64,000 bases of DNA from NCBI RefSeq assembly GCF_018524365.1, contig NZ_JAEKFT010000024.1, forward strand, positions 1 through 64,000, written 5' to 3'. Source of the stretch: Denitromonas iodatirespirans (GTDB taxonomy: Bacteria; Pseudomonadota; Gammaproteobacteria; Burkholderiales; Rhodocyclaceae). The position numbers and the translations under genes are program-made. Within the stretch, counting starts at the first letter, position 1, and each line of letters begins with the position of its first letter. A model generated the notes under the pieces. That model was not told the origin of the DNA. It was given only the letters and a program-made list of their open reading frames with translations, and did no database searches. This document shows, in pieces, positions 1-64,000 of this stretch.

Positions 1-124
1 GCGGCTCGATCAGCGCTTCGAGCGCCGCCCACGGTGTCACCGCTTCGATCTGGGCAAGGAACCGGTCGCGGCGCGTCATCTTCTTCTTGGCCGCGTACTC
101 AAGGTCGGAGAAGCTCGATTGCAT
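1..124 (-). mobile_element. IS5-family transposase, N-terminal 41 codons, runs off the left edge
   Basis: An open frame on the minus strand starts at the ATG complementary to 122-124 and continues to the edge of the window. The peptide begins MQSSFSDLEYAAKKK and goes on with MTRRDRFLAQIEAVTPW, which I recognise as the N-terminal region of IS5-group DDE transposases. The catalytic domain lies outside the window, so it cannot be said whether the element is intact. No terminal inverted repeat could be identified with certainty in the 125-200 stretch. Confidence 0.75.
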
Positions 125-478
125 CGGGATCGTCACCGTCGTGAAGGAACTATGCGTATTGTCTCAAACAGAGCCGCCCGTGGGGCGATATGCAAACGAA
201 ATAATCAGCGTTTCCTTAGCGCATTGATGTGCCGTAGGTTATCGCGGGTTCGGCGAGCGAAATCTTCTATGAGGTGCTGATATTCCATAGGCGGATCACC
301 AAATGCGGTCTAACGACGCTGTAGAAAAACCCGTTTCCAGGCCGAGTCGATCTTCCCGGCGTTCGCCGGTGCGGGGGAATTCGTCATCCGTTCAGTCCAT
401 TCGCTTCGGCATCTTCCTGCCTTGATTCATCGATCCGCTCAGGGTGCCAAGTGCCGAGGGGTGTGCCACCCCCGTAAT
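125..478. other. Non-coding stretch between two IS remnants
   Basis: This 354-base stretch lies between the IS5-type transposase start and the 3' end of the IS1182-type remnant. It presumably holds the ends of both elements. I see no convincing gene, RNA or clear terminal inverted repeat in it. It is less GC-rich than its surroundings around 180-320, which fits foreign or degenerate DNA. Confidence 0.5.
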
Positions 479-1180
479 CTATCCCGCATACCCGTGATGC
501 GCCAGCTTCTCGATGTTGTGCATCATGCACCACAGCTTCCACTGAGCATCGACCTTCTGTCTGCCGCGCAGCGTGAAGCGGGTCAGGCGCTTGTTGTGCC
601 TCAGATTGCCGAACACCGGCTCGACCGTCGCGAAGCGCGCCGCGATCATGCGTTTGCCGGTGTCCGAATCGATCCTCGCCTTCATGCGCTCGGTGTGGCT
701 TTGGGTGCCGTCCCGCTTGCCCATGAAGAAAGCCACCTGCCGGGTCTTGGTGGTGTCGGGTTTCCTCAGGCACTGGCTTCGTCGCTCACACGGCAGGCAG
801 TCGCGTTCGGCTCCGCAGAACTTGATCGCGTGGCGTCCGCCGATGGTGCAGTTCGAGCCGTTGGCATACAGCCGCTTACCCGCCGGGCACAGGCAGTGGC
901 TGTGATCTTCTGCAAGCTGGAAGTCCTGCGGCCGGAAGCAGCGCGTCTTGTTCTCTTTGGCCGACTTGTCCCACAGCGTGTCCGGCGTGGTCTTGTGCTT
1001 GGCCTGCCTCGCGTAGCGCGGGTCGCGACTGCGATAGTGGTTGTCGCAGATCCAGGCGGCGATGCCACGCTCGGCCAGTTGCTTGAGGTTCGCTTCCGAG
1101 TGGTATCCGGCATCGGCGGCAAGCGCCACCCACAAGGGATGTCTGCACCCCCTTCGGGTGGCGCCCCAGCCAACAGTCAT
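479..1180 (-). pseudogene. IS1182-family transposase, 5'-truncated remnant
   Basis: The reading frame encodes the C-terminal half of an IS1182-type transposase. Recognisable parts are the ADAGYHSEANL segment after the second catalytic region, a cysteine-rich insertion (CLCPAGK, CTIGG, CLPCERRSQC) and the C-terminal FGNLRHNKRLTRFTLRG block ending in WCLMMHNIEKL-like sequence. Full-length members are roughly 450-500 residues, but only about 220 recognisable residues remain. The first 15 or so residues of the frame look like junction sequence, not transposase. The break is about 40 bases from the 3' end of srkA. It is almost certainly inactive. Confidence 0.75.
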
Positions 1181-1224
1181 CCGGGATCAAGTCTTGAAAC
1201 CCAGCATGTCTGACTCGGCCAGCG

Positions 1225-2210
1225 CTACCTCGCCTGAATCAGCGGCGGCTCGTCCATCAACGCGATCTGTTCGCGCAGGTTGAGGATGTGGTCTTGCCAG
1301 TAGCGGGGGCTGTCGAACCAGCTGAAGGCGTGGGGGAAGGCGGGGTCGTGCCAGCGCTGGGCGATCCAGGCGGCGTAGTGGATGAGGCGCAGGGTGCGCA
1401 GGGCTTCGGCCAGATGGCGTTCGGCGGGGTTGAAGTCGTGGAACTGGCGGTAGCCTTCGAGCACCACCGCGAACTGGCGGCGCTGCTGCTCCGGCTCGCC
1501 GCTCAGGAGCATCCACAGGTCCTGGATGGCCGGGCCGCTGCGCGCGTCGTCGAAGTCGACGAAGTGCGGCCCGTCGGGTGTCCACAGCACGTTGCCGGCA
1601 TGGCAGTCGCCATGCAGGCGGATCTGCGCCACCGGGCCGGCGCGGTCGAAGCAGCGTGCCACGCCGTCGAGGGCCTGGTCGACCACGCTGCGCCAGCTGG
1701 TTTCGAGCTCCCTCGGCAGATAGGGCGTGGCCAGCACGGCGTCGCGGGCGTCGATGCCGTAGGTCTGGGCATTGATGGCCGGGCGATGCTTGAAGGGCCG
1801 CAGCGCGCCGACGGCATGGATGCGCGCCATGAAGCGGCCCATCCAGCGCAGCACCTCGTCGTCTTCGAGCTCCGGCGCGCGGCCGCCGCGACGCGGGAAC
1901 ACCGCGATGCGAAAGCCGCCGGCACTGTTCAGCGTGCGGCCGTCGAGGGCGAGTGGCGCGACCACCGGGATCTCGCGCTCGGCCAGCTCGGCGAGGAAGG
2001 CGTGCTCCTCGTCGATGGCCGCATCGCTCCAGCGGCCCGGGCGGTAGAACTTGGCCACCACCGGCGGCCCGTCATGGATGCCGACCTGGAAGACACGGTT
2101 CTCGTAGCTGTTGAGCGCCAGCACGCTGCCGTCGCAGTCCAGCCCGATGGCCTCCAGGGCATCGAGCAGGTGCTCCGGCGTGAGCGTGGCGAAGGGCGCT
2201 TCGAGCTCGC

Positions 2211-2214
<4 letters not shown>
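1225..2214 (-). CDS. srkA: Stress response kinase SrkA (YihE family)
   Basis: 329 residues, the usual length for SrkA/YihE, an APH-fold Ser/Thr protein kinase that in enterobacteria protects against stress-induced cell death. Visible features are an N-terminal LNSYENRVFQV segment (about 34-44), a candidate ATP-binding VVAKFYRPGRW stretch (about 52-62), the catalytic HGDCHAGNV loop (201-209, catalytic Asp203) and the metal-binding VDFDDA motif (219-224). Its ATG overlaps the stop of the upstream TerC gene by four bases, so the two are probably co-transcribed. An IS remnant begins just beyond its 3' end, but the C-terminus appears complete. Confidence 0.88.
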
Positions 2215-2981
<767 letters not shown>

Positions 2982-3081
2982 GGGGTCCTCGATGATGGCA
3001 TTGCGGCGGCGGCCGCGGACGACGCGCCATCATACCAAGCCGTCACTTCGCCATGACGCCGGCCGCGCTACACTGCGGCCC

Positions 3082-3885
3082 ATGAATACGATGAACGACG
3101 CCGACACGCTGTTCAGCGGCCAGATGCTCGCTACCCTGCGCGAGGCGCGCCATGTGGTGGTGCTGACCGGCGCCGGGGTCTCGGCCGAAAGCGGCGTGCC
3201 GACCTTCCGAGATGCGCAGACCGGCCTGTGGGCGCGCTACGACGCCACCGCGCTGGCCACGCCCGAGGCCTTTCGCGCCGACCCCGCGCTGGTGTGGGGC
3301 TGGTACGAGTGGCGCCGCGCCGCGGTGCTGCGGGCCGCCCCCAATCCGGCGCACACGGCGATCGCCGCGCTGGCCGGGCAGGTGCCGGCGCTGACCGTGA
3401 TCACCCAGAATGTGGACGACTTGCATGAACGCGCCGGCAGCGCCCCGGTCATCCACCTGCATGGCCGGCTGATGAAGCCGCGCTGCTTTCGCTGCGGCAC
3501 GGCCTGGCGCTATCCGGCCGGGATTCCGGACGAGCCCGAAGGCGGGCGCCGTGTCGCCCCGCCCGACTGCCCACGTTGTGCCGGCCCGATCCGCCCCGGC
3601 GTGGTGTGGTTCGGCGAGAGCCTGCCGGCCGACGAGTGGCAGTCGGCGCTGGCCGCCGCGGCCGGTTGCGATCTGATGCTCGCCGTCGGCACCTCGGCGC
3701 TGGTCTATCCGGCCGCCGAGCTGCCGCAGATTGCCGTCAATTCCGGCGCTACCCTGGTGCAGATCAACCCGCAGGCCACCAGCCTGGACGGCATCGCCCA
3801 CTGGAACCTGCCCGGTGCCGCCGGCATCACACTGCCGGCGCTGTTGCAGGCTGCCTTTGCCGGCGACATGAACGCGACGGCCTGA
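3082..3885 (+). CDS. NAD-dependent protein deacylase, SIR2 family (class III, CobB/SIRT5-like)
   Basis: 267 residues. The NAD-binding motif [15 protein letters not shown], the catalytic [12 protein letters not shown] segment with its downstream HLHG histidine, and a four-cysteine zinc site (CFRCG and CPRCAG) are all present. It also has a Y-x-x-R pair in WYEWRR, a feature of SIRT5/CobB-type enzymes that accept acidic acyl groups, so desuccinylase or demalonylase activity is possible in addition to deacetylation. The first ATG (3082) was used; an alternative lies at 3091. The gene is divergent from terC and lies 32 bases upstream of the hydroxybutyrate dehydrogenase gene. Confidence 0.88.
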
Positions 3886-3917
3886 GGCCGTCCCTGACCG
3901 AAACCACAGGAGACACC

Positions 3918-4691
3918 ATGCAACTGAACGACAAAGTCAGCCTCATCACCGGCGCCGCCGGCGGCATCGGCCTGGCCATCGCCAAGCGCTTCGTCGCCGC
4001 CGGCAGCCGCGTGGCGATCGCCGACATCAACATGGACGCCGCCCGCCAGGCGGTGGCCGAACTGGGCGAGGATCGCGCCATGGCAGTGGCCATGGATGTG
4101 ACCGACGAAGCCGCCGTCAATGCCGGCGTGCAGGCAGTGGTGGACCGCTGGGGCACGGTCGACGTGCTGGTGTCCAACGCCGGGGTGCAGATCGTGCACC
4201 CGATCGAGGAATTCCCCTTCGCCGCCTGGAAGAAGATGCTCGCCATCCATCTCGACGGCGCCTTCCTCACCACCAAGGCGGTCTTGCCGCACATGTACGC
4301 TCAGGGCAGCGGCAGCGTGCTGCTGATGGGCTCGGTGCATTCCAAGCTCGCCTCGCCGCTCAAGTCGGCCTATGTCACCGCCAAGCACGGCCTGATGGGC
4401 CTGGCGCGCGTGATCGCCAAGGAAGGCGGGCCCAAGGGCGTGCGCGCCAACGTCATCTGCCCCGGCTTCGTGCGCACCCCGCTGGTCGACAAGCAGATCC
4501 CCGAGCAGGCGCAGGCGCTGGGCATCTCCGAGAAGGAGGTGGTGGACAACATCATGCTCGGCGGCACCGTCACCAAGGAATTCACCACCCTCGAGGACGT
4601 GGCCGAAGTGGCGCTGATGTTCGCCGCCTTCCCCACCAACGCGCTCACCGGGCAGTCGCTCATCGCCAGCCACGGCTGGCACATGGAATGA
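3918..4691 (+). CDS. bdhA: 3-hydroxybutyrate dehydrogenase
   Basis: 257-residue short-chain dehydrogenase. It shows the Rossmann GAAGGIG motif (about residues 12-18), the NAG motif (SNAGVQ), the catalytic Ser and YVTAKHG (Tyr-x-x-x-Lys), and the C-terminal ASHGWHME ending typical of BdhA. The enzyme interconverts (R)-3-hydroxybutyrate and acetoacetate with NAD in the turnover of polyhydroxybutyrate. The ATG follows a CAGGAGA ribosome binding site. It overlaps the downstream patatin gene by four bases (ATGA), a pairing that fits PHB mobilisation. Confidence 0.92.
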
Positions 4692-5812
4692 GTACCTTGG
4701 CCGCACCGGCGCATGGCTTCGAGCAGGTGGCGCTGGCGCTGCAGGGCGGCGGCGCGCTCGGCGCCTATCAGGCCGGCGCCTACCAGGCGCTGGCCTCACG
4801 CGGCATCGCGCCCGACTGGGTGGCCGGGGTGTCGATCGGTGCCATCAACGCCGCGCTTATCGCCGGCAATGCGCCCGAGGCCCGCATCGCCGCGCTCGAA
4901 GGCTTCTGGCGGCGGGTGACGCGCTTCGGGCCGGGCAACTTCGCCCTGCCCGAGCCGCCGCTGCCGCCGGTGTTCAACAACCTGCTGTGGGCCGGGCGCA
5001 ACCTCAGCTTCGGCCAGCCCGGCTTCTTCGCCCCGCGCCTGCCGCCGCCCTGGCTGTGGCCGGACGACCGGCCCGAGGCCTTGAGCTACTACGACATCGC
5101 CCCGCTGCGCGACACGCTGCTCGAATTCGTCGACTTCGACCGCCTCAACGACGGCCCGGTGCGCCTGTCGGTGGGGGCGGTGGACATCCACACCGGCAAC
5201 TACGAATACTTCGACAACCGCGAGCGGCGCATCGGCCCCGAGCACATCATGGCCTCCGGCGCGCTGCCGCCGGGCTTTCCGCCGGTGGAGGTCGAAGGGC
5301 GCTTCTACTGGGACGGCGGGCTGGCCTCCAACACCCCGCTCGACTTCGTGCTGCACCACACCCCGCGCCCCGACACCCTGATCTTCCAGGTCGACCTGTG
5401 GCCGGCGCGCGGCGATCTGCCGCGCAACATCCGCGACGTGGCCGAACGCATCAAGGAGATCCAGTACTCCAGCCGCACCCGCCTCAACACCACCCACATG
5501 GTGCGCGAGATGGCGCTCAAGCGCCGCGTGCGCGAACTGCTCGCCGCCCTGCCCGGGCATGCCGAGGCCGGCACCCTGCTGGCCGAACTCGAAAAGGACT
5601 GTGCTGGCGGTGTCGCCACCATCGTGCACCTGATCTACCAGAGCCGACCCTACGAGCACGAAAGCAAGGACTACAACTTCAGCCGCCGCATGATGGAAGA
5701 GCACTGGCACAGCGGGGGGCATGATGTCGACCGGGTGCTGGCGACCCCCGGCGTGCTCGAACGGCCGGACGACCATGAAGGCATCCGGGTGTACGCCAGC
5801 GACCGCGTGTGA
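4688..5812 (+). CDS. Patatin-like phospholipase with DUF3734-type C-terminus
   Basis: 374 residues. The N-terminal patatin domain has the oxyanion [12 protein letters not shown] segment, the nucleophile elbow [10 protein letters not shown] (about 44-53) and the DGG catalytic aspartate motif in [12 protein letters not shown] (about 214-225), so the Ser-Asp dyad looks intact. The C-terminal part, with [19 protein letters not shown], matches the DUF3734 tail found in many proteobacterial patatins next to bdhA. It is probably a cytoplasmic lipid or PHB-granule-associated hydrolase. It is translationally coupled to bdhA through the ATGA overlap. The substrate cannot be read from sequence. Confidence 0.88.
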
Positions 5813-5864
5813 GCGCCGGCTGCGTCACACGCTATCCTGAACGGATCGAGAGGAGGACACCACC

Positions 5865-6326
5865 ATGCGGACATCCACCATCATCCTGCCCAGCCTCATG
5901 CTGGGCCTGCTGGCCGGCAATGCCTTGGCCGACCCTGTCCCGCTCAAGGACTACGACCCGCCGCTCGACCCGGCCTTCGCCCAGATGATCCGCAACGCCG
6001 ACCTGGACGCCGGCGCAGCCTTCTTCGAGCGCAAGTGCTCGCAATGCCACGACGGTTTCAAGGAAGGCGGCGACTTCAAGGGCCCGCACCTGTGGAACGT
6101 CATGGGCCGCATGCCCGCCGCACGCGAGGGTTTCCGCTATTCACCGGCGATGCAGGCGGTCAAGCGGCCATGGACCTACGCCACGCTCAGCTACTACCTC
6201 AAGGACACCGACGCCGCGGTGCCGGAGCGGGCGATGAATTTCGTCGGTATCGAAGACGACCAGACCCGGGCCAACGTGATCGCCTACCTGCGCACGCTGC
6301 ATGATGCGCCGCCGCCCTTGCCGTGA
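5865..6326 (+). CDS. Periplasmic monoheme class I c-type cytochrome
   Basis: 153 residues with a Sec signal peptide (cleavage near ALA-DP, residue 22-23), one heme motif CSQCH (58-62) and a plausible distal methionine in the AMNFVG segment. It resembles the cytochrome c-550/c2-like group with an LWNVMGR block after the heme. It is probably a soluble electron carrier. A good ribosome binding site (GAGGAGG) precedes the ATG. Its physiological partner is unknown, and there is no redox enzyme gene alongside it. Confidence 0.85.
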   Translation: MRTSTIILPSLMLGLLAGNALADPVPLKDYDPPLDPAFAQMIRNADLDAGAAFFERKCSQCHDGFKEGGDFKGPHLWNVMGRMPAAREGFRYSPAMQAVKRPWTYATLSYYLKDTDAAVPERAMNFVGIEDDQTRANVIAYLRTLHDAPPPLP

Positions 6327-6505
6327 TCGACGCTGTTCTCGGCACGCTTTTCGAGGCGGTTGGCGAGGCTGTGCTTTGGTTGGCCAGCCGGGCGGCTGGT
6401 CGGCTGTTCGATCTGGAAGCGGCCGATGCGCGTCGTGTCGGCGAGTGGGCCGTGCTGGCGACGGTTGTCGTGATGCTGTTTCTGCTGACGGTGCTGGCGC
6501 CATAG
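6323..6505 (+). CDS. Possible small membrane protein, 60 residues, GTG start
   Basis: A short frame begins with a GTG that overlaps the TGA of the cytochrome gene by four bases, an arrangement typical of translational coupling. The peptide has an amphipathic N-terminus and one clear C-terminal hydrophobic segment (about residues 42-59, VLATVVVMLFLLTVLA). I recognise no family. It might be a real accessory of the cytochrome, or only a chance frame between the cytochrome and the repeat region. Confidence 0.4.
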   Translation: MIDAVLGTLFEAVGEAVLWLASRAAGRLFDLEAADARRVGEWAVLATVVVMLFLLTVLAP

Positions 6506-6527
6506 CGGGGGGTGGTGCCTTCGGGGG

Positions 6528-7029
6528 AGGTTCGTTGGCCGGGTTTCGCCCCGGCGGGCGAGTTACTTCTTTGTCGCGCGACAAAGAAGTAACCAAGAAA
6601 ACGCGCCCCGCTGCCGTGGCCCTTCGGGCTTCCCTCCCTCCGCAAGCGCGGGGCGGGCGACTTCGCAAACTCGCCCTGCGGGCTCAGACAGCGAAGCCGC
6701 TTTTCCCGCCCCGCACTTGCTGCGCTCGGCACGACAGAGGGGGAGGCGGGTGCCCATCGGTAAGGTTTTCGGTTTTCGCGCGGGCGATGGCGAAGCCGAG
6801 CCCACGCCCCCTTCCCCTTCTGTGCCGCCGAACGGAGCCCGGGGACGGCGGGAATTGTCGTGTCGCTGTTTGAGCCCGCAGGGCGAGTTCGCGACACGAC
6901 CCGCCGGCGCCGGGCGTAGAGAGGGTACCGGCGAAGCCGGCGGCACAGTCGGGGGCGTTTTCTTGATTACTTCTTTGTCGCGACAAAGAAGTAATTCGCC
7001 CGCCGGGGCGAGACCCGGCCAACGAACCT
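6528..7029. repeat. Long imperfect inverted repeat built around two perfect palindromes
   Basis: The outer ends are inverted copies of AGGTTCGTTGGCCGGGT (from 6528, and ending at 7029). Each arm carries a GCCCCGGCGGGCGA block and then a perfect palindrome: GTTACTTCTTTGTCGC plus its complement at 6562-6593, and ATTACTTCTTTGTCG plus its complement at 6966-6995. Further in, both arms contain AAGAAAACGC and the CTCGCCCTGCGGGCTCA block. The arms span about 6528-6725 and 6826-7029. Similar sequence is scattered between genes in many beta- and gammaproteobacteria and is often mis-annotated as short proteins. I see no transposase. It fills the whole gap between the cytochrome region and msrB. Confidence 0.8.
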
Positions 7030-7088
7030 GCGATGCGCAGGCTGCACTGGAGTGCGGGCCAAAGGCCACTCGGGCGGGGCCAGAAACC

Positions 7089-7511
7089 CTATGCCTCCGG
7101 CACTTCCCGAATCGCCGGCAAGCTTTCCCCCTCGGGGATGAACCTGAGCGCCACCCCGTTATTGCAGTAGCGCTGCCCGGTCGGTGCCGGGCCGTCGCCG
7201 AAGACATGCCCCTGATGGCCGCCGCAATGGGCGCAGTGGTATTCGGTGCGCGGCACGATCAGTTTGAAGTCGGTCTTGGTCTCGACCGCGCCGGGCAGCG
7301 GGCGCCAGAAGCTGGGCCAGCCGGTGCCGCTGTCGAACTTGGTGTCATGCTTGAACAGCGGGGTGTGGCAGGCGGCGCAGATGAAGGTGCCGGGGCGTTT
7401 TTCGTCGTTCAGCGGACTGCTGCCGGCGCGCTCGGTGCCTTCGTCGAACAGCACGTGGCAGGCGGCTTCGGGCAGGTCGGCGGCCCAGTCTTGGGGGGCT
7501 TTGCGACTCAT
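7089..7511 (-). CDS. msrB: Peptide-methionine (R)-S-oxide reductase MsrB
   Basis: 140 residues, the typical length. It has two zinc-binding cysteine pairs (Cys45/Cys48 and Cys93/Cys96), the SGTGWPSF substrate motif and the catalytic cysteine in RYCNNGVALRF (Cys116). It reduces methionine-R-sulfoxide in proteins using thioredoxin. No signal peptide is visible, so it is cytoplasmic. The start was placed at the ATG preceded by an AAGGAGAG ribosome binding site rather than at more upstream possibilities. It lies downstream of and in the same direction as the amidotransferase gene. Confidence 0.92.
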   Translation of the reverse strand: MSRKAPQDWAADLPEAACHVLFDEGTERAGSSPLNDEKRPGTFICAACHTPLFKHDTKFDSGTGWPSFWRPLPGAVETKTDFKLIVPRTEYHCAHCGGHQGHVFGDGPAPTGQRYCNNGVALRFIPEGESLPAIREVPEA

Positions 7512-7567
7512 GATCTCTCCTTGGGGCAGTTCTGGCCAGTGGACCACGCTCGGCGCGGCTGGTTGCC

Positions 7568-8275
7568 TCAACCAGGCCGGCGGGCGGTCATGGTGTCGAG
7601 CCAGCTGGTCAGCACCGAGCGGGCGATCGGCGCCAGTTGCGGGCCGTGCAGGGCGGTGGCGGCGCGCAGGGCGGGCAGGTTGATGCCGGCGGCGGCCAGC
7701 TCGCCGGTGTGGCCGATGAGCCATTGCTCGACGCGGGCGGGGTCCATTTCGAGGTGGAACTGCAGGGCCAGCCCATGGCGGCCGACCGAGAAGGCCTGGT
7801 GCGGGGTGTCAGCCGAGGCGGCCAGCCAGGTGGCGCCCTTGGGGATGTCGAAGGTGTCGCCGTGCCAGTGCAGCACGGGCAGATCGCCGACGGCGGCCAG
7901 CGGCGAGGCGCAGCCGGCTTCGGTCAGTTGCAGCGGGGCCCAGCCCAGTTCCTTGTGGCCACGCGGATAGACCCGGGCGCCGAGGGCCGCGGCCATCAAT
8001 TGGGCGCCGAGACACAGGCCGAGCGTCGGGGCGCCGGCGGCGAGGCGGTCGGCGATGGCGTCGATCTCCTCGCGCAGATAGGGGTAGCGGTCGGTTTCGT
8101 AGACGCCGATCGGCCCGCCGCAGACGACCAGCAGATCGGCGCTGCGCAGCCGGCGCGGATGGGCGTCGACGCCAGCGTCGACAATCTCGATGGAATAGCC
8201 CCGCTGGCGCAGCGGCCCGTCGAACAGCCCCAGGTCTTCAAAGGCGACATGACGCAGAACGAGGGCGCGGGGCAT
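7568..8275 (-). CDS. Class I glutamine amidotransferase domain protein
   Basis: 235 residues forming a single class I glutamine amidotransferase domain. The nucleophile is Cys88 in GLCLGAQ and the other triad members are His174 and Glu176 in QFHLEMD. Stand-alone proteins of this type are often annotated GMP synthase-like, but no ATP-pyrophosphatase domain is present. They transfer ammonia from glutamine or hydrolyse gamma-glutamyl compounds, so a role in gamma-glutamyl amide or polyamine catabolism is also possible. It starts six bases after the stop of the PEP-CTERM gene. Confidence 0.82.
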   Translation of the reverse strand: MPRALVLRHVAFEDLGLFDGPLRQRGYSIEIVDAGVDAHPRRLRSADLLVVCGGPIGVYETDRYPYLREEIDAIADRLAAGAPTLGLCLGAQLMAAALGARVYPRGHKELGWAPLQLTEAGCASPLAAVGDLPVLHWHGDTFDIPKGATWLAASADTPHQAFSVGRHGLALQFHLEMDPARVEQWLIGHTGELAAAGINLPALRAATALHGPQLAPIARSVLTSWLDTMTARRPG

Positions 8276-8281
8276 GGCGAA

Positions 8282-9106
8282 TCATCCTTGTCTGAAACGT
8301 TGCCGGGCGGCCAGGCCGAGCAGGCCGGTGAGCAGCATCAGGGCGCTGGCCGGTTCAGGCACGGCGGTGACCGGTTGGTTCAGGGTCGGGTAGTCGAGGG
8401 TGGCGACGCCGACATCCTGAACCGTAGCGTAACGCAGGTCGAGAAAGGATGGTTGATAGGCCTGCCCGTTGCAACCCGCACCGGTGAATCCGGCTTGTTG
8501 GCAGACGATCTCCGGCACGATATTCGTGCCGGCCGGGTCGACGATGGTGCTGCTGATGCCCAGCGACAGCGTCAGCGTGTCGCGACCGGAGAGGTCGTTT
8601 CCTTCGAGGTCGAAGAAGTAGCCGCTGGCCAGCGAGCCGGCCACCAATTGCGCCTGGACGCCGACCTGACGCTGGATCGGGTCGATCTGGCCGCCGACCA
8701 CCGTGAAGCGGGCGATGCGGGTGCCGTTGTCGGCGCCGTAGAAGCCCTGGGTGCCGCCGAAATCGAGGGCGCTGTCGGCATACAGGTCGAGGGTGCCGCC
8801 GGTAAAGCCGCTGCCGAGCAGGCCGACGGCGCCGGTCACGTTGTAGCTGACGGTCAACTCATGGCTGCCGGTGTTGCCGACAACCTGGTAGGCGCCATGT
8901 TCCTGGAAGGTGATGCCCAACACGGCCCAGGACAGTTCCTGTTCGACGAAGCCGGCGCCGGCCACGTTGAGCGAGGAGACGAAGCTGGCGCCGGACCAGC
9001 CGGTGCCGGCGGTATTGAGATACCAGCCGCTGGCGGCGCGGGTCGGCAGCGAGAGGGTGGCGAGGGTTGCCAGCACGGCCAGCGGGATCAGTCGGGAAGG
9101 GCGCAT
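8282..9106 (-). CDS. PEP-CTERM sorting domain protein of unknown function
   Basis: 274 residues with an N-terminal signal peptide (cleavage near TRA-AS, about 24) and a C-terminal tripartite PEP-CTERM signal: AVPEPASA, a hydrophobic stretch, and a short basic tail ending AARQRFRQG. Such proteins are processed by an exosortase (EpsH/Xrt type) and exported in exopolysaccharide-producing Gram-negatives. The central region is rich in Gly, Thr and Val and looks like a beta-sandwich; I recognise no enzymatic motif. The exosortase itself is not in this window. Confidence 0.85.
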   Translation of the reverse strand: MRPSRLIPLAVLATLATLSLPTRAASGWYLNTAGTGWSGASFVSSLNVAGAGFVEQELSWAVLGITFQEHGAYQVVGNTGSHELTVSYNVTGAVGLLGSGFTGGTLDLYADSALDFGGTQGFYGADNGTRIARFTVVGGQIDPIQRQVGVQAQLVAGSLASGYFFDLEGNDLSGRDTLTLSLGISSTIVDPAGTNIVPEIVCQQAGFTGAGCNGQAYQPSFLDLRYATVQDVGVATLDYPTLNQPVTAVPEPASALMLLTGLLGLAARQRFRQG

Positions 9107-9175
9107 ACGAGGGCTCCTGTGAAAAGAGGGAATGCCCGCGTATGGTATGCCAGGTTGAATTCCTATGTCATTTTG

Positions 9176-10444
9176 TCAGCATATGTTTCTTTCCTGCCGG
9201 GTGCTCAGCCAGTGCAGCGCGCCGGCTCCGGCGGCCCGGCCGGTGGCCAGACAGGCGGTGAGCAGGTAGCCGCCGGTGGGGGCGTCCCAGTCGAGCATTT
9301 CGCCGGCGCAGAACAGGCCGGGGCGGGCGGTGGACATCAGCCGGTGGTCGAGGCCGGCGAAGCGCACGCCGCCGGCGGTGCTGATCGCCTCGTCGATGGG
9401 GCGCGCGCGCAGCACCTGCAGCGGCAGCGCCTTGAGGGTGCGGGCGATGGCGCCGGTATCGTCGAGCGCTGCACCGGACAGCGCTTCGCGCAGCAACGCG
9501 GCCTTGATGCCCTTGAGGCCGATGCGCCGTTGCAGGTGGTTGCTCAGCGAGCGGGCGCCGCGCGGGGTGGCCAGCGCGGCGGCCAGTTGGGCTTCGCTGC
9601 GCTCGGGCATGAGGTCGAGCACGATGGTCGCCGGCCCGGTGGCCACCGCCTCGCGCAGCACGGCGCCGAGGGCGTAGATCAGCGGGCCTTGCAGGCCGGC
9701 GGCGGTGACCAGGCATTCGCCCTGGCGGGTGTGCACCTGGCCGGCGGGGTCGGTGATGCTCAGGCGGACGGCCTTCAGGGGCTCGCCGGCGAAGCGTTCG
9801 CGAAAATGCGCGCTCCAGGCGATCTCGTAGCCGCAGTTGCTCGGCGTCAGCGGGGCGACATCGAGGCCGGCGTCGGCAAGTACCGGCGCCCAGCTGCCAT
9901 CGGTGCCCAGGCGCGCCCAGCTGCCGCCGCCGAGGGCCAGCACGGTGGCGTCGGCGCGGTAGCCAACCGGGCCGGCGGGGGTGTCGAAGCGCAGCGCGCC
10001 GTCGGCATCCCAGCCGGTCCAGCGATGGCGGGGGTGGAGGTGCACGCCCGCCGCTTGCAGCCGCGCCAGCCAGGCGCGCAAGAGCGGGGCCGCCTTCATG
10101 CCGACCGGAAAGACCTTGCCGGAGCTGCCGACGAAGGTGTCGATGCCCAGCCCGGCGGCCCAGGCGCGAACGGCCGTGGCGTCGAAGCGCGCGATGAAGG
10201 GGGCGAGCGCGCCGTGATGGCGGCCGTAGCGGGCGAGAAAGGTGCTCGGGTCTTCGGCATGGGTCAGGTTGAGACCGCCGCGGCCGGCCATCAGCAGTTT
10301 GCGGCCGACGGTGGGCATGCGCTCGAACACCGCCACCGCGACGCCGGCCTGCGACAGGACGTCGGCCGCCATCAGGCCGGCCGGCCCGCCGCCGATGACG
10401 GCGACACGCGGAGGGGCTGCGGACATGGGGCGGGTATGAGGCAT
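9176..10444 (-). CDS. NAD(P)/FAD-dependent oxidoreductase, YhiN/HI0933 family
   Basis: 422 residues. It starts with a Rossmann FAD-binding motif VAVIGGGPAGLMAA and the KLLMAGRGGLNLTH segment characteristic of the YhiN/HI0933 flavoprotein family. It ends with the FAD-contacting block FCAGEMLDWDAPTGGYLLTACLATG. It is 422 residues, and the APLTPSNCGYEI portion fits the subgroup annotated as TIGR03862-type flavoproteins. The substrate is unknown. The first ATG (10444) was used; a second at 10426 is possible. Confidence 0.85.
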   Translation of the reverse strand: MPHTRPMSAAPPRVAVIGGGPAGLMAADVLSQAGVAVAVFERMPTVGRKLLMAGRGGLNLTHAEDPSTFLARYGRHHGALAPFIARFDATAVRAWAAGLGIDTFVGSSGKVFPVGMKAAPLLRAWLARLQAAGVHLHPRHRWTGWDADGALRFDTPAGPVGYRADATVLALGGGSWARLGTDGSWAPVLADAGLDVAPLTPSNCGYEIAWSAHFRERFAGEPLKAVRLSITDPAGQVHTRQGECLVTAAGLQGPLIYALGAVLREAVATGPATIVLDLMPERSEAQLAAALATPRGARSLSNHLQRRIGLKGIKAALLREALSGAALDDTGAIARTLKALPLQVLRARPIDEAISTAGGVRFAGLDHRLMSTARPGLFCAGEMLDWDAPTGGYLLTACLATGRAAGAGALHWLSTRQERNIC

Positions 10445-10624
10445 GGTGACGACGGCGGATCGGGAAGCGCTGATGATACCTGCCCGGTGCCTGCCCACGT
10501 CACACCCTTTTGCCTTGTCGGCTTGCGCGATGCTGCCCTGCACCATAGGCTTGGGGCCTGGGTGCGACCCGACCGGCGGTGTCGGGCGGCGCCTGCCAAC
10601 CGATGAATAACCGACGGAGAAGCC

Positions 10625-11476
10625 ATGCTTGAAACACTGATGAATACCGAGGCGATGGCCGCTTACGCCCGTGATTGGGGGCTCAACCTGATCTTTGCCC
10701 TGTTGATCTTCATCGTCGGCCGCTGGCTGGTGAAGGGTGTCGTGGCGGTGGGGCGGCGGGTACTGGCGCGCGCGGAGATGGACGAGATGCTGTCGCATTT
10801 CGTGCTGTCGATCGTACATGGCGTGCTGTTGCTGGTGATCGTCATCGCGGCGCTGAACCGGCTGGGGGTCGACACCACCTCGCTGGTGGCCCTGATCGGT
10901 GCGGCCGGCCTGGCGATAGGCCTGTCGCTGCAGGATTCGCTCAAGAACTTCGCCGCCGGCGTGATGCTGATTGTGTTCCGCCCGTTCAAGACTGGCGATT
11001 TCGTCGAGGCCGGCGGCACCACCGGCGTGGTGGAGAAGATCAACATCTTCAGCTCCACCTTCCGCACCCCCGACAACCGCGAGATCGTGGTGCCCAACGG
11101 CGCCATCTATGCCGGGGTGATCACCAACTACTCGGCGCGCCAGACCCGGCGCATCGACCTGCTGGTGGGCATCAGCTACGACGACGACATCCGCAAGGCC
11201 AAGTCGGTGGCCGAGGCGGTGCTGGCGGCCGACGAGCGCGTGCTGGCCGATCCGGCGCCGGTGGTGGCGGTGGCCAGCCTGGGCGACAGCAGCGTGAACC
11301 TGCACATTCGCCCGTGGGTCAAGACGGCCGACTACTTCATGGCGATGTGCGAGCTGACCGAGAAGATCAAGATCGCCTTCGACGAGAACGGCATCTCGAT
11401 CCCCTATCCGCAGACCGATCTGCATGTGCGCCAGGTGATCCCCGCGCTGGCACCGGCGCCGGCCAAGGGCGACTGA
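10625..11476 (+). CDS. mscS: Small-conductance mechanosensitive channel MscS
   Basis: 283 residues, close to E. coli MscS. Three N-terminal transmembrane helices lie at about 18-38, 60-80 and 90-112. The pore-lining TM3 has the Gly/Ala-rich LIGAAGLAIGLSLQDSLKN sequence, followed by the MscS beta domain with FRPFKTGDFVEA and VPNG. The cytoplasmic alpha/beta domain follows to the end. The channel opens under membrane tension to release solutes at hypo-osmotic shock. The ATG has a GGAGAAGCC sequence upstream. It is convergent with the PPOX gene, with a gap of only eight bases. Confidence 0.92.
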   Translation: MLETLMNTEAMAAYARDWGLNLIFALLIFIVGRWLVKGVVAVGRRVLARAEMDEMLSHFVLSIVHGVLLLVIVIAALNRLGVDTTSLVALIGAAGLAIGLSLQDSLKNFAAGVMLIVFRPFKTGDFVEAGGTTGVVEKINIFSSTFRTPDNREIVVPNGAIYAGVITNYSARQTRRIDLLVGISYDDDIRKAKSVAEAVLAADERVLADPAPVVAVASLGDSSVNLHIRPWVKTADYFMAMCELTEKIKIAFDENGISIPYPQTDLHVRQVIPALAPAPAKGD

Positions 11477-11484
11477 GCCGAACC

Positions 11485-12117
11485 TCAGGCCGGGTGCGGA
11501 TAGTCCGCCACCTGGCTGTCGGCCTCGGTGACTGGCGTGCCCGCGGCCAGCGCCAGCGGCAGCACGCCGGCCCATACCGGCCAGTCCAGGTCCTCCGGGG
11601 CGTCCTTGACACCGCCGCTGCGGATCTTGGCCGAGGCCTCGTCGAGGCGCAGACGCAGCATCGTGGTGGCGCGCAATTCCTTGTCGCTGACCGGGCGCAG
11701 CGCCGCCCAGCGCCCCGGCGCCACCTTGTCGATGAAGGCTTCCAGCGATTCGAGGAAGTGCGCCGTATCGTCCACCGTCTCGAAGCGGCCGTAGGCCACC
11801 ACCGAGCGGAAATTCATCGAGTGGTGGAAGGCCGAGCGTGCCAGCACCAGGCCGTCGACCAACGCGATGCTGACGCAGGCCTCGCGCTCGGTGAGCGCCT
11901 TGAGCATGCGCGAGGCGCGCGCGCCATGAATGTACAGGTACTCGCCCATGCGCCAGTGCGCGGTGGGGATGGCGTGTACCACCCCGTCGAGCGTGAAGGA
12001 CACATGGCACACCCAGGCCGTGTCGATGATCGCGGCGAGGGTGTCGAAATCGTAGTGGCCACGCTCGGGATGGCGGCGCATGCGGGTGCGAGGGCTGGGG
12101 GCGACGATGTCGTTCAT
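11485..12117 (-). CDS. Pyridoxamine 5'-phosphate oxidase-like flavoprotein
   Basis: 210 residues with the split-barrel flavin-binding fold of the PPOX family. Residues near the N-terminus (WVCHVSF, VHAIPTAHW, LYIHGARASRML) correspond to the FMN-binding strands of the PNPOx-like/FMN-binding group also found near MocR regulators. It is not canonical PdxH, since its motifs and length differ. It is probably co-transcribed with the OsmC-family gene 13 bases upstream, and both are divergent from a MocR regulator. The biochemical role is unknown; redox or stress functions are plausible. Confidence 0.8.
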   Translation of the reverse strand: MNDIVAPSPRTRMRRHPERGHYDFDTLAAIIDTAWVCHVSFTLDGVVHAIPTAHWRMGEYLYIHGARASRMLKALTEREACVSIALVDGLVLARSAFHHSMNFRSVVAYGRFETVDDTAHFLESLEAFIDKVAPGRWAALRPVSDKELRATTMLRLRLDEASAKIRSGGVKDAPEDLDWPVWAGVLPLALAAGTPVTEADSQVADYPHPA

Positions 12118-12130
12118 GATGTCTTCCGGT

Positions 12131-12601
12131 TCAGTCGGTGATCAAACGGGGTTGGCAATCGAGCTCGGATTTGACCGAGTTGGCGATGAAGCAGGCCGCG
12201 TGGGCGGCGTGATGCAGCGCCTCGTGCTCGGCCGCGCTCGGTGTCTTGCCGGCGAAGCGCACCGCCGGGTGCAGCGTGACGGCGCGCATCCACTGCCGGC
12301 CGTCGGGCCCGGCGCTCATCACACCCTCGGCGGCGTCCTCGTAGTGGTCCACGCACCAGCCGTCGCGCGCGGCGAGCGACAGGAACCACAGCATGTGGCA
12401 GCTCGACAGCGCCGCCACGAAGGCTTCCTCGGGGTCCACCGCGGCCGCATCGGAATAGGGCAGCGGCACCACATGCGGCGAGGACGAGCCGGGCACCACC
12501 GCGCCGCCGTCGAAGCGCCATTCGTGGCGCCGGCTGTAGCGGTTGTCGGTGAAGGCCTGTTCGCCGCGTTGCCACACGATGGTGGCGGAGTAGTTGGCCA
12601 T
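12131..12601 (-). CDS. OsmC family peroxiredoxin-like protein
   Basis: 156 residues of the OsmC/Ohr fold. The two conserved cysteines are in ALSSCHMLWFL (Cys at about 88) and AACFIANS (Cys at about 137). Proteins of this fold reduce organic hydroperoxides using a lipoyl- or thiol-based reductant. It is divergent from the MocR regulator (gap 12602-12691), so that protein may control it together with the PPOX gene. The ATG is preceded by an AGGAGAC site. Confidence 0.85.
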   Translation of the reverse strand: MANYSATIVWQRGEQAFTDNRYSRRHEWRFDGGAVVPGSSSPHVVPLPYSDAAAVDPEEAFVAALSSCHMLWFLSLAARDGWCVDHYEDAAEGVMSAGPDGRQWMRAVTLHPAVRFAGKTPSAAEHEALHHAAHAACFIANSVKSELDCQPRLITD

Positions 12602-12691
12602 GGCGGGTCTCCTGGGTCAGGGGTGTCGCCAGATTAGTCATTCGCTGGCACCATGCACAGTGCCACTGCGCAATGTCTTTTTGGGGCCACG

Positions 12692-14119
12692 ATGGATCTC
12701 ACCTGGCTGCTCGCACCGCCTCTGCCCGAGGGCGTGCCGACCCAGCGCCTGCTCTACCAGCGCCTGCGCGCGGCCATCGTCGATGGCCGGCTGGCTGCCG
12801 GTACCCGTCTGCCGGGCAGCCGCCAGCTGGCGTCGGAACTGGGCATCGCGCGCAACACCGTGTTGTTCGCCTACGAGCAACTCGGTGCCGAAGGCTGCCT
12901 GCTGGCCGATCGCCAGGGCACGCGGGTGGCGGCACTGGCCGTGGCTCCGGTGGCCGAGCGGCCGGCGAGCTGGCCGGCGCTGGCCCGGCGCGCGGCGCTG
13001 GCGGCGTCACCGCTGCCCGCGGGCGCGCCCGAGCATGGTGCCTTCGCGCCGGGCGTGCCGGACGTGGCGAACTTTCCCTTTCGCGCCTGGCGCGGCTGCC
13101 TCGACCGGGCCTGGCGCACCGCTCGGCCGCGGCATCTGGGCTATGCGGTGCCGGGTGGCGAGCCGGCGCTGCGCGCCGCGCTGGCCGGCTATCTGGCTGC
13201 GGTGCGCGGCTTTCGGGTGCGGCCCGAGCAGGTTGTGGTCACCGCCGGCACGCAGGCCGCGCTCGAGCTGTGTGCGCGCCTGCTGGCCGACAGTGGCGAC
13301 ACCGTGTGGGTCGAAGATCCTGGCTATCCGGCGGCGCGCACGGCGCTGGCGATGGCCGGTCTGAGGCTCCACCCGGTGCCGGTGGATGGCGAGGGCATGG
13401 CGCCCGCCACCGGCGATTGGCAGGCACATCCGCCGCGCCTGGTGCTGGTCTGCCCGGCGCACCAATATCCGTCCGGCGAAGTGCTCAGCCTGCCGCGCCG
13501 GCTGGCCCTGATCGAGGGCGTGCGCGCGAGCGGCGGCTGGCTGATCGAGGACGATTACGACAGCGAGTTCGCCCGCGGCGGCCCGGCCCTGCCGGCCCTG
13601 TTCGGCCTGCAGCCCGAGGCGCCGGTGGTGTATACCGGCACCTTCAGCAAGACCCTCTACCCCGGCCTGCGCCTGGGCTACCTGGTGGTGCCCGAGGCGC
13701 TGGCCGAGACCTTCGTGGCTGCCTCGGCCACGCTGGCGCGGGCAGGGCAGGGCATCGAGCAGGCGGCGCTGGCGGACTTCATCCAGCGCGGGCACTACAC
13801 GGCGCACCTGCGCCGCATGCGGCGGCTCTATCAGGCCCGCCAACGCGCCCTGCGCGAGGCACTGGCGCGCTGGCCAGGGCCGGAGCTGGCGGTCCGCGGC
13901 GGGGCTGCCGGCCTGCATCTGGTGCTGCGCCTGCCCGACGATTTGCGCGATGTCGACATGGTCGAACGGGCGGCCGCGCTGGGGGTGACGGTGCGCGCGC
14001 TGAGCCGCTACGCCTTGGGGCCGGCCCCGTGCAACGGCCTGCTGCTCGGCTACGGCGCCGTGCCCGAGGCGCAGATGGACGATGCGGTGCGCCGGCTGCG
14101 CCGCGCCATGCGGGGCTGA
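12692..14119 (+). CDS. MocR/PdxR-type transcriptional regulator (GntR wHTH + aminotransferase-like domain)
   Basis: 475 residues from the chosen ATG; an in-frame ATG 39 bases upstream gives 488. The N-terminal winged-helix (about 15-75) has LPGSRQLASELGIARNTVL. The rest is a fold type I aminotransferase-like domain with the PLP lysine in GTFSKTLYPGLRLGY and the conserved EDDYDSEF aspartate motif. Members sense PLP, GABA, taurine or similar compounds. It is divergent from the OsmC-PPOX pair, its likely target. It belongs to the same family as the regulator at 32396-33901 but is not a recent duplicate. Confidence 0.88.
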   Translation: MDLTWLLAPPLPEGVPTQRLLYQRLRAAIVDGRLAAGTRLPGSRQLASELGIARNTVLFAYEQLGAEGCLLADRQGTRVAALAVAPVAERPASWPALARRAALAASPLPAGAPEHGAFAPGVPDVANFPFRAWRGCLDRAWRTARPRHLGYAVPGGEPALRAALAGYLAAVRGFRVRPEQVVVTAGTQAALELCARLLADSGDTVWVEDPGYPAARTALAMAGLRLHPVPVDGEGMAPATGDWQAHPPRLVLVCPAHQYPSGEVLSLPRRLALIEGVRASGGWLIEDDYDSEFARGGPALPALFGLQPEAPVVYTGTFSKTLYPGLRLGYLVVPEALAETFVAASATLARAGQGIEQAALADFIQRGHYTAHLRRMRRLYQARQRALREALARWPGPELAVRGGAAGLHLVLRLPDDLRDVDMVERAAALGVTVRALSRYALGPAPCNGLLLGYGAVPEAQMDDAVRRLRRAMRG

Positions 14120-14120
14120 A

Positions 14121-14516
14121 TCAGCCCGCGCCGTGGGCCGGGCCGGGTGTGCCGAGAGGCTGGGCGATGCGCCAGGTGACACCGCTCGGATCGGTGAGGC
14201 GGAACTCGCGCATGCCCCAGGGGCGGTCTTGCGGGCGGGTCAGAGTGACGCCGTAGATGTCGGCCAGCCGGGCGTCGTGGGCGCGCTGCCACCAGGCGTC
14301 GACATCGGCCACCAGCAGGTGCAGGCTGAAATTCTCGGCGACGATGGCCAGGTAGTCGTTTTCCAGCAGGAAAGCGGTGCGGCCCGCTTCGAAACAGGCC
14401 AGGTCGGGCGAGGCCCAGGTACAGGTAAAGCCCAGTGCCTCGTAGAAGCGCCGCGAGCGCTCGAAGTCGCGGGCGGGCACGAAGGCTTTGAGATCGAGGG
14501 TGTCGAGCGTGGGCAT
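14121..14516 (-). CDS. VOC family (glyoxalase/bleomycin-resistance fold) protein
   Basis: 131 residues. It contains two beta-alpha-beta-beta-beta modules typical of the vicinal oxygen chelate fold, with FERSRRFYEALGF in the first and WGMREFRLTDPSGVTWRI in the second. The substrate is unknown. The start was set at the ATG giving MPTLDTLDLKAF; the longer upstream frame has no family similarity. The stop lies two bases from the stop of the convergent MocR gene. Confidence 0.82.
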   Translation of the reverse strand: MPTLDTLDLKAFVPARDFERSRRFYEALGFTCTWASPDLACFEAGRTAFLLENDYLAIVAENFSLHLLVADVDAWWQRAHDARLADIYGVTLTRPQDRPWGMREFRLTDPSGVTWRIAQPLGTPGPAHGAG

Positions 14517-14706
14517 GGCTGGGCTCGCATGTCGCGCAATCACGACAGAGTGCCTCGTCGGCGGCCGCGCGGGCAAGCCTGGCGGGCCTTCGCGGATTGT
14601 TGCACTTCGTAACCGAGCCAGGCAGCGAGCGGCGCGACATGGCAAGATGGAGCCGTCCCGCCGTGCCGCCATGCCCGGCAAGACCCCTCAGAACAGGAGA
14701 AAAACA

Positions 14707-15279
14707 ATGCGCACGACGCTCATCATCGCAGCTTTGGCCGGGGTGCTGGCCCTGCCCGGCTGCACCACCACCGAAACCCAGAACAAGACCATCGGCGCGG
14801 TCTCGGGCGCCGTGCTCGGCGGCGTCGTCGGCAACCAGGTCGGCGGCCGTCGCAGCACCGTGGTCGGCGCTGCGCTGGGGGGTGCCTTCGGCTATCTGAT
14901 CGGCTCCCAGGTGAAGGTCACCGAACAGCCGGACGGCTCGGTCAAGCTCAACATTCCGGGCTCGGTGCTGTTCGACACCAACAGCGCCCGCATCAACCCC
15001 TCGTTTGCCCAGACACTCGACCAGATCGCCGGTACGCTCAACGAGCATCCCAACGCCATGGTCAATGTGGTGGGGCACACCGACAGCACCGGCTCGGCCG
15101 ACTACAACCAGCGCTTGTCGCTCGACCGCGCCACCAGCGTCACCAACTACCTGCAGGGCCGCGGTGTGGCACCGGGGCGGCTGACGCCGACCGGGCAGGG
15201 CGAGTACATGCCGATCGCCGACAACGCCACGGCCGACGGGCGGGCGCAGAACCGCCGGGTGGAAATGTACGTGCGCTGA
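14707..15279 (+). CDS. OmpA-like outer-membrane lipoprotein with glycine-zipper segment (YiaD-like)
   Basis: 190 residues. A lipoprotein signal peptide ends in ALPGC (lipobox, Cys about 19). It is followed by a Gly-rich zipper (AVSGAVLGGVVGNQVGG, then AALGGAFGYLIGS) and a C-terminal OmpA domain with GHTDSTGSADYNQRLSLDRA, the peptidoglycan-binding motif region, and QNRRVEMYV. It is probably anchored in the outer membrane and holds peptidoglycan. A ribosome binding site (AGGAGA) lies upstream. An OmpA-family protein is also part of some proteobacterial sortase systems, but this gene is about 2.2 kb from that cluster. Confidence 0.88.
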   Translation: MRTTLIIAALAGVLALPGCTTTETQNKTIGAVSGAVLGGVVGNQVGGRRSTVVGAALGGAFGYLIGSQVKVTEQPDGSVKLNIPGSVLFDTNSARINPSFAQTLDQIAGTLNEHPNAMVNVVGHTDSTGSADYNQRLSLDRATSVTNYLQGRGVAPGRLTPTGQGEYMPIADNATADGRAQNRRVEMYVR

Positions 15280-15303
15280 CGGCACGGCCGTCCCGGCCTC
15301 GAC

Positions 15304-15338
15304 ACGGCGCGCCGCGGGACACCGCGCGCGCCGTTTTC
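15304..15338 (+). terminator. Rho-independent terminator after the OmpA-like lipoprotein gene
   Basis: A nine-base stem (ACGGCGCGC at 15304-15312 paired with GCGCGCCGT at 15326-15334) is followed by a short T run. It lies 24 bases after the lipoprotein stop codon. Confidence 0.6.
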
Positions 15339-15401
15339 GTTCCGGTCGGGCCGGCGATGTGGCGTATCCTGAGCGCCGTTTTCCTTGGAGCTTGAGGTGG
15401 C

Positions 15402-15716
15402 ATGAAGATCGACGATCCGTTTGGGCGCAGCGCCCAGCGTCAGGCGCGCAATTACGCCTCGGTGTGCGAGGCCTTGCAGGCGGCCGGGGTGGACACCCCC
15501 GAGCAAGTTGAGCGCTGCCTGCGCAGCATGACCCGCAATTTGCTGATCGGCCTGGCGGTGATCGCCGCCCTGGTGCTGGCGGTGGCGGTGCTGGCACCGA
15601 ACGCACTGCCGGCCGCCTTGGTGGGCGCGGCGGTGCTCGGCTTGTGGATGGGCGCGATGGCGGTCAACGGCCGCCGGCATCTGCAGCGCTATCGCCGGGA
15701 ACGCTTCGAGCGTTGA
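15402..15716 (+). CDS. Small two-helix membrane protein, unknown function
   Basis: 104 residues. A charged N-terminal helix region (about 1-42) is followed by two hydrophobic segments (about 46-66 and 70-90) and a basic C-terminus, RRHLQRYRRERFER. It shows no recognised family. The ATG has a GGAGCTTGAGG sequence upstream. It is convergent with the methyltransferase gene and appears monocistronic. Confidence 0.6.
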   Translation: MKIDDPFGRSAQRQARNYASVCEALQAAGVDTPEQVERCLRSMTRNLLIGLAVIAALVLAVAVLAPNALPAALVGAAVLGLWMGAMAVNGRRHLQRYRRERFER

Positions 15717-15740
15717 GGGCGCGGGCGCGCCCGCGCCCGC

Positions 15741-16493
15741 TCAGTCGCCGCGCTCGAAGCGCAGGTGGATCCAGTTGGCGCGGGTGCGCACAAAGGGGCG
15801 TTGCAGGCGCTGGCCGATGAAGGCGGCGCGCGTGAGCAGTTTCTGGCCGAAGGAGCGCGCCGCCGGCGCCCCCACGGGCCGCGCGCAGTGCAGGCAGGGT
15901 TCGTCCTGGCTGTAGGTGCCGTAGGGGTTGCCGGCGCGGTCCATCAACCAGGCGCTGAGCGCGTTGGTGCGCTCCCGGTTGCTACCGACCAGACTGCGCT
16001 GCACCAGGCGCAGATCGGGGAAGAGCCCGGTCAGGCGCGCCTCGTCGAAGCGATTGACATGCCCCCAGGGCGGATTGCGGCCGCCACAATGACTGCAGGT
16101 GGTGCGCCCGACGCGGATGTCCTGGTCGAAGGGAACGCCGATCAGCAGGTGTTTGCGGCACACTCGTGCCAGTTCGGCGCAGGCCTGCTCCAGCCCCGGT
16201 GAAGGAATGTGCTCGAGCACCTCGGCGCAGAACACCAGGTCGAAATGCCGGTCGGGGTAGTCCAGCGCGGTGACATTGCCGGCCACGCAGACGACCTTGG
16301 GGTGGTCGATGTCGGGGCGGCTCAGATCGAGCGCCGTCACCTGCCCGAAACGCTCGGCCATGAGACGCGAGAAGTGACCGTCGCGGGCGCCGACATCGAG
16401 GGCCGTATCGCCGCCCGCGGGCATCAGCGACAGCAGGTCGTCGGTGCGCAGGCGTTCGGCCTCGCTGGCCCGATAGGTGTCCAGATCGCGCAT
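15741..16493 (-). CDS. Class I SAM-dependent methyltransferase with two CxxC pairs
   Basis: 250 residues. The SAM-binding motif I is DVGARDGHFS (about 34-43), followed by an acidic loop ALDLSRP and motif IV-like FDLVFCAEVLEHIPSPG. Unusually, two cysteine pairs follow the methyltransferase core (CSHCGG near 133 and CLHCARP near 202), which may bind a metal. The C-terminus is basic and hydrophobic. The substrate is not evident; such proteins are often linked to cell-surface glycan genes, but no glycosyltransferase is next to it. Confidence 0.75.
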   Translation of the reverse strand: MRDLDTYRASEAERLRTDDLLSLMPAGGDTALDVGARDGHFSRLMAERFGQVTALDLSRPDIDHPKVVCVAGNVTALDYPDRHFDLVFCAEVLEHIPSPGLEQACAELARVCRKHLLIGVPFDQDIRVGRTTCSHCGGRNPPWGHVNRFDEARLTGLFPDLRLVQRSLVGSNRERTNALSAWLMDRAGNPYGTYSQDEPCLHCARPVGAPAARSFGQKLLTRAAFIGQRLQRPFVRTRANWIHLRFERGD

Positions 16494-16530
16494 GCCGGTT
16501 GGCCGTCAAAGGGTGGGGAGGGGGTGCAGC

Positions 16531-17376
16531 CTAACGAACGCGGTGGCGCCGTGTCCACTGCGGCGCCGGGGCGGCGGTGCGCTCGGGCTTGCCGTGGGTC
16601 TTGCGGCTGGACCGCCGGGCCCGACGCTCATGGCGCCGGGCCGACAGGCGGCTCAGGGCGAGCATCACGCGGAAGGCGACGAACAGCAGGACGAGGGTGA
16701 CCAGGACCGGATGGGTCAGTGTGTCCCACAACAGGAACAGGAACTTGCCCAGCAGATTGCGGCCCGACTCGCTGGCCCAGGCCGCATCGCTGGGGCCGTG
16801 GCCGTTGCCGGCCGCCTGGGCCGTCCAGCCCGACGTCTCGAGGCGGGCATCGGCGCGCGCCGCGATCAGGCGCGCTGTGCTGGTGTCTTCGACACCGAGC
16901 GATTCGAGCAGCTCGCGGCTGATCGCGTTGATCTTTTCGTTCAGGCCACCGTCGAGCAGCGCGTTGAAGCGGTCGCGCATGCCGCGCATGCGTTGCATCA
17001 GGTCTTCGTCGTCGGCAAACCAGGCTTTGCGGTCGGGGTTGTCGAATACCAGCTCGTCGAGATTCTCGATGCCGTCGAGGAAGGGGGCGGGCATTTCCTC
17101 CTTGGGCGGCGTGACGCGGCGGCGGTCGGCCGGGTCGATTAGCGCCTCGCTGGGGGGGACGCCGGCGGCACCCAGTTCGACCGGTGCGTCGAGCAGGCGC
17201 TCGGGCGCATCCCCGGTGACGAAGGCGTCGCCTCGCAGCTGGGGGGTGGCCGCGGGGACGGGCTGAACCGCGGCCGACTCGAAGCCGGTCAGCGGCAGGG
17301 CATGGCCGGGGCCGAGCATGCAAAAGCACCAGAGGCCAAGGCCGATCCGGGCTGTCGGGCAGAAAAGGGCGCGCAT
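16531..17376 (-). CDS. Secreted or membrane-anchored protein of unknown function
   Basis: 281 residues from the ATG at 17374-17376; an upstream in-frame ATG exists but would place non-hydrophobic sequence before the signal peptide. It has an N-terminal signal peptide (about 1-26, ending GHA), a Pro- and acid-rich middle, a helical region around 115-175, one C-terminal transmembrane helix (about 212-238) and a very basic cytoplasmic tail of about 40 residues. I recognise no family. Its layout suggests a periplasmic domain anchored by the C-terminal helix. Confidence 0.6.
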   Translation of the reverse strand: MRALFCPTARIGLGLWCFCMLGPGHALPLTGFESAAVQPVPAATPQLRGDAFVTGDAPERLLDAPVELGAAGVPPSEALIDPADRRRVTPPKEEMPAPFLDGIENLDELVFDNPDRKAWFADDEDLMQRMRGMRDRFNALLDGGLNEKINAISRELLESLGVEDTSTARLIAARADARLETSGWTAQAAGNGHGPSDAAWASESGRNLLGKFLFLLWDTLTHPVLVTLVLLFVAFRVMLALSRLSARRHERRARRSSRKTHGKPERTAAPAPQWTRRHRVR

Positions 17377-17467
17377 GCGAGTGCCTAAGCAAATCCCGCA
17401 CCATAGCAACAATGCTTTGTTTTTAATTGAAATTTTGATGCATGGATGAGTGGCTGGGGAGGCGGTG

Positions 17468-19150
17468 TCAAATTTGCTGACGTATTTCGCCCGGGTCGTG
17501 ACCGGCGCGGCCCAGGGGCAGGGTGGCGGCAAAACATACGCCCTCGCCGGCCGGCAGGTTGTGCGCGCCGAGCGTGCCGCCGTGAAAGCCGGCGATCAGC
17601 CGGGCGACATAGAGCCCGAGGCCCAGGTGGGGCTCGTCCGGATGCTCGCTGCGGCGCCCGCTCACCAGCGACTCGAAGAGCTTGCCCTCGAGCGCGGCAG
17701 GCAGCGTCGGGCCGCGGTTGACGACACTCAGTTCGGCATGCTGCCCGGCCACCGTCAGGCGGATGCGGATGGCGCTGCCGCGCTCGGCGAAATCGCAGGC
17801 GTTGTCGACCAGCTTGTCGAGCATCTGGGCCGCCAGGTCGGGGGCGCCGCGCACCCACACCGGGCCGTCGGGCAGCTCGGTGTCGAAGGCTTGCTCGGGG
17901 TGCGCCAGGCGGTAGCCCTGAACGCATTCGGCAACCACGGCGCGCAGGTCGAAATGCTCCGGATCGGTGGTGCCCAGCGCCTGCTCCATGCGCGTGGCTT
18001 CGCTCATGCGGGCGAGGATGCGGGTCAGGCGGCGCAGCCCGGCATCGGCCCGTTCGAGATAGGTGTTGGCCGGCGGCGGGAGGGCTTCGAGCTGCAGGTT
18101 TTCGAGCGAGGAGCGCACCACCGCGACGGGCGTGCGCAACTCGTGCGACAGCCGGCTGGCCATCGATTCGAGGTAGTGGTGATGCTGGGCCAGGCGCGCC
18201 AGCAGGGTCGAGAAGCTGCGCGACAGGTCGCCGACCTCGTCGCCGGCGGTGGAGGCGGCGGTCAGCCCAGTGATGCGGCCGCGCGCATCGATGGCGCTCT
18301 CGGCCTCGTCGCGCAGGCGGCGGATGCGCCAGGACAGGCGCGAGGCGAAGCCAAGCACCACCAGCGCGGCAATCGCCAGCCCGGCAAAGGTCAGCAGGGC
18401 CAGCCGTTCGACCGCCGCATCGCGCACTGACTGGATCGCCAGCGTGCTCTCTTCCACCACCACCGCGCCTTGCACCTTGTCGGCCACCCACACCGGGTGG
18501 GCGGCGGCGACCACCAGCACCTCGCTGTTGCCGACCGGGCGCAGCCACGAGGTGGTGGCGCCGAACAGCGTGCCGGAGATCGCCTGTCCGCTCGGGGGCG
18601 ACGCGTCGGTGAGTTGGGCGACCACATCCTCCTGAGGCTGCCCGACCTGGCCGAGCAGGGCGCGCCACAGGCGCATGAGCGGGCCGGCGCCGTTGCGATC
18701 ATGCTTCGGCGGGACCAGCGAGCCGCTGTGGGCAATCACTTCGAGATCGCGGTCGACCACCCAGATGCGGGCGGTGCTGCGCTCCAGTCCGCGCAGGATG
18801 GCGCCGACCTCGGCGGCACCATCGACCGTGGGGGCCGGCGGCGGCGCGGGTAGGGAGTCGGCCGGCTGTTGCGGCATGCTGGCAATGGCCAGTTCGAGCA
18901 CCTCCTCGCCGGGCGCCAGCGAATCGCTCAGGCTGACCGCACTGCTGCCCGGCATCCGCCCGAACAGCTGTGGCCGCTCGTGCAGGGCGGTGGCCACGGC
19001 GCGGGCGGTGGCGATCAGGCCCTGGCGCTGGCCGTCGAGCAGGAAGCGCTCCATCTCCTGCACATACTGGTAGCCCACCCAGGGCAGGGCGAGCAGGACC
19101 ACGGCCACCAGGGCGAGCTTGCTGCGCAGGCCGATGCGAAAAGGCGTCAC
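17468..19150 (-). CDS. Sensor histidine kinase of the dedicated sortase system
   Basis: 560 residues. TM1 (about 12-27) is followed by a periplasmic sensor region (about 30-250), TM2 (about 251-269), a HAMP-like linker, the HisKA domain with SHELRTP (phospho-acceptor His336), and an HATPase_c domain with a DNACDFA N-box and LGLGLYVARLIAGFHGG G-box. The architecture and gene neighbourhood match the histidine kinase family found with proteobacterial dedicated sortase systems. It presumably controls the sortase target genes through the response regulator at 20483-21172. The two are separated by a gene on the opposite strand, which is unusual for a cognate pair. Confidence 0.82.
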   Translation of the reverse strand: MTPFRIGLRSKLALVAVVLLALPWVGYQYVQEMERFLLDGQRQGLIATARAVATALHERPQLFGRMPGSSAVSLSDSLAPGEEVLELAIASMPQQPADSLPAPPPAPTVDGAAEVGAILRGLERSTARIWVVDRDLEVIAHSGSLVPPKHDRNGAGPLMRLWRALLGQVGQPQEDVVAQLTDASPPSGQAISGTLFGATTSWLRPVGNSEVLVVAAAHPVWVADKVQGAVVVEESTLAIQSVRDAAVERLALLTFAGLAIAALVVLGFASRLSWRIRRLRDEAESAIDARGRITGLTAASTAGDEVGDLSRSFSTLLARLAQHHHYLESMASRLSHELRTPVAVVRSSLENLQLEALPPPANTYLERADAGLRRLTRILARMSEATRMEQALGTTDPEHFDLRAVVAECVQGYRLAHPEQAFDTELPDGPVWVRGAPDLAAQMLDKLVDNACDFAERGSAIRIRLTVAGQHAELSVVNRGPTLPAALEGKLFESLVSGRRSEHPDEPHLGLGLYVARLIAGFHGGTLGAHNLPAGEGVCFAATLPLGRAGHDPGEIRQQI

Positions 19151-19348
19151 GGGGGAATCCGGTCGGTGGGCGGTGGCAAAGGGGCGCCGGGGTGTGCTGC
19201 GGCGCCCGGCTGACTATAGCACCGCCCAAATCGGCGCGCGGCGCCAAGCCACGTATCGAAACGTAATGAATTCCTGAAGGATTTCGCCGGCGCGCATGGT
19301 ACAAAGTGCATTGCGCTGCAACGTGCCGAAATTCAGGAGCTCTCCGGG

Positions 19349-20467
19349 ATGTCCGCCCTCTATTCGATTGTTTTTTCCGGCGATCTGCGCGACGGCTTCG
19401 CGCCCGAGCAGGTCAAAGCGCGCTTCGCGGCGCGTTTCGCCCTCAAGCCCGCCCAGCTGGCCCAGATGTTTTCCGGCCGGGAGATCACCCTCAAGAAAGG
19501 CTTGTCCGCCGACCAGGCCCGGCGCTATGTCGCCGAGCTCGAAGCGATGGGCCTGCAAGCCCATGCCCGCGCGGTCGGCGGGGCCGAGCCGGTAGCGCCG
19601 CCCAAGCCCGCGGCCACCGAGGCGGGCTATCGCATCGTCTTTGCCGGCAAGGTGTTGCCGGGCTTCTCCCGCGAGGCCGTCATGCGGGCGTCGGCCAGTC
19701 GCCTGCATTTCGATGCGCGCCAGCAGGCCATGCTGTTTTCCGGCAAGCGCGTCACCATGAAACGCGGCCTGAGCGAGGAAAAGGCGCGCAGCTACCTGAC
19801 CACGCTGCGGCACATGGGCATGGACGTCGCGACCGATCCGGCCCTGCCGCGCCCGGCGCCCGTGGAGACATCGGCGCATGACGAGGCCACCGAGGCGAGT
19901 CTGATGGAGACGCAGTTTACGCCCGCCGCGCCCTATAACTTCGAGAACACTTTCCACAGCAGCTCGTCGCTCGACATGCTGCGCTCGGACGACGATGATC
20001 TGCCGCCCCTCCCCGACCCGGCCAACCCAGCGCTGGGCCATGCGCGATCGGCGATGATGCAGACCATCATCAACCCGGAGGCGATGCGCGACTATGAGGC
20101 GGCGCTGGCCGACGACCCCGAGCTGTCGGCGCTGCGCGAAGCCCATGACGCGCCGGCGCCAGCGCCGCGGCGCGTGCCGTCCACGCCGGTCGATTTCGAT
20201 TTCACCGCACCGCCGGTGTCCCGGCCGGTGCCACCGCCGACCGCCACGGAGCCGCCGAAACCGGCGCCCGAGCCGCAGCCAGTGCCGCCGTCGGAGCCCC
20301 CGGCTCCGCAGGCGCCGGCGGCCGTCCTGGCGCCGCTCGACGATCGGCTTGCCACCCAGACGCCGCCTGAACCGCCCGCGCGCACCAGCCGCACCGGCAC
20401 CTTGATCGCCGTGCTGGCGGTGGCGGTGCTGGTGGCGCTGGCCTTGTTCTACCTGGGCGGCGGCTGA
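19349..20467 (+). CDS. Tail-anchored protein with two tandem copies of a small domain, unknown function
   Basis: 372 residues with no signal peptide. Residues about 4-72 and 93-161 are two copies of the same module: each begins YxIVFxG, has a central MFSGxxxTxKxGLS-like core and ends with AR-Y-x3-L-x2-MG. An acidic linker and a Pro/Ala-rich region (about 265-345) follow, then one C-terminal transmembrane helix (about 350-368). The repeats resemble the N-terminal module seen in some DUF805-type proteins. It is divergent from the sortase-system kinase and lies between it and the response regulator, so a role in that system is possible but unproven. Confidence 0.65.
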   Translation: MSALYSIVFSGDLRDGFAPEQVKARFAARFALKPAQLAQMFSGREITLKKGLSADQARRYVAELEAMGLQAHARAVGGAEPVAPPKPAATEAGYRIVFAGKVLPGFSREAVMRASASRLHFDARQQAMLFSGKRVTMKRGLSEEKARSYLTTLRHMGMDVATDPALPRPAPVETSAHDEATEASLMETQFTPAAPYNFENTFHSSSSLDMLRSDDDDLPPLPDPANPALGHARSAMMQTIINPEAMRDYEAALADDPELSALREAHDAPAPAPRRVPSTPVDFDFTAPPVSRPVPPPTATEPPKPAPEPQPVPPSEPPAPQAPAAVLAPLDDRLATQTPPEPPARTSRTGTLIAVLAVAVLVALALFYLGGG

Positions 20468-20482
20468 CGGCCCGGCGATGCG

Positions 20483-21172
20483 CTATGGGCGCCAGCGATA
20501 GCCGGCGCCGTAGACACTCTCGATGCGGTCGAAGCCGTTATCCACGGCGGCGAATTTCTTGCGGATGCGCTTGATGTGTGAGGTGATGGTGCCGTCGTCC
20601 ACCACCAGGTGGGCGTCGGCCATCAGCTGATCGCGGCTCTTCACATGGCCGGGGTGGCGCGCCAGGGTGTGCACCATCCAGAACTCGGTCAGCGTCAGCG
20701 GCACCGGCTGGCCGTGCCAGTGCGCCGTGAGCCGGCTGATGTCCAGCCGCAGCCCGCCGCGGTCCAGCTGTTCGTTCTGCGCCGGGGCGTCGGCCAGCAC
20801 GTCGACACGGCGAAACAGCGCCGCCACGCGGGCCAGTAGATGCGGCAGGCTGATGTCCTTGGTCAGGTAGTCGTCGGCGCCGAGGCGCAGGCCCGAGACC
20901 ACGTCGAAGTCGCTGTCGCGCGCGGTGAGGAAGATGATCGGCAGCCGCTGCGACAGGGCGCGCAACTCGGCACACAGGGTGAAGCCGCCTTCGGGCTCGT
21001 CGCCCAGGCCGATATCGATGATCGCCAGCTCCGGCAGGCGCTCGCGAAAGGCGGCCAGCGCGCTGGGCCGGTCGGCATAGGCCGACACCTCGTAGCCCTG
21101 GCGGGCGAAGGCGTCGGTGTAGTTGGCGCGGATGGCGGCTTCGTCTTCGACAATGGCAATTCGGCGTCCCAT
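20483..21172 (-). CDS. OmpR-type response regulator of the dedicated sortase system
   Basis: 229 residues. The receiver domain has the acidic pair at 10-11 (VEDE), the phospho-acceptor Asp53 in IIDIGLGD and the conserved Lys in LTKDI. The C-terminal winged-helix has TLTEFWMVHTLARHPGHV and the VYGAGYRW terminal hairpin. It is the expected partner of the histidine kinase at 17468-19150. It is divergent from the sortase target gene, and the intergenic region carries a tandem repeat that could be its binding site. Confidence 0.85.
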   Translation of the reverse strand: MGRRIAIVEDEAAIRANYTDAFARQGYEVSAYADRPSALAAFRERLPELAIIDIGLGDEPEGGFTLCAELRALSQRLPIIFLTARDSDFDVVSGLRLGADDYLTKDISLPHLLARVAALFRRVDVLADAPAQNEQLDRGGLRLDISRLTAHWHGQPVPLTLTEFWMVHTLARHPGHVKSRDQLMADAHLVVDDGTITSHIKRIRKKFAAVDNGFDRIESVYGAGYRWRP

Positions 21173-21244
21173 GGGGCGCTACTCTAGCACCGCGCGGGCG
21201 GCGTCGGCGCGTGCCATTTTTTTGCCACATTTGATCCCTGCTTT

Positions 21245-21267
21245 GCCCGAATCGGTGCCCGAATCGG
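21245..21267. promoter_or_regulatory. Tandem 11-base repeat between response regulator and sortase-target genes
   Basis: GCCCGAATCGG occurs twice, at 21245-21255 and 21257-21267, with a period of 12 bases, close to one helical turn. OmpR-type regulators usually bind direct repeats with roughly helical spacing. It lies in the divergent intergenic region, 58 bases upstream of the target gene start. Function is inferred from position only. Confidence 0.4.
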
Positions 21268-21324
21268 CCGGTTTTCCCCGTTTCAATGGTGGTGTCCAAA
21301 AACGCCATTCGAATGGAGAACCCC

Positions 21325-23463
21325 ATGACCCCCGCACCGCTTGGCTTTCGAGATCGTGCCCGCGAAGTCGCCGAACTGCTCGCTCGTCTGTTGCTGATGT
21401 TCGTTACCGGCCTCGGCGTCAGCCTGGCGCTCGGCGCGCTGGTGTTGATGCTGGCAGCGCCGGCGCAGGCGGCCGAATCCGGCGACGGTGGCGTGCAGCA
21501 GGGCACCTTGCTGTTTCGTGGCGCCGACGGCGGCGATCCGGCCGCTGCGCCCTTGTTGCACACCGATGTCACGCTGCGGGTTAGCGGCCCGATCGTGCGC
21601 GCCCGGGTGGTGCAGCGCTTTCGCAACCCGGCCGACGACTGGCGCGAGGGCACCTATGTGTTCCCGCTGCCGGAGAACGCGGCGGTCGATCGCATGCGCA
21701 TCCAGGTGGCGGACCGGGTGATCGAGGGCCAGATCCAGGAGCGCGCGCAGGCCAAGGCCACGTATGAGAAGGCCAAGGCCGAAGGCAAGGCAAGCGCGCT
21801 GGTGTCGCAGGAGCGGCCCAATGTGTTCACCACCCGCGTCGCCAACATCGGGCCGAAGGACGAGATCCGGGTCGAGATCGAATACCAGCACACCCTCGAC
21901 TACGCGGTCGCCGACGGCGTGGGGCGCTACAGCCTGCGCTTCCCGATGGTGGTGGCGCCGCGCTACATCCCCGGCCAGGTGGTGGGCGACGAGGAGAGCG
22001 GTGCCATTCTCGGTACCGACATGGTCCCCGATGCGGCCGCCATCCTACCGCCGATGCTGCTGCCCGACGAGGCCGGCCCGATCGTCAATCCGGTCAGCCT
22101 CAATGTCTATCTGGATGCCGGCGTGCCGATCGCTGCGGTCGACAGCCCCTTCCACCGGGTGCGCATCGATACCCTCAAGCCCTCGGTGCGACGCATCCGC
22201 CTGAGCGAGGGGCGCACGCCGGCCAATCGCGATTTCGTCCTCAACTGGACGCTGGCCGCCGGCGCCGCGCCGCATGCCACGCTCTTCGTCGAGCCGGGCA
22301 AGGACCGCGACCACGCCCTGCTGATGCTGGTGCCGCCGGCGCCCAGCGCGGTGGGCAAGCGCCTGCCGCGCGAGGTGGTGTTCATCGTCGATACCTCGGG
22401 CTCGATGGAAGGCGCCTCGATCGTCCAGGCGCGCGAGGCGCTGGCCATGGCGCTGGGCCGACTGGGGGCCGAGGACAGCTTCAACGTCATCGAATTCAAT
22501 TCCAACGCCAAGGCGCTGTTCGACACGGCCCGGCCGGCCAGCGGCGAGCACGTCGCGCAGGCGGTGCGCTGGGTGCAGGCGCTGCGCGCGAATGGCGGCA
22601 CCGAAATGGCCGGCGCGCTGGACTTGGCGCTCGACGGCCGGCGCAACCCCGACCGGGTGCGCCAGGTGATCTTCCTCACCGACGGCGCGGTCGGCAACGA
22701 GGCCCAGCTGTTCGGCCTGATCCAGCAACGCCTGGGCGACTCGCGGTTGTTTACCGTGGGCATCGGTTCGGCGCCCAACAGCCACTTCATGCGCAAGGCG
22801 GCGCAGGCCGGGCGCGGCAGCTTCACCTACATCGGCAAGGTCGAGGAGGTGCGCGCGCGCATGGCCGAACTGTTCGCCAAGCTGGAGTCGCCGGTGATCA
22901 AAGGATTGACCGTTACCTGGCCGAGCGGCGCGCGTGCCGACGCCTCGCCCGATCCGCTGCCCGACCTGTATCTGGGCGAGCCGGTAGTGGTGGCCGCGGC
23001 GATCGACCGCACCGTGGGCGGCGAGGTGCGCCTGAGCGGCGATTCGGGCGCCATCCGCTGGAGCAGCTCGCTGTCGCTCGATGACGCCAACCCGGGCGAG
23101 GGCATCGGCGTGCTGTGGGCGCGGCAGAAGATCGACCACTGGATGGACACCCTCGCCGACGGCGCCGACGAGGCCGCCGTGCGCGAGAAAGTGCTGGCGC
23201 TGGCGCTCGAATTCCAGCTGGTGAGCCAATTCACCAGCTTCGTCGCGGTCGACACCACGCCCGCCCGCTCGGCCGACGCGCGCCTCAAGTCTGGTGCCGT
23301 GCCCAGTCACTTCCCGGCCGGCTGGTCGCCGTCCGGCGTGTATGGCGAATTGCCCCGGGGCGCCACCGATACGCGCTGGCATGTGTTGATGGGCCTGATC
23401 GCGCTGGCCGCATTTTTCCTCACCCGTACGCCGCGCGTACGCCAACTGACGATGAAGGGGTAA
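21325..23463 (+). CDS. Sortase target protein with VIT and VWA domains
   Basis: 712 residues from the ATG preceded by GGAGA; earlier in-frame ATGs at 21286 and 21313 exist. A long signal sequence (about 1-50) is followed by a VIT domain (about 60-190, with YVFPLPENAAV) and a VWA domain (about 345-520) with an intact MIDAS (DTSGSMEG, a threonine in NGGTEMAG, DGAV). The C-terminus has LPRGATD (from residue 676), a hydrophobic helix and a basic tail. This is the layout of a sortase substrate with a non-canonical sorting signal. Matching proteins are known as marine proteobacterial sortase targets. The protein is presumably an adhesin-like surface protein. Confidence 0.85.
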   Translation: MTPAPLGFRDRAREVAELLARLLLMFVTGLGVSLALGALVLMLAAPAQAAESGDGGVQQGTLLFRGADGGDPAAAPLLHTDVTLRVSGPIVRARVVQRFRNPADDWREGTYVFPLPENAAVDRMRIQVADRVIEGQIQERAQAKATYEKAKAEGKASALVSQERPNVFTTRVANIGPKDEIRVEIEYQHTLDYAVADGVGRYSLRFPMVVAPRYIPGQVVGDEESGAILGTDMVPDAAAILPPMLLPDEAGPIVNPVSLNVYLDAGVPIAAVDSPFHRVRIDTLKPSVRRIRLSEGRTPANRDFVLNWTLAAGAAPHATLFVEPGKDRDHALLMLVPPAPSAVGKRLPREVVFIVDTSGSMEGASIVQAREALAMALGRLGAEDSFNVIEFNSNAKALFDTARPASGEHVAQAVRWVQALRANGGTEMAGALDLALDGRRNPDRVRQVIFLTDGAVGNEAQLFGLIQQRLGDSRLFTVGIGSAPNSHFMRKAAQAGRGSFTYIGKVEEVRARMAELFAKLESPVIKGLTVTWPSGARADASPDPLPDLYLGEPVVVAAAIDRTVGGEVRLSGDSGAIRWSSSLSLDDANPGEGIGVLWARQKIDHWMDTLADGADEAAVREKVLALALEFQLVSQFTSFVAVDTTPARSADARLKSGAVPSHFPAGWSPSGVYGELPRGATDTRWHVLMGLIALAAFFLTRTPRVRQLTMKG

Positions 23464-23466
23464 GCC

Positions 23467-24156
23467 ATGAGCACCGTGTGCCACAACTGCCGTCATCCTG
23501 AATTCCTGGGCGTCGAGTGCGCCTGGCCGGCGCCCGGTTGCAGCGCCACCGCCGCGCCGCGCCGTCGGCCTGTTGTGTCCTGGCTGGTCAGGACGGTGGC
23601 GGCCGCCAGCCTGCTGGTGGCGTTGCTGCAGTTCGGCCAGGCCGGCTACATCCAGGCCAAGGCCTGGCTGGCCCAGGCGCTGATCGCCCAGGCCTGGCAG
23701 AAGACGCTGGCCGGGCAGACGCAGGTCAAACCCTGGCCGTGGGCCGACACCTGGCCGGTGGCGCGGCTGAGGGTGCCGTCGCGCGGGGTCGAGCTGTATG
23801 TACTGGCCGGCAGCGAGGGGCGCAGCCTGGCCTTCGGGCCGGGGCATGTGTTCGGCACCGCCCAACCCGGCGCGGCCGGCAACAGCGTGATCGGCGGCCA
23901 TCGCGACACCCACTTCGCCTTCCTGCAATGGGTGCAGGCGGGCGAGACGGTCGAGGTGGAGATGCCCACCGGCGCGGTGGCGGTGTACCGCATCAGCGAC
24001 CAGCGGGTGGTCGACAAGTCCGACACCGGGGTGATGGCCTCGCCGCCGGACAGCCACCGGCTGACGCTGGTGACCTGCTACCCCTTCGACGCGCTGCGCG
24101 CGGGCGGGCCGCTGCGCTACGTGGTGACGGCCGAGGAGGCCGGCACGCCGCTGTAG
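23467..24156 (+). CDS. Sortase (proteobacterial dedicated type) with Cys-rich N-terminus
   Basis: 229 residues. The catalytic triad is visible: His145 in IGGHRDTHF, Cys204 in LVTCYPF and Arg217 in GPLRYVV. A transmembrane helix at about 38-56 anchors the enzyme. Before it, the cytoplasmic segment has four cysteines at 5, 8, 18 and 25 (CxxC-x9-C-x6-C), like a small zinc site; I do not know this as a usual sortase feature. The gene starts four bases after the target gene stop, so the two form an operon. It should cleave and transfer the target at its LPRGA-like signal. Confidence 0.85.
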   Translation: MSTVCHNCRHPEFLGVECAWPAPGCSATAAPRRRPVVSWLVRTVAAASLLVALLQFGQAGYIQAKAWLAQALIAQAWQKTLAGQTQVKPWPWADTWPVARLRVPSRGVELYVLAGSEGRSLAFGPGHVFGTAQPGAAGNSVIGGHRDTHFAFLQWVQAGETVEVEMPTGAVAVYRISDQRVVDKSDTGVMASPPDSHRLTLVTCYPFDALRAGGPLRYVVTAEEAGTPL

Positions 24157-24182
24157 GCGCTCGCCCTGCGCACATCAAACGC

Positions 24183-24213
24183 CGAAGGCGCCCGCGGGCG
24201 CCTTCGTTTTTTT
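24183..24213. terminator. Rho-independent terminator after the sortase gene
   Basis: A GC-rich stem (GAAGGCGCCCG paired with CGGGCGCCTTC) is followed by a run of seven T on the plus strand. It ends the target-sortase operon. The minus strand also has a short A/T stretch, so it could serve the convergent gene at 24224-24661 as well. Confidence 0.75.
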
Positions 24214-24223
24214 GGGGCGGGGG

Positions 24224-24661
24224 TCAGGCGCCCAGTTCGTAGCGCAGCAGGCCGCGCTTGCCGGCGCCGAGCTTCAGCGCATGCTCTTCCATCGAGGTGC
24301 CCGAGCACAGCTGCAGGGTGTACTCGCCGGCCGGCAGCGGGCCGAGCGTGATGTTGCCGTGGGCACGCGCGAGCAGGATGCGACGGCCTTCGGCATCGAG
24401 CACTTTCACCTGGATGGCCTTTTCGGCCGCTTCGGTGCCGGCGGTGGCGGCCGGGCGCAGCTTGAGCGGGAACAGTTCGGGATGGGCGTCTTCGTTCTCG
24501 TTGGCGCGCGCGCTGCGCTTGCTCGCGGCGCTGCTGAAGGAGGCCTTGTCGGTCATCGACGGTGCGGGCGTGGTGGCTGCGGTGGCGGCCGTCGGCACGG
24601 CCAGGGCCATGGCGGCGGTGCCGAGAATCTTGCGGACGTTGCTATCCGATCTACGGGTCAT
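24224..24661 (-). CDS. Small secreted protein of unknown function
   Basis: 145 residues with a signal peptide (about 1-29, ending ATA-AT). A Ser/Ala-rich low-complexity stretch (about 30-60) leads to a compact beta-rich C-terminal region with VKVLDAEGRRILLARAHG and LPAGEYTLQL, resembling a carboxypeptidase-regulatory or transthyretin-like fold. No enzyme motif is visible. It is convergent with the sortase gene and may be surface associated. Confidence 0.55.
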   Translation of the reverse strand: MTRRSDSNVRKILGTAAMALAVPTAATAATTPAPSMTDKASFSSAASKRSARANENEDAHPELFPLKLRPAATAGTEAAEKAIQVKVLDAEGRRILLARAHGNITLGPLPAGEYTLQLCSGTSMEEHALKLGAGKRGLLRYELGA

Positions 24662-24836
24662 TCTGTGCTCCAGGTCGCCGCCGGCTCTCGGTGGCTGGCG
24701 GGCGGGTCAGGGTCGGTCAATGCCATTTTGGGGCACTTGTTCGAGTTTCAAGTCCCGGCTCGGTGACTCGGGACGCCTGTGTGACCGGGGCGGTGGCGCC
24801 GAGTTCGGCGCCGTTACAACTGTAAAGATGCGGATT

Positions 24837-24868
24837 CAAAAAGGGTGCCGGCACCCGCAGGTGCCGGC
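24837..24868 (-). terminator. Rho-independent terminator after gabT
   Basis: On the minus strand a nine-base stem (GCCGGCACC with GGTGCCGGC, at 24847-24855 and 24860-24868, loop of four) is followed by a T-rich tract (24837-24845). It lies about 50 bases downstream of the gabT stop and ends the transporter-gabD-gabT operon. Confidence 0.75.
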
Positions 24869-24915
24869 TGGCCGAATGCCCCGGTTGGGGCCGGGGCTGG
24901 GGGTGACGCGGGGCC

Positions 24916-26217
24916 TCAGGCGACGGCCGCGATGGCCGCAGCGAGGATGTCCAGGCCTTCGTCGAGCGTGGTCTGCTCGATGGTGAGCGGCACCATCAGG
25001 CGCAGCACGTTGCCGTAGCTGCCGCAGGCGAGCAGCAGCAGGCCGCGGCGGAAGGCCTCGGCGATGACCGCGCGGGTCAGCTCGGCCGACGGCTTGGCCG
25101 GATCGCCACCCTCGAAGAACTCCACCGCCACCATGGCGCCGAGGCCGCGCACGTCGCCGATGACGGCGTGCTGCCCGGCCATGTCGCGCAGGCGCGCCTG
25201 CATGTGCGCGCCGATCTCGGTGGCGCGTGCGCACAGCCCTTCGGCCTCGACCACGTCGAGCACCGCGTGGGCGGCGGCGCAGGCGGTCGGATGGCCGGCA
25301 TAGGTGCTGCCCAGGCCGCCCGGGGCGAGGGCGTCCATCACCTCGGCGCGACCGACCACCGCGGCGATCGGGAAGCCGCCGCCCAGGCCCTTGGCCAGGG
25401 TGGTGATGTCGCCGGCCACGCCGGCATGCTCCATGGCGAACAGCTTGCCGGTGCGGGCGATGCCGGTCTGGATCTCGTCGGCGATGAGCAGGATGCCGTG
25501 CGCGTCGGCCAGCGCGCGCAGGCGCTGGAGGAACTCGGGCGGCGCCGGGTAGTAGCCGCCTTCGCCCTGCACCGGCTCGACGATGAAGGCGGCCACGCGG
25601 TGCGCCTCGATGTCGCACTTGAAGAGCTGGTCGATGGCCTGGAAGCTGTCATCGATGCTCACCCCGTGCAGCGCGCAGGGGTAGGGCACATGGTAGATCT
25701 CGGCCGGGAAGGGGCCGACGCCGGCCTTGTAGGGGGCGATCTTGCCGGTCAGGCCGAGGGTCAGCAGGGTGCGGCCGTGAAAGCCGCCCTGGAAGGCGAT
25801 CACGCCGGGGCGGCCGGTGGCGGCGCGGGCGATCTTGATGGCGTTTTCCACCGCTTCGGCGCCGGTGCTCATGAGCAGCGTCTTCTTGGCGAAGTCGCCG
25901 GGGGCTGCCGCATTGAGGCGCTCGGCCAGGCGCAGGTAGCCGTCATAGGCGACGACCTGGAAGCAGGTGTGGTTGTACTGGTGCAGCTGGGTTTCGACGG
26001 CTTGCACCACGGCCGGATGGCTGTGGCCGGTGTTGACCACCGCGATGCCGGCGACGAAGTCGATGTAGCGGCGGCCTTCGACGTCCCAGATTTCGGCGTT
26101 CTTTGCGCCGCTGGCGAACAGGCCGTGGGCCTGGCCGACGCCGCGCGGCAGGGCGCTCTGGCGGCGGGCGAGCAACTCGGCGTTGTTCAGGCCGGGGAGC
26201 TGGGTGTGTGCGTTCAT
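24916..26217 (-). CDS. gabT: 4-aminobutyrate transaminase
   Basis: 433 residues of the class III PLP aminotransferases. Landmarks are STGAEAVENAIKIARAATGR (phosphate-binding region), the FQGGFHGRT motif, the DEIQTGIARTG aspartate motif and the PLP lysine in TLAKGLGGGFPI. It transfers the amino group of GABA to 2-oxoglutarate, giving succinate semialdehyde for GabD, encoded 32 bases upstream. It is the last gene of a minus-strand operon with an ABC transporter. 5-Aminovalerate is a possible second substrate. Confidence 0.92.
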   Translation of the reverse strand: MNAHTQLPGLNNAELLARRQSALPRGVGQAHGLFASGAKNAEIWDVEGRRYIDFVAGIAVVNTGHSHPAVVQAVETQLHQYNHTCFQVVAYDGYLRLAERLNAAAPGDFAKKTLLMSTGAEAVENAIKIARAATGRPGVIAFQGGFHGRTLLTLGLTGKIAPYKAGVGPFPAEIYHVPYPCALHGVSIDDSFQAIDQLFKCDIEAHRVAAFIVEPVQGEGGYYPAPPEFLQRLRALADAHGILLIADEIQTGIARTGKLFAMEHAGVAGDITTLAKGLGGGFPIAAVVGRAEVMDALAPGGLGSTYAGHPTACAAAHAVLDVVEAEGLCARATEIGAHMQARLRDMAGQHAVIGDVRGLGAMVAVEFFEGGDPAKPSAELTRAVIAEAFRRGLLLLACGSYGNVLRLMVPLTIEQTTLDEGLDILAAAIAAVA

Positions 26218-26249
26218 GCGGTTCTCCGAGGTGTTGTTGTTGGCGGCGC

Positions 26250-27710
26250 TTATTGCACGCCGCCCATGCACAGATATTTGATTTCGAGGTAGTCCTCGAT
26301 GCCGTATTTGGAGCCTTCGCGGCCCAGGCCGGAGGACTTCATGCCGCCGAAGGGCGCCACTTCGGTGGAAATGATGCCGGTGTTGATGCCGACGATGCCG
26401 TACTCCAGCGCGCCCGACACACGCCACACGCGGTTCATGCCTTCGGCGTAGAAGTAGGCGGCCAGGCCGAATTCGGTGTCGTTGGCCATGGCGATGGCCT
26501 CGGCCTCGTCCTTGAAGCGGAACAGCGGCGCCACCGGGCCGAAGGTTTCCTCGCGGGCGACGGCCATGGCGGGGGTCACGTCGGCCAGGATGGTCGGCTC
26601 GAAGAAGGTCCGGCCGAGCGCATGGCGCTTGCCGCCGGCGACGATGCGGGCGCCTTTGGACACGGCGTCGTTGATGTGCTCCTCGACCTTCTCGACCGCG
26701 TTCATGTCGATCAGCGGGCCCTGGCTGGTGCCGTCGTCGAGACCGTTGCCGACCTTGAGCCCGGCCACCGCGGCGGCCAGTTTCTCGGCGAAGGCGTCGT
26801 ACACGCCGTCCTGCACCAGCAGACGGTTGGCGCACACGCAGGTCTGGCCGGTGTTGCGGTACTTGGAGGCCATGGCGCCCTGCACGGCGGCGTCGAGGTC
26901 GGCGTCGTCGAAGACGATGAAGGGGGCGTTGCCGCCCAGTTCGAGCGACAGCTTCTTGATGGTCGGCGCGCACTGGGCGGCCAGTTTGATGCCGATCTCG
27001 GTCGAGCCGGTGAAGGTCAGCTTGCGCACCGTGGGGTTGGCGGTCAGCTCGCCGCCGATGGCGGTGGCCGAGCCGGTGACCACGCTGAACACGCCTTTGG
27101 GCACGCCGGCACGCTCGGCCAGCACCGCCAGTGCGAGCGCCGAGAACGGCGTCTGGCTGGCGGGCTTGAGCACCATGGTGCAACCGGCGGCCAGGGCCGG
27201 GCCGGCCTTGCGGGTGATCATCGCGGCCGGGAAGTTCCACGGCGTGATGGCGGCGCACACGCCGATCGGCTCCTTGGTGACGACGATGCGCTTGTCCGGC
27301 TGGTGGCCGGGGATCACGTCGCCGTAGATGCGCTTGCCTTCCTCGGCGAACCACTCGATGAAGGAGGCGGCGTACAACACCTCGCCGCGCGCTTCGGTCA
27401 GCGGCTTGCCTTGCTCAGCGGTCATCAGCACGGCCAGGTCGTCCTGGTTGGCGACGATCAGGTCGAACCAGCGGCGCAGCACTTTGGCGCGATCACCGGC
27501 GGTGCGCGCGCGCCAGGCCGGCCAGGCGGCGTCGGCGGCGGCGATGGCACGGCGGGTTTCGTCCGCGCCCATGCGCGGCACGCTGCCGAGCGTCTCGCCA
27601 GTGGCGGGGTTGGTGACGGGCAGGGTCTCGCCGGAGTCGGCGTCGACCCAGGCGCCGTCGATGTAGGCCTGCTGGCGCAGCAGGCCGGGGTCCTTGAGTG
27701 TCAGGCTCAT
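26250..27710 (-). CDS. gabD: Succinate-semialdehyde dehydrogenase (NADP+ type)
   Basis: 486 residues of the aldehyde dehydrogenase superfamily. It has the Rossmann region with FTGSTEIG, the catalytic glutamate in LELGGNAPFIVF and the catalytic cysteine in NTGQTCVCANR; the second Cys two positions later is typical of GabD. The conserved PEST-like TFGPVAPLFRF and GMKSSGLGREGS blocks are present. It oxidises succinate semialdehyde to succinate, the second step of GABA breakdown. It lies between the transporter genes and gabT. Confidence 0.92.
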   Translation of the reverse strand: MSLTLKDPGLLRQQAYIDGAWVDADSGETLPVTNPATGETLGSVPRMGADETRRAIAAADAAWPAWRARTAGDRAKVLRRWFDLIVANQDDLAVLMTAEQGKPLTEARGEVLYAASFIEWFAEEGKRIYGDVIPGHQPDKRIVVTKEPIGVCAAITPWNFPAAMITRKAGPALAAGCTMVLKPASQTPFSALALAVLAERAGVPKGVFSVVTGSATAIGGELTANPTVRKLTFTGSTEIGIKLAAQCAPTIKKLSLELGGNAPFIVFDDADLDAAVQGAMASKYRNTGQTCVCANRLLVQDGVYDAFAEKLAAAVAGLKVGNGLDDGTSQGPLIDMNAVEKVEEHINDAVSKGARIVAGGKRHALGRTFFEPTILADVTPAMAVAREETFGPVAPLFRFKDEAEAIAMANDTEFGLAAYFYAEGMNRVWRVSGALEYGIVGINTGIISTEVAPFGGMKSSGLGREGSKYGIEDYLEIKYLCMGGVQ

Positions 27711-27737
27711 GTCGGTTTCCGTTCTTCAGGGGTGAGG

Positions 27738-28562
27738 TCAGGCGGTGCGGGCACCGCGAATGCGTTCGTTGCGGCGTCGCAGCGCTTCGAGGGTGATCAG
27801 CATCAGGGTGGACAGCACGATCAGGATGGTGGCCACGGCGGCGATGGTGGGGCTGATGTTCTCGCGGATGCCGCTGAACATCTGGCGCGGCAGCGTGGCC
27901 TGCTGCGGGCTGGCCATGAACAGGGTGACCACCACCTCGTCGAAGGAAGTGGCGAAGGCGAACAGCCCGCCGGAGATCACGCCCGGCGCCACCAGCGGCA
28001 GGGTGACGCGGAAGAAGGCGGTCACCGGGTTGGCACCGAGGCTGGCCGCGGCGCGCACCATGTTGAAGTCGAAGCCTTGCAGCGTGGCGGTGACGGTGGT
28101 GATGACGAAGGGCACGCCGAGCACCGCGTGCGAGAGGATCAGCCCGGTGTAGGTGCCGGTCAGCCCGAGCGGGGCGAAGAACAGGTACATGGCCACGCCG
28201 ACGATGACCAGCGGCACCACCATCGGCGAGATCAGCACCGCCATCAGCAGCGTCTTGCCGGGGAAGTCGCTGCGCACCAGGCCGATCGAGGCCAGGGTGC
28301 CCAGCGCCATGGCGATGATCGTGGCGGCCGGCGAGACGATCAGGCTGTTCTTGAGCGACTGCTGCCAGGACGGCGAGGTCAGGAAGTCTTCGTACCAGCG
28401 CAGCGAGAAGCCCGACATCGGGTACATCAGGAAGCTGTCTGAATTGAAGGACAGCGGGATGATGACCAGGATCGGCAGCACCAGGAAGGCCAGCACCAGG
28501 CCGACCAGCACGCGCAGGCCGATGTACCAGGCGCGCTCGAGGGGGGAAGCGTAGGCGTTCAT
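27738..28562 (-). CDS. ABC transporter permease, PotC-type (polyamine/GABA uptake)
   Basis: 274 residues with six hydrophobic segments and the permease EAA loop (AASLGANPVTAFFRVTLP). It is similar in size and motif to PotC/PotI spermidine-putrescine permeases. The start was placed at the ATG preceded by GGAGGAG; upstream in-frame sequence lies in the repeat element. It pairs with the permease at 28718-29977 and is 27 bases upstream of gabD, implying uptake of the substrate that GabDT degrade (GABA or a polyamine product). Confidence 0.85.
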   Translation of the reverse strand: MNAYASPLERAWYIGLRVLVGLVLAFLVLPILVIIPLSFNSDSFLMYPMSGFSLRWYEDFLTSPSWQQSLKNSLIVSPAATIIAMALGTLASIGLVRSDFPGKTLLMAVLISPMVVPLVIVGVAMYLFFAPLGLTGTYTGLILSHAVLGVPFVITTVTATLQGFDFNMVRAAASLGANPVTAFFRVTLPLVAPGVISGGLFAFATSFDEVVVTLFMASPQQATLPRQMFSGIRENISPTIAAVATILIVLSTLMLITLEALRRRNERIRGARTA

Positions 28563-28574
28563 GACGACTCCTCC

Positions 28575-28717
28575 GAACTTGTGAATAAATCTACTGCGCG
28601 TGCCGATTGCTGCGTTGCTCACTCGCTCACTCCTCGCCTATCCAATTGATATGTCTCGTCGTTCGCTCGTTCGCGCCTTGCACTCGGCCCTGCTCGCAAC
28701 GATTTCTTCACAAGTTC
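28575..28717. repeat. 143 bp MITE-like element with 17-base terminal inverted repeats
   Basis: The ends GAACTTGTGAATAAATC (28575-28591) and GATTTCTTCACAAGTTC (28701-28717) are inverted repeats with one mismatch in 17. The interior contains no plausible gene. One end abuts the TGA of the PotB-type gene (28718-28720) and the other lies 13 bases from the start codon of the PotC-type gene, just upstream of its ribosome binding site. The size, terminal repeats and lack of coding sequence fit a miniature transposable element. I do not see a clear target-site duplication. Confidence 0.75.
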
Positions 28718-29977
28718 TCAACGCCCGGCCGGGGCTTGACTGGCCCCCAGCCGGCGGGCGTAGAACACATACAGCACCAGGGTGGCGGCGAGCAGTACGG
28801 CGGACAGCGCGGCGGCCATGCCCCAGTTGATGGTCTGGTTGGTGTAGAAGGCGATGAAGTAGCTGACCATCTGCTCCTGCGGGCTGCCCAGCAGCGCGGG
28901 GGTGATGTAGTAGCCCATGCAGATGATGAACACCAGCAGCGAGCCGGCGCCGATGCCCGGCAGCGTCTGCGGGAAGTACACCTTCCAGAAGCTCTTGAAC
29001 GGCGGACAGCCCAGCGACATGGCGGCGCGCATGTAGACCGGCGAGATGCCCTTCATCACCGAATACAGCGGCAGCACCATGAAGGGCAGCAGGATGTGCA
29101 CCATCGCGATGTAGACGCCGATGCGGTTGAACACCAGCTGCAGCGGGGCGTCGGTGATGCCGAGCGCGATCAACGCCTGATTGACCAGGCCGTCGTTCTG
29201 CAGCAGCACGATCCAGGCGGCCACGCGCACCAGCACCGAGGTCCAGAACGGCAGCAGCACGAAGATCATCAGGTTGTTGCTCTTGTCCTGCGGCAGGTTG
29301 GCCATCAGGTAGGCCACCGGGAAGCCAAGCAGCAGGCAGCACACGGCGACGATCAGGCTCATCCAGAAGGTGCGCCCGAGGATGTCGAGGTAGATGGACT
29401 CTTCGGGCGGCGTGGCGGCCAGATCGCCGTCGGCGTCGATGGTCAGGTCGAGCGCCGAGAGCATGTAGAAAGCGGTGTAGGGCGAGCCGGTGCGCTTGAT
29501 GGTCTGCCAGATGTCGACATCGCTCCAGCGCGAGTCGATGCTCATCAGCGCGCCTTGCGGATCGACGCCGTCGTCGAGCGGCATCTTGCGCGCGGTTTTC
29601 ATGATCAGCGAGCGATAGCCCGGCGTTTCGCGATTGAGCCGCTTGGCGGCGGTGCCCAGCTCCGGCGTGCCGCGGATGGCGGTCAGCTCGCGGGTGAGGG
29701 CGGCGTAGGCCTCGGCCGGCGGCAACTCGTCGCCCGACCAGTGCTTGAGCACGGCGAGGGTCTGCGGCAGGGCGCCGTGCACTTCGGGGTTGTCGACACT
29801 GCGTTTGAGCAGTGCGGCGATCGGCCAGATGAAGGCAATGGCGAGGAACAGCGCCAGCGGCAGGATCAGCGCGCCGTACAGCAGCTTGCGGCGCCGCTCG
29901 GCGCGACGCAGTCGCTGCTTGAGGCCGACGACGGGATCGTTCGGCGGTGCGCTGAGCGACAAGGTCTCGGTAGGCAT
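28718..29977 (-). CDS. ABC transporter permease, PotB-type, with a large extracytoplasmic insertion
   Basis: 419 residues, about 110-130 longer than PotB/PotH proteins (about 290-310). TM1 is at about 33-58, and a hydrophilic insertion of about 140 residues (about 60-200) precedes the remaining five helices. The EAA loop is visible as AAMSLGCPPFKSFWKVYFPQT. The insertion is predicted to face the periplasm, where it might contact the binding protein. The gene is the third of the ABC operon and is followed by a MITE-like element. Confidence 0.85.
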   Translation of the reverse strand: MPTETLSLSAPPNDPVVGLKQRLRRAERRRKLLYGALILPLALFLAIAFIWPIAALLKRSVDNPEVHGALPQTLAVLKHWSGDELPPAEAYAALTRELTAIRGTPELGTAAKRLNRETPGYRSLIMKTARKMPLDDGVDPQGALMSIDSRWSDVDIWQTIKRTGSPYTAFYMLSALDLTIDADGDLAATPPEESIYLDILGRTFWMSLIVAVCCLLLGFPVAYLMANLPQDKSNNLMIFVLLPFWTSVLVRVAAWIVLLQNDGLVNQALIALGITDAPLQLVFNRIGVYIAMVHILLPFMVLPLYSVMKGISPVYMRAAMSLGCPPFKSFWKVYFPQTLPGIGAGSLLVFIICMGYYITPALLGSPQEQMVSYFIAFYTNQTINWGMAAALSAVLLAATLVLYVFYARRLGASQAPAGR

Positions 29978-30063
29978 GGGCGTCTTCCCGGTCTTGGAGG
30001 GGCTGGCCCGCCCGGGGGATTCGGGGGCGAGCAGGCCAGCGGGAGCGGTGCGTCAGGCGATGG

Positions 30064-30087
30064 GCTGCCGGCCCGTGGGCCGGCAGC
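30064..30087 (-). other. Strong stem-loop downstream of the binding-protein gene
   Basis: An 11-base perfect stem (GCTGCCGGCCC at 30064-30074 with GGGCCGGCAGC at 30077-30087, two-base centre) lies 12 bases after the stop of the binding-protein gene and 86 bases before the permease start. No T run follows, so it is more likely an mRNA-stabilising or partial attenuation structure, which is common after binding-protein genes, than a full terminator. Confidence 0.5.
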
Positions 30088-30099
30088 GGCAGGGCTGGC

Positions 30100-31128
30100 T
30101 CAGCGAGCGGCCCAGGCGTTGAAGCGCTGCTCCAGGTCTTCGCCGTACTCGACCCAGAACTCGGTGTTGCTCGGCAGCGCGCCCTTCAGGTTGGCCGGGG
30201 CGGTGGGCAGATCGGCCGCCACCTTGGCGTCCATCATGCCGACCGCGCCCTGATGCGTCGGGCCGTAGGGGATCAGCGCGGCGTACTGGCTCTGCGGCTT
30301 GGCCTGGCTGGCGAAGCGGATGAAGTCGTAGGCTTCCTTGATGCGCGGCGAGCCGGTCGGGATGGCCCAGGAATCGACGTCGTACACGCTGCCGTTCCAG
30401 ACGATCTTGAGGTTCTTGCCCTCGGCCTGGGCGGCGGCGATGCGGCCGTTGTAGGCCGAGCTCATGACCATGTCGCCGGAGGCGAGCATCTGCGGCGGTT
30501 GGGCGCCGGCTTCCCACCACTGGATGTTGGGCTTGAGTTCATCGAGCTTCTTGAAGGCGCGATCGACACCGGCGGGGGTGGCCAGCACGGTGTACACATC
30601 GGCCGGCTTGACGCCGTCGGCGAGCAGGGCGAATTCCAGCGTGAACTTGGCGCCTTTGCGCATGCCGCGCTTGCCGGGGAAACGCTTGACGTCCCAGAAG
30701 TCGGCCCACGAGGTCGGCGCCTGTTTGAGCTTGTCGGCGTTGTAGGCCAGCACGGTGGACCACACGAAGGTGCCGATGCCGCATTCGCCCACGGCCTTGC
30801 CGATGTAATCGCTCTTGTTGCCGATCTTGCTGTAGTCGAGCTTCTCGTACAGACCTTCCTCGCAGCCGCGCGCCAGCTCGGGCGATTCGACCTCGACCAC
30901 GTCCCAGGTGACGTTCTTGGTCTCGACCATGGCCTTGATCTTGGCCTGTTCGCCGTTGTACTCGCCGGCGACGATCTTGACGCCGCTGGCGGCCGCGAAC
31001 GGCTCGTAGTAGGCCGCCTGCTGCGCCTTCTGGTTGGCGCCGCCGAAGGAAATCACGGTCAGGTCGGCATGGGCGGCACCGCTCAGGGCAGCGGTGCCGA
31101 GCAGGGCGAGGGTGGACGTCAGCTTCAT
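30100..31128 (-). CDS. Periplasmic substrate-binding protein, PotD/PotF-type
   Basis: 342 residues with a signal peptide (about 1-21, ending AHA-DL) and a mature domain starting LTVISFGGANQKAQ, typical of the type 8 solute-binding proteins of PotD-like ABC systems. WDVVEVESPELARGCEEG, the YNGRIAAAQ segment and SWAIPTGSPRIKEA are conserved. The start was placed at MKLTSTLALLG with an upstream GGAGACTTTCC. Context with gabDT suggests GABA, a polyamine or a related amino acid; the ligand is unproven. Confidence 0.85.
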   Translation of the reverse strand: MKLTSTLALLGTAALSGAAHADLTVISFGGANQKAQQAAYYEPFAAASGVKIVAGEYNGEQAKIKAMVETKNVTWDVVEVESPELARGCEEGLYEKLDYSKIGNKSDYIGKAVGECGIGTFVWSTVLAYNADKLKQAPTSWADFWDVKRFPGKRGMRKGAKFTLEFALLADGVKPADVYTVLATPAGVDRAFKKLDELKPNIQWWEAGAQPPQMLASGDMVMSSAYNGRIAAAQAEGKNLKIVWNGSVYDVDSWAIPTGSPRIKEAYDFIRFASQAKPQSQYAALIPYGPTHQGAVGMMDAKVAADLPTAPANLKGALPSNTEFWVEYGEDLEQRFNAWAAR

Positions 31129-31177
31129 GGAAAGTCTCCTTGGTGTTTGCGTTTTGGCTGAGGGGTGAAGCGATCGG

Positions 31178-32275
31178 TCAGGCCGGCATGGGGGTGAGCG
31201 CCCGGATGTGCTCGGGGGCGATCTCCACATGCACCTGCTGTCCGGCGCCGGGGCTTTGCGCGAGCCGCGACACCGGGGTTTTGACGGTAAAGGTGGTGCT
31301 GCCGGCGACGCGCAGGCGGATGCGCAGGTGGTCGCCCAGGTAGATCAGCTCTTCGACCTGCGCCGGCAGGCGGTTGGCGCCGTCGGCGTCGGCGACGATG
31401 CGCACCCGCTCGGGGCGGATCGACAGCATCGCCGCCTCGCCGCTGCGGCCGACGCCGCCGTTGGCCGCCTTGAGGAAGCTGCCGTCGACCAGGCGCACGC
31501 CGCAGCTGTCGCCGTCGTCATGCTCGATGCGCCCGTCGAGTGCGTTGTTCTCGCCGATGAAGCTGGCGACGAAGGCGTTGGCCGGTGCGTCGTAGAGGGC
31601 GTCGGGGCGGTCGATCTGCTGGATGATGCCCTTGTCGAACACGGCGATGCGGTCCGACATGGTGAGCGCCTCGCTCTGGTCGTGGGTGACGAAGACGAAG
31701 GTCACGCCGAGGCTCTGGTGAATATGCTTGATCTCCAGCTGCATGTGCTCGCGCAGCTGCTTGTCGAGCGCGCCGAGCGGCTCGTCCATCAGCACCAGCT
31801 TGGGCTCGAAGACCAGTGCCCGGGCCAGCGCGATGCGCTGCTGTTGGCCGCCCGACAGTTGTTGCGGGTAGCGGCCGGCGAAGTCCTGCAGCTGCACCAT
31901 CTCCAGCGCCCGCTTGACCTTGGCGTCGATCTCGGCGGCCGGCAGCTTGCGCACGGCGAGCGGAAAGCGCAGGTTCTCGCCGACGGTCATGTGGGGGAAC
32001 AGGGCGTAATTCTGGAACACCATGCCGATGCCGCGCTTGTGCGGCGGTACGGTGTCGATGCGCTGGCCGTCGAGGCGGATCTCGCCGCCGGTCGGTGTCT
32101 CGAAGCCGGCGAGCATCATCAGGCAGGTGGTCTTGCCGGAGCCGGAGGGGCCCAGCAGGGTCAGGAACTCGCCCCGCGCGATGTCGAGGTTGAGATCCTT
32201 GACGATGAGGTTCTCGCCGTCATACGTCTTCTGGACACGGCGAAAAGTGACGATCGGGTCTGCGATGGGCTGCAT
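31178..32275 (-). CDS. ABC transporter ATP-binding protein, PotA-type
   Basis: 365 residues. Walker A GPSGSGKTT (about 42-50), the Q-loop NYALFPHMTVGEN, the ABC signature LSGGQQQRIALARAL, Walker B LVLMDEPLGALD and the H-loop FVTHDQSEAL are all intact. A C-terminal TOBE-like regulatory domain follows (about 265-360). It powers the two permeases encoded downstream. A good ribosome binding site (AAGGAG) precedes the ATG. It is the first gene of the minus-strand operon and is divergent from the GabR-like regulator. Confidence 0.88.
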   Translation of the reverse strand: MQPIADPIVTFRRVQKTYDGENLIVKDLNLDIARGEFLTLLGPSGSGKTTCLMMLAGFETPTGGEIRLDGQRIDTVPPHKRGIGMVFQNYALFPHMTVGENLRFPLAVRKLPAAEIDAKVKRALEMVQLQDFAGRYPQQLSGGQQQRIALARALVFEPKLVLMDEPLGALDKQLREHMQLEIKHIHQSLGVTFVFVTHDQSEALTMSDRIAVFDKGIIQQIDRPDALYDAPANAFVASFIGENNALDGRIEHDDGDSCGVRLVDGSFLKAANGGVGRSGEAAMLSIRPERVRIVADADGANRLPAQVEELIYLGDHLRIRLRVAGSTTFTVKTPVSRLAQSPGAGQQVHVEIAPEHIRALTPMPA

Positions 32276-32353
32276 ATGAGCTCCTTTGACGCTGGATCGG
32301 TGCCGTTTGTGGCAACAAGTGATGCAGTTTAAGCGCACAATTGTCTTGAATCG

Positions 32354-32387
32354 GGAACCAATCTGGATAGGTTTGAAGGAACCAATC
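32354..32387. promoter_or_regulatory. Direct repeats in the divergent promoter region of the GabR-like regulator
   Basis: GGAACCAATC occurs twice in the same orientation, at 32354-32363 and 32378-32387, 24 bases apart. They lie immediately upstream of the regulator start codon and about 79-112 bases upstream of the transporter operon. MocR/GabR proteins are known to bind paired direct repeats in their own intergenic regions, so these are good operator candidates. Confidence 0.55.
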
Positions 32388-32395
32388 GAAAACTC

Positions 32396-33901
32396 ATGAA
32401 TGCAGAGCTGATAGGTGCGCTGATCGCCCAGCGCTTGTGGAGCCAGCCTGGCGCGTCGCTGCTCAAGACGCGCCTGTATCTGGTGTTGCGCCAGGCGATC
32501 CTCGACGGCGCGATTCCGACCGGCATCAAGCTGCCGCCATCGCGCATGCTGGCCGACGCGTTGTCGCTCGGCCGCAATACCGTGGTGCGGGCCTACGACC
32601 AATTGCTGATCGAGGGCTACCTGGAAACCCGGGTGGGTGACGGCACCTACGTGGTCGAGTCGCTCAGCGTGCCCGGTCGGCGGGCCGCGTCGCAGACACC
32701 CCGGCCGCCGGCGACGACTGAGTTGCTGTCGCTGCGCGGTCGCCGGATCGCCGGCACGGGCGCCTCCAGCTCGGTCCAGCACGGCGCCTTCATGCCCGGC
32801 ATTCCGGACACCGAGCATTTCCCCTTCACCACCTGGCGGCGCCTGCTGTCCAAGTATGTGCGTCGCGAGCAATCGCATCTGCTGCACTACGGCGTCGGCG
32901 GCTTCGGCCCCTTGCGCACGGAGCTGGCCGACTATCTGCGCGCTACCCGCCTGATCCAGTGCGAACCGCGCCAGGTGATGATCTTCAACGGCACGCACCA
33001 GGCCATCGACCTGTGTGCCCGGCTGCTGTGCGATGCCGGTGATCGGGTGTGGATGGAGGAGCCCGGCTACTGGGGGGCGCGCACCGTGCTGCAGGCCGCC
33101 GGGCTGCAGGCCGAGCCGATCGCACTGGACGACAAGGGCATCGCACCTACCGAGGCGGATTGGGAAAAACCGCCGCGGCTGGTGTTCATGTCGCCCTCCA
33201 GCCAGTATCCGACCGGCATCGTGCTGTCGCTGGAGCGTCGGCTGGAGTTGCTGGCCAAGGCGCGCGAGCACGGCGCCTGGTTGATCGAGGACGACTACGA
33301 CAACGAGCTGCGCTATCACAATCGCCCGGTGGCCTCGCTGTTCGGCCTCGACGGTGCCGAACGGGTGATCTACCTGGGCACCTTCAGCAAGGTGATGTAC
33401 CCCGGCCTGCGACTGGCCTACCTGGTGGTGCCGCCGGCGCTGGTCGACGCCTTCGCCGCCGGCAATGCCGAGATGTACCGCGAGGGGCGGCTGACCGACC
33501 AGGCGGCGCTGGCCGAGTTCATCGCCGAGGGGCATTTCGCGGCGCATCTCAAGCGCATGCGCGCGATCTACCGCGAGCGCCGCGATGCCTTGCGGAGCAT
33601 TCTCAGCACCCGGCTCGGCGACGCGCTGACCGCCTCGGGCGGCGACGGCGGCCTGCACCTGCTCTACTACTTCAATGCGCCCGTCGACGACGCCGTGCTG
33701 GCCGCGGCGAGCATGGCGCGCGGCGTGGTGTTCCGGCCGCTGTCGATCTACTACCTCGACCCCGACCGGGCGCGCAGCGGCATGAACCTGGGCTACGCCT
33801 GCGTGCCGATGCCGCGCATCGGGCCGGCGGCGGACATCCTCTGCCAGGTGCTCGAACAGGGCTTTGCAGAGCTCGGCCGCAGGTGTCCGGTGGGCTGTTA
33901 G
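32396..33901 (+). CDS. GabR-like MocR-family transcriptional regulator
   Basis: 501 residues. The winged helix (about 20-85) has LPPSRMLADALSLGRNTVVRAYDQL, and a linker of about 40 residues leads to a class I aminotransferase-like domain with EDDYDNEL and the PLP lysine in GTFSKVMYPGLRLAY. It is divergent from the ABC transporter-gabD-gabT operon, so it most likely senses GABA with PLP and controls that operon, as GabR does for gabTD in Bacillus subtilis. That function is inferred from context and family; PdxR- or TauR-like ligands remain possible. Confidence 0.85.
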   Translation: MNAELIGALIAQRLWSQPGASLLKTRLYLVLRQAILDGAIPTGIKLPPSRMLADALSLGRNTVVRAYDQLLIEGYLETRVGDGTYVVESLSVPGRRAASQTPRPPATTELLSLRGRRIAGTGASSSVQHGAFMPGIPDTEHFPFTTWRRLLSKYVRREQSHLLHYGVGGFGPLRTELADYLRATRLIQCEPRQVMIFNGTHQAIDLCARLLCDAGDRVWMEEPGYWGARTVLQAAGLQAEPIALDDKGIAPTEADWEKPPRLVFMSPSSQYPTGIVLSLERRLELLAKAREHGAWLIEDDYDNELRYHNRPVASLFGLDGAERVIYLGTFSKVMYPGLRLAYLVVPPALVDAFAAGNAEMYREGRLTDQAALAEFIAEGHFAAHLKRMRAIYRERRDALRSILSTRLGDALTASGGDGGLHLLYYFNAPVDDAVLAAASMARGVVFRPLSIYYLDPDRARSGMNLGYACVPMPRIGPAADILCQVLEQGFAELGRRCPVGC

Positions 33902-33961
33902 AATCGGCAGCTTCGACTTTCCGACGCAAGGACGAGGCCGGTGCTGCCGGCGGGAAACGCG

Positions 33962-34576
33962 ATGTCTGGAACCCTGTTTATCGTCACCGCGCCCTCCGGC
34001 GCGGGCAAGACCACCCTGGTCAAAGGCCTCCTCGAGCGCGATGATGCGGTGCATCTGTCGATCTCCTACACCACCCGGGCGCCGCGCGCCGGCGAGGCCG
34101 ACGGGCGCGAATACCATTTCGTGGATGTGGCTAGGTTCCGAGAATTGCGCGATCGCGGCGAGTTTCTCGAATGGGCGGAAGTGCACGGCAACTACTACGC
34201 CACCTCGCGCGTCTGGCTGCAGGCGCAGATCGAGGCCGGGCGCGACATGCTGCTGGAAATCGACTGGCAGGGCGCGCAGCAGGTGCGCAAGGCCTTTCCC
34301 GGTGCGGTCGGCGTGTTCATCCTCCCGCCATCAACCGACGAGCTCGAACGCCGCCTGCGCGGACGCGGCACCGACAGCGAGGATGTGATCGGCCGTCGGC
34401 TGCTCGCGGCACGTGGCGAGATGCGCCATGTGGCCGAGTTCGATTACGTTATAATTAACAACGAATTGCCTGCAGCGCTGGATGATCTGGTGGCTGTTGT
34501 GCGCGCCGCCCGGCTGCGCTATGCCAACCAGCATGCGCGTCACCTGACCTATTTTGATTTCCTCGAGAAGGATTGA
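33962..34576 (+). CDS. gmk: Guanylate kinase
   Basis: 204 residues, the usual size. It has the P-loop APSGAGKTTL (about 10-19), the GMP-binding SISYTTRAPRAGEADGREY region (about 33-51) and the LLEIDWQGAQQV and RLRGRGTDS segments. The enzyme phosphorylates GMP to GDP in the cytoplasm. The start was placed at MSGTLFIVTAPSG, seven codons after an earlier in-frame ATG. It is followed after six bases by rpoZ and then spoT, a conserved block in proteobacteria. Confidence 0.95.
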   Translation: MSGTLFIVTAPSGAGKTTLVKGLLERDDAVHLSISYTTRAPRAGEADGREYHFVDVARFRELRDRGEFLEWAEVHGNYYATSRVWLQAQIEAGRDMLLEIDWQGAQQVRKAFPGAVGVFILPPSTDELERRLRGRGTDSEDVIGRRLLAARGEMRHVAEFDYVIINNELPAALDDLVAVVRAARLRYANQHARHLTYFDFLEKD

Positions 34577-34582
34577 GCTTTC

Positions 34583-34798
34583 ATGGCCCGTATCACGATT
34601 GAAGATTGTCTGAAGAAGATCCCCAACCGCTTCCAGCTGACCCTGGCAGCGACCTACCGTGCACGCCAGCTGACCACCGGCAACGAGCCGCAGATCGAGC
34701 TGGACCGCGGCGACAAGGACAAGCCGACGGTCATCGCCCTGCGCGAGATCGCCGCCGGCAAGGTCGGCCTGGAAGTGCTCAACCGAGGCCAGGCCTGA
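34583..34798 (+). CDS. rpoZ: RNA polymerase omega subunit
   Basis: 71 residues starting [19 protein letters not shown], with the conserved helix segment [12 protein letters not shown] and the [16 protein letters not shown] motif, all as in RpoZ of betaproteobacteria. Omega helps fold and assemble the beta' subunit and takes part in the ppGpp response. It lies between gmk and spoT. Confidence 0.95.
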
Positions 34799-34853
34799 GC
34801 GTGCGATGACGCACCGCGCGGCTGGCATCTGAACCGGCAGGATCGGGTTTCAC

Positions 34854-37049
34854 ATGGATGTCGGCCGCCCTGTTCCCGCGCCTTTCGGACCACCGGCGTC
34901 CAGCGTGCCCACGCTGGACTTCGAGCGGCTGAAGGCCAAGATCAGCACCTACCTGCGGCCCGAAGACGTCGGTCGCGTCGAGGCCGCCTACCATTTTTCG
35001 GCCGCGGCCCACACCGGGCAGTACCGCATCAGCGGTGAGCCCTACATCACCCATCCGGTCGCCGTCACCGAACTGGTGGCCGAGTGGAACCTCGATGCCC
35101 AGGCGCTGACCGCCGCGCTGCTGCACGACGTGATGGAGGACACCTCCGTCACCAAGGCCGAGATCACCGAGCGTTTCGGCCGGGTCACCGCCGAGCTGGT
35201 CGATGGTCTGTCCAAGCTCGACAGGATCGAATTCCGCTCTCAGGAAGAGGCCCAGGCCGAGAATTTCCGCAAGATGCTGCTGGCCATGGCCACCGATCTG
35301 CGGGTGATCCTGATCAAGCTGGCCGACCGGCTGCACAACATGCGCACACTCGACTACGTGCGCCCCGCCAAGCGCCGGCGCATCGCCCGCGAAACTCTCG
35401 AAATCTACGCCCCGATCGCCAACCGGCTGGGCCTCAACGGCTTGTACCGCGAGTTGCAGGAACTGTCGTTCATGCACAAGTACCCCTTGCGCTACCAGGT
35501 GTTGTCGAAGGCCATCAAGGCGGCCCGCGGCAATCGCCGCGAGGTGGTCGGCAAGGTGCTGGTGGCGCTGGAGGCGCGCCTGCCGCAGTGGGGGATCTCG
35601 GCCGAGATCCAGGGGCGCGAAAAGCACCTCTACGGCATCTACCGCAAGATGATCGAAAAGCGCCTGTCGTTCTCGCAGGTGCTCGATATCTACGGCTTTC
35701 GCGTGATCGTGCCCGACGTGCCCTCGTGCTACCTGACCATCGGCTCGCTGCATGCGCTGTACAAGCCGGTGCCGGGCAAGTTCAAGGACTACATCGCGAT
35801 CCCCAAGGCCAACGGCTACCAGTCACTGCACACCACGCTGATCGGCCCCTACGGCACGCCGGTCGAGGTGCAGGTGCGCACGCGCCAGATGCATCATGTG
35901 GCCGAATCCGGCGTGGCCTCGCACTGGCTGTACAAGGATGACGAATCGAGCCTCTCCGAGCTGCACCAGAAGACCCACTCCTGGCTGCAGTCGCTGATCG
36001 ACCTGCAGTCGGCCTCGGCCGAGGCCACCGAGTTCCTCGAACACGTCAAGATCGACCTCTTCCCGAGCGAGGTCTACGCGTTCACGCCCAAGGGCCGCAT
36101 CCTCTCGCTGCAGCGCGGCGCCACGCCGGTCGATTTCGCCTATGCGGTGCACACCGACATCGGCAACCGATGTGTGGCCTGCCGGGTCAATGGCGATCTG
36201 GTGCCGCTGCGCACCGAGCTGCGCAACGGCGATCAGGTCGAGATCATCACCGCCGCCCATGCCGGCCCCAACCCGGCCTGGCTGGCCTATGTGCGCACCG
36301 GCAAGGCGCGCGCGCAGATCCGCCACTTCCTCAAGTCGGCCCAGCATGACGAAGCCGTGGCGCTGGGCGAGCGCCTGCTCAATCAGGCCTTGCGCGAGCA
36401 CGGGCTGACGCTGGGGCAGATCAGCATGTTTGCCTGGGACCGCTTCCTCGGCGATGCCGGGGTGCGTGACCGGCGCGAGATGTTCGCCGACATCGGCCTG
36501 GGCAAGCGCCTGCCGGTGATCGTCGCGCGGCGGGTGGCCGAGGCGCAGGACCAGGAGTCCGGCCGGCCCAACGTGATCAAGCCCAAGCCGCTCGGCGCGG
36601 TGCTGATCCGCGGCAGCGAAGGCACGGCGGTGCAGCTGGCCAAGTGCTGCCACCCGATCCCCGGCGATGACATCATCGCCACCATCCGCAAGGGGCAGGG
36701 GCTGGAAGTGCATGTGGACGATTGCCCGGTGGTGGCGCGCCGGCGTGGCGACCGCGGGCGCTGGATCGATGTCGGCTGGGAGCCGGCCGAGGGGCGGCTG
36801 TTCGAGGCGGCGATCCGGGTGCTGACCATCGACAACCGCGGCGTGCTGGCCAAGGTGGCGGCGGCGATCGCCGATGCCGACGCCAACATCCTCAACGTCA
36901 CCATGGATGTCGAGCAGGCGCCCTACACCGCCCTGCAATTCGTGCTCGAGGTAGAAAACCGGGTCCATCTGGCGCGGGTGATCCGGGCGGTGCGGGTGCA
37001 GCCTTCGGTGACCCGCGTGTCGCGCATCAAGAGCGACGCCAAGCGCTGA
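34854..37049 (+). CDS. spoT: Bifunctional (p)ppGpp synthetase/hydrolase
   Basis: 731 residues in the full SpoT layout. The HD hydrolase domain (about 50-200) has YITHPVAV and an intact LLHDVMEDT. The synthetase domain (about 250-370) has KANGYQSLHT. A TGS domain (about 410-475) has VYAFTPKGRIL, and a C-terminal ACT domain ends in VSRIKSDAKR. The preserved HD residues indicate hydrolase activity, so it is SpoT-like and not RelA. It sets the stringent-response level together with the omega subunit encoded upstream. The ATG used lies 55 bases after rpoZ. Confidence 0.92.
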   Translation: MDVGRPVPAPFGPPASSVPTLDFERLKAKISTYLRPEDVGRVEAAYHFSAAAHTGQYRISGEPYITHPVAVTELVAEWNLDAQALTAALLHDVMEDTSVTKAEITERFGRVTAELVDGLSKLDRIEFRSQEEAQAENFRKMLLAMATDLRVILIKLADRLHNMRTLDYVRPAKRRRIARETLEIYAPIANRLGLNGLYRELQELSFMHKYPLRYQVLSKAIKAARGNRREVVGKVLVALEARLPQWGISAEIQGREKHLYGIYRKMIEKRLSFSQVLDIYGFRVIVPDVPSCYLTIGSLHALYKPVPGKFKDYIAIPKANGYQSLHTTLIGPYGTPVEVQVRTRQMHHVAESGVASHWLYKDDESSLSELHQKTHSWLQSLIDLQSASAEATEFLEHVKIDLFPSEVYAFTPKGRILSLQRGATPVDFAYAVHTDIGNRCVACRVNGDLVPLRTELRNGDQVEIITAAHAGPNPAWLAYVRTGKARAQIRHFLKSAQHDEAVALGERLLNQALREHGLTLGQISMFAWDRFLGDAGVRDRREMFADIGLGKRLPVIVARRVAEAQDQESGRPNVIKPKPLGAVLIRGSEGTAVQLAKCCHPIPGDDIIATIRKGQGLEVHVDDCPVVARRRGDRGRWIDVGWEPAEGRLFEAAIRVLTIDNRGVLAKVAAAIADADANILNVTMDVEQAPYTALQFVLEVENRVHLARVIRAVRVQPSVTRVSRIKSDAKR

Positions 37050-37129
37050 GGCGGCGCGAAATTGACCGCCGCCACTGGCGCATCGATGGCGACTTCCCTA
37101 GAATCGCGCGGCTGAATCAGGAGAGAGCA

Positions 37130-37315
37130 ATGGCACTGTACGAATCCGAGCACACCAAATTCATGCGCGAGTGGATGGCCCAGCACCCGCAGGAGCAGCA
37201 GGAGCAGCAGGCCGGTCGTGCCCTGTGGTGGGACAAGCCGCAGGACGCCGAAGCGCGCAAGCGCGCCGCCGCCGCCAAGGTGCCGACCAAGGCCTACTAC
37301 TACCAGCCCGATTGA
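37130..37315 (+). CDS. DUF3460 family small protein
   Basis: 61 residues, starting MALYESEHTKFMREWMAQHPQ and with a Gln-rich stretch, WWDKPQD and an AKVPTKAYYYQPD ending, as in the DUF3460 family of betaproteobacteria. The function is unknown; no signal peptide or membrane segment is seen. A GGAGAGAG ribosome binding site precedes the ATG. Its stop lies only four bases upstream of the chosen start of the following exonuclease gene. Confidence 0.85.
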   Translation: MALYESEHTKFMREWMAQHPQEQQEQQAGRALWWDKPQDAEARKRAAAAKVPTKAYYYQPD

Positions 37316-37319
37316 TGCC

Positions 37320-38729
37320 TTGACCCTGCCGCACCGCCTGGCGGTCGTCGATCTGGAAACCACCGGGGCCCACCCGCTGCGCGACCGGATCACCGAGATC
37401 GCCATCGTTCTGCTCGAAGACGGCCGCGAGGTCGAGCGCTGGAGCAGTCTGGTCCGGCCCGGGCGGCCGATCCCGGCGACGATTCAGACCTTCACCGGCA
37501 TCACCGATGCCATGGTGGCCGACGCACCGCCCTTCGACGCGCTGGCCGACACCGTGCTGGCGCTGCTCGACGATGCAGTGTTCGTGGCGCACAACGCGCG
37601 CTTCGATTTCGGCTTCCTCAAGTCTGCCTTCGCCGAACTCGACAAACCCTTCGACGCCGCGGTGCTGTGCACCGTCAAGCTCTCGCGCGCTCTTTACCCG
37701 CAACATCACCGCCACGGCCTGGACGCCCTGATCGAGCGCCACAGCCTGCGCTGCTCGGCACGCCACCGGGCGATGGGCGATGTCGAGGCGCTGTGCCAGT
37801 TCCTCGACCAGGTCCGCGACGCTTTCCCGGCCGACACCCTGGCGCGCGCGGTCGAGCGGGCCATGAAGGCCCCGTCGCGCCCACCCGGGCTGCCCGATGG
37901 CGTACTCGAAGGCATGCCCGACAGCCCGGGCGTGTATTTCTTCTTCGGCGAAAACGACCTGCCGCTCTACATCGGCAAGAGCAAGCGCATGCGCACCCGG
38001 GTGATGTCGCATTTCGGCGCCACGCGCCTGAGCGGCAAGGCGGCCGATTTGGTGCGCCAGGTGCGGCGTGTCGAATGGGAGCAGACTGCCGGCGAGCTCG
38101 GGGCCCTGCTGCTCGAAGCCTGTCTGGTCAAGCATGACGCGCCGCTGCACAACCGGCAGTTGCGCAAGAACGAGGAGGTCTTCGGCCTGCGCCTGTTGCC
38201 GAGCAACAAGCGCAAGGGCGCGGTGCTCGAACGTGTCCCCTTGTCCGGCGGCGATCCGCGCGCCTGGGCGGATGTGCACGGCGCCTTTCGCACCCGCAAG
38301 GAGGCGGACAACCTGCTGCGCGAGCTGGCCTATCTGTATCGGCTGTGCCCGCGCCGGCTGGGTCTGGAGAGCGGCCGCAGCGGCGCCTGCATGGCCCATC
38401 AGATGAAGCGTTGCGCCGGGGTGTGTGCCGGCAAGGAGACCCCCGCCGCGCACGACCAGCGCCTGGCCGGCGCGCTTGCCGGCAAGGGGCTCAAGCCCTG
38501 GCCCTGGTCGGGGCCGGTGCTGGTGCACGAACAGGATCCGGCCACCGGGCTCGCCGCCTGGCATGTGCTCGACGCGTGGTGTTATCTGGCCACCGAAGAG
38601 ACCGAGACGGCCGCGCGCAAGGCGCTGGCCGGGGCGACCTACGCCTTCGATCTCGACATCTACCGTGTGCTGTTGCGCTGGTTCGATGCGCCGGCGCATC
38701 GCCAGGCGGTCACCGAAAGATTGACCTAG
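37320..38729 (+). CDS. DEDDh 3'-5' exonuclease fused to a GIY-YIG (UvrC-type) nuclease domain
   Basis: 469 residues with the chosen TTG start (MTLPHRLAVVDLETTG). The N-terminal part (about 1-170) is a DnaQ-like exonuclease with DLETTGAHPLRDRITEIAIV and HRAMGDVEA. It is followed by a GIY-YIG domain (about 195-280) with GVYFFFGENDLPLYIGKSKRMRTRV, as in UvrC and Cho, and a C-terminal region of unknown fold. Such fusions are known from several bacteria and are probably DNA repair nucleases. The start is uncertain, because the frame is open further upstream within DUF3460 and no good ribosome binding site is seen. Confidence 0.8.
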   Translation: MTLPHRLAVVDLETTGAHPLRDRITEIAIVLLEDGREVERWSSLVRPGRPIPATIQTFTGITDAMVADAPPFDALADTVLALLDDAVFVAHNARFDFGFLKSAFAELDKPFDAAVLCTVKLSRALYPQHHRHGLDALIERHSLRCSARHRAMGDVEALCQFLDQVRDAFPADTLARAVERAMKAPSRPPGLPDGVLEGMPDSPGVYFFFGENDLPLYIGKSKRMRTRVMSHFGATRLSGKAADLVRQVRRVEWEQTAGELGALLLEACLVKHDAPLHNRQLRKNEEVFGLRLLPSNKRKGAVLERVPLSGGDPRAWADVHGAFRTRKEADNLLRELAYLYRLCPRRLGLESGRSGACMAHQMKRCAGVCAGKETPAAHDQRLAGALAGKGLKPWPWSGPVLVHEQDPATGLAAWHVLDAWCYLATEETETAARKALAGATYAFDLDIYRVLLRWFDAPAHRQAVTERLT

Positions 38730-38759
38730 ATTCGGTCCCGACCGATCAATCGCCCAAGT

Positions 38760-38773
38760 TTGATCGCAATCAA
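38760..38773. promoter_or_regulatory. FNR/Dnr-type box upstream of napF
   Basis: TTGATCGCAATCAA matches the TTGAT-N4-ATCAA consensus perfectly. Its centre is about 42 bases upstream of a position (near 38808) that follows an AATAAG -10-like element at about 38799-38804, consistent with a class II FNR promoter. The sequence indicates induction of the nap operon at low oxygen. A second GATCAA half-site lies just upstream. Confidence 0.8.
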
Positions 38774-38837
38774 GTCTGACCGGTCGTGACGGGTGTCCAA
38801 TAAGAACCCACACGGTTTCTAGGGATTTTTCCCCGTC

Positions 38838-39335
38838 ATGGATGTCGCCCGTCGCGGATTTCTCCGCGGCCGTTTCCGCTCTGTCACTGCCGAGTCCCGC
38901 CCCCCCTGGGCGTTGGCCGAAGCCGCTTTCCTCGATCGGTGTTCGCGTTGCGATGCGTGTGTTACGGCCTGTCCGACCGGGGTGGTGCGCGTGGGCGACG
39001 GTGGTTACCCGACGATCGATTTTTCGCGTGGCGAATGCACCTTCTGCGGTGACTGCGTCACGGCCTGCGAGACCGGTGCCCTTCGGCGTGAAGCGGATGC
39101 CCCGGCCTGGACGATGAAGGCGCGTCTGGGCGACGCGTGTGTGGCCCGCAAGGGCGTGGAATGCCGGATCTGCGGTGAAAACTGCGAAGCCGGCGCAATC
39201 CGTTTCCGGCCCGCCCTGGGCGGCATCTCGCGGCCGGAAATGAACGAGGGGATATGCACTGGCTGTGGCGCCTGCGTGGCGCCGTGTCCGGTCGGCGCCA
39301 TTGCCGTCAGCAACCCGATGGAGGGTCAACAATGA
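38838..39335 (+). CDS. napF: Ferredoxin-type protein NapF
   Basis: 165 residues with four cysteine clusters of 4Fe-4S type, first CSRCDACVTACP, then CTFCGDCVTAC, CRICGENC and CTGCGACVAPCP. A twin-arginine-like RRGFLRG occurs at the start but no clear membrane segment follows; NapF is known as cytoplasmic, working on NapA maturation. It is the first gene of the nap operon, and its stop overlaps the napD start by four bases. Confidence 0.9.
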   Translation: MDVARRGFLRGRFRSVTAESRPPWALAEAAFLDRCSRCDACVTACPTGVVRVGDGGYPTIDFSRGECTFCGDCVTACETGALRREADAPAWTMKARLGDACVARKGVECRICGENCEAGAIRFRPALGGISRPEMNEGICTGCGACVAPCPVGAIAVSNPMEGQQ

Positions 39336-39592
39336 AAATCGCAAGTCTTGTGGTTCGGGTCGCCCCCGAACACGTCCGGGCGCTGACCGAGGCGCTCCTG
39401 GAAATTCCCGGTGTCGAGGTACATGGCGGGTCGCCCGATCAGGGTCGCTTGATCGTGACCGTGGAGGATGGCGAAGGCTACTCGACGATGGATTCCATTC
39501 TGGCGGTCAACCTGAACAAGCACGTGCTCGGGGTGACGATGGCTTATGAATATACCGATGAAGGTCTCGAATTGCAGGAACAGGAGGCGTGA
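39332..39592 (+). CDS. napD: NapA-specific chaperone NapD
   Basis: 86 residues with the ferredoxin-like fold of NapD, recognised by [28 protein letters not shown] and a final GVTMAYEY. It binds the Tat signal of NapA and delays export until the cofactor is inserted. Its start overlaps napF (ATGA), and its stop lies one base before the napA start codon. Confidence 0.92.
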
Positions 39593-39593
39593 A

Positions 39594-42137
39594 ATGACTA
39601 TGGATCGACGTGGTTTCATCAAGGCCAATGCCGTTGCGGCGGCTGCGGCAACAGCGGGGATCAGCCTGCCTGTGACGGTACAGGCGGCCGACGCGACAGC
39701 GACCGATGTGCGTTGGGACAAGGCGGCCTGTCGCTTTTGCGGCACCGGCTGTTCGGTGCTGGTCGGCGTGCAGAAGGGACGCGTGGTGGCCACCCAGGGT
39801 GACCCGGATGCACCGGTCAACCGGGGCCTGAACTGCATCAAGGGCTACTTCCTGTCCAAGATCATGTATGGCGAGGACCGCCTCACCAAGCCGCTGCTGC
39901 GCATGAAGAACGGCAAGTTCGACAAGAACGGCGAATTCACGCCGATCTCGTGGGATCAGGCCTTCGACATCATGGCCGAGAAATGGAAGGCCGCGCTGGC
40001 CAGCGACATGAAGACCAACGCCGGCAAGCCGGCCGACCAGCTCATGTCCAGCATCGGCATGTTCGGCTCCGGCCAGTGGACGGTGTGGGAAGGCTATGCC
40101 GCCGCCAAGCTGTGGAAGGCCGGCTTCCGTTCCAACAACATCGACCCGAACGCGCGCCACTGCATGGCCTCGGCTGTGGCCGGTTTCATCCGCACCTTCG
40201 GCATCGACGAGCCGATGGGCTGCTATGACGACATCGAGAACGCCGACGCCTTCGTGCTGTGGGGTTCGAACATGGCCGAGATGCACCCGATCCTGTGGTC
40301 GCGCCTGACCGACCGGCGCCTGACCCACAAGGGCTGCGAGGTGCATGTGCTGTCGACCTTCGAGCACCGCTCCTTCGAGTTGTCGGACAACGGCATGATC
40401 TTCACGCCGCAGACCGACCTGGCGATTCTCAACTATGTTGCGAACTACATCATCCAGAACAAGGCGGTGAATCTGGAGTTCGTGAAGAAGCACGTCAACT
40501 TCAAGAAAGGCAAGGACGACATCGGCTACGGCCTGCGTCCGACCGATCCGCGCGAGAAGGCGGCCAAGAATGCCGACAAGGTCGGCGGTGCCGATCCGAT
40601 CACCTTCGAGGAGTATGCGGCCTTCGTGTCCGAGTACACCCTGGAGAAGACCGCCAAGCTGTCCGGCGTACCGGCCGAGCGCCTCGAAAAGCTCGCTCAG
40701 CTGTATGCCGATCCGAGCAAGAAGATCGTGTCGTTCTGGACCATGGGGTTCAACCAGCACACCCGCGGGACCTGGGCGAACAACATGATCTACAACATCC
40801 ACCTGCTGACCGGCAAGATCTCCACGCCGGGGTCGGGGCCGTTCTCGCTCACCGGCCAGCCGTCCGCCTGCGGCACGGCGCGCGAAGTGGGCACCTTTGC
40901 CCACCGCCTGCCGGCCGACCTGGTGGTCATGAACCCGGCCCACCGCGCCACCTCCGAGAAGATCTGGAAGCTGCCCGAGGGCCTGCTCAACGGTAAGATC
41001 GGCTTCCATGCCGTGCTCCAGAGCCGCATGCTCAAGGACGGCAAGATCAGCTGCTACTGGACCTCGACCACCAACAACATGCAGGCCGGTCCGAACATCA
41101 ACGACGAGATCTACCCGGGCTGGCGCAATGACAAGGCCTTCGTGGTGGTGTCGGACTGCTACCCGACCGTCTCCGCGCTGTCGGCCGATCTGATCCTGCC
41201 GACCGCGATGTGGACCGAGAAGGAAGGCGCCTACGGCAACGCCGAGCGCCGCACCCAGTTCTGGCGCCAGCAGGTCGCCCCCCCGGGCGAGGCCAAGTCC
41301 GACCTGTGGCAGTACGTCGAGTTCTCCAAGCGCTTCAAGGTCGAGGAAGTGTGGCCGGCCGAGTTGATCGCCAAGAAGCCGGAGTACAAGGGCAAGACCC
41401 TGTACGAGGTGCTCTACGCCAACGGTCAGGTCGACAAGTACCCGATGTCGGACATCGCCAAGGCCAACGATCACGCCTGGAAGGGCTACATGAACGACGA
41501 GTCCAAGGAATTGGGCTACTACCTCCAGAAGGGTCTGTTCGAAGAGTACGCTGCCTTCGGCCGTGGCCATGGTCACGATCTGGCCGACTTCGATGCCTAT
41601 CACAAGGCGCGCGGCCTGCGCTGGCCGGTGGTCGACGGCAAGGAGACGCTGTGGCGCTTCCGCGAGGGCTACGATCCGTATGTCGAGAAGGGCACCGACG
41701 TGCAGTTCTACGGCCACAAGGACAAGCGCGCCGTGGTCTTCGCGCTGCCCTACGAGAATCCGCCCGAGATGCCGGATGCCGAATACGACATGTGGTTGTG
41801 CACCGGCCGGGTGCTGGAGCACTGGCACACCGGCTCGATGACCCGCCGCGTGCCCGAGCTGCACCGTTCGGTGCCCGAGGCGCAGGTCTTCATGCATCCG
41901 GACGACGCGGCGCGGCGCGGTCTGCAGCGCGGCATGCAGGTGAAGGTGACCTCACGCCGGGGCGACATGGTCGCCCAGCTGGAGACCCGTGGGCGCAACA
42001 AGCCGCCGGTCGGCCTGATCTTCGTGCCGTTCTTCGACGAAGGCCGCCTGGTGAACAAGCTGACGCTCGATGCGACCTGCCCGATCTCGAAAGAGACGGA
42101 CTTCAAGAAGTGTGCCGTCAAGGTCACCAAGGCCTGA
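39594..42137 (+). CDS. napA: Periplasmic nitrate reductase catalytic subunit
   Basis: 847 residues. The Tat signal is RRGFIK (5-10) with cleavage near VQA-AD. The 4Fe-4S cluster uses Cys46, Cys49, Cys53 and Cys81, and the molybdenum ligand is Cys190 in [10 protein letters not shown]. The molybdopterin dinucleotide-binding domains follow, with [13 protein letters not shown] and the C-terminal domain to the end. It reduces nitrate to nitrite in the periplasm with electrons from NapB. A GGAGG ribosome binding site lies within the end of napD. Confidence 0.97.
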
Positions 42138-42172
42138 TGGTGTCACACGCAAAGTGAGTAAGTGCGACACAC

Positions 42173-42194
42173 GCGGGGCAGCCACACGCCCCGC
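42173..42194 (+). other. Stem-loop between napA and napG
   Basis: GCGGGGC (42173-42179) pairs with GCCCCGC (42188-42194) with an eight-base loop, 17 bases upstream of the napG start. No T run follows, so it is not a typical terminator. It may adjust the stability or level of mRNA for the membrane part of the operon. Confidence 0.35.
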
Positions 42195-42210
42195 CGCGTC
42201 GCCACACATC

Positions 42211-43074
42211 ATGAGTACGCAAAAAAACACCCGCCCCTCCGCTGATGGCAAGTCTGGCCAGGCGCGCCGCCGTTTCCTCAAGGAAATGGCCGGCGCGGCG
42301 GGCGGCGCCTGCATGCTGGCACTGGGGGTGGGGCTGTATGGCACGGAAGCCTCGGCCCGCCCGGCGAGCGCGATCCGGCCGCCCGGCGCCTTGCCGGAGC
42401 CGGAATTCCTGGCTGCCTGTGTGCGCTGTGGCCTGTGTGTGCGGGACTGCCCGTTCGATACCCTGAAGCTCTCCGAGCTGGGGGACAACGTGGCCACCGG
42501 CACGCCGTATTTCGAAGGGCGCAAGGTGCCCTGCGAGATGTGCGAAGACATCCCCTGCGTGAAGGCCTGTCCGACCGGTGCGCTCGATCGCGAGCTGACC
42601 GACATCGGCAAGGCGCGCATGGGGCTGGCGGTGCTCATCGACCAGGAAACCTGCCTCAACTTCCTCGGCCTGCGCTGCGACGTGTGCTATCGCGTGTGCC
42701 CGGTCATCGACAAGGCCATCACGCTGGAGCTGGTGCACAACCCGCGCTCCGACCGGCACGCCATGCTGCTGCCGACGGTGCATTCGGACGCCTGTACCGG
42801 CTGTGGCAAGTGCGAGCATTCGTGCGTGTTGCCCGAAGCGGCGATCAAGGTCCTGCCGTACGCGCTGGCCCAGGGCAAGGCGGCCGAGCACTATCGCAAG
42901 GGCTGGGTCGAGAAAGAGGCCGCGGGCGGCTCGCTGATCGGCGAGCAGCAGCAGTTGCCGATGCGCGGGCTGGAAGATCGCAAGTACGGCGACACTCGCG
43001 TGGCGCCCGGATACGTGCCGCCGTCGGCCGAGCCGTCCCGGCCTGCCGGGATCGATTCGGGGTGGAAGCCATGA
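42211..43074 (+). CDS. napG: Ferredoxin-type protein NapG
   Basis: 287 residues. A Tat signal (RRRFLKE at about 20-26, hydrophobic [15 protein letters not shown]) exports it to the periplasm. Four cluster motifs follow: [35 protein letters not shown] and [12 protein letters not shown]. NapG works with NapH to transfer electrons from menaquinol or ubiquinol towards NapC/NapB. Its stop overlaps the napH start by four bases. A napE gene is absent. Confidence 0.92.
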
Positions 43075-43994
43075 GTACCGTCAGCCAGACGCATACCGCC
43101 GTGCCCGCGACCTCGGTGAAAGGCGCCGCCCGTGCGGGCGTGATGGCCCGCCCGGGGGCCGAAGCGGTGCAGGAAAAAGGTTGGTGGCGGGCGCACAAGT
43201 GGTTGCTGCTGCGCCGCGCCAGTCAGCTGGGGATCCTCGCGCTGTTCCTGCTCGGGCCGTGGTTCGGGCTGTGGATCGTCAAAGGCAATCTGTCGTCGAG
43301 CCTGACGCTCGGCGTGTTGCCGCTGACCGATCCCTACCTGCTGCTGCAGTCGGTGGCCGCCGGCCAGTGGCCGTACAAGGAAGCCGTGCTCGGTGCCGGC
43401 ATCGTCGCCGCCTTCTATCTGCTGTTCGGCGGCCGCCTGTTCTGTTCGTGGGTGTGTCCGGTGAACCTGGTGACCGATGCCGCCGCCTGGCTGCGGCGTC
43501 GGCTGGGCATCAAGGGCGGCAAGGTGCCGAGCGAATACACCCGCTACTGGCTGCTCGGCCTGATGCTGGCGGCCTCGGCGCTGACCGGCAGCCTGGCCTG
43601 GGAATGGGTCAATCCGGTCTCGATGCTGCATCGCGGGTTGATCTTCGGCTTCGGCCTGTCCTGGGGCATCGTGCTCGGCGTGTTCGTCTATGACCTGCTG
43701 CTCGCCAGCCGCGGCTGGTGCGGACATGTGTGTCCGGTGGGGGCGTTTTACGGCGTGCTGAACAAGACGGCGTTGATCCGCGTCACGGCGGACAAGCGTG
43801 CCGAGTGCAACGATTGCATGGACTGTTTTGCCGTCTGCCCGGAACCGCAGGTGATCCGGCCGGCATTGAAGGCGGTGGCGCAGGACCACCCATTGATTCT
43901 TGACCAAGACTGTACCAGCTGTGGGCGTTGCATTGACGTTTGCAGCAAGGATGTATTCAGATTGACCACCCGATTCGATAGGAGCGAGTCATGA
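43071..43994 (+). CDS. napH: Membrane ferredoxin-type protein NapH
   Basis: 307 residues with four transmembrane helices (about 48-70, 100-120, 161-180 and 190-212), cytoplasmic CSWVCPVN and [10 protein letters not shown] motifs typical of NapH, and two C-terminal 4Fe-4S motifs ([12 protein letters not shown] and [12 protein letters not shown]). It is the quinol-interacting partner of NapG. The N-terminus has a longer tail than usual. It overlaps both napG and napB by four bases. Confidence 0.93.
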
Positions 43995-44437
43995 AAAACA
44001 AGACCCGTAATCTTGTAGTCGCCTTGTTGGCAACCGTGAGCCTGGGCATTTCTCTGGGCGTTCAGGCGGACGAAGTCCAGTCGCTGCGGGGGCGGGATGT
44101 TGCGGCGCCCGAGTTGCCGACCGGCGGATATGTCGTCAAGAAGGACCAGGCGCCGATTCCGCGCGACTATGTCCAGCAACCGCCGTTGATTCCGCACAAG
44201 ATCGACGGCTACACGGTCACGACCAACTTCAACAAGTGCATGGACTGTCACTCCTGGACCCGCTACCGCGAGACCGGGGCGACCAAGGTCAGCCTGACGC
44301 ACTTCAAGGATCGTGACGGCAAGGAATTGTCGAACATCTCGCCGCGGCGCTACTTCTGCAATCAGTGCCATGTGCCGCAGACCGACGCGCCGGCCCTGGT
44401 CGACAACACGTTCAAGAAAGCCGAAGGCTTGCGCTGA
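43991..44437 (+). CDS. napB: Diheme cytochrome NapB
   Basis: 148 residues with a Sec signal peptide (about 1-26, ending VQA-DE). Two heme motifs are CMDCH and CNQCH, with conserved histidines in the intervening RYRETGATKVSLTHF segment for bis-His coordination. It passes electrons to NapA in the periplasm. The start overlaps the napH stop. Confidence 0.95.
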   Translation: MKNKTRNLVVALLATVSLGISLGVQADEVQSLRGRDVAAPELPTGGYVVKKDQAPIPRDYVQQPPLIPHKIDGYTVTTNFNKCMDCHSWTRYRETGATKVSLTHFKDRDGKELSNISPRRYFCNQCHVPQTDAPALVDNTFKKAEGLR

Positions 44438-44458
44438 ACACCGCAACAAGGGAGCTAG

Positions 44459-45103
44459 ATGATGAGCTACGACAATAAAAAGGGCGGCCTCCTGGGGCGC
44501 CTGCGCGGAGCCGGGCTCGGGCTGGTGCTGCTGGTGTTCGTGGCGGGCATTCTGTTCTGGGGCGGCTTCAACACCGCCATGGAATGGACCAACCGCGAGG
44601 CGTTCTGCATCTCCTGCCACGAGATGGAAGAGAACGTCTACAAGGAATACCGCAACACCATTCACTACTCGAACCGTAGCGGCGTGCGTGCGACCTGTCC
44701 CGACTGCCATGTGCCGAAGGACTGGACGCACAAGATCATCCGCAAGATCCAGGCCTCCAAGGAGCTGTGGCATCACTTCCTCGGTACGGTCGACACCCCC
44801 GAGAAGTTCGACGCCAAGCGCCTGCAGCTGGCCGAGAACGAATGGCGTCGGATGAAGGCGACCGACTCGCGCGAGTGCCGCAACTGCCACAACTTCGAGT
44901 ACTTCGACTACTCGATCCAGGGCCGTCGCTCCACCCGCATGCACCAGGACGGTTTCGCCGAAGGCAAGACCTGCATCGACTGCCACAAGGGCATTGCCCA
45001 CCAGTTGCCGGCCGTCGAGCAGGACATCGGCGCCGACAAGGGCGGTGCCGCGCCGGACGTGTTCCATCCGGCGGAAGAAAAGCCGGCCGGCACTCAGAAC
45101 TGA
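44459..45103 (+). CDS. napC: Membrane-anchored tetraheme cytochrome NapC
   Basis: 214 residues of the NapC/NirT family. One N-terminal membrane helix (about 17-38) is followed by four heme motifs: CISCH, CPDCH, CRNCH and CIDCH. It oxidises quinol and reduces NapB. The C-terminus is slightly extended and acidic. Two adjacent ATG codons (44459 and 44462) are possible; the first follows GGAGCTAG. It is the last gene of the nap operon and is followed by a terminator. Confidence 0.94.
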
Positions 45104-45134
45104 CGCCGTCGGCACAAGCAACGAATCGGGCGAA

Positions 45135-45159
45135 GGGCCGCGCAAGCGGCCCTTTTTTT
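45135..45159 (+). terminator. Rho-independent terminator after napC
   Basis: GGGCCGC pairs with GCGGCCC around a GCAA tetraloop, followed by seven T. It separates the nap operon from ccmA, so ccm genes are likely transcribed mainly from their own promoter in 45160-45220. Confidence 0.85.
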
Positions 45160-45220
45160 CGACGCATCGATTTGATTTTGCACATATCCTTTTGCGCTGC
45201 AATGTGATGAAATCGCGCCC

Positions 45221-45847
45221 ATGCTGGAAGTGACCGAACTCGCCTGCCTGCGCGGCGATCGCATGTTGTTTGCCGATGTGGCGCTGACCGTCCAGGCCGG
45301 TGAGCTGGTTCGTATTGCGGGCCCCAACGGGGTCGGCAAGACCAGTCTGCTGCGTCTGCTGTGTGGCCTGGCGCAGCCCGAGCATGGGCAGGTGAGCTGG
45401 AAGGGCCAGCGGCTCGAGCGCACCCGCGAACGCTTTCACCGCGAAGCGCTGTACCTGGGCCATGCCGCGGCGCTCAACGATTTGCTGACACCCCTCGAAA
45501 ACCTGCGCTTCGCCGCGGCCTGTCACGGCCTGGGTGTGGATGCCGGCCGCTGCGAGTTGGCGCTCGAGCGCATCGGTCTCGGTCCGCAGCGCGACCTGCC
45601 GGCCAAGGTCCTGTCGCAGGGGCAGCGCCGCCGGGTCGGCCTGGCGCGGCTGTATTTGTCCGAGAACGTGCCCCTGTGGGTGCTCGACGAACCCTTCACC
45701 GCTCTGGACGTGGCCGCCGTGCGCGATCTGGCCGACTGGCTCGATGCCCATTGCGCCCATGGCGGCATGGTGGTGATGACCACCCACCAGGACGTGCCTT
45801 TCGCCACCCCGATGCGCACCTTCGATCTGGCGGAGTCGGCATGCTGA
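45221..45847 (+). CDS. ccmA: Heme exporter ATP-binding protein CcmA
   Basis: 208 residues. Walker A is GPNGVGKTSL (about 34-43), the signature LSQGQRRRVGLARL, and Walker B LWVLDEPFTALD. CcmA with CcmB and CcmC forms the complex that releases heme-CcmE. The stop overlaps the ccmB start by seven bases. Confidence 0.92.
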   Translation: MLEVTELACLRGDRMLFADVALTVQAGELVRIAGPNGVGKTSLLRLLCGLAQPEHGQVSWKGQRLERTRERFHREALYLGHAAALNDLLTPLENLRFAAACHGLGVDAGRCELALERIGLGPQRDLPAKVLSQGQRRRVGLARLYLSENVPLWVLDEPFTALDVAAVRDLADWLDAHCAHGGMVVMTTHQDVPFATPMRTFDLAESAC

Positions 45848-46509
45848 GTGTCTTCCTGGAGGTGCTGCGCCGCGACCTGCTGCTGGCCTGGCGCAACCGC
45901 GCCGACGTGCTGGTGACGCTGGCCTTCTTCACCATCGTCGCCTGTCTGTTCCCCTTCGGCGTCGGCGCCGAGCCCAATTTGCTGCGCACCATCGCCCCCG
46001 GCGTGCTGTGGGTGGCGGCGCTGCTGGCGACCCTGTTGTCGCTGCACCGCCTGTTCGCGCAGGACCACACCGACGGCGTGCTCGAGCAACTGCTGCTGTC
46101 GCCGGAGCCGCCGGTGCTGTGGGTGCTGGCCAAGGTGCTGGCGCACTGGCTGACCACCGCCGTGCCCCTGATCGTCGCGGCACCGGCGCTCGCGTTGCTG
46201 TTTGACATGACGCAAAGCGCCACCATGGTGCTGGTCCTATCCTTGCTGCTCGGTACGCCGATCCTGTCCTTGCTTGGCGGGGTCGGGGCGGCGCTGACCC
46301 TGGGCTTGCGCGGCGGTGGCATGTTGCTGGCGCTGCTGGTGTTGCCGCTGTTCGTGCCGATCCTGATTTTCGGGGCGGGCGCGGTCGATGCCGACCTCGC
46401 CGGCACCGGGGCTGCGGCGCACCTGATGCTGCTCGGCGGCGGTTCGTTGGCGGCGCTGGCACTGGCGCCGTGGGCGAGTGCGGCGGCGCTGAGAATTGCG
46501 GTAGAGTAG
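45841..46509 (+). CDS. ccmB: Heme exporter membrane protein CcmB
   Basis: 222 residues with six hydrophobic segments. The N-terminal FLEVLRRDLLLAWRNRADVL and FFTIVACLFPFGVG stretches are typical of CcmB. It is the membrane partner of CcmA in cytochrome c maturation. The start lies inside the ccmA end. Confidence 0.9.
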   Translation: MLSVFLEVLRRDLLLAWRNRADVLVTLAFFTIVACLFPFGVGAEPNLLRTIAPGVLWVAALLATLLSLHRLFAQDHTDGVLEQLLLSPEPPVLWVLAKVLAHWLTTAVPLIVAAPALALLFDMTQSATMVLVLSLLLGTPILSLLGGVGAALTLGLRGGGMLLALLVLPLFVPILIFGAGAVDADLAGTGAAAHLMLLGGGSLAALALAPWASAAALRIAVE

Positions 46510-46567
46510 GGCCCCGAAAAAACAAGCGGTTACATTTGGTGGCCGCTGCTATCGACCTTGCAAGGCC

Positions 46568-47329
46568 ATGGAAACCGGACAACGCTTCAGTCTCTTTCGC
46601 TATGCCGCACCGCAGCAGTTCTATCCGCTGGCGGGGCGCCTGGCGCCCTGGTTCGCGGCGGCCGCAGTGGTGTTCACGCTGATCGGCCTGTATCTGGGCT
46701 TTTTCGTCGCGCCGACCGATGCGGTGCAGGGCGAGGTCTATCGGGTCATCTTCATCCATGTGCCGGCGGCCTGGATGTCGATGTTCGTCTATTTGATCAT
46801 GGCCTTCTGGTCGGCGGTCGGCATCGTCTTCAACACCCGCCTGTCGGCGATGATGGCGCAGGCGCTGGCGCCCACCGGGGCGATGTTCTGTTTCGTGGCG
46901 CTCTGGACCGGCGCCCTGTGGGGGCGGCCGACCTGGGGCGCCTACTGGGTGTGGGACGCGCGGCTGACCTCGCAGCTGCTGCTGCTGTTCCTGTATTTCG
47001 GCTTCATGGCCCTGACCCGCGCCATCGAAGACCCGCGTCGTGCCGACAAGGCCGGCGCGATCCTGGCGCTGGTCGGCGCGATCAATGTGCCGATCATCTA
47101 TTTCTCGGTCAAATGGTGGAACACCCTGCACCAGGGCGCCTCGGTCAGCCTGACCAAGGCGCCGAGCATGGCCACCACCATGTTGATGGCCATGCTGGTG
47201 ATGGCGCTGGCCGCGTGGGCCTACACCATCGCCGTGGTGTTGTGGCGTGTCCGGCCGCTGATCCTGGAGCGCGAGCGCCATACCGAATGGGTCGGCGACG
47301 TGCTCGAAACGTCGGAGGCACGGGCATGA
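46568..47329 (+). CDS. ccmC: Heme exporter protein CcmC
   Basis: 253 residues, six membrane helices and the tryptophan-rich periplasmic motif WGAYWVWDARLTSQLLLLF, which binds heme for transfer to CcmE. A HVPAAWMSM segment provides one conserved histidine. It overlaps ccmD by four bases. Confidence 0.93.
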   Translation: METGQRFSLFRYAAPQQFYPLAGRLAPWFAAAAVVFTLIGLYLGFFVAPTDAVQGEVYRVIFIHVPAAWMSMFVYLIMAFWSAVGIVFNTRLSAMMAQALAPTGAMFCFVALWTGALWGRPTWGAYWVWDARLTSQLLLLFLYFGFMALTRAIEDPRRADKAGAILALVGAINVPIIYFSVKWWNTLHQGASVSLTKAPSMATTMLMAMLVMALAAWAYTIAVVLWRVRPLILERERHTEWVGDVLETSEARA

Positions 47330-47526
47330 TCTGGCAATCCTGGTCGGACTTCTGGTCCATGGGCGGCGCGGCCTTCTTCGTGTGGGGCTCGTATGGCGTC
47401 ACCTTTGCGCTGATCGCGCTGGAACTTGTACTGGTATTGCGCCGTCGGAAGCAGGTGGTTCATCGGTTGCAGCGTCTGCGTCAGGCCATGAAGGCCAGCG
47501 CCAGGCGCAAGGAGATTCATCAATGA
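47326..47526 (+). CDS. ccmD: Small membrane protein CcmD
   Basis: 66 residues with one transmembrane helix (about 17-40) and a basic cytoplasmic tail, the typical CcmD layout. It helps CcmE leave the CcmABC complex. Position between ccmC and ccmE and overlaps with both support the call. Confidence 0.88.
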   Translation: MIWQSWSDFWSMGGAAFFVWGSYGVTFALIALELVLVLRRRKQVVHRLQRLRQAMKASARRKEIHQ

Positions 47527-47969
47527 AAGCCAGACAGAAACGTCTGATCCTGATCCTCGCCGGCGTGGCGCTGCTGGGCGGTGCCGTAGCCCTGGTGCTG
47601 TCTGCCTTCCAGCAGAACCTGGTGTTCTTCCACACGCCCACCGAAGTGGCCGACGGCAAGGCGCCCTCCGGGCGCACCTTCCGCATCGGCGGCATGGTCG
47701 AGGACGGTTCGATCAAGCGCGACGCCGACGGCATCACCGTGCGCTTCTCCATCACCGATACCGCCAAATCGATCCCGGTCTCCTACAAAGGGCCGCTGCC
47801 CGACCTGTTCAAGGAAGGCAAGGGCGCCGTGGTGCAGGGCGCGCTGGGCCCCGACGGCCAGTTCGCCGCCACCGAAGTGCTCGCCAAGCACGACGAAAAC
47901 TACATGCCGCCCGAAGCCCAGGACGCCATCGACCAAGCCCACAAGACGGCAGCGACGGTGGCCCAATGA
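47523..47969 (+). CDS. ccmE: Heme chaperone CcmE
   Basis: 148 residues with an N-terminal anchor (about 8-28) and a beta-barrel domain. The heme-binding histidine is His123 in LAKHDENYMPP with Tyr127 nearby. It carries heme covalently from CcmC to CcmF/CcmH. It overlaps ccmD and ccmF by four bases each. Confidence 0.94.
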   Translation: MKARQKRLILILAGVALLGGAVALVLSAFQQNLVFFHTPTEVADGKAPSGRTFRIGGMVEDGSIKRDADGITVRFSITDTAKSIPVSYKGPLPDLFKEGKGAVVQGALGPDGQFAATEVLAKHDENYMPPEAQDAIDQAHKTAATVAQ

Positions 47970-49939
47970 TTCCCGAGCTCGGCCATTTCGCCCTCATTCT
48001 CGCCTTCCTCGTCGCGCTGCTGCAGGGCGTCGTGCCGCTGATCGGTGCGCACCAGTACCGCACCCCCTTGATCGCCGTGGCCCGGCCGGCCGCGCTGGCC
48101 CAATTCGCCTTCATGGCACTGGCCTTCGCCTGTTTGACCTGGGCCTTCGTGGCCAACGACTTTTCGGTCGAGTATGTCGCCCAGCATTCCAACACCAAGC
48201 TGCCGGTCTACTACCGGATCACCGGGGTGTGGGGCAGCCACGAAGGCTCGCTCTTGCTGTGGGGGCTGATCCTCTCCGGTTGGACGCTGGCCGTGGCGGT
48301 GTTCTCGCGCACGCTGCCCGACATCTTCGTCGCCCGCGTGCTCGGCGTGCTCGGTCTGGTCAGCGGCGGCTTCACCTCCTTCATCCTGTTCACCTCCAAC
48401 CCCTTCACCCGGCTGCTGCCGGCGGTGGCCGAAGGGCAGGATCTGAACCCGCTGCTGCAAGACCCGGGCATGATCATTCACCCGCCGCTCTTGTACATGG
48501 GCTACGTGGGCTTCTCGGTGGCCTTCGCCTTCGCCATCGCAGCGCTGATTTCCGGCCGGCTCGACGCCGCCTGGGCGCGCTGGTCGCGCCCCTGGACCAG
48601 CGTGGCCTGGGTGTTCCTGACGCTCGGCATTGCGGTCGGCTCGGGCTGGGCCTATTACGAGCTGGGCTGGGGCGGCTGGTGGTTCTGGGATCCGGTCGAA
48701 AACGCCTCCTTCATGCCCTGGCTGGTCGGCACCGCGCTGATCCACTCGCTGGCGGTGACCGAAAAGCGCGGCGCCTTCCGCAGCTGGACGGTGTTGCTGG
48801 CGATTGCCGCCTTCTCGCTGTCGCTGCTCGGTACCTTCCTGGTGCGCTCCGGCGTGCTCACCTCGGTGCACGCCTTCGCCACCGATCCGCGTCGCGGCCT
48901 CTACATTCTCGGTCTGCTGGTGCTGGTGATCGGCGTGTCGCTGATGCTCTTCGCCTGGCGCGCGCCCAAGCTCGCCGGCGGCGGCAAGTTCTCGCTGGTG
49001 TCGCGCGAGTCGGTGCTGCTGGCCAACAACCTGCTGCTCTCGGTGGTGGCCACCTCGGTGCTGCTCGGCACGCTCTATCCGCTGTTCCTCGATGCGCTGG
49101 GCCTGGGCAAGATCTCGGTCGGCCCGCCCTACTTCGAATCGGTGTTCCTGCCCCTGATGGTGCCGGTCGTGCTGTTGATGGCGCTCGGCCCGCTGCTGCG
49201 CTGGAAGGGGCACGACCTCGGCGCCATCGCCGTCAAGCTCGCGCCGTGGCTGGCCGGCAGCATCGCGCTCGGCGTGGCCGGCGCCTGGCTGGCCGGTACG
49301 ATGAGCTGGCGCATGATCGTCGGCATGACGCTGGCCGCCTGGGTGCTGATCGTCAATGCCGTGTTGCTGGTCGAGCGCCTGCGCGAGCGGCCGGGTGCGG
49401 CCACCGGTGCCCGGCTGCGCGGCATCACCCGCGCCTGGTGGGGCATGTGGCTGGCCCATGTGGGGATCGGCATCTTCATCATCGGGGTGGCCATGGTCAA
49501 TGGCACGCAGACCAACCTCGACGTGAAAATGCGGGTCGGCGATACCGCCACCCTGGGCGGCTACGACTTCGAACTGACCGCCATCAACGACGCGCCCGGC
49601 CCGAACTACGCGGCTGCCGAGGGGGTATTGAGCGTGACGCGTGCGGGCAAGCCGGTGGCCGAGCTGACGCCCGAGAAACGCATCTACCTCGCCCGCCAGA
49701 TGCCGATGACCGAGGCCTCGCTGGACATCGGCCTGTTCGGCGACATCTACGCCTCGATGGGTGAGCAGATCGACGACACGACCTGGATCGTGCGGCTCTA
49801 TCTCAAGCCCTTCATCAGCTGGATCTGGTTCGGCTGTCTGTTGATGGCCTTTGGTGGCGGTCTGGCCGCGGCCGACCGGCGCTATCGCCGGCTGGCGGCT
49901 CGTACTGCGCCGGATGCCGGCGCGCATCAAACTGCCTGA
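47966..49939 (+). CDS. ccmF: Cytochrome c heme lyase subunit CcmF
   Basis: 657 residues with about 15 membrane segments. The WWD domain is seen as GWGGWWFWDPVENASFMPWL, and WGSHEGSLLLW lies nearer the N-terminus. The periplasmic C-terminal region (about 535-625) precedes the last helix. It ligates heme to apocytochromes with CcmH and CcmI. NapB, NapC and the nos cytochromes in this window are expected clients. Confidence 0.94.
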   Translation: MIPELGHFALILAFLVALLQGVVPLIGAHQYRTPLIAVARPAALAQFAFMALAFACLTWAFVANDFSVEYVAQHSNTKLPVYYRITGVWGSHEGSLLLWGLILSGWTLAVAVFSRTLPDIFVARVLGVLGLVSGGFTSFILFTSNPFTRLLPAVAEGQDLNPLLQDPGMIIHPPLLYMGYVGFSVAFAFAIAALISGRLDAAWARWSRPWTSVAWVFLTLGIAVGSGWAYYELGWGGWWFWDPVENASFMPWLVGTALIHSLAVTEKRGAFRSWTVLLAIAAFSLSLLGTFLVRSGVLTSVHAFATDPRRGLYILGLLVLVIGVSLMLFAWRAPKLAGGGKFSLVSRESVLLANNLLLSVVATSVLLGTLYPLFLDALGLGKISVGPPYFESVFLPLMVPVVLLMALGPLLRWKGHDLGAIAVKLAPWLAGSIALGVAGAWLAGTMSWRMIVGMTLAAWVLIVNAVLLVERLRERPGAATGARLRGITRAWWGMWLAHVGIGIFIIGVAMVNGTQTNLDVKMRVGDTATLGGYDFELTAINDAPGPNYAAAEGVLSVTRAGKPVAELTPEKRIYLARQMPMTEASLDIGLFGDIYASMGEQIDDTTWIVRLYLKPFISWIWFGCLLMAFGGGLAAADRRYRRLAARTAPDAGAHQTA

Positions 49940-49947
49940 AGAGTCCC

Positions 49948-50541
49948 ATGAAAGCCAAGTTTCTCGTTCCCCTGTTCCTGTTCCTGCTGCTGGTCGGCTT
50001 CCTCGGATTCGGCTTGAGCCTCAATCCGCGTGAGGTGCCCTCGCCGCTGATCGACAAGCCCGCGCCGGACTTCACCCTGGCGCGGCTCGACACGCCCGAA
50101 CAGACCCTCGGCCTGAGCGACATGAAGGGCCAGGTGTGGCTGCTCAACGTGTGGGCCTCGTGGTGCGTGGCCTGCCGGCAGGAGCATCCGGTGCTGGTGG
50201 CGCTTTCCAAGCGCAAGGAAGTGCCGATCGTAGGTCTCAACTACAAGGAAGTGCGCGGCGACGGCACGATCGACATGCGCAAGGTGCCCGAGCAGAACGA
50301 GCTGCCGATGGCCATCGAGCGTGCGCGCGGCTGGTTGCAGAGCCATGGCGACCCCTACGATGTGAGCATCCTCGACATCAACGGCCGTGTCGGCATCGAC
50401 TTCGGCGTCTATGGCGTGCCGGAGACCTTCCTCATCGACAAGCAGGGCGTGATCCGCTACAAGCACATCGGCCCGATCACCCCCGACGCCCTGCGCGACA
50501 CCATCCTGCCCAAAGTGGCCGCCCTCAAGGCGGAATCCTGA
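49948..50541 (+). CDS. ccmG: Thiol:disulfide oxidoreductase CcmG/DsbE
   Basis: 197 residues. A membrane anchor (about 5-24) precedes a thioredoxin fold with the redox motif WCVAC (Cys73, Cys76), followed by GVPETFLID, the cis-proline segment. It keeps apocytochrome heme-motif cysteines reduced in the periplasm. It lies eight bases after ccmF. Confidence 0.93.
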   Translation: MKAKFLVPLFLFLLLVGFLGFGLSLNPREVPSPLIDKPAPDFTLARLDTPEQTLGLSDMKGQVWLLNVWASWCVACRQEHPVLVALSKRKEVPIVGLNYKEVRGDGTIDMRKVPEQNELPMAIERARGWLQSHGDPYDVSILDINGRVGIDFGVYGVPETFLIDKQGVIRYKHIGPITPDALRDTILPKVAALKAES

Positions 50542-50543
50542 TC

Positions 50544-51017
50544 ATGCGACGTTTTCTATTGGCCTGCGGGCTGACGCTGTTCGCCCTCGCCGGCCATGCC
50601 GACACGGCGGCGCCGGTGGCGGCCGATCCGGTGCTCGAAGAGCGTGTCATGGCGCTGTCCCACAAGCTGCGCTGCCTGGTGTGCCAGAACCAGTCGATCG
50701 CCGAATCCGACGCCGACCTGGCGGTGGACCTGCGCGGCCAGGTGCGCGAGCAACTGAGCGCGGGGCGGAGCGAAGACGAGATCGCCGACTACATGGTGGC
50801 GCGCTACGGCGATTTCGTGCTCTACGAGCCGCCCATGCGCGCCAGCACCCTGCTGCTGTGGCTCGGCCCCATCGTGCTGGCGGTGGTCGGCATCGGCGTG
50901 CTGATGATTCGCCTGGCGCGGCGCAACAAGGAAAGCGCGCCCGCACTGGATGAGGCGCAGCGCGCACGGGCGCGCGCCTTGCTCGAAGAAAACGACAACG
51001 ACGGAACACAGGCATGA
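50544..51017 (+). CDS. ccmH: Cytochrome c maturation protein CcmH
   Basis: 157 residues. A signal peptide (about 1-19) precedes a three-helix domain with the LRCLVCQNQSIAESDA motif (Cys44 and Cys47), and a C-terminal membrane helix (about 107-126) follows. It corresponds to the N-terminal part of E. coli CcmH; the TPR part is the separate ccmI gene here. The ATG lies two bases after the ccmG stop. Confidence 0.92.
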   Translation: MRRFLLACGLTLFALAGHADTAAPVAADPVLEERVMALSHKLRCLVCQNQSIAESDADLAVDLRGQVREQLSAGRSEDEIADYMVARYGDFVLYEPPMRASTLLLWLGPIVLAVVGIGVLMIRLARRNKESAPALDEAQRARARALLEENDNDGTQA

Positions 51018-52243
51018 GTAGCTTCATCGTATTTGCCGCGCTGCTCGTGGTGGGCGCCCTGTTGATGGTCGCGGTGCCGCTGTTCCGCAGTGCGTCGAAC
51101 GCGCCGTCGAACGACGACGCCAACACACTGCAGGCCAAAACCGCCTTGTCGGTGCTGCGCGAGCAGCTGGCCGAGCTCGATGCCGATGTCGCCGCCGGCG
51201 ACATGTCCCAGGCCGACTACCAGCGTACCCGCGAAGAGCTCGAGCGCCGCGCGCTGGAAGAGGGCGAAACCCGGTCGGGCACGCTCAGCGCAAAACCGGC
51301 GCGCGCCTGGGGGATCGCCACCTTGCTCCTGTTGCCGGTGCTGGCGGCTTACATCTACATCGAAATCGGCACGCCCGAAGGGCTGGACCCGACCCTGGCG
51401 GGCGGCCCCGACAGCCATCAGGTGACCCAGGCCCAGGTCGAGGAGATGGTGGCGACCCTGGCCCAGCGGCTCAAGGAGAACCCCGACAACCCCGAAGGCT
51501 GGTTCATGCTGGCGCGCTCCTACAACGCGATGGGGCGCTTCAACGAAGCGGCCGAGGCGTTTGCCGAGCTCGCCAAGCGCATGCCGGACGAGCCGCAGGT
51601 GTACGCCGACTGGGCCGATGCGCTGGCCGCGGCCAACAACCGCTCGCTGGCCGGCGAACCGGCGCGCTTGATCGACAAGGCGCTGGCCCTCGATCCGGAC
51701 AACATCAAGGCCCTCGCCCTGTCGGGCAGCGCGGCCTTCCAGGCCGAGGACTATGCCCGGGCGGCCGCCCAGTGGGAGCGCATCTTGCCGCAGCTGCCGG
51801 CCGACAACGAACTGGCCGTGTCGATCCGCCAGGGCATCGCCGAGGCGCGCCAGCGTGCCGGCATGGCGCCGATGGCCGACGCGCCGGCGGCGCCCGCGGG
51901 CGCCGGCATTGGGCTGACCGGGACGGTGGCATTGGCGCCGGCGATGGCCGACAAGGCGGCGCCGGAGGATGTGGTCTTCATCTATGTGCGGCCGGAAGGC
52001 GGCGGCATGCCCTTCGCCATCCTGCGCAAGACGGTGGCCGAGCTGCCGCTGCAGTTCGACTTCGCCGGCGTGCCGTCGATGGCCGGCGACCGGCCGATTC
52101 CGGCCAAGGTGGAAGTCGGCGTGCGCATTTCGAAGAGCGGCAATGCCGGCGCCCGGCCGGGCGATCTGGAGAGCGGCGTGCAGGCCGTGCCGCCCGACGC
52201 GGCCGGGCTCAAGCTCCTGGTCGACACCGAACGGCCGTCCTGA
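51014..52243 (+). CDS. ccmI: Cytochrome c maturation protein CcmI (TPR)
   Basis: 409 residues. Two membrane helices (about 3-22 and 96-114) are separated by a cytoplasmic leucine-rich loop, followed by TPR repeats (about 140-290: WFMLARSYNAMGRFNEAAEAF, ALDPDNIKALALSGSAAF) and a C-terminal beta domain. It binds apocytochrome C-termini for delivery to CcmF/CcmH. It is the last gene of the ccm operon and ends before a terminator. Confidence 0.88.
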   Translation: MSSFIVFAALLVVGALLMVAVPLFRSASNAPSNDDANTLQAKTALSVLREQLAELDADVAAGDMSQADYQRTREELERRALEEGETRSGTLSAKPARAWGIATLLLLPVLAAYIYIEIGTPEGLDPTLAGGPDSHQVTQAQVEEMVATLAQRLKENPDNPEGWFMLARSYNAMGRFNEAAEAFAELAKRMPDEPQVYADWADALAAANNRSLAGEPARLIDKALALDPDNIKALALSGSAAFQAEDYARAAAQWERILPQLPADNELAVSIRQGIAEARQRAGMAPMADAPAAPAGAGIGLTGTVALAPAMADKAAPEDVVFIYVRPEGGGMPFAILRKTVAELPLQFDFAGVPSMAGDRPIPAKVEVGVRISKSGNAGARPGDLESGVQAVPPDAAGLKLLVDTERPS

Positions 52244-52259
52244 GCCGCGGCACGACACG

Positions 52260-52288
52260 AAAAACCCCGGGGGCCTCCCGGGGTTTTT
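52260..52288. terminator. Bidirectional terminator between ccmI and the alpha-E gene
   Basis: CCCCGGG (52265-52271) pairs with CCCGGGG (52277-52283), flanked by A5 on one side and T5 on the other, so it can stop transcription from both convergent operons. Confidence 0.85.
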
Positions 52289-52291
52289 CGT

Positions 52292-53254
52292 TCAGTTGGC
52301 CAGTACCGGGGCCGGGCTGTCGACCCCGGCGAACCAGGTGCTCTGGATCGCTTCGTGCACCCGGATGAAGCCCAGCTGCAGCTCGTCCATGAAGGCATGC
52401 AAGCGGTCGGGGGACTCGGCCAGCAAGGCGGCATCCTCGGTCGCCAGCAAGCCTTTGAGCTCGGTGACGCGCTGGCAGGCGAGGGCGCTGCGCGGCAGGG
52501 TGTACAGCTTGCGGTGCAGGTTGCTCAGGCAGCGCTGCAGCGCACGCGGGAAGCGCGGATCGAGCAGGATGAAGCGCACCACGTCGGGCCCGCGCACCCG
52601 CAGGCGCACCTGCTGGCGATACATCTGGTAGGCCGACAGCGACTTGAGCACGCTCATCCACTGCAGGTTTTCGAAGGGCGTCAGGTCGCCCGGCGTGCGC
52701 GGCAGCAGGTTGGCCGAGCGCACGTCGAGAATGCGCGAAATCATGTCGGCGCGCTCGAGGTAGCCGCCGACGGCACAGAAGGTGCGCGCCGGGGTGTCGC
52801 TCAGGCTGCCGTCGAGCATGCCGGTGAGCGCCTGCGAGCCGCGGATCACCACGCGCAGGAAGTCGTCGAGCCGGCGCAGGTCTATGGTGCCGCTGAAGAT
52901 CTCGCTGCATTCGAGGAACAGCCGGTTCACTTCTTCCCACACCTCGCGCGGCATGACTTCGCGCGTGGTGCGCAGGTTTTCGCGGGCCGCGGCCAGGGCG
53001 CCGAGAATCGAGCCGGCATAGCGGCGGTCGGCGCACAGGAAGGTCAGCACGCTGGCCGCGTCGCGGTCGGTGTAGTAGCGATTGTAGATTTCGTCGGCGC
53101 CGCTGATCGAGATCAGCGAGGACCAGCCGAGCGTGGCGGTGCCCGGGAAGTCGAGCATCAGGTGGCGGCTGACCCGCACCAGGCGCGCGGTGTCTTCGGC
53201 GCGCTCCAGGTAGCGCGCCATCCAGTAGAGGTTTTCGGCAACGCGTGACAGCAT
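52292..53254 (-). CDS. Alpha-E domain protein
   Basis: 320 residues, all helical, starting MLSRVAENLYWMARYLERAEDTARL, the hallmark of the alpha-E superfamily. No catalytic motif is known. It is encoded two bases after a circularly permuted ATP-grasp gene and is probably co-transcribed with it; in many genomes such pairs occur with a transglutaminase-like protein and an Anbu proteasome-type peptidase and are thought to build or modify small peptides. No transglutaminase or Anbu gene lies nearby here. Confidence 0.88.
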   Translation of the reverse strand: MLSRVAENLYWMARYLERAEDTARLVRVSRHLMLDFPGTATLGWSSLISISGADEIYNRYYTDRDAASVLTFLCADRRYAGSILGALAAARENLRTTREVMPREVWEEVNRLFLECSEIFSGTIDLRRLDDFLRVVIRGSQALTGMLDGSLSDTPARTFCAVGGYLERADMISRILDVRSANLLPRTPGDLTPFENLQWMSVLKSLSAYQMYRQQVRLRVRGPDVVRFILLDPRFPRALQRCLSNLHRKLYTLPRSALACQRVTELKGLLATEDAALLAESPDRLHAFMDELQLGFIRVHEAIQSTWFAGVDSPAPVLAN

Positions 53255-53256
53255 GA

Positions 53257-54720
53257 TCAGCTCCCTTGTCCGGTGGTGTCGACGATCCAGGTGTCCTTGC
53301 TGCCGCCGCCTTGCGAGGAGTTGACCACCAGCGAGCCCTTGACCAGGGCAACCCGGGTCAGGCCGCCGGTGGTGACATAGGTGTCGGCGCCGGAGGACAG
53401 GATAAAGGGGCGCAGATCCACATGGCGCGGCTCGACGGCCTCGTCGGTCAGGGTGGGGGTGACGGACAGGCTCAGCGTCGGCTGGGCCATGTAGTTGCGC
53501 GGATTGGCCTCGATCAGTTCGGCGAACTTGGCGCGCTCCTCGGGCGTGGCATGCGGGCCGACCAGCATGCCGTAGCCGCCGGACTCGTTGGCCGGCTTGA
53601 CCACCAGCTTGTCGAGGTTGGCCAGCACGTACTTGCGATCGTCGTCGCGCATGCACAGGTAGCTGGGCACGTTGGGCAGGATCGGCTCGGCGTCGAGGTA
53701 GTAGCGGATGATCTCCGGCACGTAGGCATACACCACCTTGTCGTCGGCCACACCGGCGCCGGGGGCGTTGCACAGCGCCACATTGCCCTGGCGCCAGGCA
53801 CGCATGACGCCGGGGATGCCGAGCGCGGATTCCGGGTTGAAGACTTCGGGGTCGATGAACAGATCGTCCACCCGGCGGTAGATCACGTCCACATGCATCA
53901 GGCCATCGATGGTGCGCATGTAGACGCAATCATCGCTGCCGACGATGAGGTCGGAACCTTCGACCAGGTCGACGCCCATCTGCTGGGCCAGGAAGGCGTG
54001 CTCGTAGTAGGCCGAATTGTAGATGCCGGGGGTGAGCACGACGATGTTGGGCTCGGCGATCTGGCGCGGCGACATGGCGGCGAGCATGTCGTAGAGCTGG
54101 GCCGGGTAGTCGTCCACCGGCAGGATGCGCCCGGTCTGGAACAGCTCGGGCATGACGCGCTTGGTGACGTTGCGGTTCTCCAGCATGTAGGAGACGCCGG
54201 AGGGGATGCGCAGGTTGTCTTCGAGCACATAGATGGTGCCGTCCTTGTCGCGCACCAGGTCGGAGCCACAGATATGCGCCCAGATGCCGCCCGGCGGGTG
54301 GATGCCGACGCATTGCTGGCGGAAATTGACCGATTGCTCGAGCAGCTCGGCGGGGAACACGCCGTCCTTGATGATGCGCTGCTCGTTGTACAGATCGTCG
54401 ATGAACAGGTTGAGCGCCTTGACCCGCTGCTTGAGCCCGGCTTCGACCTGTGCCCACTCATGGCTGGGGATGATGCGCGGCACGATGTCGAAAGGCCAGG
54501 CGCGATCGATCATGTCGCCGTCGGAATAGACGGTAAAGGTGATGCCCATGATCTGGATGGCCACCTCGGCCGCCGCCTTCAGGTCGCGCACTTCCTTGGC
54601 GTCGAGCGAACTGAGGTACTGGCATAGGGCTTCGGCGGCGGGTCGCGGTCGCCCCGCACCGGACAGCAATTCGTCGTAGAGGCCTTCGCAGGCATAGTTG
54701 TTCCAGTCGATTTGCGGCAT
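53257..54720 (-). CDS. Circularly permuted ATP-grasp protein (type 2)
   Basis: 487 residues. It shows RIIPSHEWAQVEAGLKQR, VLEDNLRIPSGVSYML, NESGGYGMLVGP and SSQGGGSKDTW, conserved blocks of the circularly permuted ATP-grasp family. ATP-grasp proteins make amide or similar bonds via acyl phosphate. It is paired with the alpha-E gene downstream. The start was placed at MPQIDWNNYACEGLYDELL, just downstream of a GGGAGAAGCC site; the upstream extension shows no family similarity. Confidence 0.88.
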   Translation of the reverse strand: MPQIDWNNYACEGLYDELLSGAGRPRPAAEALCQYLSSLDAKEVRDLKAAAEVAIQIMGITFTVYSDGDMIDRAWPFDIVPRIIPSHEWAQVEAGLKQRVKALNLFIDDLYNEQRIIKDGVFPAELLEQSVNFRQQCVGIHPPGGIWAHICGSDLVRDKDGTIYVLEDNLRIPSGVSYMLENRNVTKRVMPELFQTGRILPVDDYPAQLYDMLAAMSPRQIAEPNIVVLTPGIYNSAYYEHAFLAQQMGVDLVEGSDLIVGSDDCVYMRTIDGLMHVDVIYRRVDDLFIDPEVFNPESALGIPGVMRAWRQGNVALCNAPGAGVADDKVVYAYVPEIIRYYLDAEPILPNVPSYLCMRDDDRKYVLANLDKLVVKPANESGGYGMLVGPHATPEERAKFAELIEANPRNYMAQPTLSLSVTPTLTDEAVEPRHVDLRPFILSSGADTYVTTGGLTRVALVKGSLVVNSSQGGGSKDTWIVDTTGQGS

Positions 54721-54815
54721 GGCTTCTCCCTCGGGCTGGGCATCCGGATGACTCCGGATGCACCTGTTTGGTGCGTTCGATCGAGCTATCGGTTCCCTTG
54801 CCGGCCTCGTCATCG

Positions 54816-54836
54816 GGCCGGGCGGGCCGCCCGGCC
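54816..54836. other. GC-rich inverted repeat between ATP-grasp and GGDEF-EAL genes
   Basis: A ten-base stem, GGCCGGGCGG paired with CCGCCCGGCC around a single base, lies in the 150-base gap. No T run is visible on either side, so it is a structure of unknown role; termination of the GGDEF-EAL transcript is possible. Confidence 0.35.
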
Positions 54837-54870
54837 GGTGATCGGGCCGGCGAGGTGCGTCGATGTGGCG

Positions 54871-57678
54871 TCAGCCTCGATGCAGCAGTTGCAAGAAGTG
54901 TTCCGGCGCCATCGCGGGGTGATACAGATAACCTTGGCCGATATCGCAACCATACTCGCGTAGCCGGTCGGCCTGCACCTCGTTCTCGACGCCCTCGGCG
55001 ATTACCTGGAGGTTCAGGTTGTGGCCGAGCTGAACGATGGTGCGCACCAGGACGTCGCTGTCGGGGTCGCACCCCAGGTCCATGACGAAGGCCCGGTCGA
55101 TCTTCAGATGGTTGACCGGGAAGCGCTTGAGGTAGGCCAGGCTCGAATAGCCGGTGCCGAAATCGTCCACCGACAGCCCCACGCCGAGCCCGGCCAGCCC
55201 GGCCAGGGTCTCGCGGGCGGTGATGTTGTCTTCCATCAGCACCGACTCGGTGATTTCGAGGATCAGGTGCGCCGGCGGTAGGCCGGTGTCGCTGAGGACG
55301 GTGCGCACCAGCTCGGTCAGCCCGGGGCGGCGAAACTGCACCGAGGAGAGATTGACCGCGACCGGCACCGGCCGGCCGCCGGCCTCGGCCCAGCGCACGG
55401 CATGCTGGCAGGCGCTGCGCAGCGCCAGTTCGCCAAGGCGGTGGACATGGCCGAACTTCTCGACCACCGGGATGAAGGTGTCGGGCGGGATCATCCGGCC
55501 GTCGGTCTCGATCCAGCGCGCCAAGGCCTCGGCGCCGACCAGGGCGCCGCTGCTCAGGTCGAACTGCGGCTGGAACCACATGCGGATGCGCCCGTCGCGC
55601 AGGGCGGCGCCGAGCTGACTCTCGAGGGCGAACTGGTCTTCGAGCTCGCGGTTCATGTCGGGCGAGAAAAAGCGGTAGTCGCCGCGGCCGTCGTTCTTGA
55701 CCTGGTACAGCGCCACGTCGGCCTTTTGCAGCAGCCGGTCGGCGCTGTCGCCGTCTTCGGGGAACAAGGCCACGCCCATCGACACCGAAATGCGCAGGTC
55801 GCGCCCGTCGAGGTTGACCGGCTCGTCCAGCTCGCGTTGCAGCTTCTCGCACACCTGGGCGGCATCCCCCGGGGCATGGAGATCGGGCAGGAGGATCACG
55901 AACTCGTCGCCGCCCTGCCGGCAGATGGTGTCCGTTTCGCGCAGGTGCGGCATGAGCCGGCCGGCCACGGCGATCAGCAGCAGGTCGCCGACCGGATGGC
56001 CGAGGGTGTCGTTGATCGTCTTGAAATGGTCGAGGTCGAGAAAGATCACCGCCACCCGGGTGCCCGCACGCCGCGCACGCCCGATCGCGTTCTCGAGACG
56101 GTCGGTCAGCAGGGTGCGGTTGGGCAGGCCGGTGAGGCTGTCATGGGTGGCCAGGTGGCGGATATGGTCTTGTGCCGTGTGCTGGTCGGTGATGTCCTGC
56201 ATGCTGGCGATGAAGCGCAGCGCCTGGCCGCGGGCATCGCGGCGCACCACCTGACCGCGTTCGCGTACCCAGATGACGTGGCCGTCGTGGCGGAGCATGC
56301 GATGCTCGCTCTCGAAGTGGTCGAGTTCGCCGCCCAGATGTTGCTGCAGGCGCTGGGCCACCTCGGCGCGGTCGCCGGGATGAATCCGTTCGTCGCGCAC
56401 CCGCGGGTCGTTCGGCACCTGGTCGAGGCCGAGCATGGCCAGCCAGCCGTCGGCATAGAAGGCTTCGCCGCTGCGCATGTCCAGATCCCACACGCCCTGG
56501 CCGGCGCTCTCCAGCGCCAGATGCCAGCGCCGCTCCAGTTCCGACACCGTGTCGCGCTGCTTTCGGTACAGCGACAGCGCCCACAGCATGCCCAGCAAGG
56601 CGAGGGCGAGCACCGCCAGGATGAGAATGCCGCCGAGCACCTGGGGGCGGTGGCGCTCGTACAGCGACGGCGTGTAGTCGATCAGCTCGGCATGGGCAGG
56701 CAGCGTGCTGCGCGCGACCTGCCAGCGCTCCAGCTGCGGCCAGTTGTAGCGCGGGCGGGTGGGCAGCATCTGGACCGCGGGGAGCGGGGCGTCGCCTGCC
56801 AGCAGGCGTCGGGCCGTGGTGGCGACCGCCATGCCGGTGTGCGGGCCGGCCGAGACGTTGCCGCCGACGCAATCGCTGCGCAACAGCATGATCTCGTAGA
56901 TGCAGAACATCGGCGCGTTGGCCTCGCGGCCGATGCGGGCGGCCACATCGACCGGCATCACCGGCCGGCCCGCGCCGTCGCGCGATACCCGCAGGTACAG
57001 CAGCAGCGTGTTGTCGGGCGCGTGGCGCACGTCCGACAGCAGGGCGTCGAGTGCGCCGACCTCGATGAAGCGCACGTCGATATGCTGGGCCAGGGGGACC
57101 AGCTGTGTGCGTGCCGCCGCCATGACGGCGGCGTCGTCCCGCGCGCTGCCGCCGATCACCCACAGAGCCTGACTGTCGGGCAGGATCGCCAGCGCATCCC
57201 GGGCGGTTTCCGCGATGGCCCGTGCATTGCGCAGGGTGATCCGGCCGTTCCCGTCGGTCGGGATCGGCTGATCCACGAAAATGCCTTCGACCTGCACCAC
57301 CGGCCCGCGGCCAAGCCAGCGGCCGACCTCCTGCTGGAAGCGGACGCTCGTCGCGCCCGACAGGATGAGCAGGTCGAAGGGGGGGCTGTCGCCGTACTTG
57401 AGCTTCAGCGTCTGGGCGATGAGCCGCGCGCGGGCCGGGTCATAGCCGGGCTGCATGTCGAGATAGACGGTGTCGAGGGCGATGCGCGGTGCTTTGTCGT
57501 GGCCGTCGAAACCTTCGCGCAGGCCGCGTTCGAGGAGGATCTCGTAGGGGGGGTCGCGCTGCCCGAAGAAGATGCCGAGCACCCGCGGCGTGGCGCTGTC
57601 GGCGTCAAGCGGCGCTGCCTGCGCAGGGTATGCGGGCAGGGCGAGGCAAGCCAGCAGGAACAGGCAGCAACGAATCAT
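54871..57678 (-). CDS. Sensor diguanylate cyclase/phosphodiesterase (PAS-GGDEF-EAL)
   Basis: 935 residues. A signal peptide (1-21), a periplasmic region of about 320 residues of ABC-substrate-binding-like type, one membrane helix (about 347-369), a PAS domain with PAC (about 380-505), an intact GGDEF motif (589-593) in RQGGDEFVIL, and an EAL domain starting at 717 with GAEALARW, DDFGTGYSSL and QVIAEGVE. Both catalytic sites look complete, so the protein may make and degrade cyclic di-GMP. The periplasmic part may sense a ligand. It seems to be a single-gene unit. Confidence 0.88.
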   Translation of the reverse strand: MIRCCLFLLACLALPAYPAQAAPLDADSATPRVLGIFFGQRDPPYEILLERGLREGFDGHDKAPRIALDTVYLDMQPGYDPARARLIAQTLKLKYGDSPPFDLLILSGATSVRFQQEVGRWLGRGPVVQVEGIFVDQPIPTDGNGRITLRNARAIAETARDALAILPDSQALWVIGGSARDDAAVMAAARTQLVPLAQHIDVRFIEVGALDALLSDVRHAPDNTLLLYLRVSRDGAGRPVMPVDVAARIGREANAPMFCIYEIMLLRSDCVGGNVSAGPHTGMAVATTARRLLAGDAPLPAVQMLPTRPRYNWPQLERWQVARSTLPAHAELIDYTPSLYERHRPQVLGGILILAVLALALLGMLWALSLYRKQRDTVSELERRWHLALESAGQGVWDLDMRSGEAFYADGWLAMLGLDQVPNDPRVRDERIHPGDRAEVAQRLQQHLGGELDHFESEHRMLRHDGHVIWVRERGQVVRRDARGQALRFIASMQDITDQHTAQDHIRHLATHDSLTGLPNRTLLTDRLENAIGRARRAGTRVAVIFLDLDHFKTINDTLGHPVGDLLLIAVAGRLMPHLRETDTICRQGGDEFVILLPDLHAPGDAAQVCEKLQRELDEPVNLDGRDLRISVSMGVALFPEDGDSADRLLQKADVALYQVKNDGRGDYRFFSPDMNRELEDQFALESQLGAALRDGRIRMWFQPQFDLSSGALVGAEALARWIETDGRMIPPDTFIPVVEKFGHVHRLGELALRSACQHAVRWAEAGGRPVPVAVNLSSVQFRRPGLTELVRTVLSDTGLPPAHLILEITESVLMEDNITARETLAGLAGLGVGLSVDDFGTGYSSLAYLKRFPVNHLKIDRAFVMDLGCDPDSDVLVRTIVQLGHNLNLQVIAEGVENEVQADRLREYGCDIGQGYLYHPAMAPEHFLQLLHRG

Positions 57679-57840
57679 CCAGGCCCTCGAAGGCGCAGCG
57701 CGTCGGGCGATCGGGTCGCGATCGTGTGCGATGGCGAAGGCATAGCCACAGGCGCCACCATGACGGTTTTCATGGTAGCGCGTTCTCCGGCGGCGAGGGA
57801 GGGACGGTCGATGCGTCTCCCGGCCGGTGGGTTGCGAGGC

Positions 57841-58314
57841 TCAGTGTCGGGCGGTGGGCGTTGCCGGGCGGATCGGGGTGACCGGCGCGCTGAAGGCGGC
57901 GCTGCTGCCGTCGGCGAACTGCAGGCGGAAGTCGACCGTGGTGCCTGCCTGGAGGGGCTGTTTGAGCCCGATCAGCATCACGTGCTTGCCCCCGGGGGCG
58001 AGCGCCACCCGGGCGCCGGCCGGGATGTCGATGCCGTCGATGCGGCGCATGCGCAGGATCTCGCCGTCTTGGATGTGGTCATGCAGCTCCACCGTGGCGG
58101 CCACCGGGCTGCCGACGCCGGTGACGCGAATCGGGGTGGTCGAGGTATTGATGAGCGTCAGAAAGGCCGCGCTGTTGGGCGCGGCGGCGGGCATCTGGCG
58201 CACATGCGCGTCTTCCACGGCAATGCTGTCGGCCATGCCGGCGGCGCCGGCCAGGAGCGGCAGGGCGGCCATCCACAGGGTGGCGAGGTGGCGAAGGGCG
58301 GGGATCTGGCGCAT
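57841..58314 (-). CDS. Periplasmic copper chaperone PCu(A)C
   Basis: 157 residues with a signal peptide (about 1-28). The copper ligand pattern is exact: His78, Met89 (ten residues between), then His111 and Met113 (21 residues between), that is H-x10-M-x21-H-x-M. PCu(A)C delivers Cu(I) to CuA centres. It lies downstream of a YtkA/FixH-like gene, and both are divergent from nosZ, so it is probably used for NosZ CuA assembly here. A cytochrome oxidase target is also possible. Confidence 0.9.
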   Translation of the reverse strand: MRQIPALRHLATLWMAALPLLAGAAGMADSIAVEDAHVRQMPAAAPNSAAFLTLINTSTTPIRVTGVGSPVAATVELHDHIQDGEILRMRRIDGIDIPAGARVALAPGGKHVMLIGLKQPLQAGTTVDFRLQFADGSSAAFSAPVTPIRPATPTARH

Positions 58315-58366
58315 GGCGGGGTCTCGTTCTGGGCGCTGCGGTGTGCGTTGGCCCGGGCGTGTCCGG

Positions 58367-58867
58367 CTAGGGCCGGTCGGCATCGGTGAGCGCGGCGTGG
58401 GCCGCATCGAACACGAAAGGCAGATTGTAGCGGGTGCCGCCGAACTCGGCGCTCAGCACCGCTTGCCACTGCATGGCGCCGGTCACACATACCGACAGGG
58501 CGGTCTGACCCTCGAAGCGGTTGTTGCCGACCGGCAGCAGGCGCGGCTGGTTGGCCGCCATCTTCATGGTGGTGCCGTTCAGATCGACGTCGACCCGCTC
58601 GGGCGTCGCCGCCGAGAAAGCTGCGCTCAGGGTCAGGTCTTCCATCGAGGGGATCGGGTGCGGCGTGATCGCGAACACCACCGAGGCGCCGTTGGGCAGG
58701 GTCTGGCGGCAGGCGCCGGCGTTCAGGTCGCAGGTGGCGCGCGGCAGCCATACGTCGGTGGGTGTTGCGTTGCGTGCGTACCAGCCATACAGCGCCGCCG
58801 CCAGCAGGGCCAGCACGCCGGCCAGGCTAGCCAATCTGGGTATCAGGGAGCGCAGGTTTTCGGTCAT
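58367..58867 (-). CDS. Membrane-anchored periplasmic protein, YtkA/FixH-like
   Basis: 166 residues. One N-terminal membrane helix (about 11-29), then a periplasmic beta-rich domain. A LNGTTMKMAANQ segment and FEGQTALSVCVTGAMQWQ resemble the YtkA/FixH-like fold, where Met, His or Cys residues are sometimes linked to copper. It has few histidines. Its position upstream of a PCu(A)C gene and divergent from nosZ suggests a role in copper delivery to NosZ. The family assignment is tentative. Confidence 0.5.
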   Translation of the reverse strand: MTENLRSLIPRLASLAGVLALLAAALYGWYARNATPTDVWLPRATCDLNAGACRQTLPNGASVVFAITPHPIPSMEDLTLSAAFSAATPERVDVDLNGTTMKMAANQPRLLPVGNNRFEGQTALSVCVTGAMQWQAVLSAEFGGTRYNLPFVFDAAHAALTDADRP

Positions 58868-58956
58868 GGAAAAGGTGCCGCAGAACGGCGGGTGTTTGTG
58901 CGAATGCCAATGTTGGCGCGGGCTTCAAGGGTACGTGCGTCACTTCGTCGCATAAC

Positions 58957-58970
58957 TTGACTCACATCAA
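58957..58970. promoter_or_regulatory. FNR/Dnr-type box upstream of nosZ
   Basis: TTGACTCACATCAA matches the TTGAT-N4-ATCAA pattern in nine of ten positions. It lies 115 bases upstream of the nosZ start and 90 bases upstream of the divergent YtkA-like gene, so it could serve either or both. No clear -10 element was found for certain. Confidence 0.65.
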
Positions 58971-59084
58971 CGTTAGTAAAACCTGATGCGAGCACCATGT
59001 GCGACAAATTATCGCAGCGTCCATCGCGGCGACGATTTCCGGGTTGGTACCCGTATCCGAACTTTCGTTCAGGGAGAGAACAAG

Positions 59085-61382
59085 ATGAAGACCCGTATCA
59101 AGCAGGCGGTCGGACTGGCGCTTGCGGCTGGTTTCGGTCTGGCAGCGAGCACCTCGGCATTTTCCGCCGAATCGCTGCAGGACGTCATGAAACGCCGCGG
59201 GCTGTCCCAGCAAGACCTTTTGGCGGCCGCCAAAACCTATGTGCCGACCGGCAAGCGCGATGAGTTCCTCGCCTTCAGCTCGGGCGGTCAGTCGGGCCAG
59301 ATCATTGTGTATGGCATCCCGTCCATGCGCATCCTCAAGTACATCGCGGTGTTCACGCCGGAACCGTGGCAGGGCTACGGCTTCGACGAGAACTCGAAAG
59401 CCGTGCTGCGCCAGGGCAACATCGACGGCAAGGAAATCAACTGGGGCGATACGCACCACCCGGCCATTTCCGAGACGCAGGGCCAGTACGACGGCCAGTT
59501 CCTGTTCATCAACGACAAGGCCAACCCGCGCCTGGCGGTGATCGACCTGCGTGACTTCGAGACCAAGCAGATCGTGGTCAACCCGATCTACAAGTCCGAG
59601 CACGGCGGCGCCTTCGTCACGCCCAACACCGAGTACGTGATCGAAGCGGCGCAGTATGCCGCACCGCTGGCCAACCAGAAATTCGAGCCGCTGACCTCGT
59701 TCAACAGCAAGTACCGCGGTGGCGTGACGTACTGGAAGTTCGACCGTCACGAAGGTCGCCTGGTGCCGAACGAGTCCTTCTCCTTCGAACTGCCGCCGTA
59801 TTCGCAGGATCTGTCGGACGCGGGTAAAGGCCCGTCGGAAGGCTGGGCCTTCACCAACTCCTTCTGCTCCGAGCGTTATGTGGGCGGTATCGAGAAGGGT
59901 CGCCCGCCGTACGAAGCCGGTTGCTCCGCCAAGGACACCGACTACCTGCACGTGATGAACTGGAAGAAGGCCGCCGAGCTGGTCAAGGCCGGCAAAGCCA
60001 CCAAGATCAACGGCCACAACGTGCTGCCGATCGACGTGGCGGTCAAGGAAGGTGTGCTCTTCCTGGTGCCCGAGCCCAAGAGCCCGCACGGTGTCGACGT
60101 GACGCCTGACGGCAAGTTCATGGTCGTCTCCGGCAAGCTCGACACGCACGTGTCGGTGTACAGCTTCGAGAAGATCCAGGCTGCCATCAAGGCCGGCAAG
60201 TTCGAATCGAAGGATCCGTACGGCATCCCCGTGATCGCCATGAAGGATGCGCTGCACACCCAAGTCGAACTCGGCCTCGGCCCCCTGCACACCCAGTACG
60301 ACGCCAAGAGCTGCGTGGCCTACACCTCGCTGTACGTGGATTCGCAGGTCGCCAAGTGGAACTACTGCGAAGGCAAGGTGCTCGACAAGCTGAGCGTGCA
60401 CTACAACATCGGTCACCTGATGACCATGGAAGGCGACACCATGGCCCCGCAGGGCAAGTACCTGGTGGCGCTCAACAAGCTGTCCATCGACCGCTTCAAC
60501 CCGGTCGGCCCGCTGCATCCGCAGAACCACCAGCTCATCGACATCAGCAACGACAAGATGCAGCTGCTCTACGACATGCCGCTGCCGCTGGGTGAGCCGC
60601 ACTATGTGGTGGGGATCAAGGCCGACAAGCTCAAGCCCGCCGTGCGCTACAAGGTCGGCACCGACAGCCGCACCGACAAGCCGCATCCGGGCGCCGTCAA
60701 GGCCGGTCAGGAAAAGACGGTCCGCAACGGCAACAAGGTCGAAGTGTTCGGTACGCTGATCCGTTCGCACATCACGCCGGAAACCATCGAAGTCGAGAAG
60801 GGCGATGAAGTCACCATCCACCTGACCAACCTCGAGCGTGCCCAGGACGAGACCCACGGCTTCACCGTCTCGACCTTCAACGTGCATGCGTCGGTCGAGC
60901 CGGGCAAGACGGTCACCGTCAAGTTCACCGCCGACAAGGAAGGCGTGTATCCGTACTACTGCACCGAGTTCTGCTCGGCGCTGCACCTCGAAATGCAAGG
61001 CTACCTGCTGGTCAAGCCGAAGGGCTGGAAGCCGGAGAAGGACGCCTCGCTGTCGGGCGCGGGCTATACGGAAGAGGACTACAAGAAGACGCTGAAGAAA
61101 GTGGCTGACACCCAGGCCGTCATCGACCAGGTCGTGGGCTACATCACCAGCGTCAACTACACCGACTTCCCGGATGTGGTGGCCATGATGGAAGACGCGG
61201 TCGACCAGCTCAACCGCACCAAGGAAGCCAAGGCCAAGCACGAAGAAGCCGCGCGCGGCGCCGACTGGGACCAGGCCAACCTCTGGGCCGAGCAGGTGTG
61301 GCAGTACCAGGTGAAAGCCGCCGACCTCGGTCTGCGTGCCAAGACCTACCTTGAGCAGCATGGCGCCAAGAAGGTCGAGTGA
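59085..61382 (+). CDS. nosZ: Nitrous-oxide reductase, clade II (Sec-type)
   Basis: 765 residues. The signal peptide is Sec-like without a twin arginine (MKTRIKQAVGLALAAGFG), indicating the clade II group. The CuZ ligand segments are recognisable: DTHHPAISE, SEHGGAF, SPHGVDVTPDG, LGPLHTQYD and SVHYNIGHLM. The CuA motif uses Cys626, Cys630, His634 and Met637 in CTEFCSALHLEM. About 128 residues follow Met637, a helical tail much longer than in clade I enzymes. It reduces N2O to N2 in the periplasm. An AGGGAGAG ribosome binding site precedes the ATG. Confidence 0.95.
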   Translation: MKTRIKQAVGLALAAGFGLAASTSAFSAESLQDVMKRRGLSQQDLLAAAKTYVPTGKRDEFLAFSSGGQSGQIIVYGIPSMRILKYIAVFTPEPWQGYGFDENSKAVLRQGNIDGKEINWGDTHHPAISETQGQYDGQFLFINDKANPRLAVIDLRDFETKQIVVNPIYKSEHGGAFVTPNTEYVIEAAQYAAPLANQKFEPLTSFNSKYRGGVTYWKFDRHEGRLVPNESFSFELPPYSQDLSDAGKGPSEGWAFTNSFCSERYVGGIEKGRPPYEAGCSAKDTDYLHVMNWKKAAELVKAGKATKINGHNVLPIDVAVKEGVLFLVPEPKSPHGVDVTPDGKFMVVSGKLDTHVSVYSFEKIQAAIKAGKFESKDPYGIPVIAMKDALHTQVELGLGPLHTQYDAKSCVAYTSLYVDSQVAKWNYCEGKVLDKLSVHYNIGHLMTMEGDTMAPQGKYLVALNKLSIDRFNPVGPLHPQNHQLIDISNDKMQLLYDMPLPLGEPHYVVGIKADKLKPAVRYKVGTDSRTDKPHPGAVKAGQEKTVRNGNKVEVFGTLIRSHITPETIEVEKGDEVTIHLTNLERAQDETHGFTVSTFNVHASVEPGKTVTVKFTADKEGVYPYYCTEFCSALHLEMQGYLLVKPKGWKPEKDASLSGAGYTEEDYKKTLKKVADTQAVIDQVVGYITSVNYTDFPDVVAMMEDAVDQLNRTKEAKAKHEEAARGADWDQANLWAEQVWQYQVKAADLGLRAKTYLEQHGAKKVE

Positions 61383-61409
61383 TTCTTGACCTGAACCAAT
61401 GAGGTGCCG

Positions 61410-61443
61410 ACCGGGGAGTGATATCTATTGCTCCCCGGTTTTT
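61410..61443 (+). terminator. Rho-independent terminator between nosZ and the monoheme cytochrome gene
   Basis: ACCGGGGAG (61410-61418) pairs with CTCCCCGGT (61431-61439), followed by TTTT. As it lies between two genes of the same cluster, it probably lowers expression of the downstream gene relative to nosZ. Confidence 0.8.
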
Positions 61444-61464
61444 CATTTGAGAGAGGGAATACCC

Positions 61465-61776
61465 ATGAAGAAAGCAGTTGTATTCGCCGCGTTGCTCGGC
61501 CTGGTGGCGACGCCGGCTCTGGCCAACGACGGTGCCAAGCTCTACGCCGAGAAAACCTGTGCGGCCTGCCATGGCCCGGACGGCAAGAAAACCCTGATGC
61601 CCAACTACCCGAAGATCGCCGGCCAGAACGCCGCCTATCTCGAGCAGCAGATGCTCGACATCAAGAGCGGCAAGCGCAACAACGGCCAGAGCGCTGCCAT
61701 GAAGGGCGTGATGCACCTGGTGGACGAAGCGCAGATCAAGGTCTTGGCGGACTACATCTCCAAGCTTGCTCCCTGA
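61465..61776 (+). CDS. Periplasmic monoheme c-type cytochrome (c553-like)
   Basis: 103 residues with a signal peptide (about 1-20, ending ALA-ND), one heme motif CAACH (about 33-37) followed by GPDGK, and a methionine-rich AAMKGVMHLVDEA segment for the distal ligand. It is the first cytochrome after nosZ, and is probably an electron donor to NosZ or part of the quinol-to-NosZ route, as in clade II clusters. A GAGAGAGGG site precedes the ATG. Confidence 0.88.
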   Translation: MKKAVVFAALLGLVATPALANDGAKLYAEKTCAACHGPDGKKTLMPNYPKIAGQNAAYLEQQMLDIKSGKRNNGQSAAMKGVMHLVDEAQIKVLADYISKLAP

Positions 61777-61800
61777 TCGCGTTTCAAGGCTGTTCGCATC

Positions 61801-61844
61801 ACACCGTGCATAGGCCTGCGGGCCGGTCCACGGTGTCTCTTTTT
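61801..61844 (+). terminator. Stem-loop and T run after the monoheme cytochrome gene
   Basis: ACACCGTG (61801-61808) pairs with CACGGTGT (61829-61836) with a GC-rich 20-base loop, then CTCTTTTT. It lies just before the FNR-type box at 61863, so the next gene probably has its own promoter. Confidence 0.65.
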
Positions 61845-61862
61845 AAGGGAAGCGAACCGTTT

Positions 61863-61876
61863 TTGATGGGTATCAA
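61863..61876. promoter_or_regulatory. FNR/Dnr-type box upstream of the diheme cytochrome gene
   Basis: TTGATGGGTATCAA is a perfect TTGAT-N4-ATCAA match. A possible -10 element, TACTTT, lies about 61899-61904, giving the class II spacing of about -41.5. The start codon is at 61940. This suggests a second, internal oxygen-responsive promoter in the nos cluster. Confidence 0.75.
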
Positions 61877-61939
61877 CGTACGCCGGCGGATGTTCGCGTA
61901 CTTTAGCGCTTACTAATTCTCTTCAGAGGGATGAGAGTC

Positions 61940-62653
61940 ATGAAACAGTTTTTGATCGCAGCGTCGCTGGCTGTATTTGCCGTCGGCGCGGTGCAAGCGG
62001 CCGGTGGCCCCGCACCGAAGAAAACCGGTATCGAAGGCGAAGGCTATGTCTGGAACGCCCAGGGCGGCGAAAAGAACGAAGCCCTGACGCTCAAGGGTGA
62101 CCTCAAGAAAGGCAAGGAAGTCTACGAAATCTGTGGCGCCTGCCACCTGCCGTCGGGCGCCGGCCGCCCGGACGGTACCTTCCCGCAGCTGGCTGGCCAG
62201 CACTCCACGGTGTTGATCAAGCAGATGGCCGATATCCGCGCCGGTCTGCGTGACAACCCGACCATGTATCCGTTCGCCGCGACCATGACCGACGCGCAGG
62301 ATCTGGCCGACGTGTCCGCCTATATCCAGAGCCTGTGCATCCCGACCGATCACGGCGCCTACGACGAAGCCGACAAGATGCTGCAGATCGCCAAGGGCCG
62401 CACCCTGTACAAGAAAGAGTGCAAGGAGTGCCATGGCGACAACGGCGAGGGCAACAAGGAAAAGTTCTACCCGGTGATCGCCGGCCAGCACTATGCCTAC
62501 CTGCTGCGCCAGATGACCGAGATCCGCGACGGTCACCGCCGCAACGCCAACCCGGACATGGTGAAGATCATCTCCAAGTATTCGGACAAGGATCTGGTGG
62601 CGATCTCCGCCTACCAGGCCAGCCTGAAGATGCCGGGCAGCATGTGTAAGTAA
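61940..62653 (+). CDS. Periplasmic diheme c-type cytochrome (c4-like)
   Basis: 237 residues from the second ATG of a close pair (61931, 61940); the second has the better spaced ribosome binding site. A signal peptide (about 1-21) is followed by two cytochrome c domains with CGACH (about 70) and CKECH (about 163), each with conserved AGQHS or AGQHYAYL segments. It resembles cytochrome c4 and other diheme electron carriers. It probably feeds NosZ. It is followed by 182 bases without a gene and then the NosB-like gene. Confidence 0.85.
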   Translation: MKQFLIAASLAVFAVGAVQAAGGPAPKKTGIEGEGYVWNAQGGEKNEALTLKGDLKKGKEVYEICGACHLPSGAGRPDGTFPQLAGQHSTVLIKQMADIRAGLRDNPTMYPFAATMTDAQDLADVSAYIQSLCIPTDHGAYDEADKMLQIAKGRTLYKKECKECHGDNGEGNKEKFYPVIAGQHYAYLLRQMTEIRDGHRRNANPDMVKIISKYSDKDLVAISAYQASLKMPGSMCK

Positions 62654-62835
62654 GCGTCGCACCGCCAGCATCGCGGCCAGCCCGGCGCGATGCTGGACTC
62701 AGCGCGGCGCGAATGACCGCGCGACGACAACATTGGCGCTGACGGCGCCCGGACGGACCCCGTCCCGATCGGGCGCACCGACTCGATGGTGCCGGCACCA
62801 CACCGCGACGGGACATCCAACGACACGGTGAACGT
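62654..62835. other. Intergenic stretch, 182 bases, no gene seen
   Basis: GC-rich, between the diheme cytochrome and the NosB-like gene. I see no clear terminator with a T run, promoter box or RNA. CGCGGCCAGCCCGGCGCG near 62670 has weak dyad symmetry. Confidence 0.4.
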
Positions 62836-63846
62836 ATGCAACCCCAGAACACTGCCGCCGCGAGCAAGCAATCGCTGATCGTGCGCGGGCTGACCCTGAT
62901 CGCCCTGGTGCTGATGATCGGCGCCTATTTCTCGCCCACCTGGTGGGTCGCGCTGACCGCCCCGAACTACCCGGAAGACGCCTTCCCGGACGGCATCCGC
63001 ATCCACTTCAGCTTCACTGGCGTGGAGAACGGCTGCAGCACCGCACCCAAGACCAGCCGCCTGATGAGCGAGACCTTCCAGGAAGACCTCGGCTCGCAAA
63101 AAGAGCGCTACAACCCGATTCTCGAGGCGCAGAAAAAACAGCAGAGCGACGTCAACAAGAACGCCGAGGCGCTCGACTGCGTGCACGAGATGAACACCAT
63201 CAACCACTATGTCGGCATGCACCCGATCGGCATCGGTGCGCCGGTGGAGCGGCAGGTGTCGCGCTATGTGTTCGGCTTTTTCGGCGTGATGCTGCTCGGC
63301 TTCGCGATGGCAAAACGCAAGGCGCGGCTGGCCGTGCTGGGCATCGGCTTTGCGGCCGTGGCCGCGTGGATGGTCGGCGAGCTGTTCGTGATGGGCAAGA
63401 TGGACGCCTACGCCCAGTACTACATGGGCGAGGCCGGCGCCTTCTTCAACGAACCCGAGCGCATTGCCCAGTGGGGCAGCACGCTCAAGAGCGTCACCAC
63501 CGGCGTCGCAGTCGGCCTGATCGCCGCCATGGCCGTGGTGTGGGTCGGCGTGTGGAAGATCCGCGGCTTCTCCCTGCTGCTGGCGCTGGTGCCGGCGCTG
63601 CTGCCGATCTTCTTCGTCATCGACTACGCCGGCTGGCTGTGGTTCTTCGGCCACAACCTGCACCCCTGGGGCGCCTTCACCGTCAAGCCCTTCATGCCGA
63701 CGGTGTTCGGCGTGGGCAAGGTGGCGCAGTTCTCCACCTATTCGTATCCCTACTGGGGCTACCTGATGGTGGTGGTCATGATGCTGTGCCTGCTGCTGGC
63801 GCTGTTGATCCGCCGCAAGCAGATGCGCGAAGGGACGGCCGAGTGA
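62836..63846 (+). CDS. nosB: NosB-like integral membrane protein of the nos cluster
   Basis: 336 residues. TM1 at about 17-38; a periplasmic loop with two Cys (one in ENGC, one in ALDCVHEMN) and a conserved INHYVGMHPI segment; then five or so further helices from about 147 to 328. The position (downstream of clade II nosZ, upstream of probable nosD) and hydrophobic profile match NosB of clade II clusters, whose function is unknown. The symbol is tentative and rests partly on context. Its stop overlaps a GTG start of the next gene by four bases. Confidence 0.6.
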   Translation: MQPQNTAAASKQSLIVRGLTLIALVLMIGAYFSPTWWVALTAPNYPEDAFPDGIRIHFSFTGVENGCSTAPKTSRLMSETFQEDLGSQKERYNPILEAQKKQQSDVNKNAEALDCVHEMNTINHYVGMHPIGIGAPVERQVSRYVFGFFGVMLLGFAMAKRKARLAVLGIGFAAVAAWMVGELFVMGKMDAYAQYYMGEAGAFFNEPERIAQWGSTLKSVTTGVAVGLIAAMAVVWVGVWKIRGFSLLLALVPALLPIFFVIDYAGWLWFFGHNLHPWGAFTVKPFMPTVFGVGKVAQFSTYSYPYWGYLMVVVMMLCLLLALLIRRKQMREGTAE

Positions 63847-64000
63847 AACCCCTGGCGCGCCTGTTGCCGGTCGTCGCGATCCTCGTCGGCGCGCTGGTGC
63901 CGCAAAGCACCTCGCTGGCCGATGTAGACGCGGTCCTCGAAAAGCTCAAGGCCTCGGGGCTGAAGGCGGCCGGCGAGGCGCCCAAGGCCGCGCCGGCCAC
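63843..64000 (+). CDS. nosD: Probable NosD, N-terminal 52 codons, runs off the right edge
   Basis: A GTG at 63843-63845 overlaps the stop of the NosB-like gene. The frame encodes a signal-peptide-like N-terminus (KPLARLLPVVAILVGALVP), cleavage near SLA-DV, then an Ala/Lys-rich start of the mature protein. It remains open to the end of the window. NosD, a periplasmic beta-helix protein for CuZ assembly, is expected here in clade II clusters, but the diagnostic part is outside the window. Confidence 0.5.
   Translation, partial: MKPLARLLPVVAILVGALVPQSTSLADVDAVLEKLKASGLKAAGEAPKAAPA

Follow-up and report, generated by a model that had tools for sequence, protein, structure and literature searches.

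Separation of the sensor kinase and response regulator genes by an inserted gene in the dedicated sortase system of Denitromonas

The closest described relative of the locus studied here is the proteobacterial dedicated sortase system (TIGR03784, TIGR03785, TIGR03787, TIGR03788), which it resembles in its four components, divergent layout, catalytic residues and tripartite C-terminal signal of the target. It differs in that the kinase is parted from the regulator by another gene, the sensor of the kinase is about 150 aa shorter, and the target carries LPxGA instead of LPxTA. A further difference concerns PdsO (TIGR03789): no PdsO-type partner over the cut-off was found in the single nearby OmpA-like ORF tested, an OmpA-family ORF at 14488-15279 that scored 88.9 bits against a cut-off of 152.2 and was rejected as PdsO, YiaD being the better fit. 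CreBC is a second point of comparison, as the CreB and CreC models were the second-best matches of the regulator and the kinase, respectively. In the literature, the accessible text of PMC10581121 already reports class GN sortases of Denitromonas and Azoarcus and states that what these enzymes do in Gram-negative cells is unknown; that text shares genus and enzyme class with our locus and does not describe gene order, an inserted gene or a regulatory site. As far as their accessible parts go, PMC6637203 includes in an expression table an Ensifer gene annotated as a marine proteobacterial sortase target, and PMC3415414 only names the model. The occurrence of a class GN sortase in this genus is thus not new.

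We analyzed a window of 64,000 nt (the whole stretch of DNA under study) from Denitromonas iodatirespirans (GCF_018524365.1, contig NZ_JAEKFT010000024.1, positions 1-64,000, forward strand). Judged by its sequence, the locus at 17468-24156 encodes a dedicated (class GN) sortase system in full. It holds a sensor histidine kinase of 560 aa with a short periplasmic sensor (17468-19150, minus strand), the inserted gene (19349-20467, plus strand, 372 aa), an OmpR-type response regulator (20483-21172, minus strand), a VIT/VWA target (first listed as 21286-23463, plus strand) and a class GN sortase (23467-24156, plus strand). The gap between target and sortase is 3 bp, and an intrinsic-terminator-like hairpin with a 10-bp stem and a T run follows this unit (24183-24206, plus strand). 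The same five-gene order was identical in 10/10 Denitromonas genomes, and the layout is therefore not due to chance. An earlier note on this DNA had given these coordinates and strands, a regulator divergent from the target-sortase pair and a plus-strand gene separating kinase from regulator, all of which agree with the ORFs.

The note had also named the locus a dedicated sortase system and proposed profile searches as a check. NCBIfam profiles bear out this assignment, with scores over the cut-off for the regulator (TIGR03787, 378.0 bits, cut-off 335.7), the target (TIGR03788, 765.1 bits, cut-off 551.65; VIT and VWA domains matched) and the sortase (TIGR03784, 232.5 bits, cut-off 158.25; Sortase domain matched). 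The kinase fell under its cut-off yet had TIGR03785 as its best family (529.6 bits, cut-off 612.2; next family far lower at 137), and it was placed there by best match and gene context, not by cut-off. Its domains are HisKA and HATPase_c, and two TM helices were predicted with a loop of 227 aa between them, versus 332-389 aa for the periplasmic loop in 13/16 readable class loci. The best-matching stretch of the profile was 258-703 of 703. The sub-cut-off score is probably due to this periplasmic sensor, shorter by about 150 residues, a trait common to the Rhodocyclaceae relatives.

Across the genome there was one sortase match and three target matches, one of them over the cut-off; a general LPXTG model gave weak matches alone, did not list this target and also fired in 14/14 controls. 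The sortase carries the motifs GGHRDTH and TLVTC...R, and the catalytic His, Cys and Arg were each conserved in 62 of 63 aligned rows. The target has a signal peptide at its N-terminus and a sorting signal at its C-terminus. Its start is most likely 21325 rather than 21286 (hence 21325-23463), because GGAGA stands just before 21325 and two orthologues (L040, L057) have a stop in frame upstream of the matching point. Read from the translation, its C-terminus comprises the sorting motif LPRGA(TD) (23350-23364, plus strand), a hydrophobic stretch that would form a TM helix, and a basic R/K tail; a simple TM scan named the N-terminal helix only.

The fourth motif position was Gly in 21/21 readable Rhodocyclaceae targets. 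A scripted count of this residue in the class rows (n=40) gave Thr in 32, Gly in 4 and 4 unscored; on visual inspection, all 4 unscored rows read Thr and the Gly of L099 is spurious. Left out of the motif count were L057 (frameshifts; the scripted Gly came from the wrong frame), L042 (frameshift) and L099 (tail unreadable), and L054, which like L056 is a contig fragment without kinase and regulator, was retained. We dropped the Gly of LPxGA as a new sortase signal, since LPxGA is already listed among alternative anchor motifs in the accessible parts of PMC8286594 and PMC9210967. In the sortase, the position two residues ahead of the catalytic His was Gly in 23/23 Rhodocyclaceae sequences versus 2/40 in the class. 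We do not claim covariation of the two positions, given that the motif Gly goes with Ser or Ala in the sortase in three class loci (L104, L107, L108), and the sortase Gly with Thr in the motif in L080.

The earlier note had considered it odd to find this system in such an organism, in the company of denitrification genes. The sortase was present in 18/150 sampled Rhodocyclaceae genomes (4 of them Denitromonas) and, counted separately, in 10/10 Denitromonas; with the report for the genus in the accessible text of PMC10581121, this view of its occurrence as odd is not supported. A Sec-type nitrous-oxide reductase does lie at 58986-61382, about 35 kb from the sortase locus (20 of the other large ORFs of the window were scanned for such genes), which fits the remark loosely, but we found no support for a link beyond the shared genome. 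The inserted gene, whose constancy in relatives was to be checked, is always present within Denitromonas (10/10) but not outside: it was found between kinase and regulator in 0/12 other complete Rhodocyclaceae loci and 0/22 class-level loci with both genes. By ORF ends, kinase and regulator are adjacent in all of these (12/12 and 22/22). The class sample for layout consisted of 40 of the 50 other genomes over the target cut-off. In a tree of regulator, target and sortase, Denitromonas formed a clade inside a Rhodocyclaceae clade (support 1.0 for both), and this tree fits one insertion in the Denitromonas ancestor. The family names and the habitat could instead suggest that the locus was recently acquired from a marine gammaproteobacterium. 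We consider this highly improbable, as Denitromonas is nested within its own family, and the short kinase sensor and LPxGA are common to that family and not to most of the class sample; at present sampling, the tree refutes such a transfer.

The intergenic region from which regulator and target diverge contains a direct repeat of period 11, TGGCA-N6-TGGCA (ATCAAATGTGGCAAAAAAATGGCA, 21212-21235, minus strand), which is the sole perfect match to this pattern in the genome. It is a candidate operator of the regulator, linked to it by position only. The CreB tag is likewise a direct repeat of period 11, with the unit TTCAC where this site has TGGCA. A matrix built without Denitromonas scored the site at 37.9 bits, whereas the runner-up in the 64 kb reached 14.6 and the top score among 60 shuffles was 16.6; it recovered the operator in 10/10 Denitromonas loci (31.0-37.9 bits). 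This held-out matrix was applied to the window plus 18 loci, among them 5 class loci picked by earlier operator score. Where the regulator lies further away (L055, L044, L050), a copy of the operator remains before the target. Across the class, no clear operator was found, most loci being without a clear match; the best site reached at least 20 bits in 6/40 class loci; in 4 of the 6 this site precedes target or regulator, and 2 of these 4 loci were part of the matrix training set. In the gap between kinase and inserted gene, the best operator scores in 10 loci ranged from -12.6 to 10.8, versus at least 25.2 for the training sites. The absence of the operator from this gap is not clean in one Denitromonas locus, L060, because the held-out matrix places an 18.3-bit site there, over the best shuffle.

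We also looked for promoter-like elements around these genes. A -10-like block of the regulator (GGTGCTAGAGTA, 21180-21191, minus strand) was identified by eye as a conserved block of the alignment. Upstream of the kinase stands a -10-like block (GGTGCTATAGTC, 19212-19223, minus strand), also identified by eye, with one match in the genome, by itself no sign of promoter function; a similar block stands before the regulator in other genera. The inserted gene is preceded by an extended -10-like element (TGGTACAAAGT, 19297-19307, plus strand) whose core TGGTA is conserved in a 10-row alignment, and which is consensus-like only and was not reported by the sigma-70 scan. Among the points against the model favored below are that the kinase block is, by eye, absent in 2/10 Denitromonas genomes and went unreported by the sigma-70 scan, and that the kinase itself lies under its cut-off.

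An AlphaFold2 model, a fold search and a TM scan together predict that the inserted gene encodes a C-terminally anchored protein with two domains of ribosomal L7/L12-ClpS fold (1-76 and 93-165), a disordered linker and a C-terminal TM helix (352-370). The fold search gave Z 8.5 to 1ctf (68 residues, 2.5 A) and Z 7.8 to ClpS 9b1p, though a best Z of 7 to 8 often arises without kinship; the best Foldseek E value was 0.014. Matches to PF00542 were weak, both for full-length members (1/9 at E<=0.5, best 0.16) and for single domains (2/15 at E<=1, best 1.9e-4). Both domains resemble the L7/L12 C-terminal domain and ClpS in predicted fold, the likeness to ClpS being one of fold only; their tandem arrangement, the long linker and the TM helix set the protein apart. 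FaeA (PF04703), matched in 7/9 orthologues at E<=0.5, scored 23.9 bits over its gathering threshold of 20.7; the match covers 25/62 positions and conflicts with the predicted fold, and we provisionally set it aside. Polyubiquitin matches of the domain profile, with E values lower than L7/L12, were sums of up to 9 stretches of about 4 bits each and were taken as chance.

What the inserted gene does at this place can be read in several ways. Its product may be a dedicated accessory of the two-component system: an adaptor tethered to the membrane, with the two domains binding kinase or regulator. The gene is held in place in 10/10 Denitromonas genomes and is under purifying selection (dN/dS 0.11-0.31), constraint being strongest on the second domain in 3/4 pairs split by region, and the domains are predicted to be cytoplasmic and at the membrane. 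We nevertheless consider this unlikely: relatives of the protein occur in 33/150 sampled Rhodocyclaceae genomes, and of the 29 such genomes outside Denitromonas, 24 are without such a sortase and in the other 5 it lies on a different contig or at least 90 kb away. Two neighborhoods of these relatives, when read, contained unrelated genes, a matrix scan of this genome found no operator between kinase and insert, and the inserted gene is frameshifted in one Denitromonas genome (G060). A stronger form, in which Denitromonas recruited this protein as a third regulator of the sortase two-component system and also freed the kinase from the autoregulatory loop, seems to us quite doubtful.

Alternatively, the insert may be a passenger and nothing rewired: transcription from the regulator promoter would read through the insert in antisense and still supply the kinase. 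Kinase and regulator do remain on the same strand, and the 15 bp that separate insert from regulator showed no strong terminator in a scan, so that the regulator transcript might continue into the kinase, antisense to the insert. Set against this are the -10-like block before the kinase in 8/10 genomes and the antisense RNA of over 1 kb that would cover a gene under selection, and we give such read-through a small chance.

The explanation we favor, which as a whole we hold to be reasonably probable, combines a single operator, one ancestral split, a kinase outside the autoregulated operon and an insert with its own job. Here, the kinase would sense an envelope signal and phosphorylate the regulator, which would bind the one operator between the divergent genes and control both units. 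Judging from the protein families, the target would be exported and retained through its C-terminal helix and basic tail until the sortase cuts it at the LPxGA motif and joins it to an acceptor. As the comparison of loci shows, the regulator-kinase operon was split in Denitromonas, once and in the ancestor of the genus on this explanation, by the gene for the protein with the predicted tail anchor and two domains. This insertion most likely removed the kinase from the autoregulated operon and so altered how its gene is switched on: with a probable start site of its own, the kinase would have its level set apart from the operator, while regulator and output would stay under it. The product of the inserted gene probably retains a function of its own on the inner side of the membrane.

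These results may be of use beyond this genome. The inserted protein belongs to an uncharacterized group with relatives across the sampled family. If the third-regulator reading were true, the protein would represent a kind of signaling adaptor that we have not found described for any sortase. The single candidate operator would provide a direct handle on when the sortase system is on, and the natural split of kinase and regulator would let sister genera serve as a ready comparison of sensor genes with and without this coupling.

The locus at 17468-24156 comprises five open reading frames: from left to right, a kinase (-), the inserted gene (+), a regulator (-), a target (+) and a sortase (+). 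Searches against NCBIfam placed the regulator (TIGR03787), target (TIGR03788) and sortase (TIGR03784) above the curated cut-offs of their families. The sortase locus and layout described in an earlier note are confirmed. TIGR03785 was the clear best family for the kinase, yet it scored 529.6 bits against the 612.2 required. A simple transmembrane scan gave this kinase a periplasmic loop of 227 aa; such loops measured 218-229 aa in Denitromonas (9 readable of 10) and 206-229 aa in other Rhodocyclaceae (6 readable of 12), compared with 332-389 aa in 13 of the 16 readable class loci. The remaining three returned values of 0, 15 and 23, where the simple scan probably misplaced the helices. Because loops are short across the Rhodocyclaceae relative to the class loci, the shortfall in kinase score fits a shorter sensor common to the family. 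The target start is best placed at 21325, and a strong terminator-like hairpin lies 3' of the sortase gene. Downstream of the kinase, the gene at 16531-17404 (-) encodes a small protein, exported or in the membrane, that has no family assignment; at the corresponding position, 5 of the 9 other Denitromonas loci have a match, at only 36-42% identity.

The earlier note was surprised to find a sortase system alongside denitrification genes, among which the window carries a Sec-dependent nitrous-oxide reductase, NosZ (58986-61382, +; 926.2 bits vs a cut-off of 625). We do not share this surprise, as class GN sortases of Denitromonas, and of Azoarcus, are already published (PMC10581121); the accessible part of that paper calls their role in Gram-negative cells unknown. 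A dedicated Gram-negative sortase adjoining a VIT/VWA protein appears in the accessible part of PMC3237569. Apart from one line in an Ensifer expression table, no studies of the system's function or regulation were found in the open-access literature as far as it was accessible, a body that mostly leaves out subscription journals. The window also encodes a large GGDEF/EAL protein of the cyclic-di-GMP type (54871-57678, -).

Targets of Rhodocyclaceae carried LP[QRKM]G[AG] in all 21 readable cases, the window motif lying at 23350-23364 (+), with LPxGA replacing LPxTA; by script, the class sample mostly had T at the fourth position (32/40 rows). We do not claim LPxGA as novel because it already figures on published anchor-motif lists (PMC8286594 and PMC9210967, in the parts accessible). 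The protein at 8282-9106 (-) ends in VPEPASALMLLTGLLGLAARQRFRQG, which by eye resembles a PEP-CTERM tail. This genome may hold a second C-terminal sorting system on the strength of that tail.

Both the sortase and the inserted gene (19349-20467, +) were present in all 10 Denitromonas genomes, the latter each time between kinase and regulator. Frameshifts, from assembly errors or decay, were seen in the target genes of genomes G060 and G155 (loci L042 and L057); in the Denitromonas genome G060 the inserted gene is frameshifted as well, its initial portion being out of frame. Of the 150 genomes in the family sample, 18 had the sortase, 14 of them outside Denitromonas; complete loci were available for 12 of these 14, and in every one the insert was absent and kinase and regulator adjoined. 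At class level, 22 of the 40 fetched loci had target, kinase and regulator, and judged by ORF ends the latter two adjoined in every one, with matched stretches 654-1236 bp apart as the kinase N-terminus is unmatched; the remaining 18 had no kinase-regulator pair within the fetched stretch at the thresholds used. In a midpoint-rooted FastTree phylogeny of regulator, target and sortase (44 tips), Denitromonas formed a clade within a Rhodocyclaceae clade (support 1.0 for both). The simplest reading of these sequence comparisons is a single insertion on the Denitromonas stem.

The inserted protein matched no NCBIfam family. In an AlphaFold2 model built from 9 orthologues, two beta-alpha-alpha-beta-alpha-beta domains lie in tandem (pLDDT 80-92 for the most part), accompanied by a disordered linker and, at the C-terminus, a helix (whole model: pLDDT 68.2, pTM 0.28). 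The best structural matches were L7/L12 C-terminal domains (1ctf, Z 8.5, 2.5 A, 68 residues; 6gb2, Z 8.6) and ClpS (9b1p, Z 7.8, 3.0 A, 74 residues), followed by penicillin-binding protein 3 (Z 5.9 and below); top Z scores of 7 to 8 often arise between unrelated proteins. Foldseek E-values were weak (best 0.014), as was sequence support: a profile search with the domains reached L7/L12 chains from E 0.042, with polyubiquitins ranked higher through summed weak stretches, and, of 15 single domains, two matched Ribosomal_L12 (best E 1.9e-4). FaeA, the sole match of the full protein over Pfam's own cut-off, spanned 25 positions and was set aside. Relatives occurred in at least 33 of the 150 family genomes, a floor given that at most 13 candidates were scored per genome. 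Of these, 29 lie outside Denitromonas: 24 lack the sortase, and in the other five it is on a different contig or at least 90 kb distant. Readable relatives bear, by eye, linkers, zinc ribbons, TM helices or other tails, and the two neighbourhoods examined had nothing in common with the sortase locus. Pairwise dN/dS was 0.11-0.31 for the inserted gene (six Denitromonas pairs) vs 0.03-0.23 for the regulator (five pairs), so the inserted protein is kept, less tightly than the regulator.

Upstream of the regulator lies a candidate operator, ATCAAATGTGGCAAAAAAATGGCA (21212-21235, -), in which TGGCA is directly repeated with a period of 11. With a held-out matrix built from 8 sites of other Rhodocyclaceae, it scored 37.9 bits, against 14.6 for the next site in the window and 16.6 for the best of 60 shuffled windows; all 10 Denitromonas loci scored 31.0-37.9 bits. 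With a first matrix, trained on many of the same sites it scores, the best site of the locus (20.2-43.3 bits) preceded the target match by 62-329 bp, in identical orientation, in 22/22 complete Rhodocyclaceae loci. Where the regulator is 4.5 kb from the target (locus L055), the operator copy at 13402 stays with the target; locus L044 has two copies, at 12400 and 13128, one at each end, and its regulator is further off. Genome-wide, the pattern AATRTGGCRNNNNNNKGGCA had one perfect match, 21212-21235, and six with one mismatch; the reversed control gave five matches. We claim the operator for Rhodocyclaceae only, since the site is unrecognisable in most class loci.

By homology with OmpR/CreB-type factors, the regulator would bind the TGGCA repeat, which by eye sits just upstream of the expected -35 element of the regulator's own promoter, and would act on the two divergent units. 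Kinase and regulator adjoin in the sister genera, so there the two are probably one transcript. Under the first matrix, the gap between kinase and insert gave best operator scores of -12.6 to 10.8; under the held-out matrix, one Denitromonas (locus L060) had a weak operator-like site there (5313-5336, -) that at 18.3 bits exceeded the best shuffle. A 12-base block, GGTGCTATAGTC, lies about 60 bp before the Denitromonas kinase, and similar blocks precede, by eye, the kinase in 8/10 Denitromonas genomes and the regulator in other genera. The block occurs once in the genome, a uniqueness that proves nothing on function, and a sigma-70 scan did not report it. Transcription may still read through from the regulator into the kinase. 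Because such a block precedes it, the kinase is probably transcribed from a start of its own and no longer belongs to the regulatory loop. The layout is a variant, found throughout the genus, of a known system, and its regulatory consequence can be tested.
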